A stretch of 30,201 bases of DNA from a virus: positions 1 through 30,201 of IMG/VR virus record IMGVR_UViG_3300028840_001842, one strand, 5' to 3'. The notes below the pieces were generated by a model that was given only the letters and a program-made list of their open reading frames with translations, was not told where the DNA came from and did not search any database. Both the position numbers and the translations under genes were made by a program. Shown here one piece after another: positions 1 through 30,201 of this stretch. The first letter of the stretch is position 1. Every line of letters begins with the position of its first letter.

Positions 1-18
1 GCCCCCTAAAGCCTATAT

Positions 19-99
19 ATTTTTCCTTGATACAAATTAACAAACAGCGCTAGCCCAGTCACCACGCGGGCTAGAGGCGTAATTTTCCCTTGCTACAAA
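19..99 (+). repeat. Direct repeat pair ATTTTyCCTTGmTACAAA
   Basis: Positions 19-36 and 82-99 match at 16 of 18 bases, differing only at a T/C and an A/C. The copies are 63 bp apart and flank the CTAGCCC/GGGCTAG hairpin. A partial copy lies inverted at 191-202 (TCAAGGGAAATT), followed by TCGCCCC, which resembles the AGGCG next to the second copy. They could be protein-binding sites or phage promoters reading leftward (GTAnCAAGGrAAAAT on the minus strand). The function is inferred only. Confidence 0.5.
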
Positions 100-149
100 A
101 AGGCCTTGTAACAGTAACATTATGCTCCCCGTATAACCACGTTCGGGGT

Positions 150-181
150 AGCCTTGCTATGCGCAAGGCTAAACTTTTTTT
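150..181 (+). terminator. Possible rightward intrinsic terminator
   Basis: A 7-bp stem AGCCTTG/CAAGGCT (150-156 with 164-170) with a 7-base loop is followed, after AAAC, by seven T (175-181). The four-base gap before the T-run weakens the call. It would stop rightward transcription entering from left of the window. Confidence 0.45.
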
Positions 182-249
182 GGCCTAGTGTCAAGGGAAA
201 TTCGCCCCTAAATGGTGCGCCGACGTTGTTACAAAACCCACGAGGCCGC

Positions 250-327
250 CCAGTGGCGCACCAGTGGCGCGGGCACAAAAAAGCCGCCTATCAGGCGGCC
301 GTGGTGGTGGTGGGTTGCCAGTGGCGC
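250..327. repeat. Three copies of CCAGTGGCGC
   Basis: The decamer occurs at 250-259, 261-270 and 318-327, around the leftward terminator and downstream of the leftward gene. No function is recognised. It may be chance in a GC-rich stretch or a remnant of duplication. Confidence 0.4.
277..299 (-). terminator. Leftward rho-independent terminator
   Basis: On the minus strand a GCCGCC/GGCGGC stem (283-299, loop TGATA) is followed immediately by six T (277-282). It lies about 95 bp past the stop of the leftward gene at 394-957 and is correctly oriented to end that transcript. A second GC-rich dyad, ACGCGCC/GGCGCGT (362-368 with 377-383), sits just after the stop without a T-run. Confidence 0.85.
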
Positions 328-393
328 AATCCCTGCGCCCTCATCAGTGCCATCGTGGCAGACGCGCCCCTTGCGAGGCGCGTTTCGATCTGG

Positions 394-957
394 TTACTTC
401 TTGGCTTTTGCGTGCGCCTCCTCAAGCGCACGCTTGACCGCCTCGATGATGGCCGTGTCTGTGACGGCCACGCCAGCTTCGCTTTCGGCCTGCAAGGCCT
501 TCCTCGCGAAGGTAGCAGCGAGCTTGGACAGGTCCAGCTCCTGCTCCTTTTGCTGGGGCTTGTAGTCGCCCCACATAGTGGCGGACACAAAGGCCATAAC
601 GTCATCGAAGGAATCCTTCTCGACGTCTCTGCGCTTCTTGAAGATCTTGTCACCAACTTTGTTGGTGGCAAACTCCAGAGACGGCGCGGCCGCCAGTACG
701 TAGCCTTGCAGTTTCTTCGCGTTGAGGCCTTTAGTGGCCACAACGGCGTTGAGCAATTTCGTCAAGTGACCGGCGTCACTTGCCTCGCACATGGTGTAGT
801 AGGCGAGGCCCGCCACAACTGCGCGTTGGACATCAGCCGTGAGGCTGAGCCCACGGGTCGTGATGGAAGAAATTGCTTTGTTGATCGCCGCGTCCGTCTG
901 GGCACGAAGATCGGTCGAGGTCAGGTCAACAACGATGTTTGCAGATTTCTTAGCCAT
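394..957 (-). CDS. Unknown leftward phage protein (187 aa)
   Basis: A mostly helical, hydrophilic protein of 187 residues. It begins MAKKSANIVV, has alanine-rich helices in the middle and ends in an acidic/basic helix EEAHAKAKK. There is no signal peptide or membrane segment. The ATG at 957 is preceded by a good ribosome site (GAGG, 8 bases upstream on the minus strand), and the gene ends in a clean intrinsic terminator, so I regard it as real. It is the only leftward gene and is divergent from the late operon, suggesting it belongs to an early or middle module that continues outside the window. I do not recognise the family; a DNA-binding or replication accessory role would fit its size and location but is a guess. 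Confidence 0.8.
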   Translation of the reverse strand: MAKKSANIVVDLTSTDLRAQTDAAINKAISSITTRGLSLTADVQRAVVAGLAYYTMCEASDAGHLTKLLNAVVATKGLNAKKLQGYVLAAAPSLEFATNKVGDKIFKKRRDVEKDSFDDVMAFVSATMWGDYKPQQKEQELDLSKLAATFARKALQAESEAGVAVTDTAIIEAVKRALEEAHAKAKK

Positions 958-983
958 GGAATAATCCTCAGTGAATGGTCAGA

Positions 984-1014
984 CAAAAGCGCCCACGGAA
1001 TGTAGACGCTTTTG
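984..1014. repeat. Inverted repeat CAAAAGCG/CGCTTTTG
   Basis: A perfect 8-bp inverted repeat (984-991 with 1007-1014) with a 15-base spacer, just upstream of the leftward gene's ribosome site and beside the larger dyad at 1018-1110. In the leftward transcript it would form a hairpin in the 5' leader. Role unknown. Confidence 0.55.
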
Positions 1015-1017
1015 AAA

Positions 1018-1110
1018 AACCACTCAGCCGCTGCGAGCATAGCCCGCAGCGCGTTTTGCCAGACACAGCAAAACGCGCCGCGAGCGTAGCTCGCAGCGTC
1101 AAGAGTGGTT
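1018..1110. repeat. 93-bp dyad with two alternative folds
   Basis: Four nested complementary blocks are visible: 1018-1025 with 1103-1110 (8 bp), 1029-1038 with 1089-1098 (10 bp), 1045-1047 with 1080-1082 (3 bp), and 1049-1059 with 1068-1078 (11 bp), around an 8-base loop. The outer arm can instead break into local hairpins CGCTGCG/CGCAGCG (1029-1035 with 1045-1051) and GCGAGC/GCTCGC (1080-1085 with 1089-1094), giving a cloverleaf-like form with the central stem shortened. It lies in the probable 5' leader of the leftward gene. Possible roles are an RNase III site, a regulatory RNA switch or a DNA cruciform at an origin. It lacks tRNA T-loop features. Confidence 0.7.
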
Positions 1111-1517
1111 ATAGAAACTCCTGTCGCGTTGTTTACGTCGAGGGGCGGCCCTCAGCGCACAGAGTCCTCCCGGAAGAAGGTGGTTTCCCGCACCATTTCG
1201 TCTCACGACGACGGTTCTCTGGTCTGTAACGGTCCTGCGGTAGGCTTTCGCCGCGCTTTTCGCACACGGCGCCGCCGCTCCCAGACGGACTGTCCCAAGC
1301 GCTCCCAACGCCCAGCAAAGCCCATCCTTCGCACACCCGAGAACAAGTGTGTCCAGAGCGACCGCGCCGTGAGGTTCTCACGCCAGCGACCGGGTTTCCT
1401 CTCGCCCAAACAGGGGGCAGTTGCCGCAGAGGACCAAGAGCGACAGAGGACATTGCTGCCCTCATTGTGTGCGCAAATCGCGGATTTAGCCTCTGGGCCG
1501 ATCTGGGCCGATCTGGA

Positions 1518-1538
1518 CCCCCACCCCACCCCCTCCCC
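1518..1538 (-). other. Strong G-quadruplex motif on the minus strand
   Basis: On the minus strand four G-runs of 4, 5, 4 and 5 are separated by single bases (A, T, T), the pattern expected for a very stable quadruplex. The plus strand continues C-rich to 1554. It lies 80 bp upstream of the palindromic repeats and 220 bp upstream of terS, inside the non-coding region. Confidence 0.75.
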
Positions 1539-1620
1539 GCCGCCCGGCCCCCCCGCGCATTTTAGGTAGCACGCTCACCCAGCAACTCAATAAAGGTGTA
1601 TCCGTCCCGCTCATGCCCCC

Positions 1621-1675
1621 CTGTTACGTAACAGGATTCCGCTGTTACGTAACAAGATTTCGCTGTTACATAACG
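1621..1675. promoter_or_regulatory. Three phased palindromes (operator or packaging iterons)
   Basis: The 12-bp palindrome TGTTACGTAACA occurs at 1622-1633 and 1643-1654, with a degenerate third copy TGTTACATAACG at 1664-1675. Spacing is exactly 21 bp, two helical turns, so the sites face the same side of the helix, and the spacers share GATTyCGC. The first copy extends to a perfect 14-bp palindrome. They end 84 bp before the terS start. A dimeric regulator's operator array is the simplest reading; binding by TerS at a packaging site is the main alternative. Confidence 0.75.
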
Positions 1676-1697
1676 CAGCCACCCCGCCACGTAGACA

Positions 1698-1727
1698 TTG
1701 GGTCTCCATCCCCGGCTAAGCTACAAT
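1698..1727 (+). promoter_or_regulatory. Weak sigma70-like promoter candidate
   Basis: TTGGGT (1698-1703) and TACAAT (1722-1727) are 18 bp apart, between the palindromes and terS. The -10 matches five of six consensus bases but the -35 only about three, so this is a low-confidence candidate for the late operon promoter. Confidence 0.2.
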
Positions 1728-1759
1728 CCCCGCGATGGATACCCGTTGAGGCCCCCGAG

Positions 1760-2221
1760 ATGACCCTACTTGCCCCTATAAGCGTCGATATTGAGAAAAT
1801 ATCGGGCCAACTTGCAATGGACCTAGTGGCGAAGCTGAAGCCGCCAGAGGAGGTTCTAGCGAAGTATGGACTGACGGTAGAAGAGTTAGATGCCCTTGCC
1901 AAAACGCCGCAATTTCGTCTGCGTCTGAAAGAGGCGCAAGTGGCGTGGAATTCAGATGACCACGCGCCGGAGCGAATAAAGCAAAAGGCGACGACGCTGG
2001 TAGAAGACAGCTTGATCACGATCTATCAGATGATTCACGATGACCTGACCACTGCGTCGACTAAGCTGGAGAGTTTCAGAACGCTTGCCAAGATGGCGGG
2101 TGTTGTAGGAGACGTGAAGGGAGAGGGGTCGGGAGCGAGGTTCAGCGTCTCGATAGACCTTGGTGGGGATAAGTCGGTAACGATAGAGGGTTCCTCGGAA
2201 GAGGTAAAGGATGAAGACTGA
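1760..2221 (+). CDS. terS: Putative terminase small subunit (153 aa)
   Basis: A small, acidic, helical protein. An N-terminal helix-turn-helix-like segment (about residues 14-50, with PPEEVLAKYGLTVEELDAL) is followed by a helical middle and a short beta/acidic tail (SSEEVKDED). This is the layout of phage terminase small subunits, which recognise the packaging site and assemble as rings on the large subunit. The reading frame is open back to 1613, but I chose ATG 1760 because GAGG stands 8 bases before it and the upstream part would translate the palindromic repeats. Its TGA overlaps the terL ATG (TGATG), indicating coupled translation. The assignment rests mainly on position before terL plus the HTH-like start. 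Confidence 0.7.
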   Translation: MTLLAPISVDIEKISGQLAMDLVAKLKPPEEVLAKYGLTVEELDALAKTPQFRLRLKEAQVAWNSDDHAPERIKQKATTLVEDSLITIYQMIHDDLTTASTKLESFRTLAKMAGVVGDVKGEGSGARFSVSIDLGGDKSVTIEGSSEEVKDED

Positions 2222-3630
2222 TGGCTACGTTTGACTATAAGCCGCCGCCGACGCTGCGAGAGTTCATGTTGTCGGAAAAGCGAGTGCGAGCGGTGAGAGG
2301 TCCGGTAGGTAGTGCGAAGAGTTCTGCGTGTGCGATGGAGTTATTGAGGAGGAGTTGCCAAGCGCCGAAGGACATATCGGACGGTGTGAGGAGGTCGAGG
2401 TTCGTTATCAGCCGGAACACGTTGCAGCAGTTGAGGACGACGAACCTAGTGACGATCCAAGCGCTGATCAGGCCGTTGACGCACTTCAAGGTGAGTGAGC
2501 AGACGATCCAGATCCGGTTACCGGGGGTGGAGTCGGATTGGCTGTTGTTGCCGCTGGACACGCCAGACAACGTAGACCGGTTGTTATCGCTGGAATTGAC
2601 GGGTGCGTGGATTTCGGAATTTCGAGAGATTGACCCGGAGTTGGTACAGGCGGCGCTGTCGAGGTGTGGTCGATACCCGTCGCCGAAGAACCTGAGAGCT
2701 GAGGATAGGGATTATTGGTATGGGTTGTTCATGGAGACGAACTCGTTTTCGGAGGATTCGCCGTGGTACCGGCTGTTAGAAGAGGAGCTACCGAATAACT
2801 GGGGTTACTTTGTCCAGCCGGGGGCGTTTGAGCCGAATGCGGAGAACCGGGAGAATTTGCCGCCGCGCTACTATGAGGATCTTCTTGAATCGAACACGCC
2901 GGAGTGGGCGGATCAGTACATCCATAACAAGATCAGTCCGAGTTTGTCTGGGCAGGCGGTATTCCGGAATTCCTTTGACCATGATTTTCATGTGAGCAAG
3001 CAGGCGCTGAACCCGATACCGGGGTATCCGTTGATCATAGGGATGGACACGGGTAGGAATCCGGCGGCGGTGGTAGGTCAGGTAGACCATATAGGAAGGC
3101 TGCTGGTGTTAGCGAGTGTGTGGGCAGAGAACATAGGGATGGAGAATTTTCTGTCGACGTATTTGACGCCGTTGTTATCGACGGAGAGGTTTGCGGGATT
3201 AGCGGCGTACTTAGTTCTTGATCCGGCGTGTCGTCAGAGGAGTCAGATAGGAGAGGAGTCGGTGATTGACTGCGCCCGTAGGCAGGGTTATCAAGCGGTG
3301 CCAGCGATGACGAATGCGATAGAGCCGCGTTTGAGGGCGGTGGAGAAGTTTCTGATAGAGCAGAGGAATGGAGGCCCGGCGATGCTGTTTGACCCGGAGA
3401 ATGCGCACGATTTAATACTTGCGATGCAGAGTCGGTATAGGTACAAGAAAAAGAAGGATCATACGTTGGATTCGAAGCCGGAGAAGCTGCATCCATGGAG
3501 TGATTTAGCGGATTCGTGTCAATATTTAGCGTTGGGTACGCAGTCGAATCTGAGAGGGCGAATGATGGCGCGTCTGGGCCGCGACACGACTAAGGTCGGT
3601 CCGGAGCCGACGGCGGCGGGTTGGACGTAA
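2221..3630 (+). CDS. terL: Terminase large subunit, ATPase and nuclease (469 aa)
   Basis: The DNA-packaging motor. Residues 27-34 carry a Walker A loop (GPVGSAKS), and 128-136 hold the Walker B region (GAWISEFRE) with a catalytic acid. The C-terminal RNase H-like nuclease shows the expected acidic residues: D276 in IIGMDTG, D334 in LVLDPA, and D428/D431 in HPWSDLADS. Length and domain order are normal for TerL, which docks on the portal, pumps DNA and cuts concatemers. It overlaps terS by one base. Codon use is striking: eight of the first twelve arginines are AGA/AGG, and the gene is rich in G-ending codons, unlike the capsid gene. Confidence 0.93.
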   Translation: MATFDYKPPPTLREFMLSEKRVRAVRGPVGSAKSSACAMELLRRSCQAPKDISDGVRRSRFVISRNTLQQLRTTNLVTIQALIRPLTHFKVSEQTIQIRLPGVESDWLLLPLDTPDNVDRLLSLELTGAWISEFREIDPELVQAALSRCGRYPSPKNLRAEDRDYWYGLFMETNSFSEDSPWYRLLEEELPNNWGYFVQPGAFEPNAENRENLPPRYYEDLLESNTPEWADQYIHNKISPSLSGQAVFRNSFDHDFHVSKQALNPIPGYPLIIGMDTGRNPAAVVGQVDHIGRLLVLASVWAENIGMENFLSTYLTPLLSTERFAGLAAYLVLDPACRQRSQIGEESVIDCARRQGYQAVPAMTNAIEPRLRAVEKFLIEQRNGGPAMLFDPENAHDLILAMQSRYRYKKKKDHTLDSKPEKLHPWSDLADSCQYLALGTQSNLRGRMMARLGRDTTKVGPEPTAAGWT

Positions 3631-3657
3631 AAAATGGGGGGCGGAGATATGCCCCCC
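3631..3657 (-). terminator. Leftward terminator-like hairpin after terL
   Basis: A perfect 7-bp stem GGGGGGC/GCCCCCC (3636-3642 with 3651-3657, 8-base loop) is followed on the minus strand by ATTTTTT. No T-run follows on the plus strand, so it would stop leftward, antisense transcription rather than the late operon. It sits in the 115-bp gap between terL and portal, which also contains an ACACACACAC run and no clear promoter. Confidence 0.5.
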
Positions 3658-3745
3658 GAGGAGGCTGAGATACACACACACTGGGTCAGTATACACTATT
3701 TGCGCGTGTGATAAACTGAAGGGACAGATTTGAGAGGTTTCAAGA

Positions 3746-5809
3746 ATGCCGACGAAAGGGGTACTGCGGGTTTACAGCAATACCGAGCTTGACGCGATGG
3801 AGCAAGAGCGGCTGGACGTCGAGCGAGATCTGCGAGAGGGTGAGCAGCGAGAGCTTGTTGCGATAGACCTGCTTGCGGCGCACATTCGCAAAGAATATGA
3901 GCGGATGAGGTGGCATAGGAACAAGTTCAATTTACCGCAGAGGTATCTTGAGTGCTTACGGCAATTCAATGGTAACTACTCAAGCAAGAAGCAGGCGGAG
4001 ATTGCGCAATTTGGAGGATCGCAGGTTTTTGCGCAATTGACGGCGGTGAAGTGTCGCGGAGCGTCGGCGCTGCTGCGGGACGTGTTTTTGTCGGAGGAGC
4101 GACCGTGGACGCTGGAGCCGACGCCGGTTCCGGAGATACCTGACGACGTCTCGAAGAATATAGACCAGCTGATAGCGGTTGAGATTCAGACGATGCAGCA
4201 GGCTGGGGAGGCGGTAGATCCGTCGCAGGTTGATGAGAGGAAGCAGCAGCTGCTTGATGCGGCGACGAAGGCGACGCTCCAGAGGGCGTATGACGAGGCT
4301 GCGGAGGCTGAGGAATACCTTGATGATGATTTGAGGGAAGGTGGGTTCTATCAGGCGATGATGGAGTTCCTGATGGATCTAACGATCTTTCCGCTTGCGG
4401 TACTGAAGGGTCCGGAGATCAAGCGCAAGGTGTCGTTGTCATGGACGAACGGCGAGCTTGTGGTGAAGAATTCGCCAAGGATGTTTTGGCGCAGGGTGTC
4501 GCCGTTCGACATATATTTTTCGCCGGGAGCAAGTCGGATAGAAGACGCGGACGTGATAGAGCGGATCAAGCTATCGCGTAAGGATCTGAATATGCTTCTG
4601 GATCTTCCTGCGTACCGGCAGGACGCGATCAGGGCGGTGCTGCGAGACTATGAAAATGGTCGAGTTGACTACTTTGATGACGCGGAGACAGAGCGAGCGA
4701 ACGAGGAAAACCGTGAGAATCCCTACGTCAACGACAGCGAGTTAATTGACACGCTGGAATACCACGGGGCGGTGAAAGGTGCGTGGTTGGAGGAGTTTGG
4801 GTTTCAGGAGATTGAGGACCCGGACAAGGATTACCACGTTACTGCGTGGCTGTGCGGAGAGCACGTACTGAAGGTTCACTTGAACCCTAATCCGAAGCAG
4901 CGGCACCCCTATTATGTGACGTGTTTTGAGAAGATACCGGGTTCGATAGTAGGGAACGCCTTGCCGGAGATCATTGCGGACGCGCAGGAGGTAGCCAACG
5001 CGTCGTTTCGGTCGTTGGTCAACAACATGAGCATCGCGTCGGGTCCGCAGGTGATGGTGAACGAGGAGCGTCTTGCGCCGACGATGGACGCGAACACGCT
5101 GTACCCGTGGAAGAGGTGGAGGTACATCTCTGACCCGCTGATGCAGGAGCAGCAGACGCCGGTATCGTTTTTCCAGCCGAAGTCGAACGCGGAGGAGCTG
5201 TTGGGGGTGTACCGAGCCATGATGGAGATCATGGACGAGGTGTCTGCGATACCGCGCTACATCACGGGGAATGGTGCGGCGTCGGGGGGAGCGGCGTCGA
5301 CGGCGAGCGGCTTGTCGATGCTGATGAACAATGCGTCGAAGGTTCTTCAGAATATTGCGTCGTGCATTGATGACGACATTATCCGGCCGGTGCTGGAGGA
5401 CTTGTACATTATCAAGATGATGACGGACACCCAAGGGAAGCTGCGAGGCGACGAGTCTATCGTGGTGAGGGGTGTTGCGGTGGCGGCGGCCAAGGAGATG
5501 GACCGGATGCGTCAGATTGAATTTATGCAGCTGACTGGAAATCCGATGGATATGCAGATTATCGGAATGAATGGAAGAGCTGCTATTCTTCGCAGTGTAG
5601 CGAGTAAGATCGGTCTTCCACAGGAGGAAATTGTTCCGACGCGAGACCAGCTGAAGATCCAGCAGGCGCAGATGCAGCAACAGGCTCAGCTTGAAGCTGC
5701 CGCGCAAGCTCAGGGGGCGCAGCCGTCGACGGGGGGGAATGAAAGGCTTAGTGAAGAGACTGATAATATGCACATTGCGCGAAATATGCCCGGAGGCCCG
5801 CAACAATGA
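3746..5809 (+). CDS. Portal protein (687 aa)
   Basis: The dodecameric ring at the packaging vertex, the channel for DNA entry and exit and the docking site for TerL and tail. It follows terL, starts at ATG 3746 with GAGAGG 8 bases upstream, and has the size of large podovirus portals. Visible features are an acidic N-terminal coiled region (1-45), a central mixed domain, the glycine/serine-rich GNGAASGGAAST segment followed by a long helix (about 508-555) typical of the portal stem region, and a Gln/Ala-rich C-terminal coil (about 635-665) that could form a barrel. Not recognised to subfamily level. Confidence 0.88.
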   Translation: MPTKGVLRVYSNTELDAMEQERLDVERDLREGEQRELVAIDLLAAHIRKEYERMRWHRNKFNLPQRYLECLRQFNGNYSSKKQAEIAQFGGSQVFAQLTAVKCRGASALLRDVFLSEERPWTLEPTPVPEIPDDVSKNIDQLIAVEIQTMQQAGEAVDPSQVDERKQQLLDAATKATLQRAYDEAAEAEEYLDDDLREGGFYQAMMEFLMDLTIFPLAVLKGPEIKRKVSLSWTNGELVVKNSPRMFWRRVSPFDIYFSPGASRIEDADVIERIKLSRKDLNMLLDLPAYRQDAIRAVLRDYENGRVDYFDDAETERANEENRENPYVNDSELIDTLEYHGAVKGAWLEEFGFQEIEDPDKDYHVTAWLCGEHVLKVHLNPNPKQRHPYYVTCFEKIPGSIVGNALPEIIADAQEVANASFRSLVNNMSIASGPQVMVNEERLAPTMDANTLYPWKRWRYISDPLMQEQQTPVSFFQPKSNAEELLGVYRAMMEIMDEVSAIPRYITGNGAASGGAASTASGLSMLMNNASKVLQNIASCIDDDIIRPVLEDLYIIKMMTDTQGKLRGDESIVVRGVAVAAAKEMDRMRQIEFMQLTGNPMDMQIIGMNGRAAILRSVASKIGLPQEEIVPTRDQLKIQQAQMQQQAQLEAAAQAQGAQPSTGGNERLSEETDNMHIARNMPGGPQQ

Positions 5810-6003
5810 AACCATCTGAAAGCAAGGCTGCTTCGCAGCCGAAACTGAATGCCAGCCTGTCTAAGCTGTTTGGTCAGCCGAAAGATCTGACCAATATGAC
5901 TGGCGGGCGTCCCACGCAAGGAGATAGCCGCGCAGCGGTAAACAGCAATATTGTGAACAACAAGTATGGTGAAAGCCCGAACGACTACGGCAAGGGGGTT
6001 TGA
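5806..6003 (+). CDS. Small unknown protein (65 aa)
   Basis: Starts inside the portal stop (ATGA overlap) with GGAGG 9 bases upstream, so translation is probably coupled to portal. The product is short, basic and asparagine/glycine-rich (QGDSRAAVNSNIVNNKYG), with no membrane segment and probably little fixed structure. It may be a minor head component or assembly factor; no family recognised. Confidence 0.75.
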   Translation: MKPSESKAASQPKLNASLSKLFGQPKDLTNMTGGRPTQGDSRAAVNSNIVNNKYGESPNDYGKGV

Positions 6004-6004
6004 G

Positions 6005-6241
6005 ATGTCTACTTGCATGTATCCGAAATCGGCGGGGCACCCGTCGATGAAAGTTGGGGACACGGTAGGTTCTAACTGGGCGACCCGCACTCGGACGGAG
6101 TACCCGGACAAGGGTATTGCGGCAGTTCGCTACGATGGACGTTCGGCGCGGACGGTGACGCTGAGTGGCGGCGAGGGAGGAGAAGGGAAGTCGGATTACC
6201 CGAAGAAGAGCCGCAAGTTCGACACGGAGGGATTCCGGTGA
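6005..6241 (+). CDS. Small unknown protein (78 aa)
   Basis: ATG 6005 is preceded by AAGGGGG at good spacing; the frame is open further back but lacks a comparable site. The product is basic, begins MSTCMYPKSAGHP, contains a single cysteine and a glycine-rich loop (SGGEGGEGKS), and resembles nothing I can name. It lies in a cluster of four small genes between portal and scaffold. Confidence 0.7.
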   Translation: MSTCMYPKSAGHPSMKVGDTVGSNWATRTRTEYPDKGIAAVRYDGRSARTVTLSGGEGGEGKSDYPKKSRKFDTEGFR

Positions 6242-6450
6242 AGATGTCGCGCCCCGGCAAGGTTTTTAAGGGACGGCAAGAGACGACGTCAAATGTTTAT
6301 TGGTCGCGTCCGACGCTTGGTAAAGATGCCATGAAGCGGCAGATGCAGCTGATGGCGAATGATTATGGCAAGAAGGCGTCGTCGGAGCTGATTCCTGAGC
6401 GAGGTCCGGTCTTTGCCTCCCCCCGGAGGACAAGGATTGGTGGGATGTGA
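6238..6450 (+). CDS. Small basic unknown protein (70 aa)
   Basis: I chose the GTG at 6238, six bases after GGAGGG and overlapping the previous stop (GTGA). An ATG two codons later (6244) is the alternative. The product is strongly basic (KVFKGRQ at the start, PRRTRIGGM at the end) with a central amphipathic helix. The basic charge would suit nucleic-acid or capsid contact; function unknown. Confidence 0.7.
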   Translation: MKMSRPGKVFKGRQETTSNVYWSRPTLGKDAMKRQMQLMANDYGKKASSELIPERGPVFASPRRTRIGGM

Positions 6451-6662
6451 GGCTTACTGAAGAACAGGCGAAAGCCATCAGGGACTTGAGTGGGAACCGT
6501 GATTTTGGCGTGTTTATGTCTGCGCTAGCGGATTATCACGAGATTCTAGTCAGGCAACTGATTGAATGCCCAGCGGAACAACTGCCGGTAGCCCAAGGGC
6601 GAGCGCAGTCGATTCTGCGGGTGACACAGGCGGTGCTGTCTACGAAGCACCACACCCGTTAA
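6447..6662 (+). CDS. Small helical unknown protein (71 aa)
   Basis: Starts at GTG 6447 overlapping the previous stop (GTGA); the ribosome site is poor at that spacing, which fits reinitiation. The product is an all-helical protein (helices around residues 3-17, 19-45 and 47-66) with mixed charge. Its position just before scaffold suggests a virion assembly role. Family not recognised. Confidence 0.7.
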   Translation: MRLTEEQAKAIRDLSGNRDFGVFMSALADYHEILVRQLIECPAEQLPVAQGRAQSILRVTQAVLSTKHHTR

Positions 6663-6680
6663 ATATAGCGAGACTAGGTT

Positions 6681-7706
6681 ATGTCGAACGTACCAGCCGC
6701 TGCCCGTAAAGTAATTGCGGAAGCTGAGAAGCTGCACAAGTCTATTTACCCGGAGCCGAAAGAGGCCCCGACGCCGGATGATTCAGTTGATTCTGAAGGT
6801 CAAATGAAGCCTGTGGAAGCGCCAAAAGCGGCGGAGAAGCCGGTAGAAGCGCCGAAGGCTGTGGAAAAGGCTGTGGAAAAGCCGGTGGAGCCGGTGAGTA
6901 CGCCTGAGACGGACTGGGAGCACCGGTATAAGACGCTTCAGGGCAAGTACAACGCTGAGATTCCGAGGCTTCAAGAGCAGGTAAGAGACCTACAGTCGCT
7001 GATTGCGACGATGAAGACGCCTCCCGTGGAACAATCAGAGCCGGAAGGCACAGATGTTCCACAGACGAATATCCGTTATCTGAAGGACGATGAGATCTCG
7101 GACTATGGGGAAGACTTCATAGACGTCGTGAAAAGGGCGGCGAAAGAGGAGTTTGAGCCCCTTATTTCGCGTTTAAAGGCGGAAAATGCGCAACTTCGTA
7201 GCCAAGTGGGTGGAGTTACCAGTAATATACAGCAGAATGTCCGTCAGAGAATGCTTGAGAGCATGGACCGGAAGATGCCGGGCTGGCGGGACATCAACCA
7301 GAGTCCTGATTTTGTGAACTGGTTGAATGGCACAGACCCCTTTTCGGGACAACGACGCCATGATTTATTGTTGAAAGCCTTTGAAGTAAACGATGAAGCC
7401 CGAACACTCGCTTTCTTCCAAGGGTACCAGAATGAAAACGCGGTTGTGACAAGCGATACTCAGCAGCCCACCACGGCTCCTCAGAGGAAACCGAAAGTGG
7501 ATTTGGAAACGCTGGTATCGCCGGGAACGCCAAAAGCAGGTGCAGCCCCCCGCGCTCAGGAAGGTTCGTCTCGTATCTGGTCGCAGCGCGAAATTGCGCG
7601 ATTTTATGATGATGTCACTGCTGGGAAGTATCGTAGCCGTCAGAAAGACAAAGCGAAGATCGAAGCAGAGATCATCAAAGCGGCGAATGAGGGTAGAGTT
7701 CGCTAA
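6681..7706 (+). CDS. Capsid scaffolding protein (341 aa)
   Basis: Internal scaffold for procapsid assembly, called from its place immediately before the capsid gene and its composition. Residues about 40-75 hold a Pro/Lys/Glu low-complexity run of VEAPKAxEKP repeats. Residues about 78-115 form a coiled coil (DWEHRYKTLQGKYNAEIP onward), as in many phage scaffolds. A second coil lies near 155-200, and a basic helical C-terminus (REIARFYDDVTAGKYRSRQK onward) is the usual coat-binding end. The ATG follows a weak ribosome site (ACTAGGTT). No protease signature is seen, so the scaffold is probably not autoproteolytic. Confidence 0.82.
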   Translation: MSNVPAAARKVIAEAEKLHKSIYPEPKEAPTPDDSVDSEGQMKPVEAPKAAEKPVEAPKAVEKAVEKPVEPVSTPETDWEHRYKTLQGKYNAEIPRLQEQVRDLQSLIATMKTPPVEQSEPEGTDVPQTNIRYLKDDEISDYGEDFIDVVKRAAKEEFEPLISRLKAENAQLRSQVGGVTSNIQQNVRQRMLESMDRKMPGWRDINQSPDFVNWLNGTDPFSGQRRHDLLLKAFEVNDEARTLAFFQGYQNENAVVTSDTQQPTTAPQRKPKVDLETLVSPGTPKAGAAPRAQEGSSRIWSQREIARFYDDVTAGKYRSRQKDKAKIEAEIIKAANEGRVR

Positions 7707-7733
7707 CTGACATATTTCTGAGGAGCCACAACC

Positions 7734-8699
7734 ATGGCAGTTTATCCTAATGCAGATCCCACATTTGATGGGATGACCCCCAACCCAGCCGCTGGTTATT
7801 CCGGGGTTTTCATCCCGACTATCTGGGCGGGGAAGCTGATTGAGAAGTTCTACGACTCCACGGTACTGGCGGCTATCGCCAACACCGATTACGAGGGTCT
7901 GATTACTTCGAAAGGCGATAAGGTCATTATTCGGACCAAGCCGACGATCACCATTAACCCCTATGAGACGGACCAAGCGCTGGCGGTAGAGCGTCCTACG
8001 TCCAACATCGTAGAGCTGTTGATCGACAAGGGCTTCTACTTCAATACGATTCTTGATGACGTTATGGAAGTGCAGGCTGACCTCGACATGCTGAGCATGT
8101 GGTCGGACGACGCTTCTGAGCAGATGAAGATCAAGATCGACACTGAGTGTCTGGCGGCGATTCCTGCTGGGATCAACGCAGCCAACCGTGGTGCGACGGC
8201 TGGGCGGTTGTCTGGCAATGTCAATCTGGGCGTGACTACGGCCCCGCTGTCGGTTGTAGCGCGTGCGCCCGGTGCGGCGGAAGTCGAGATTATCGACGTT
8301 ATTACCCGTCTTGGTCAGGTGCTTGATGAGCAAAACATTCCGGAAACTGGCCGTTGGCTTGTGATTCCGGCGTGGATTGCGGCGCTGATCAAGCGTTCCG
8401 AACTCCGCGACGCTAGCTTGGTAGGCGATACCGTCTCCATGCTGCGCAACGGACGACTGGGCATGGTTGATCGGTTCACGCTCTACATGAGCAACCTGCT
8501 GCCCAACCCCGGCGAGGCCACCGAGAGCTACATCTACGCGGGCCATAGCCACGGCTTTACCTTCGCCTCTCAGTTGACGAAGGTTGAGACCCTGCGCGGC
8601 GAGTCCAGCTTTGGCACTTACCTCCGTGGCCTTCAGGTCTACGGTCGTAAGGTCACCGACGGTACCGCCCTCGCTGCCGCAGTAGTAGCGGCCCCGTAA
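7734..8699 (+). CDS. Major capsid protein (321 aa)
   Basis: The shell-forming HK97-fold coat protein, called from position after scaffold, length and features: an N-terminal arm, VFIPTIWAGKLIEKF, then the TSKGDKVIIRTKP beta segment typical of phage coat proteins, a long acidic helix (about 108-135) and a C-terminal beta region ending VTDGTALAAA. It has the best ribosome site in the operon (GAGGAG, 8 bases from ATG) and distinct codon use: of 15 arginines 8 are CGT, 3 CGC and none AGA/AGG, unlike terL. A strong terminator follows directly. All point to very high expression. Confidence 0.9.
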   Translation: MAVYPNADPTFDGMTPNPAAGYSGVFIPTIWAGKLIEKFYDSTVLAAIANTDYEGLITSKGDKVIIRTKPTITINPYETDQALAVERPTSNIVELLIDKGFYFNTILDDVMEVQADLDMLSMWSDDASEQMKIKIDTECLAAIPAGINAANRGATAGRLSGNVNLGVTTAPLSVVARAPGAAEVEIIDVITRLGQVLDEQNIPETGRWLVIPAWIAALIKRSELRDASLVGDTVSMLRNGRLGMVDRFTLYMSNLLPNPGEATESYIYAGHSHGFTFASQLTKVETLRGESSFGTYLRGLQVYGRKVTDGTALAAAVVAAP

Positions 8700-8710
8700 G
8701 GGGGCTACGG

Positions 8711-8744
8711 AAAACGAACCGGTGAATCACCGGTTCGTTTTTTT
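8711..8744 (+). terminator. Strong intrinsic terminator after capsid gene
   Basis: A perfect 14-bp stem (8711-8724 with 8728-8741) with a 3-base AAT loop runs into a tract of seven T (8738-8744). It starts 11 bases after the capsid stop. On the minus strand the stem is followed by four T, so it may also act leftward. It would reduce readthrough into the downstream tail genes. Confidence 0.93.
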
Positions 8745-8764
8745 ATTATCTTTAGAGGTACATA

Positions 8765-8998
8765 GTGGCTAAAAAGGTTTTGGTAAGCAAATCCACGGGT
8801 GTGGAATTCGGCTACGACGAGGTCATGGCGGCTACTGGGTTGTACGATATAGTTATTATTGACGGTGAGCCTGCTCGCCCAAAGAAGACCCGACGCAAGC
8901 CCAAAGCGATTGAAGCACCGAAGGTCGTTGAGGAGACTGTAGTAACCTCAGACCCTCTTGACTTGGAAGACTTCCTCAATGGCTTGGACGATAAATGA
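8765..8998 (+). CDS. Small unknown protein after capsid (77 aa)
   Basis: Starts at GTG 8765, six bases after GAGG, just past the terminator. Residues 1-37 form a small alpha/beta region, 38-48 a basic stretch (PARPKKTRRKPK), and the tail is acidic (DPLDLEDFLNGLDDK). The split charge suggests a peptide that bridges partners. Its place suggests a head accessory or completion protein; no family recognised. It overlaps the next gene by 20 bases. Confidence 0.72.
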   Translation: MAKKVLVSKSTGVEFGYDEVMAATGLYDIVIIDGEPARPKKTRRKPKAIEAPKVVEETVVTSDPLDLEDFLNGLDDK

Positions 8999-9344
8999 TG
9001 CTGTCTATCAGGTTCGACAGATAGTTCAGGACACTCGGTCTACGAGCTATCGGCACCCGACTGAGAAGATTATTGGCTACATAAATAACGCCATAAACGA
9101 TGCCCGGCGTCTCCGCCCGGACCTTTTTGTGGGGTCTGGCACCGCATCTACATGGGACCCTGTCCCGATCTATAGCATTGCTGATATTAACCTTGAGTTC
9201 CCCATAGACCCGCAATATTTCACTGCGGTGGTCAACTATGCGGCGGGCTGGCTGGGTTTAGAAGACGACGAGTTCGCAAACAATGGCCGTGCAGTCACGC
9301 TATTTCAGCGGTTTGCTGCCCAATTGGTAAGCAAGGGGGTGTGA
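8979..9344 (+). CDS. Putative head-tail adaptor (121 aa)
   Basis: ATG 8979 (MAWTIND) has GGAAGA 8 bases upstream; an earlier in-frame start at 8958 lacks a site. The motif series NDAVYQVRQIVQDT ... KIIGYINNAINDARRLRPDL ... FQRFAAQL matches the short phage adaptor family I know as DUF6682-like, which sits between portal and tail components. It probably caps the portal and connects the tail. The reading is from remembered family pattern and should be treated as moderate. Confidence 0.68.
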   Translation: MAWTINDAVYQVRQIVQDTRSTSYRHPTEKIIGYINNAINDARRLRPDLFVGSGTASTWDPVPIYSIADINLEFPIDPQYFTAVVNYAAGWLGLEDDEFANNGRAVTLFQRFAAQLVSKGV

Positions 9345-9345
9345 C

Positions 9346-10017
9346 ATGGCGATGGTGTCATCTGACATCTGGGCCGACGAACTCACGGTAGCGTTGCCGG
9401 GGGCGACTAAACCGGCGATCCAGCAGGCGTTCAGGGCGACTTTCCGGGAGTTCTGCACGCAGTCTGGGGCATGGGTGCGTGAGCTTCCCTTGATAGATAT
9501 TGTGGCCGGTCAGGATACGTATCCGCTGGATTCGAAGGTCTCTGATGCGTCGATTCTTTATATCTTAGTGGCGTACCTTCGTACAGTAAGCGGGGAAGAC
9601 GACCACTATCGCGCTCTAAAGGCGCTCCAGACGCCTTTCCACCGCACCCGACAGAAAGGTACCAGTGGTTATCCAAGGGCCTTCTACAGCGTTACAGAGG
9701 CTCCTGCGACCCTCGTGTTGACTCCGGTCCCGGCGGAGAATATTGAAGATGGGCTACAGGTATATGTGGCGTTGGGGCCGAAGTTTCCTTACGAAGACGA
9801 AGTGCCGGAGTTTTTGAGGTCCCACGCCTATGATGTTTTGCTGGATGGTACCTTGGGGCGCATGATGGGGCAGCAGGATAAGCCCTATACGAACACGATT
9901 GGTGCGCAATATTACCTTCGGCGATTTCGAGGTGGGATAGCGCAACAACGGGACATGGCCCGTAGGCAGTACACGAGTGCAGAGAGCAGTTTTATATTCC
10001 CCCCGTGGGCGAGGTAG
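9346..10017 (+). CDS. Putative podovirus tail adaptor protein (223 aa)
   Basis: Starts at ATG 9346 after AAGGGGG; a second ATG two codons later is possible. The N-terminal DELTVALPGATKPAIQQAFR and EFCTQSGAWVRELPLIDIV, the central beta region (PATLVLTPVPA), and the C-terminal helices with YYLRRFRGGIAQQRDMARR follow the layout of podovirus proteins that ring the portal exit. Its position corresponds to T7 gp11, between capsid and nozzle. I infer a structural adaptor that connects portal to the tail nozzle. Confidence 0.62.
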   Translation: MAMVSSDIWADELTVALPGATKPAIQQAFRATFREFCTQSGAWVRELPLIDIVAGQDTYPLDSKVSDASILYILVAYLRTVSGEDDHYRALKALQTPFHRTRQKGTSGYPRAFYSVTEAPATLVLTPVPAENIEDGLQVYVALGPKFPYEDEVPEFLRSHAYDVLLDGTLGRMMGQQDKPYTNTIGAQYYLRRFRGGIAQQRDMARRQYTSAESSFIFPPWAR

Positions 10018-10020
10018 GTA

Positions 10021-10359
10021 ATGGCACAGCTCTTTACAAATTCCGCCAGCACGATGTTGTTGGGCAATATATCCAACGTCTCTACGACGATCTTGGTTAC
10101 CGGAGGGACAGGGGAATTATTCCCTGTGTTTTCTGCCCCGGACTACTGCATCTGCACCTTGGAAGATCAGCAGGGGAATTTTGAGATCGTGAAGGCTACG
10201 GCCCGGACTGGGGACTCTTTCACTGTGGTGAGAGGCCAAGAGGGGACATCGGCGAAAGCGTTTTCTGCTGGGGACCGGTTTGAATTAAGGCTTACGGCGG
10301 CGGTTTTGAGTAATTTCATCCAATCAGATAGCGGCGTTATTGATGGAGGCACCTTCTGA
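10021..10359 (+). CDS. Small virion/tail-fibre-type beta protein (112 aa)
   Basis: Nearly all beta-strand and loops. The series ATARTGDSFTVVRGQEGTSA followed by FSAGDRFELRLT is a pattern recurring in small phage structural proteins, often at fibre N-termini or as head/tail decorations. It starts at ATG 10021 with GAGG about 8 bases upstream, and its stop overlaps the next start (TGATG), suggesting the two products are made together and may interact. The exact location in the virion is not known. Confidence 0.65.
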   Translation: MAQLFTNSASTMLLGNISNVSTTILVTGGTGELFPVFSAPDYCICTLEDQQGNFEIVKATARTGDSFTVVRGQEGTSAKAFSAGDRFELRLTAAVLSNFIQSDSGVIDGGTF

Positions 10360-11015
10360 TGGGGGTCACTATTCAGCTTTATAGGTCTAGCGACACCGGC
10401 ATTACGCCCCCTTCGCTCCAACACGGTGAGATGGCGGTTAATACCGAGGATAAGGTCTTGTGGGTAGGCAACTCGACCAATGTTCCGGTGCCGATTATTC
10501 AAGCGACGTATGTCCAGCCCTCTGGCACGGCTCCTGTTGGTATGCGTCAGGGGGCGCTATGGGTTCAGACGGATAAGGACTTGGTCTTTGTGTGGCACAA
10601 CAACGCGTGGCGTTCTGTCACGGGTTTTGACCTTATTAGCAATGCGCTGGAGATGGGGAAAAACCTTCGGGTTAAGTACGGCGGTACGACCTTTCTTGAG
10701 ACGTCCGAAGACGTAGTTGGCGATGGGTCTAATTCGCCGGGGGTTCGCGTCGAAGGTCTGGTGTCGGAATCTGGGATTCTCAGCCGAGGCGAGGTTGGTA
10801 TTGAAGCGCAGCTTAATTGTGACGGGCCTACGTTTCTTGGGGGTACGACAAAGATAAATGCTGGGGCTAAGCTGGTAAATACCTCAAATGGGGCCTTTCT
10901 TAGCTGGACGAATCCGGCTCACGGGTCAGGTCGGATATATTCGGCCTACGGCCCGCCTACGGGTTCTGGGTATGCGAACGGCGACATCTGGTACGAATTG
11001 GACCCGACGGAATGA
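10359..11015 (+). CDS. Putative tail-fibre protein (218 aa)
   Basis: The N-terminus (TGITPPSLQHGEMAVNTEDK then LWVGNST) is the recurring start of many phage fibre/tropism proteins, where it attaches to the virion. A second copy-like segment follows (MRQGALWVQTDKDLVFVWHN), then a glycine-rich beta region, ending in YANGDIWYELDPTE. No catalytic motif is seen. GGAGG lies 9 bases before the ATG, which overlaps the previous stop. Confidence 0.65.
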   Translation: MGVTIQLYRSSDTGITPPSLQHGEMAVNTEDKVLWVGNSTNVPVPIIQATYVQPSGTAPVGMRQGALWVQTDKDLVFVWHNNAWRSVTGFDLISNALEMGKNLRVKYGGTTFLETSEDVVGDGSNSPGVRVEGLVSESGILSRGEVGIEAQLNCDGPTFLGGTTKINAGAKLVNTSNGAFLSWTNPAHGSGRIYSAYGPPTGSGYANGDIWYELDPTE

Positions 11016-11650
11016 GTAGGCAGCTTGTTTATTACGATTCTAAATGGCGGGACGTCCAGCGGAAATGGGTGTACCAGTCTGACGAGTGGGTCGAGATGTT
11101 TTATGACCACGTCTACGCAGATTCTAAGTGGAATATTGGGTTCCTCCAGAATCCGGCACACATGGCGAATATTACGGTTGAGAAGAAACTAATAACTCCC
11201 ATATTTAACTATTACGCGTATGGATATGCTGACGAACCGAACACTATATTTGGGCAATTTGGGCAATTAACCGTTCAACCTTCGGCGATTCTTCCTCCTG
11301 CGCCTTGGAGGATTTCTGCGGTCTACAACTATTACAAACCCTCGCCGGGGTTGTGGTTCCACGCCTTCCATATTAGGGCACCTTTAGGCACGCCGAATCC
11401 GGGCGCGGGGATATTGCGCTCTATTGGGTATCGGGATATTTCTGGGCGGAGTTTTGGGCGCAATCGGCTAACCTTCCCATGGGAGTCATATTATTATGAA
11501 GCTGATAACGAAGGGGAGGCGTGGGCATACCTTACGACGCCTGAGAAGTCTGAATTTGAAGAAGAGCAGTGGCTCAGGGATAACCTACCGGCGTTTTACG
11601 AGGATACTATAGGGCAGGTTGTACCGTGGGGAGCGAGGTTGATCCTGTGA
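11012..11650 (+). CDS. Unknown aromatic-rich virion protein (212 aa)
   Basis: Overlaps the preceding gene by ATGA. The product is unusually rich in Tyr, Trp and Phe. Its N-terminus carries a repeated W/Y pattern (YYDSKWRD, RKWVYQSDEWVEM, VYADSKWN), then a beta-rich core and an acidic C-terminal part (SEFEEEQWLRDNL). No family recognised. Lying between a fibre-like and a nozzle-like gene, it is probably part of the tail tip or fibre complex, but that is inferred from neighbours. Confidence 0.75.
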   Translation: MSRQLVYYDSKWRDVQRKWVYQSDEWVEMFYDHVYADSKWNIGFLQNPAHMANITVEKKLITPIFNYYAYGYADEPNTIFGQFGQLTVQPSAILPPAPWRISAVYNYYKPSPGLWFHAFHIRAPLGTPNPGAGILRSIGYRDISGRSFGRNRLTFPWESYYYEADNEGEAWAYLTTPEKSEFEEEQWLRDNLPAFYEDTIGQVVPWGARLIL

Positions 11651-13608
11651 CTAGCCTCGTTATTAGTAATTTTGGCGGGATGATGCCTCGGTATGGGGTT
11701 CAGCAGATTCCGCCGCAAGCGGCAGCTCTCGTTGAGAATGCGATTCTATTGTCTGGGGAATTGCGCGGTCTCCATACGAAGCAACGCGTCATTGACTTGC
11801 GGTCGGTTGAGTACCCTATAGCGCGGGTCTACCGAGCGCAGTATTCCAATGGGGGGGCGTCGTGGATTACGTTCTCTGACGATACGGTGGATATGGTCAA
11901 GGGACCCTTGACCAACGATGCGTTCGACAGGTACTACATAACTAGCGAAGCTGATAAGCCTCGCATGAATCCGCTAGCGCGGTTGGCGAATGGCGATCCT
12001 AGTTACCTCCTTGGAGTTCCTTCCCCGTTTAATGCGCCGACGGTAATCCCGGATGATTCCGGAACTTTTGAAGACCGGGTCGTTACGCGGGCTTATATCT
12101 ACACATTCGTCTCTGTCTATGGAGAAGAGGGGGTTCCATCGGATGCGACGATTGCTGAAGGGAAGGATGATGATGTCTGGCAGCTCTCTGGCATGGACAC
12201 TACGGTGCCGGATGCAGCTGAGCGCAATATTACCCACAAGAACATTTACCGGACGATTACGGCATCGTCAGGGAGCGTTGCGTTTCAATTTGTAGCCCAG
12301 ATACCGCTAGCGCAATCGACCTTCAACGATAATTTGGATACGGAAGAAGTTGGGGCTAATTCGGTTATAACCAGCTTCAACCACGATGTTCCTCCCCCGG
12401 ATTTACATGGGGTTGTGGCCCACCCTAATGGTTTTCTTGTGGGGTTCCGGGGCCGTGACTTGTACTTCAGCAAGCCCTATTTGCCACACGCGTGGCCGGT
12501 AGATTATGTACTGTCTACCGTTGACCCTATTAAAGGGCTGGGGATTTTCGGCACGTCTATAGTCGTTGCGACTGATGGCTTCCCCTACGTCGCTACGGGG
12601 GTACGGCCGGATCAGATGACCTTCACCAAGGCCCAGACTGCGGAGCCGTGTATATCGGGCCGTAGGGGCGTTGTGTCGATGCCTTTTGGGGTTTACTACC
12701 CTACGGATGATGGGCTGTTTCTAATTGGGCCTAATGGATTCTCCCTTGCGACTACGCAGCTTATTACGAAGCGGGAATGGCAACGGGATTTTTCGCCGTG
12801 GTCTCTTCAGGCGGTTCGCTGGCAAAACCAGTATGTAGGGTTCTACGATTTTTCGTCGGGGTTGATGTTTGACCCATCAGAACCTACCGCCGCGCTTGTT
12901 AAGCTGGCGTCCGTCTGGGAGCATTCAGTTATCCAGCAGGACCCCTTTAGTGGGGCGGTGTGGTTAGTAGAGGACAATATTGTCTATGAGTGGAACCCAG
13001 CCTTTGGGGTTCCGACGACATATCGCTGGGTATCCAAAGAGTTTGTCACGCCTAAGCCCGTGAATTTTGGGGCGTGTAAGTTCGAAGGCGGGCTTATCAG
13101 TAGACCTCCATCTGGAGGTATTCCACCGCCGGGTGGCACCCCGATTCCTCCAGAGCAAGGGGAGGATTTTGAAGACTTTAACGAGTTTCGGTTTGGTTAT
13201 CCGCTGAACCCGATAAATTTCGCCCCTTTGATTACGGTACGGAAAGCCACAACGCTTCCGGGGTTTGTGCCTCCGCCACCCATTCTAAAAGAGAATTCAG
13301 CACCGTTTCATAAGTCCCCTCTTTACCGGCTGGGGCCTACTGAGGTGCTAATGACGGAGTCGACTCCGTTTGCATCGGTGACGGATTCTTACGGGGATAG
13401 GCAGACGCGAGAGACGCTGCCCGTAGAGATGTACTTCAGGATGTACGCGGATGGGACGTTAGTTTATGAGCAACAAATACTTGATGAGGGGGTGTATCGA
13501 CTCCCTAGCGGGTACAAGGCTAAGCGGTATCAGTTTGAATTTGAGGGGACGATAGAGTTGAAGTCTTTTAAGATCGCTGAGACTGGATCGGAGTTACAGG
13601 TATTGTGA
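11647..13608 (+). CDS. Putative tail nozzle/tubular protein (653 aa)
   Basis: I use GTG 11647 (overlapping the prior stop, with GAGG 8 bases upstream) rather than the GTG at 11626. The opening LVISNFGGMMPRYGVQQIPP followed by AALVENAILLSGELRGL is a pattern I associate with large beta-rich podovirus tail proteins (T7 gp12 position). The central part has many repeated beta motifs (e.g. VVSMPFGVYYPTDDGLF) compatible with a propeller-like fold, and a proline-rich loop lies near 485-510. The likely role is the tail nozzle below the adaptor. The family match is by pattern and order, not by search. Confidence 0.62.
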   Translation: MTSLVISNFGGMMPRYGVQQIPPQAAALVENAILLSGELRGLHTKQRVIDLRSVEYPIARVYRAQYSNGGASWITFSDDTVDMVKGPLTNDAFDRYYITSEADKPRMNPLARLANGDPSYLLGVPSPFNAPTVIPDDSGTFEDRVVTRAYIYTFVSVYGEEGVPSDATIAEGKDDDVWQLSGMDTTVPDAAERNITHKNIYRTITASSGSVAFQFVAQIPLAQSTFNDNLDTEEVGANSVITSFNHDVPPPDLHGVVAHPNGFLVGFRGRDLYFSKPYLPHAWPVDYVLSTVDPIKGLGIFGTSIVVATDGFPYVATGVRPDQMTFTKAQTAEPCISGRRGVVSMPFGVYYPTDDGLFLIGPNGFSLATTQLITKREWQRDFSPWSLQAVRWQNQYVGFYDFSSGLMFDPSEPTAALVKLASVWEHSVIQQDPFSGAVWLVEDNIVYEWNPAFGVPTTYRWVSKEFVTPKPVNFGACKFEGGLISRPPSGGIPPPGGTPIPPEQGEDFEDFNEFRFGYPLNPINFAPLITVRKATTLPGFVPPPPILKENSAPFHKSPLYRLGPTEVLMTESTPFASVTDSYGDRQTRETLPVEMYFRMYADGTLVYEQQILDEGVYRLPSGYKAKRYQFEFEGTIELKSFKIAETGSELQVL

Positions 13609-14444
13609 AGATTCGTGGTATTCCGTCAAAAACCCGGACCCAGCAAGACGACAAAAAATTTACTTTCCGGGGGATTCCTTCGGCGCATCGTAATGATATT
13701 GGGTCTCTATACCAGACCGTTGAGGCGCTGGTAGAGGTTGTTGAGACTATGTCGGGGGCGCGGGGGTTAGGTCCGGGGCGGAGTGTCTTGTTAGATGACT
13801 TGTTGCGTCATAGTGATGACCCTCATAAGCGAATCCAGCTGGAGGGGATTTATAATTATTTGAGGGCTAACACTTTTGCGGATTGGACTAAGGAGCACGT
13901 TTCTTTTGACCCTACAACTAAGGACCCGCACCCGCAATATTGGCACAAAGAGCTGGACCCGGCTGGGGGGGCCATGGCTATCAATACCTCTAAAGCGTTC
14001 GTTTCAGGGGATGCGATAGCGCCGTGGGATGGGTTTCCTGTTACGCCGTACCAAATAGAGGGGAATTTGTCGGCCGGGACGTTTGGCGTGGATGGTACGG
14101 CCCGTGAGAACGGGGTCTATCTTATGTCGATTTTTCTCGACATGACTGGCGGCAACCGGGCGGAACATATATTCGACTTTTACATCAACGACATTGCGGT
14201 AGGGAATCCTTTTCGGTTGCTGTTTGGTAGTCAGCAGACCGATGGAATACTTAGTTGGACTGGGCTGGTCACTATTAACGCCTCTCAGCCAGCGAATGTG
14301 AGTTTGCGCAACGTATCCGCTACGGACCCGTTCACGGTGTTATCGGCGGATTGGTCTCTGCACAGGGTTGCGATTATAGGAGGGCGGATTGCGTCGTTTG
14401 TGGTGCCTCCGGGTATAAATATCCGGGGGCAATTTAATGTTTGA
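13605..14444 (+). CDS. Structural protein with C-terminal jelly-roll-like domain (279 aa)
   Basis: GTG start overlapping the previous stop (GTGA). Residues 1-55 are basic then helical (IGSLYQTVEALVEVVETM), a likely trimer coiled coil; 60-112 include a DPHPQY motif (107-112) common in phage fibres; about 140-279 is a beta sandwich resembling phage C1q/TNF-like domains (ENGVYLMSIFLDMTG and FDFYINDIAVGNPFRLLF). Such domains trimerise and can bind receptors or decorate the virion. It sits between the nozzle-like and internal-virion genes. Confidence 0.62.
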   Translation: MKIRGIPSKTRTQQDDKKFTFRGIPSAHRNDIGSLYQTVEALVEVVETMSGARGLGPGRSVLLDDLLRHSDDPHKRIQLEGIYNYLRANTFADWTKEHVSFDPTTKDPHPQYWHKELDPAGGAMAINTSKAFVSGDAIAPWDGFPVTPYQIEGNLSAGTFGVDGTARENGVYLMSIFLDMTGGNRAEHIFDFYINDIAVGNPFRLLFGSQQTDGILSWTGLVTINASQPANVSLRNVSATDPFTVLSADWSLHRVAIIGGRIASFVVPPGINIRGQFNV

Positions 14445-14976
14445 AGTGCCTACCCGGATAAAGTACATAGGGCCGAAGGTAGTGGAGTATGGGCCATACG
14501 TATTTGGGCTTGAGCGGATAGCGGATATGCAGGTGGAGATTGAGAAGCTTCACGCGGCCCACTTCTATGAGACAGAAACCCGCTTCTTGGATGAAGAGTT
14601 AGACCCAGATTATGATTATGCCCATGCTATGGAACAGCGGGGTTCCGCGTTGTTTTTCACGGTTCGGCACCGAGACGAGTTTGATATGGTAGGCAACGCT
14701 ATGATGTTTATCGGCCCGTGTCTTCACATGAAGAGGAAGATGCAGGCGGTTGAGGACACCTTCTTTTTGTCTAAAGCGCATAGGGGTGTTGGTCTTGCGA
14801 ATGCGTGGATGTCCTATATCCGGCAAACGCTGAAGGTGTTGAATATTGATTACTTGTGGATGAGTGATAAAGCGCCGTCGGGGGGTGTCTCTTTGAGTAG
14901 GCTATTTGAGCACCATGGGTTTAAGCCTATAGCGACGGCATACTTATTGGGCGTACAAGCCCCTTTGGAGGACTAA
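14437..14976 (+). CDS. GNAT-fold protein, possible internal virion protein (179 aa)
   Basis: Overlaps the previous gene by 8 bases. The C-terminal half shows a GNAT acyltransferase core: beta strand, then H115-RGVGLA (R-x-x-G-x-A acetyl-CoA loop), a helix (NAWMSYIRQTLKV), a strand IDYLWMSD, and SRLFEHHGFKPIATAYLL at the end. The gene is directly upstream of the internal virion protein block, the place of T7 gp13. It could be an enzyme or a virion protein that has kept the fold only. The substrate cannot be inferred. Confidence 0.78.
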   Translation: MFEVPTRIKYIGPKVVEYGPYVFGLERIADMQVEIEKLHAAHFYETETRFLDEELDPDYDYAHAMEQRGSALFFTVRHRDEFDMVGNAMMFIGPCLHMKRKMQAVEDTFFLSKAHRGVGLANAWMSYIRQTLKVLNIDYLWMSDKAPSGGVSLSRLFEHHGFKPIATAYLLGVQAPLED

Positions 14977-14979
14977 GCG

Positions 14980-16035
14980 ATGTGTGGTGGTAAGACCCCA
15001 AAACCGCCCGATTTAGGCCCCACAGCGGCAGCTTCTGAGAAAGCTGCTGAGTTGAGTTTCGAGATGCAGATGAAGCAACTCGACTGGGCGAAAGAGCAGG
15101 CAGATCGTACTGAGGCCATTCTTGAAAGGCTTATTGGGCCGCAGCTCCAGATGGCGCAGGAGCAATGGGAGTACGGCAAGAAAGACCGTGAGGACTACGA
15201 TAAGAAGTATAAGCCTCTTGCCGACAATCTGATTCAGGAGTTTATGTCGTTCGACAGTCCAGAGCGAACTGCTCTGGAGCGTGGTCGGGCGATGGCTGGC
15301 GTTCAGCAGACGTTCGATGCGCAACGGGAAAATGCGCAGCGGCAGCTTGAGCAGTATGGGATAGATCCATCCCAGACGCGTTCTCAGGCTATGGATAAGA
15401 ACGCCCGAGTTCAGATGGCAATGGGTCAGGCGGCGGCAGCAAACCAAGCGGAGCAACAAACCGAGGCGATGGGTCGGGCGCTTCGTAGTGAGGCCATCAA
15501 TATTGGTAAGGGTCTCCCCTCGCAGGTTGCGCAAAGCTATGGCCTCTCTCTTCAGGCGGGGAATAGCGCCCTTCAAGGGCAGTTGTCGGGTACGCAGATG
15601 GGGGCCAACACCATGGGCACAGGTATGGGGTGGGGCCAGCAGGGTTTAGCTGGGCTACAGCAGTCGGCCAACATTCATACCCAGAATTTCCAGAACCAGC
15701 AGGCGGCGTTTAATCAAGCTCAGCAAAATAGCTGGGGCGCAGCCATTGGCGATGTTGTGGGGACAGGCTTGGGGGTTGCGACCGCCTTTGGTGTGCAGGA
15801 AGGGGGGTCTATTCCAGAGGATATGTCACCCACTCCGGGTCCGCGAGACACCGTTCCAGCGGCTCTTGAGGTCGGGGAATATGTTATTCCGAAGGACGTC
15901 GTTGAGTGGAAGGGCAAGGAGTTCTTTGAAAAGCTCACTGCTAAATCCCGTGAGGACTTCGGGGCGAGGGAGCAGAAAACGCCTCCTGCACCACCCACTG
16001 GGGTGCCGACTGGTCCATTTAGGAGTGCTCGCTGA
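14980..16035 (+). CDS. Putative internal virion protein B-like (351 aa)
   Basis: Starts at ATG 14980 with GGAGGA 8 bases upstream. The opening MCGGKTPKPPDLGP is a frequent start for podovirus internal proteins. A long Gln/Ala/Met-rich helical region follows (about 20-245) with little charge in its second half, then a hydrophobic glycine segment (GAAIGDVVGTGLGVATAFG, about 251-270). The end carries a motif shared by many phage proteins, GPRDTVPAALEVGEYVIPKD then GKEFFEKL. This fits a T7 gp14-type ejection protein that inserts into the outer membrane; the role is inferred from order and composition. Confidence 0.62.
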   Translation: MCGGKTPKPPDLGPTAAASEKAAELSFEMQMKQLDWAKEQADRTEAILERLIGPQLQMAQEQWEYGKKDREDYDKKYKPLADNLIQEFMSFDSPERTALERGRAMAGVQQTFDAQRENAQRQLEQYGIDPSQTRSQAMDKNARVQMAMGQAAAANQAEQQTEAMGRALRSEAINIGKGLPSQVAQSYGLSLQAGNSALQGQLSGTQMGANTMGTGMGWGQQGLAGLQQSANIHTQNFQNQQAAFNQAQQNSWGAAIGDVVGTGLGVATAFGVQEGGSIPEDMSPTPGPRDTVPAALEVGEYVIPKDVVEWKGKEFFEKLTAKSREDFGAREQKTPPAPPTGVPTGPFRSAR

Positions 16036-17126
16036 TGGACTTCTCAGGGTTCTCTAAGAATTTGAAATCCGGGTTTGCTGAAGGGTTGAAACTCACTGAG
16101 GCGGGCCTTGAGAAAGGGGCTACTCGGCAGCTGAATAAAGCGCAAGATGAGCTTGCTGAGTACCTGCTTTACGATCCGGATACCGACACGGGGGGTGCGA
16201 CCAGTAGTGCGCCGAAAAAGCCCACCCGTCGCGACTTGCTTGCAACCCGCCAGAGTTACCAAGAGAAATATGCGGCGGCTATGGCTCGCCTTGGCAAGGC
16301 GAAGCGGATGGCAAACGACGCAGAATGGAGTAGCAAGGCCGACGCGATGTGGGCCAATGACATCTCTAAGGGCTTTCAGAAGTACGCCAACCAAGCTGCT
16401 GCGGCTATTGAGCGGGGTGATATGGACGCCGCTGAGCGGGCGCTCAACCATGCAGATGGCCTTATGCCGTCCGGAGGGGCGTCTACGTTCAAGCGCAACA
16501 AAGACGGCAACTTCGAGATGACTTCGATTGATGAGGTCACGGGGGAGGTTGTCGAAAAGAGGATAGTTACTCCGCAGGACATTCGCGTACTGGCCGCAGC
16601 AGCGGGGGACCCGGCGAAGTTTTTGGAGCTAACCAACCAGCAAACGCTGATTACGCTGAAGCGACGCGAACAGGCGGTTAGAGAGGCGGAGGCGATTAGT
16701 AAACAGACGAAGAGACTAGCTGAGACTGAGAATCTGATAGCGTCGGCTGCGAATCAGACTGGTCAGGGGGCCTATTGGAAACAGGTTGCGGCGGCTCAGA
16801 AGCGGGATCAGTTTGAGGAGTCGAAGTTAAAAACTTTTAGATCGTCTATTGATAACGCGATTGAGTCTGGGGATCTGGACGATCTTAAAATGTCTATAGA
16901 GCGGCCGGATTCAGTTCGGGCATTAGCGAACCAACTATATATAGATGCGGGATTCCCCGATAACCATCAAAAGGTTATATCTGTGGCGAAAGATATAATT
17001 CGTCGGGTTGAAGCGGGGGACGCGGCAGCGATTGCGAAGTTCCACCAAATCCTAGGGGCTGCGGCACCGTCGACTTACTCCGGTTTACCGGGCACTCCCA
17101 ATATGACTGGCATCCCAGTGGAATAA
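16035..17126 (+). CDS. Putative internal virion protein C-like (363 aa)
   Basis: ATG overlaps the previous stop (TGATG), with AGGAG 9 bases upstream. The product is almost entirely helical and charged, with long coils (about 75-150 and 205-340) and no membrane segment. The N-terminal amphipathic helix (MDFSGFSKNLKSGFAEGLKL) could be membrane-active. It takes the T7 gp15 position, between the gp14-like and giant genes, and is likely part of the ejection channel. Confidence 0.6.
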   Translation: MDFSGFSKNLKSGFAEGLKLTEAGLEKGATRQLNKAQDELAEYLLYDPDTDTGGATSSAPKKPTRRDLLATRQSYQEKYAAAMARLGKAKRMANDAEWSSKADAMWANDISKGFQKYANQAAAAIERGDMDAAERALNHADGLMPSGGASTFKRNKDGNFEMTSIDEVTGEVVEKRIVTPQDIRVLAAAAGDPAKFLELTNQQTLITLKRREQAVREAEAISKQTKRLAETENLIASAANQTGQGAYWKQVAAAQKRDQFEESKLKTFRSSIDNAIESGDLDDLKMSIERPDSVRALANQLYIDAGFPDNHQKVISVAKDIIRRVEAGDAAAIAKFHQILGAAAPSTYSGLPGTPNMTGIPVE

Positions 17127-17131
17127 CGACT

Positions 17132-20100
17132 ATGGCGGGTACTCCTACTCAAAATCTCAGGGACCTCTTAACGCTTCAGGCTATTGACCAATATAAAGCC
17201 GTGCCTGATGGGGAACCCACCCGTCCCGGTATGGAATGGCTTCCGAAGGAACTAAATGAAAAGGCGTGGGAGTTATATCGGAGTATTGAGCCGCCACCCC
17301 AGCAGGATGTGGGGGTTCCGATACAAGGCGGCGGGAGTGGGGGTCCAGAAGAATTAGACTACCTCGACCGGCTAATGATGGAACTCGGCCCGTTCGAACC
17401 GGAATCGGAATCCGGGGATGGGGGGGTCTGGCCCGTCCTCAAGTCTGGAATGGCAGATATAGGTGTCGCCTTTGGTGGTGCGCTTTCAGCTCTGGGGGCA
17501 GCTGGTCCGGGGAATCACATTCTTCCTATGACTCCGCGTCAAGCGGGCGAGGTGCTGGACACAGTTGGGGAGGTCGTCACTCCCTATAAAGGGGCTATGA
17601 CTGCCCTGAAAGAGATCTTTGGCCTCAATGATCTCGACCCGGTGCCTCGTGGGGGGAAGGCCCTTTACGAGTTCGGTATGGGCGTTCAGAAGTATTTCAG
17701 CGACCTGTCCGAGGAGTATCTTGCGGAAGCCCGCCCAGAGGTGCAGGCCTATATCAATCAATATAGGTTCTTGCCGGAAGATGGGGAGAAATCGGTTTGG
17801 GACGAACCCCAAGCGATAGCATATAAGTTCCTCAAGTCCGCGCCGTCGATGGCTGCGGGGTGGCTGCCGATTGGTATTGCGGCGAAGTTTAATGCCGGAG
17901 TTAAGGTTCTCACAGCGATTGGAGCGATAACTGAGGGCACTTTGGCGGCGGGCTTCACAGCTAATGAAGTCTCTGAACGAATCGACAGGATGTCGCCTGA
18001 AGAGCTTGAGAAGTTTGAAGCCTATCAAGCGATTATAAACCGGGGGTACTCCCCGGAAGACGCCCGTGAAGCCATTAAAGCTGAGGCTATGAAGACCGGG
18101 GCGGGGATGGCGGCCTTGGGGGGCGTCATTCTTGGAGCCGGGATCGGTAAGATTACTCATGGGCTACAAGGGACTGGGGTTGTTCGCGGCGTTGGGATTG
18201 GGACGCCGGTAGGGGGGGTAGAAGAAGGGTTACAAGAGAGCTGGGAACAGATCTCTGGTAATGCTGCTGAACTGCTGCAAATGACGGAGCAGGCGCAGAA
18301 CTTGGGGATGCTTGTCGAGGGGGTTCCTGAGTCTTTCGTCGGCGGCACAGTTTTGGGTGCGCCGGTTGGTGGTGTCGCCGGGGGCATCGCTGGCATGGAG
18401 CGGGCACAACCTCCGGAACCGGTTCCAGAGGTTACTCCAGCGCCGGAAGCGGAAGCGGAAGCCGGGGGGCCTCCAGCGCCTACAGCGCCGGAAGCGGAAG
18501 CCGGGGGGCCTCCAGCGCCTACAGCGCCGGAAGCGGAAGCCGCTGCGCCTGTGCCGGAAGTGGAAGCCGCTGCGCCCAATGTGGCGAGTGAGGGAGTGCC
18601 TACAGATGGTACTTTGCCGTCTGCAACAGACAGGACGGTTCCCGAGCCTGCGGAGACCATCCTCGCCCAAATGGATGAGATGGCGGACCCTTCAACTGCA
18701 AGGAAAGCGGTGCTTTTAGCCCGTAGCACGACGGCTGTTCCTGACACGATGCAGCAGGTTTTCCGGCATCAACAGGACTTAGCTAACAGGGGGGTCTCGA
18801 TCCATGAAGTCTTACCCGAGACTGATCTGGGCATGGATATTGGGGTCCTTCTCACGACAGATCCTAAAATTGCGCAGAAGTTTCGAGGGATCACTGACCC
18901 TGCCGAGATGGAGCAGTTTCTTGCGGACATCCTTGGTTACGTACAGACCAAAGAGCAGGCAGTCGCGGAGTCGGTACAGCAGGGGGTAGATCCCAACGTC
19001 GTTGCGAGGACAGATGCAGATGGCAACCCACTCCACGAACAGGTGGTCTCCCCAGACAAAACAGCAGCAGCTGTTGCCGAGCAAAGCACCCAGCCGGGTA
19101 CAACGGGCGTTACTACGCCTCAAGATACTGTTGAAGCCCGCAATAGAAAAATTGAGGACCAGTCTGTTGGCGGTAGCGATGATACTGGCATTGCCGTGGG
19201 TAATGTTGGTGTTAGTGATAGCGCTGGCGGGAGTTCCGCTGGAGGACGTCCGGAAAGAGTAGTCTCATCGTCTCCCATGACGGGGGATGAGGAGCCGTTT
19301 AACGTCATTATGGCCCGCGCCCAGCTTATGGGATTGGAGCAGCTTAAAGCGGCGCGGACAGACCCCACAGCCATTGCCAGTATCGAAGCCCAAATGGCGG
19401 AGCACCGGGACGTTATTGCGGAGTACGAAGCTACGAAGGCGGGTAAAAAGCCCGCTAAGAAGCCTGCTCAGAAGCCCGCTCAGAAGCCCGTTGGAGAAAG
19501 TTCAGCGGGATCAGAAGGAGTAAATATCTCAAAGGGGGTTAAAGACGAGTACCCGGATGACATTAGAGCTTCCGCGATAATAGCGAATATCCGAGAACTA
19601 GACATAGCTCGGATGACAAGGCAAATACAAGCTGGGGAGTCCTCACAGACGCTTTTAGCGAAACTTGCTTCGGCATACAAGGAGCTAAAAAAACTCCGGA
19701 AGGAGGTTGCTGATTGGGAAGCTGCGCAGGCTACTGAGAAGGCTGAGGCTACTGAGAAGGCTGAGGCTACTGAGAAGGCTGAGGCTACTGAGAAGGCTGA
19801 GGCTACTGAGAAGGCTGAGGCTACTGAGAAGCCCGCTGTGCAGGCGGAGGCGCAGGTTACTGAGAAGCCCGCTACGGAGGCGGAGGCGGAGGCTACTGAG
19901 CAGGCGGAGGCTACTGAGAAGCCCGCTGAGGAGGTTTTAGAGGCGGCAACGCAGAGGGTAGCGAAGTTCATTGCGGAACCTAACGGGAAGGCGGGTTTTC
20001 AGGACTTCCTCAATCACGTTAAAGCTAAATTTGATGCGTCGAAAAAGACAGTTTTTAAACAAGGCGAGCGGGAGAAACGCAACAAAGCATTGTCGCAGTG

Positions 20101-23100
20101 GACTTTGATAGGAGCGGCGCTAGATCGTAATTCGAAGTTGGAAGCCGCAGCGTCCAATTTCATCTTAGGAGTTTTTGACTCCAGCTATGGGATGTTTCCT
20201 CCGAGGATGTTCACTGCGGAGGTTATGTCGGAATTCCGCCGTCTCCTCGCAGACCCCGATACTGACCTTTCTGTGGTGTTGCGGGCTTTCGTAGATGCCA
20301 CAAAAGACTCTGCGTCAAGTGTGCTTGGGGTTTACACGGGCAACCGTATGGAAGGCGCGTATGCCCAACAGGTCGCCTTGGAGGATCTTAGGGCCAAGGC
20401 TGGGGAAGCCGCACGGGTCGAACCTACAGCCAAAGGGCTACAAACCGCATTTGACAAGATAAAGAATTTAGAGACTGACCCGAACATTCCGAGAGGTAAA
20501 GGTAGACGAGGGCGGGTGGAGCTACCGATTCGCCGCGCTTTTATTGGGGGGTTAGCTAAGAAGCTCGTTGAGCTTGCCAAGGAGAACTCTCCTAATTTCC
20601 CCGGACATGATTGGGCGGACACGCTTGAAAAGCTGAAGACGTATACCAGCGCTGATGGAGAACAAAAAAAAGACCGGGCTTTGTCAGACAGAGCTATTTC
20701 TACAATGCCGCATTCCCGGCTAGATCAGATGTATGAGGCTTTAGGGCCGATAATTAAGGAGCTTGTTGCGGTATACCAGCCGATGCCCGAAGGGGGTGTC
20801 GACCTATCAGCGGGGGCACCGGGGAAGAAGTCGCGTAAGAAGCAAGATGCTGTGCCGGATGCGACTCTCGAAGAGATTAAGCAGGCTGATGATGCTCGGG
20901 CGGCGGAGACGGCGGAGAAAGTGAATGCACCTCCGGCCAAGACCTACGCTGCCGATACTGGGGGTGCTTCTGCTTATGACGTAGCAACTGGGAAGGCGTT
21001 AATGACCCAGTCTGCTGCGGCCGTTACAGTCAAAAGGGGGGGGCGGGTGTCTCGTGCTCAGCTTCAAGCTGCGAGGCAGGCGCGGGCGCAGGAGCAGGCG
21101 GGGGCTACTGAGCAGGTTACTGAGCAGGCTACTGAGCAGGAGCAAGAGCAGGCTACTGAGCAGGTTACTGAGCAGGTTACTGAGCAGGTTACTGAGCAGG
21201 CTACTGAGCAGGAGCAAGAGCAGGCTACTGAGCAGGTTACTGAGCAGGCTACTGAGCAGGAGCAAGAGCAGGCGCTGGCTGCGAATGGGCCGACTATTGA
21301 CCCCGAACTAGAGCAAGCCCTGACGGATTCGGCGGAGTCCCTTAATGCGAATCCGCTTCCTGAGCAACCGCCGGTTGTTCCGACAAGTGAGTCGCAAGTT
21401 GGGAAGCTAGGGAAGGTTATTGGGGCGACGGTTTTTGGTGCCGATAGAGCTGGGTCTACGATCTCTATCGCCTCCCCCGATGGGGGGGTGGCAGAGCAAA
21501 TCGCAGTCACTAAAAGTGAGCATGGCAAAAAGCGGGTCTGGTTTCCTCTTGCCTCTGGCAAAGGGCATTTTGATTTCGTTTGGTCCAAAACCATTAAGGA
21601 ACTTGCCACCCACATAGATCGACATGGGGTAGATTCCCTCCGCGATACTAAGGATTCTGAGGCACTGGTTGCGTTCAATGAGTACCAGTTGCCGGAAAAC
21701 CCGGAGGTAGTTGTAGGGACTGAGCTTAAAGACGTTGCTCCTTTTAAGTTGCTCAAGGCCGCTATTGGGGATATTGAATTTGATAAGTTATCTGAGCTGA
21801 TTAAGGCTTATGCGCTGGCATCAGACTCAGACGTAATTGCTGCGCATACGCGGATATCTAAATTCCTACAACCGCATGGGGCGGAACCGGGCGTAGTTAT
21901 GTACTACGCAGCGGCTATTCGTAGCCTAGCTGCTAAGGCTGCGCGACGTGGGTCTGGGTATACCGAAGCGACGCAGGATCAGGGCGGGATTGAGGCTAAC
22001 CCTGAAAGCACCTCCGTAGATAACCTCTCAATAACGAGTGCGGCGACCATTACTGGCGGGGGGTCGAATAGTGGGGTGGCGAAGCTACAGACTCGGCTCA
22101 ATGAGCTTCAAACCGCGATGGGTGATATTGCTGCGTATCAGCGGTGGAAACAAGGGTTTGACAAGCTTACTGAGACCATAAAACAGTCCAACGCTGACGT
22201 AATTAGTAAGATGGAGTTGGCGGGGGCATCTGCTGCGGATCTGAGTAAACAACGCTCAGCGGCCGCTTCAGAGTTGAAGTTGTTTCAGAACGACATGATT
22301 GATTCCGCGCTTTCAGTGGCGGGGGTAGGGAGTGATAGTGACACCGACATCGACGTATTCTCGGACTATCAAGAGGTCGACAATGAAGGCAATGTAATTA
22401 CCAGTAGGCATGATTTCGCCGAGGATAACGACCTCGATTCCTCAGATTATGAGTATCTTTACGACCGGCAAGGTGTAGATTACTACCAGTATAAGAATCG
22501 AAGAATAAACCGAATGCAGCGGGTTGTAGGGCAGTACGCTCTTATGCGTCGGTTTACGGATATGAAGACCTTTTGGGGCTTTCTACGCCAGCTAAAGGTG
22601 CAGATAGACAATGATCGCGCCTCGCAAATTAAGACGCGAGAGGAATTTATCGCCTTCACGGAGGATATTGACCGAGCTAGGGAGGAGATAGCTACTGGGG
22701 CACCTCCGCGAGATGCCATGCGGAATAATGGAGTCCCCCCTATTCTTGCCCGCGACTTGCTGGAAATGATTAAGGCGTCAATGAAGCATGAACATAAGAA
22801 TTTCATGCTGCCGATGATTGAACTGCTTGAGCGGTTCGGTGCGGGCGACGTACCTTTCGTATTTCTCAGTGCTGAGCAGTTTGCCATGCTCGACCCTAGC
22901 CTTACCCCAGAATCCGCGCTAAACGTCGAGGGGGTACACGTTACGGGGATGCGGAGATTCCTCTTGGATGGGGAGCCGTTTCTGATTGAGGGGTCAAACC
23001 AGCGACTAATCGACTCCCGTACCAATATTATTTTCCTCAACAAAAGCACGGCGCTCTCGGAGGTTACGGGGGACTTTAACTTTACGCAGTTTTTTAGGCA

Positions 23101-26100
23101 CGTAGATGTGCAGTCGTTTACTGCGACTGTGTTGCATGAACTCGCGCACAACATAACTACAACGGCCCTGCGGGAGGACTTCGAGTTTTATCTTGAAATA
23201 GCTATGCTGAAGCAGGAGATGGAGAAAGCGCTCCAAGCTAAGTATGGTGAGAAGTATGAAGCCTTAACCGACTATGACATTGGATACGCCTTTACGAATG
23301 AGTTTGAGTTCGTGGCGGAGATGTTTTCTAACCCGATTCTTCAGAAGCTGGCGATGGAGCTTGAGGTCAGTGATACCTACAAGGAGAAGCGGGATAAACT
23401 CAGAGCGGATGTAGGAATTGAACCGGAGCCGATTAAGACGTTCTGGCAGGCGTTCCTTGATAGGCTAGCGGGGGTTTTCAATAAGATTCTTGGCGGGAGA
23501 GCGATCTCCAGCACGATTCTCGGTGCATTTGTTGATGTGCATAGCGTCTATGGGCATACCTCCCCGAAGGAGCAGGCGGATGTAGCTGGGCTCTATATAG
23601 ATCACGTCATTGATCATCTGTTACAGGAGAATCGCCCCGAGGACATTCCGAAAATAAGTCTTGAGAAGGAGACTCTGCTAGAGGTGTTTGGCCACCAAGC
23701 GCGTAGGACTCCGGGGGCTTCGCGTCGGAATGTGAATGCGCGGCGGAGGGTGAATGCGCGGCGGAGGGTGAATGCGCAGCGGAATGTGAATGCGCGGCGG
23801 GTAGTCAACAGGGTGAAGACGTCCCCCGCCATTAAGAATAAGCTCAATGACGCCCTGTCTGCCGTTAAGGGGGGGACCTCGTCGCCTAGCGCACTTTCCT
23901 TGCATCAAGGAGATCAGTTATTCCGCAGGTTTAAGGGCTACTTCCAGAGTGAGAAGGGTAATGCGCTCCAGAAGTATGAAGATACTGTCCATGAGCGGAA
24001 TGCGACGCTTACGCATTGGAGGCAACGGGCGGAGCGGTTTATGCGGGACTGGGCGTATGTAGCCTCTGACAGCAAAAACCGGAAGGCCAACGAAGCGTTT
24101 GAGCAGCTGATCCTTGATATAACCCTATCTAATATCGTTTTCCGTAGGAATGGGAAGTGGGTCGCGTTTTCTGACCCGGCGAATGATCACGTTTTCGACA
24201 AGGCTGGGAAACGGCAGCAGTATAACGAGCTTCGTGCCAAGCTAGAGTCGTATGCGAAGGTCAAGAAGGGGAAGAAGTCCCTGTTAGATATTTTCGACGA
24301 GGGGACGCAATTCTTCTCAGATATTCTTGATGAGGGGTATCAAACGACCGTTCATGCCTTGATTGAGAGTGAGCCGGATTTAGCGGCGCTTGGAAAGACC
24401 AAGGTGCATTCGCTCAGGAATACCCTCGTCAACCGGATGCAGGCGATGGGGTTTAGCATATCCGCCATGAAGCGCGGAACGGCTTCGAACCAGTTCAAGA
24501 ATAGTTGGTCCGGGCCTGCGAACGTAGCGACGCGGCAGAAGGTTTACTCCGACGTCTTGCAATATATGGCGCAGGATATTTACCGGGCTAGTGGTGGTCT
24601 TGTGGCGGGTATGGACGCTATGCGGCTTGCCCGATCAATTTTTGATGTCCAAGAAGCCACGCGCTACAGCGGCACCTATTGGCCGATAACCCGCCCCGGA
24701 AAGTACGTTGTCTATGCCTCGCAAGACACTCCCATCCATGGGTTTACCACCAGAAAGACGGCGGAGACCTTTGCGGAGGAGGTCATGGCGAATCGGTATC
24801 CGGTTGGAGGTACTGGCAAGTATCAGTTCCAACCGCAGTCTAAAACCAAGATAGAGAAGAACCAGAACGGTACCTACACCGTTATAGTGTCTGAAAATGT
24901 CGTGGATATGCGGGACTCGCTTAGTGAGGGCAAAGCCCTCGTGGCGGAGCTTGAGAAGCACTTCCGGGCAGGGAACGTCCACGGCCCAGACGTCAAAGAG
25001 AACTATAAAGTTGACCCGACGTCCCACGGTTCTCTTGCTCGTGTCGGCCAGCAACTGAAGAGGAATCTTGGTAAAGGGTCTGGTGGGGCTTCGACCATCT
25101 CTAGCCGTCAAGTAGACCGTGCGATTCTGGAGATGATGTCGGAGCACAACTCCCGTAAGTCTGAGCTTAGACGGCGCAATGTTGCGGGGGCGGACCATAA
25201 AGCGGTGGTCACAGCGTTCGCGGAGCGAGCGATGGGGGCGGCGTGGTCGATAGCGGAGTTAAAGACCGTCCGTAAGTCGGCGGACGCTATGAATGAAATC
25301 CGCGAATTTGTCCGTGAGGTTCCTGACACGGGTACGCGGATCAAGTTGGGGAATGTGCGAGACGAGCTGCGGCGTCGCGAAGAGCTGCACCTTGAATCCA
25401 CCGGCATCTCGCGGATGGCGGACAATCTCTCGCGGCTTGGCTACTACCTGATGCTTGCTTCGCCGTCGTACTCTCTGATCAACGCCATGCAAGTACCGAT
25501 GGTCACCTACCCCTATCTGGCGGGCAAATTCGGCGTCAAAGGGGCTACGGCGGCGTTGACGAAGAATATGTCTGGCATTATGGACCCCATGAGGGGGGAT
25601 TTCCTCCAAACCAGTGGTGGTTTCGTTGATATGCCGCAGGACTTCATTGCGGATGTAAGAACGCAGTGGGGGGCACGCCAAGCCTACATTGACGATGGCG
25701 AGGGCAAGATGAGCCTCGTCCTGACGAAGGGGGATATGCTCCACGCCCTAATGGAAGCGTCGGCTATCGACACAGGGTTTATGACGGAGCTGACAGCTAC
25801 GCTTCGCGGGCGGCAGATCAGTCAAAGCAGTGAAATCTGGCACCGGATGACGACGTGGTCGAAGAGTTGGCCGCAGTATGTGGAGCAGATGAACCGGTTA
25901 GTCTCTGCGGGTGCGGCATGGGACCTTGCTATAGCGCGAGGTAAGACTCCGCCGGAAGCTGCGCAGATTGCGATGGACACGGTTAAGGAGACCCATGGGG
26001 ATTACTCTGAGGGTAACCGTAACCGGTTCATGCGGTCCTTCGGCAAGTACAACCGTGTCATCTTCATGTTCAAGACCTATGCCCAGTTCATCTTGGCGCT

Positions 26101-27046
26101 CTACGTCAAGAACATGGCGCACACGATAATGCCACCGTCTTACGTCACAGACCCCAAGGAGCGCAGGGCATACCGGAGAGAAGCCGCCGCTACCCTTACG
26201 GCGTTGACTATATCTCACGGGGCCGTAGTGGGCGTTCTGGGGGCGATCCCGCAGCCGATCATCTGGGCGGTAGCCGCGCTGCTATCGGCCTTTGGAGACG
26301 ACGACAAGCCCGAAGACTTCAATATGCTTGTGGAGCGCAAGCTGAACGAGATGTTTGGAGACACATGGGGGCATCTCATGTCCCGTGGGGCGCTCCGCGC
26401 CGTGCCCGGCCTCGGGGATGTTCACTCCCGCGTAAGTCTTGCCAACTTGATAGCGTACCCTGCGCCCTCCCGATACGAGGGGGCGGAGGAGTTCATGTAC
26501 TACCTCACGCAAATGCTGGGGCCTATGGCCGCTTACGGGGGTACGACTTATGACGCTCTGCAACAGATGGCGAACGGGGACATGGTTGGGGGGCTGAAAT
26601 CTATGGCTCCGAAGCTGCTTAAAGATGCCTATTCAGCGGCCTTGGAGTACCCTTTTGAAGGGGTTTTGGACAGTCAGAAAAAGGCTATGGTCGCGCCTGA
26701 GCAGGTTGGTAAAAGCTCCCTAGTGGTGAAAGCCCTTGGCTTTGAACCCAACTACATTGCTCGGCACAAGGAGCAAAGGTACGCGAATGTCAAATACAGT
26801 TTGGAAGTAGCCAAACGTGCTAAACTTTTGCGCAGCCAGTTTGCCACTGGGACCCCGGCGGAGCGGCAAGCGTTGGTGGAGGACATAATCCACTTCAACG
26901 CGGCGAACCCGTCAAAAAAGATCACACAAAAATCTCTCTTGCAGGCTATAAGAGACCGCAGAAGAGAAGAAGCCGAAATGCAGGCGGGCAAGTTCTTCAA
27001 AGACCGTGAAAATGCAGAGCGGTGGAGCAACCCGATATTGCAGTAG
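17132..27046 (+). CDS. Giant polyvalent ejection protein with zinc-peptidase motif (3304 aa)
   Basis: A single 9.9-kb gene in the T7 gp16 place; probably ejected with the DNA. Visible parts in order: N-terminal region with glycine-rich hydrophobic segments (about 110-126, 243-275, 324-344, 401-420), possibly membrane-inserting; Ala/Pro/Glu repeats (436-480); helical modules; KKPAQKP and ATEKAE repeats (to about 932); helical block (935-1270); TEQ repeats (1325-1380); helical region to 1880; zincin domain with H2002-ELAH2006 and a downstream EFEFVAE2063MFSNP; basic RRVNAR repeats (2199-2226); a region with YWPITRPGKYVVYA (about 2515); an LPD38-like segment (about 2766-2810, SRLGYYLMLASPSYSLINAM); a hydrophobic stretch (3018-3050). 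Domain names follow the phage 'polyvalent protein' families from memory. No lytic transglycosylase motif was found. The ribosome site is weak. Confidence 0.88.
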   Translation: MAGTPTQNLRDLLTLQAIDQYKAVPDGEPTRPGMEWLPKELNEKAWELYRSIEPPPQQDVGVPIQGGGSGGPEELDYLDRLMMELGPFEPESESGDGGVWPVLKSGMADIGVAFGGALSALGAAGPGNHILPMTPRQAGEVLDTVGEVVTPYKGAMTALKEIFGLNDLDPVPRGGKALYEFGMGVQKYFSDLSEEYLAEARPEVQAYINQYRFLPEDGEKSVWDEPQAIAYKFLKSAPSMAAGWLPIGIAAKFNAGVKVLTAIGAITEGTLAAGFTANEVSERIDRMSPEELEKFEAYQAIINRGYSPEDAREAIKAEAMKTGAGMAALGGVILGAGIGKITHGLQGTGVVRGVGIGTPVGGVEEGLQESWEQISGNAAELLQMTEQAQNLGMLVEGVPESFVGGTVLGAPVGGVAGGIAGMERAQPPEPVPEVTPAPEAEAEAGGPPAPTAPEAEAGGPPAPTAPEAEAAAPVPEVEAAAPNVASEGVPTDGTLPSATDRTVPEPAETILAQMDEMADPSTARKAVLLARSTTAVPDTMQQVFRHQQDLANRGVSIHEVLPETDLGMDIGVLLTTDPKIAQKFRGITDPAEMEQFLADILGYVQTKEQAVAESVQQGVDPNVVARTDADGNPLHEQVVSPDKTAAAVAEQSTQPGTTGVTTPQDTVEARNRKIEDQSVGGSDDTGIAVGNVGVSDSAGGSSAGGRPERVVSSSPMTGDEEPFNVIMARAQLMGLEQLKAARTDPTAIASIEAQMAEHRDVIAEYEATKAGKKPAKKPAQKPAQKPVGESSAGSEGVNISKGVKDEYPDDIRASAIIANIRELDIARMTRQIQAGESSQTLLAKLASAYKELKKLRKEVADWEAAQATEKAEATEKAEATEKAEATEKAEATEKAEATEKPAVQAEAQVTEKPATEAEAEATEQAEATEKPAEEVLEAATQRVAKFIAEPNGKAGFQDFLNHVKAKFDASKKTVFKQGEREKRNKALSQWTLIGAALDRNSKLEAAASNFILGVFDSSYGMFPPRMFTAEVMSEFRRLLADPDTDLSVVLRAFVDATKDSASSVLGVYTGNRMEGAYAQQVALEDLRAKAGEAARVEPTAKGLQTAFDKIKNLETDPNIPRGKGRRGRVELPIRRAFIGGLAKKLVELAKENSPNFPGHDWADTLEKLKTYTSADGEQKKDRALSDRAISTMPHSRLDQMYEALGPIIKELVAVYQPMPEGGVDLSAGAPGKKSRKKQDAVPDATLEEIKQADDARAAETAEKVNAPPAKTYAADTGGASAYDVATGKALMTQSAAAVTVKRGGRVSRAQLQAARQARAQEQAGATEQVTEQATEQEQEQATEQVTEQVTEQVTEQATEQEQEQATEQVTEQATEQEQEQALAANGPTIDPELEQALTDSAESLNANPLPEQPPVVPTSESQVGKLGKVIGATVFGADRAGSTISIASPDGGVAEQIAVTKSEHGKKRVWFPLASGKGHFDFVWSKTIKELATHIDRHGVDSLRDTKDSEALVAFNEYQLPENPEVVVGTELKDVAPFKLLKAAIGDIEFDKLSELIKAYALASDSDVIAAHTRISKFLQPHGAEPGVVMYYAAAIRSLAAKAARRGSGYTEATQDQGGIEANPESTSVDNLSITSAATITGGGSNSGVAKLQTRLNELQTAMGDIAAYQRWKQGFDKLTETIKQSNADVISKMELAGASAADLSKQRSAAASELKLFQNDMIDSALSVAGVGSDSDTDIDVFSDYQEVDNEGNVITSRHDFAEDNDLDSSDYEYLYDRQGVDYYQYKNRRINRMQRVVGQYALMRRFTDMKTFWGFLRQLKVQIDNDRASQIKTREEFIAFTEDIDRAREEIATGAPPRDAMRNNGVPPILARDLLEMIKASMKHEHKNFMLPMIELLERFGAGDVPFVFLSAEQFAMLDPSLTPESALNVEGVHVTGMRRFLLDGEPFLIEGSNQRLIDSRTNIIFLNKSTALSEVTGDFNFTQFFRHVDVQSFTATVLHELAHNITTTALREDFEFYLEIAMLKQEMEKALQAKYGEKYEALTDYDIGYAFTNEFEFVAEMFSNPILQKLAMELEVSDTYKEKRDKLRADVGIEPEPIKTFWQAFLDRLAGVFNKILGGRAISSTILGAFVDVHSVYGHTSPKEQADVAGLYIDHVIDHLLQENRPEDIPKISLEKETLLEVFGHQARRTPGASRRNVNARRRVNARRRVNAQRNVNARRVVNRVKTSPAIKNKLNDALSAVKGGTSSPSALSLHQGDQLFRRFKGYFQSEKGNALQKYEDTVHERNATLTHWRQRAERFMRDWAYVASDSKNRKANEAFEQLILDITLSNIVFRRNGKWVAFSDPANDHVFDKAGKRQQYNELRAKLESYAKVKKGKKSLLDIFDEGTQFFSDILDEGYQTTVHALIESEPDLAALGKTKVHSLRNTLVNRMQAMGFSISAMKRGTASNQFKNSWSGPANVATRQKVYSDVLQYMAQDIYRASGGLVAGMDAMRLARSIFDVQEATRYSGTYWPITRPGKYVVYASQDTPIHGFTTRKTAETFAEEVMANRYPVGGTGKYQFQPQSKTKIEKNQNGTYTVIVSENVVDMRDSLSEGKALVAELEKHFRAGNVHGPDVKENYKVDPTSHGSLARVGQQLKRNLGKGSGGASTISSRQVDRAILEMMSEHNSRKSELRRRNVAGADHKAVVTAFAERAMGAAWSIAELKTVRKSADAMNEIREFVREVPDTGTRIKLGNVRDELRRREELHLESTGISRMADNLSRLGYYLMLASPSYSLINAMQVPMVTYPYLAGKFGVKGATAALTKNMSGIMDPMRGDFLQTSGGFVDMPQDFIADVRTQWGARQAYIDDGEGKMSLVLTKGDMLHALMEASAIDTGFMTELTATLRGRQISQSSEIWHRMTTWSKSWPQYVEQMNRLVSAGAAWDLAIARGKTPPEAAQIAMDTVKETHGDYSEGNRNRFMRSFGKYNRVIFMFKTYAQFILALYVKNMAHTIMPPSYVTDPKERRAYRREAAATLTALTISHGAVVGVLGAIPQPIIWAVAALLSAFGDDDKPEDFNMLVERKLNEMFGDTWGHLMSRGALRAVPGLGDVHSRVSLANLIAYPAPSRYEGAEEFMYYLTQMLGPMAAYGGTTYDALQQMANGDMVGGLKSMAPKLLKDAYSAALEYPFEGVLDSQKKAMVAPEQVGKSSLVVKALGFEPNYIARHKEQRYANVKYSLEVAKRAKLLRSQFATGTPAERQALVEDIIHFNAANPSKKITQKSLLQAIRDRRREEAEMQAGKFFKDRENAERWSNPILQ
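18462..18539 (+). repeat. 39-bp tandem repeat, two identical copies
   Basis: Two perfect 39-bp units (18462-18500 and 18501-18539) plus degenerate flanks encode EAEAGGPPAPTAP-type repeats in the giant protein. Identity at third codon positions shows recent duplication or conversion rather than only amino-acid selection. Confidence 0.9.
19730..19837 (+). repeat. 18-bp tandem repeat encoding ATEKAE
   Basis: Six units of 18 bp, the first five identical (GCTACTGAGAAGGCTGAG), encode ATEKAE from residue 867. Degenerate units continue to about 19926. The tract probably forms a charged helical linker. Copy number is likely to vary among relatives. Confidence 0.92.
21104..21271 (+). repeat. 12-bp tandem repeat encoding TEQ tetrapeptides
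   Basis: Fourteen in-frame tetrapeptide units ([A/V]TEQ or EQEQ) over 168 bp, residues 1325-1380. Units are near-identical at DNA level (GCTACTGAGCAG or GTTACTGAGCAG), with a higher-order pattern in which EQEQ recurs. Predicted acidic, glutamine-rich flexible or coiled linker. Confidence 0.92.
23726..23809 (+). repeat. 18-bp tandem repeat encoding RRVNAR
   Basis: Four 18-bp units plus a partial one encode R[RN]VNA[RQ] from residue 2199, making a highly basic linker between the zinc-peptidase region and the C-terminal part of the giant protein. It differs sharply from the acidic upstream linkers and could bind DNA or serve as a processing site. Confidence 0.88.
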
Positions 27047-27060
27047 CGAGGGGACCTTAT

Positions 27061-27912
27061 ATGGCGCGGTCGAGTTCAAGACATCGACGTGAGTTTCAGG
27101 GGGAGGATTCCGCTGGGCATATCCCCCCCGATTTCGGAGAAAAAGGAAATGATCCTCTTCCTCCGATACTCTACAGCATTCCGAAGCTCGCGGTGACGGC
27201 ACCGGTAATTGTAGATATGAGTGTCTATGTGCGGACCTACGGCTCCGCACCGGACCCTACGTTTTCTCTTTCTGGGGATGTCCCGAGTGGAGTATCTATA
27301 GACTCCGATGGCTTGATGCAGGTTAGTAGTGCGTATGGGAGTTACGATGGGTTTAACCTCGTACTCTCTAGCTCGGCGGGGATTAGTACCCAGCCGATTA
27401 CTATGGACGTTTACGAAGAGTTCTATGCCAACCGCGAGTTGACGGGGGGTGCGGCGTCTGGGCCTATTGCAGGTGCGAACCCTCCGACGGGCCACGAAGT
27501 GGGCTTTCCTAATGCAGACGCTGCCCCCCTTGCTCCTGATGAAAACGGATTCGTGCGTTGGGAGTTTAATCCTAACGAAGCTACTAACCGGATTTATTTA
27601 GCAAAGACCTTCTCCAATGTGGACCTCCCACAACTTCAGGTGGGGGATAGGTTCCGGCTTCAAATCGAAGTGGAGAAGATGTCCGCGTCTGGTACTGGGG
27701 GTCGAGCGGTAGTTCTAACGGGGAACACCGGGATTACTATCACCGACTCCAAAGTGAACTGTACAGATATAAACCAGATTACCATCTGCTTCTTTGAGTT
27801 CACAATTGATGACGCCACATGGTCAGCGCAATTCCGCTTTGGGCTTGGCACGACGGTAACCGCTTCTGAGTATTGGGAGATGGGATACCCTTCGTTAAGA
27901 AATATCATCTAG
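27061..27912 (+). CDS. Putative fibre/receptor-type protein with Ig-like part (283 aa)
   Basis: Start chosen at ATG 27061 (GAGGGG upstream, 15 bases after the giant gene). Residues 1-27 are a basic tag (MARSSSRHRREFQG onward) shared with the next gene. Residues about 65-120 look like a He_PIG-type Ig repeat (FSLSGDVPSGVSIDSDGLM). The rest is a beta sandwich, possibly carbohydrate-binding (e.g. VRWEFNPNEATNRIYLAKTF and YWEMGYPSL). It probably belongs to the host-recognition apparatus. No enzyme motif is seen. Confidence 0.7.
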   Translation: MARSSSRHRREFQGEDSAGHIPPDFGEKGNDPLPPILYSIPKLAVTAPVIVDMSVYVRTYGSAPDPTFSLSGDVPSGVSIDSDGLMQVSSAYGSYDGFNLVLSSSAGISTQPITMDVYEEFYANRELTGGAASGPIAGANPPTGHEVGFPNADAAPLAPDENGFVRWEFNPNEATNRIYLAKTFSNVDLPQLQVGDRFRLQIEVEKMSASGTGGRAVVLTGNTGITITDSKVNCTDINQITICFFEFTIDDATWSAQFRFGLGTTVTASEYWEMGYPSLRNII

Positions 27913-27920
27913 GAGGATTT

Positions 27921-28103
27921 ATGGCGGGACGAAGCAGCACTAGGCACATGCGGGAGGTTCAAGGCCGGGACTCTCAGGAGTACACCGCCCCGGACTTCGA
28001 TGAGTACAACGACTTCACCGCTAAGGGGGTAACTCCTAAGCAGGCAGGGGCGCAGCCGAGCTACACATTGCCCGACGTTGATGCCGATGGGAATCCGGAC
28101 TGA
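27921..28103 (+). CDS. Small protein with fibre-tag N-terminus (60 aa)
   Basis: ATG 27921 follows an excellent AGGAGG at 4-base spacing. Residues 1-28 align with the N-terminus of the preceding protein at 17 of 27 aligned positions (MAGRSSTRHMREVQG ... PDFDE). The remainder (to YTLPDVDADGNPD) is short, acidic and disordered-looking. It is thus a tag without the fibre body: either a degenerate duplicate or a functional peptide that binds the same virion site. Confidence 0.78.
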   Translation: MAGRSSTRHMREVQGRDSQEYTAPDFDEYNDFTAKGVTPKQAGAQPSYTLPDVDADGNPD

Positions 28104-28112
28104 GGTGCAGAC

Positions 28113-28394
28113 ATGGGGATTTTGAGTAACGGAGAGGAAAACCCGGTTGACGACTCGTCGGGGAAGTCCACACGTCCGACGGCCCGGTTAGCTTCGGGGG
28201 TAGCGACAGGGCTTGCCGCAGGCGCAGGCATTCAGGGGGGGAAGAAACGTCGGGAAGAAATGAAAGCCGCCGGGGAGAAGCGCAAGGCAGAGAAGGCGCT
28301 GAAGGCGGATACGAAGGCGGCATCTAAATTTGAAGGGACTTCCGCCGGGGCTAGCCCGCTACCTAGTAAATTTGTGGTTGACGGTGTGGTATGA
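28113..28394 (+). CDS. Small basic unknown protein (93 aa)
   Basis: GAGG lies 7 bases before ATG 28113. A glycine/alanine stretch (ASGVATGLAAGAGIQGG, about 27-43) is followed by a highly charged helix (KKRREEMKAAGEKRKAEKAL) and a loose tail. The hydrophobic part is too short and glycine-rich for a clear membrane span, so I do not call it a holin, though a membrane role is possible. No family recognised. Confidence 0.7.
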   Translation: MGILSNGEENPVDDSSGKSTRPTARLASGVATGLAAGAGIQGGKKRREEMKAAGEKRKAEKALKADTKAASKFEGTSAGASPLPSKFVVDGVV

Positions 28395-28951
28395 CCTACG
28401 GGCCGGTCAACATTCCGGGGTCTCAATACGTTTATAACGTACCAAACTCTGACGGAATCCTTGGGGAGGTAGTTCGCATCGTGGCGGACCCCGTGCAGAT
28501 TCGCATAGTTAATGAGCTGAGCGACGTTTACTACGGGGCGTGGGCGCAAAACGTCCCATACCAGTATGGGGATTGGAATCTGATTGTCGCCGACCCGGAC
28601 GCCACGAAAGACCAGTTTAACCAGCTCCAACATCTTTGCGCGATGATGGGGTTAGTAGGGTTTCACTTCGCCAACATGGAGATGGGGTTCCCAGCACCAG
28701 AAAGTGCCTACCGTTTCGTAGACACTACGACCCGGCACTATCCAACCGTAGCCAGCAACACCGAGGAGCCGGTTTCCCCGATAGCGGGTGCCCCACTAGG
28801 GCCTGAAACTCATCTCGACTTATTACCTCTGTGGATAGCCGAGATGGACCGGATGGATAGCCTCCTCCCCAATAGCACGCGGGGCATTAGAGACTATTAT
28901 ATCGACCTTTTTTACGTGCAGACGGGAATAGACCTTACTGGGATCTTTTGA
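28391..28951 (+). CDS. Unknown protein in fibre region (186 aa)
   Basis: ATGA overlap with the preceding gene; its own stop overlaps the next start (TGATG). A mixed alpha/beta protein beginning MTYGPVNIPGSQYVYNVPNS, with a proline-rich middle (EEPVSPIAGAPLGPETHLD) and a helical end. No membrane segment or catalytic motif. Context suggests a minor tail or fibre-assembly component; I do not recognise it. Confidence 0.75.
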   Translation: MTYGPVNIPGSQYVYNVPNSDGILGEVVRIVADPVQIRIVNELSDVYYGAWAQNVPYQYGDWNLIVADPDATKDQFNQLQHLCAMMGLVGFHFANMEMGFPAPESAYRFVDTTTRHYPTVASNTEEPVSPIAGAPLGPETHLDLLPLWIAEMDRMDSLLPNSTRGIRDYYIDLFYVQTGIDLTGIF

Positions 28952-30201
28952 TGATTCTTTTGCCGGATGAACAGTGGATAGACATTCAACGGTACTGTCC
29001 AGACTACTGGGCGGACATCCCGGCAACGGACTTTTTTTGTCCCCCGAACGCGGTCGCTATCATTCTTCAGCAGTACCAACAGCGGGGGGTAAGAAAAGCT
29101 CAAGCTAGATTCCGATGCAATGGCAGTACGGATGATGGGAAACCCTTCTATGAGAATGCCCCCGTTGTAGAGGCCGACGCCGCTAATTGGAAGCAATGGA
29201 TAATCGCCCTTGACCAGAATAAGTTGTTCGAAGGATGGTTACCGGTAGGGAATGACCCGCCCGATAAGATATATGTCACGGGCTGGATTACTGACGACGA
29301 CGCTGAAATGGTTACCAATGCCGTAGCGATTGAGTCGTGGCGAAGCGAATGGGTCAATAACTCCACATGGCACGTACTAGACGTGTCAGCCGTTGCCCCG
29401 GATGCGGCCGGGTTCATTATGAGTATCTGGAATGGGCACTGGAGCACGGGCAACATGGCCCTTGTTCCAGATGGGGCCTCTGCGGAGGGGAAGGAATTAA
29501 GAAGGAATACAAAATACAACGTAAGTTACAGTGGGAGGTTTATAGTCGCAGGCGACACCGGCACGATGGAATTCGTGTCCTATGATCCGCATCCCAATAT
29601 AGCGGTGCTTTATCACGGTAGGCTGAAAGGCACCTCTGGGGTCTCGGGAGTTGGCTCCAAGGGGTTTAAGATACCCACTCCGGGCGACCAGAATTTAGGA
29701 TTCGTTAATATTAGCTATGCCGCAGGCGGGGTGCCAGCGGATGCAGTTGCTCTCTGTATAGATAACCCACAAGGAAATGCGTCCGGGGCGCTAACGGGCT
29801 TTGACACGCCAATTCAGCGACGTGTCTTCGCGGAGAGATATTGTTCCTCATATCTAAACCACCCGGTCTCTCAAGTGCTACTGACGCCTTATGAGCGCAG
29901 CCTTGATGAAATAGCCATGTATGGGAAATGGAACTCCTCGGTCGTTCACACCGTTTTCCTTGCTGGGGGGCAAGAGTCGGTGCCGCCGACGCCTCCAAGC
30001 TACAATCCCCGGACGAATTACACGGGCGATAGTGTCAATTGGAACGCGGCTTCGGGGTGGAGCAACGCGGACCCCGCAGGGTTTACTGTTGACCAACTCC
30101 CCGCAGGGCTGAGCATGACCTCCGCTGGCCTAGTCACTGGCACTACTCAGTCGGCTGGGAGTACGGAGGTTACTATATATAACGACGGCATAATCATTGA
30201 G
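28951..30201 (+). CDS. Fibre-like protein, C-terminus beyond the window (at least 417 aa)
   Basis: The frame from ATG 28951 is open for 417 codons to the right edge, with no stop. The start overlaps the previous stop (TGATG). The N-terminal 100 residues are mixed (MILLPDEQWIDIQRYCPDYW onward). Residues about 110-330 form a beta-rich carbohydrate-binding-like region (SYSGRFIVAGDTGTMEFVSY). After a proline linker (ESVPPTPPSYNP, about 348) a He_PIG-type Ig domain begins (FTVDQLPAGLSMTSAGLVTG). This suggests a modular tail-fibre or tailspike-type protein, with more repeats to the right. Confidence 0.85.
   Translation, partial: MILLPDEQWIDIQRYCPDYWADIPATDFFCPPNAVAIILQQYQQRGVRKAQARFRCNGSTDDGKPFYENAPVVEADAANWKQWIIALDQNKLFEGWLPVGNDPPDKIYVTGWITDDDAEMVTNAVAIESWRSEWVNNSTWHVLDVSAVAPDAAGFIMSIWNGHWSTGNMALVPDGASAEGKELRRNTKYNVSYSGRFIVAGDTGTMEFVSYDPHPNIAVLYHGRLKGTSGVSGVGSKGFKIPTPGDQNLGFVNISYAAGGVPADAVALCIDNPQGNASGALTGFDTPIQRRVFAERYCSSYLNHPVSQVLLTPYERSLDEIAMYGKWNSSVVHTVFLAGGQESVPPTPPSYNPRTNYTGDSVNWNAASGWSNADPAGFTVDQLPAGLSMTSAGLVTGTTQSAGSTEVTIYNDGIIIE

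Follow-up and report, generated by a model that had tools for sequence, protein, structure and literature searches.

A giant virion protein of an uncultured phage probably shares its delivery chassis, not the polymerase, with N4-type virion RNA polymerases

Behind the virion genes of an uncultured phage stands a single open frame of 9.9 kb, which raises the question of what kind of protein it encodes and what that protein might deliver. The window, i.e., the whole stretch of DNA analyzed, is the complete IMG/VR record of an uncultured virus, 30,201 bases long and of metagenomic origin. The frame (17132-27046, plus strand) runs from ATG to stop, begins 5 nt past the stop codon of the preceding gene and encodes 3,304 aa with zero internal stops. 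At the base composition of the window, the probability of an equally long open frame is ~1e-65, and a codon-position GC bias extends over the entire frame; the uninterrupted frame described in a sequence-only reading of this DNA was thus found intact. Third-position GC of the gene rises from ~0.55 in the first 2,200 residues to ~0.68 in the last 1,100, with a step near residue 2200, which suggests that the two parts of the giant are of different origin. The giant gene and the virion genes compared below are as follows.

11626..13608, plus strand: 660-aa virion protein, PHROG 511 (PHROG match), homologue of BcepIL02 gp63
14980..16035, plus strand: 351-aa virion protein, homologue of BcepIL02 gp66 and RHph_TM3_14A gp86 (PHROG 8003, E 2e-60; phmmer E 1e-70)
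16035..17126, plus strand: 363-aa virion-module protein in the tunnel-protein position, homologue of RHph_TM3_14A gp85 (phmmer E 4e-8)
17132..27046, plus strand: giant virion/ejection (polyvalent) protein, 3,304 aa; one ATG-stop frame, homologues within virion modules

The genes upstream of the giant encode the terminase, the portal, a scaffold-position protein, the major capsid protein, tail and other virion proteins and a GNAT acetyltransferase, and two more belong to the virion module. The closest isolates are the Rhizobium phages RHph_TM3_14A, TM27A, TM27B and TM29 (portal identity 48%), with which the window shares homologous terminase, scaffold-position, capsid and PHROG 511 proteins. 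The genes starting at 14437, 14980 and 16035 and the giant correspond to the GNAT slot, gp86, gp85 and gp84 of this group. Virion genes of the window are also homologous to gp54, gp61, gp63 and gp66 of Lessievirus BcepIL02, establishing synteny with the Bcep22-like virion module, which in BcepIL02 ends in the 4,667-aa 'DarB-like' gp70. A homologue of the giant, the 4,515-aa gp69 of phage JC1, was detected in CsCl-purified virions with 51 unique peptides and the second-best score (PMC9144972). These virion neighbors and the presence of JC1 gp69 in particles agree with the initial description of the giant as a polyvalent-type protein with several domains, encoded where an ejection protein is expected. 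The same reading had called the upstream genes gp13/14/15-like; their position fits this label, and sequence similarity to T7 gp13-16 was detected neither for the virion genes nor for the giant. Likewise, no homology was found between the two genes preceding the giant and N4 gp51/gp52.

Several features of the neighborhood were recorded alongside. RHph_TM3_14A gp85 (L006:18473-21364) has 963 aa, compared with 363 aa for its window counterpart at 16035-17126; it includes a stretch that by eye resembles a tail-lysozyme domain, and an annotated attR site lies inside it. Three genes 3' of the giant (27022-27912, 28391-28951 and 28948-30201), the first of which overlaps the end of the giant gene by 25 nt, appear on visual inspection to encode tail fibres or adhesins, the last with an Ig-like C-terminus; none matched a PHROG, or a Pfam family above cut-off. 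A relative of the 351-aa virion protein, 40% identical, is encoded on a contig of a Thiotrichales MAG (L143), which may point to the host group of the window lineage.

The phage-type polyvalent proteins of Iyer et al. 2017 are large multi-domain proteins linked to virion or late genes. The giant has 3,304 aa behind virion genes and carries polyvalent-type domains, namely a zincin MPTase, recognized by profile comparison, and an LPD (LPD39), above cut-off when scanned as a segment. It is a polyvalent virion protein of the already known Bcep22-like (DarB/PLxRFG) kind. The window protein is of ordinary size for its family: the shortest near-relative giant, an incomplete one, has 1,873 aa and the longest 3,617 aa, and lengths of up to 4,899 aa occur among more distant relatives.

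The N-terminal part links the giant to a second group of proteins.

17624..18406, plus strand: N-terminal module (NTD), residues ~165-425, with homologous NTDs in N4-type virion RNA polymerases and in DarB-like giants (PHROG, PDB sequence search, hhalign, HMM)
17864..17962, plus strand: hydrophobic stretch, residues 245-277, candidate membrane helices (hydropathy)

A PHROG scan of residues 1-430, the segment ahead of the first low-complexity linker, hit three families over almost the same stretch: DarB-like giants (3e-13), virion RNA polymerases (3e-10) and another family of giants (1e-7). In a PDB sequence search with the N-terminal segment, only the N4 virion RNA polymerase (vRNAP) rose above noise (residues 261-422 against 288-445, E 0.003). 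Profile alignment by hhalign of the NTDs of the window and eight relatives against six schitovirus NTDs gave a probability of 98.5 and an E of 2e-15 over 223 columns, while decoys made of reversed profiles and unrelated domains stayed at E of at least 0.19; these are single-pair E-values. A polymerase-free HMM built from the relatives' NTD matched the NTDs of N4, OLIVR2, KpCHEMY26 and Pokken (4e-8 to 1e-14) and none of 500 block-shuffled decoys, and in the reciprocal search an N4-side NTD HMM matched IMG/VR giants. Judged by these sequence comparisons, the NTD of the giant is homologous to that of N4-type virion RNA polymerases. The NTD of N4 vRNAP inserts into the membrane, with helices predicted between residues 224 and 278 (PMC12633501). 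The hydrophobic glycine-rich segments noticed earlier near the N-terminus of the giant were located by hydropathy as Gly/Ala-rich segments at residues 245-277, 320-345 and 401-421.

Among IMG/VR tail-domain giants with a complete start in the locus, 17 of 31, some of them not independent, carry the NTD and 14 gave no match to this HMM; the near-relative giants were sampled via a virion-gene neighbor and are thus not a random sample. The module is further present in BcepIL02, Atu_ph08, POI1126 and PBC5 gp22, with a wall-hydrolase domain ahead of it in BcepIL02 and POI1126. In PBC5 (L152) the giant is divided over two genes, with the NTD in gp22 and the tail domain in gp21. A similar division is seen in one IMG/VR contig (L014:12563-15181, L127:6206-10774), with the NTD in one gene and the tail domain plus zincin in the other; tail-fibre-like genes and a transposase-like ORF are situated close to the break, and the contig is possibly a rearranged or integrated record.

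A second domain points in the same direction.

22748..23551, plus strand: zincin-like metallopeptidase, residues 1873-2140, homologous to C1 of N4-type vRNAPs (hhalign, HMM)
23135..23149, plus strand: HExxH motif HELAH, residues 2002-2006

The peptidase motif placed mid-protein by the sequence-only reading is HELAH at residue 2002 with EFVAE downstream, and the third ligand of the putative zincin is likely the Glu within EFEFVAEMF (2057-2065). The alignment with vRNAP C1 by hhalign reached a probability of 98.5 and an E of 2e-15 (reversed decoy, 0.22; all decoys for NTD and zincin at 0.1 or above), and HMM matches extended to the C1 domains of many schitovirus vRNAPs. On these profile matches, the zincin is homologous to C1 of N4-type vRNAPs. 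HExxH stands 1,155-1,303 aa ahead of the C-terminus in the window giant and its near relatives; for 13 schitovirus vRNAPs the corresponding distance is 1,064-1,313 aa. Of 83 tail-domain giants, 29 have the motif between 900 and 1,400 aa from the C-terminus, compared with 1.2% in shuffles. A WLM Pfam match below cut-off coincides with the domain, consistent with a zincin.

No single-subunit RNA polymerase core was recognized in the window protein by profile match or polymerase motif set, and the core is absent from relatives and IMG/VR loci as well; a polymerase remnant in the middle of the giant was considered and left no trace. The zincin is the domain by which Iyer et al. 2017 had connected N4 vRNAP with polyvalent proteins; when they searched with the N4 N-terminal region and the polymerase domain, N4-like polymerases were all that came back (PMC5512222). 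In our literature search, mainly outside subscription papers, the vRNAP NTD was nowhere joined to DarB-like giants, so that the NTD link appears to be undescribed in the literature searched.

Between the NTD and the zincin, low-complexity linkers alternate with three blocks, and a further linker follows the zincin.

18350..18631, plus strand: low-complexity linker 1, residues 407-500, 39-nt tandem repeat
18632..19648, plus strand: block A, residues 501-839, without Pfam or PHROG match; weak similarity to L124
19649..19981, plus strand: low-complexity linker 2, residues 840-950, EATEKA repeats (18 nt x 5.8 copies at 100%)
19982..21007, plus strand: block B, residues 951-1292, without match in Pfam, PHROGs, the comparison loci or viral_contigs
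21008..21328, plus strand: low-complexity linker 3, residues 1293-1399, TEQ(A/V)TEQ repeats
21329..22747, plus strand: block C, residues 1400-1872, without Pfam or PHROG match
23681..23854, plus strand: Arg-rich low-complexity linker 4, residues 2184-2241, RRVNA repeats

Repeats between the blocks had been mentioned and are present as linkers. At the DNA level, perfect or near-perfect tandem repeats occupy 18450-18542, 19728-19831, 21088-21273 and 23721-23800, as recent slippage would give. The earlier list of unnamed helical blocks holds for 501-839, 951-1292 and 1400-1872; 2230-2500 proved to be largely LPD39 and 1873-2140 the zincin, which leaves three blocks without assignment. Blocks A-C matched neither Pfam nor PHROGs, and single-sequence patterns of blocks B and C found no relative in viral_contigs. 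The sole signal of a relative is the weak similarity of block A to a near relative (L124). Pfam matches to T2SSF and Cytochrom_B562 fell below cut-off and were taken as chance. The structure prediction proposed as a check in the sequence-only reading, a single-sequence AF2 model of the middle region (residues 930-1990, without alignment), reached a pLDDT of 41, too low for a usable fold.

The middle is the least conserved part among the giants. Its place is taken by an inorganic pyrophosphatase in RHph_TM3_14A gp84 and L128, and by a methylase and a helicase in BcepIL02 and POI1126; no recognizable domain was found in the middle of L123-L126, and in several relatives this region is similarly long as in the window. 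By position only, blocks A-C are candidates for cargo. We consider it unlikely that the giant is instead an infection conduit or structural protein of the T7 gp16 kind, with the blocks as scaffold or spacer helices of a trans-envelope channel and no effector activity in the cytoplasm. Such a role would suit helical, low-information blocks and a gene placed after two smaller virion genes, and the vRNAP of phage DEV (gp71), expressed with gp72 and gp73, has been described as an ejection protein and a functional counterpart of T7 gp16 (PMC10925440). However, the giant has neither gp16 similarity nor a wall-hydrolase domain, and a middle that is conserved least of all and contains enzymes in related giants is more cargo-like than scaffold-like. 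It is far less probable still that the giant is a degenerate relic, its cargo having decayed once an enzyme had been lost, with the frame retained for packaging only. Although the blocks lack recognizable domains and perfect tandem repeats are prone to slippage, 9.9 kb without stop or frameshift, a coding signature over the whole frame, an intact zincin motif and similarly long middles without assignment kept in several relatives all speak against decay.

The C-terminal region brings the giant back to its own family.

23867..24247, plus strand: LPD39, PF18858, residues ~2246-2372 (28.6 bits against a Pfam cut-off of 27, scanned as segment)
24869..27007, plus strand: NF032893 'tail-700 / PLxRFG' domain, residues 2580-3292 (NCBIfam E 8e-81, 272.5 bits against a cut-off of 100)

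An LPD38-like C-terminus had been proposed; LPD38 was not found, and LPD39 and the NF032893 tail-700 domain stand there instead. LPD39 also occurs in L126, L127 and POI1126. The literal PLxRFG is absent from the window giant, its equivalent being PITRPG at residue 2518. The C-terminal ~800 residues align with giants of Atu_ph08, POI1126 and a Vibrio phage at ~25% identity (E 1e-32 to 6e-44). An AF2 model of residues 2110-3304 (pLDDT 68.5, pTM 0.67) found its best fold matches in BFVD among viral polyvalent-type proteins, with E down to 3e-29; a PDB fold search gave no match (best E 0.15), and the N4 CTD entry may lie outside the fold library. Homology of the whole C-terminal half with N4 vRNAP C2 was considered and is not supported: the hhalign E of 0.009 with small profiles became 0.22 with 65 sequences, equal to reversed decoys. 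The chassis match to N4 thus covers two domains and not the whole protein.

Since the C-terminal homology and the synteny lead to proteins annotated as DarB-like, and P1 DarB works in cis on injected DNA (PMC5512222), the giant could be an antirestriction protein whose catalytic domains were lost or replaced, injected to shield the DNA, with the blocks as a divergent protection module. We regard this as quite unlikely. No methylase-SNF2 helicase pair, nor either enzyme, was found in the giant by Pfam, PHROGs or NCBIfam, and the NTD, zincin and tail-700 profiles are all without a match in P1 DarB, so that the shared parts are not antirestriction parts. P1 DarB has the label in common with the relatives of the window giant. 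P1 DarB comes from a contractile-tailed phage.

Together, our results favor a giant ejection protein whose delivery chassis is shared with the N4-type virion RNA polymerase, the polymerase being absent, a reading to which we assign a probability of roughly 0.7. The vRNAP of phage DEV, as an ejection protein, fits this reading too. We infer a common delivery chassis with exchangeable cargo. By analogy with JC1 gp69, found in virions, the giant is very probably packed in the capsid and delivered into the bacterium with the DNA; injection has been shown for N4 vRNAP. After adsorption it would pass the tail behind the smaller ejection proteins as a string of separate domains; its linker-separated layout is what the beads-on-a-string ejection proposed for N4 vRNAP (PMC12633501) would want. 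The N-terminal module would then insert into the inner membrane or dock there, a role supported by the N4 NTD, and the middle blocks would arrive in the cytoplasm as cargo. The zincin may free or trim pieces by (auto)proteolysis, and the LPD39/tail-700 C-terminus may serve packaging, like the C-terminal region of N4 vRNAP.

More tentatively, the N4 vRNAP NTD could be a general phage protein-delivery module that, with the zincin, forms a chassis for an RNA polymerase, a methylase-helicase, a pyrophosphatase or, here, three cargo domains that act inside the host cell, in its cytoplasm, at the very start of infection. The passage of proteins of 300-550 kDa through a tail channel of ~35 A into the cytoplasm is a question posed for N4. 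An NTD common to N4-type polymerases and polymerase-free giants would name the common part responsible for entry, testable in other phages, and the NTD and zincin together would offer a handle for finding injected effectors in uncultured phages.

Among known systems, T7 gp16 resembles the giant in being the last and largest gene of the virion/ejection set. It differs in sequence, without detectable similarity, and in its transglycosylase domain, which the giant lacks. The idea that the giant replaces or extends a gp16-type protein is accordingly not upheld: its measurable relatives are DarB/PLxRFG giants and, for two domains, N4-type vRNAPs, which leaves descent from gp16 unsupported. The giants of Bcep22-like podophages (BcepIL02 gp70, JC1 gp69, POI1126 gp30 and Atu_ph08 gp21) share its size class and virion-module gene content, the NTD in BcepIL02, POI1126 and Atu_ph08, and tail-700 in the latter two. 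These giants have a wall hydrolase, an Eco57I-type methylase, an SNF2 helicase and LPD3, and none of these enzymes occurs in the window giant; LPD38 is found in the BcepIL02 giant and LPD39 in that of POI1126. RHph_TM3_14A gp84 (2,307 aa) has the NTD, zincin (WHEATH), tail-700 and colinear head and virion genes of the window, but is ~1,000 aa shorter and contains the inorganic pyrophosphatase domain absent from the window giant.

The N4 vRNAP consists of a membrane-inserting NTD, a low-complexity linker, the polymerase, the HExxH domain C1 and C2, which is without known relatives (PMC12633501). Unlike the N4-type vRNAPs (Schitoviridae gp50), the window giant is without the RNA polymerase core, holds ~1,400 residues of unassigned content in its place and lies beside virion genes of the Bcep22-like/RHph_TM type. 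Common to both are the NTD followed by the HExxH domain C1 in the same order, a similar distance of HExxH from the C-terminus and the separation of domains by linkers.
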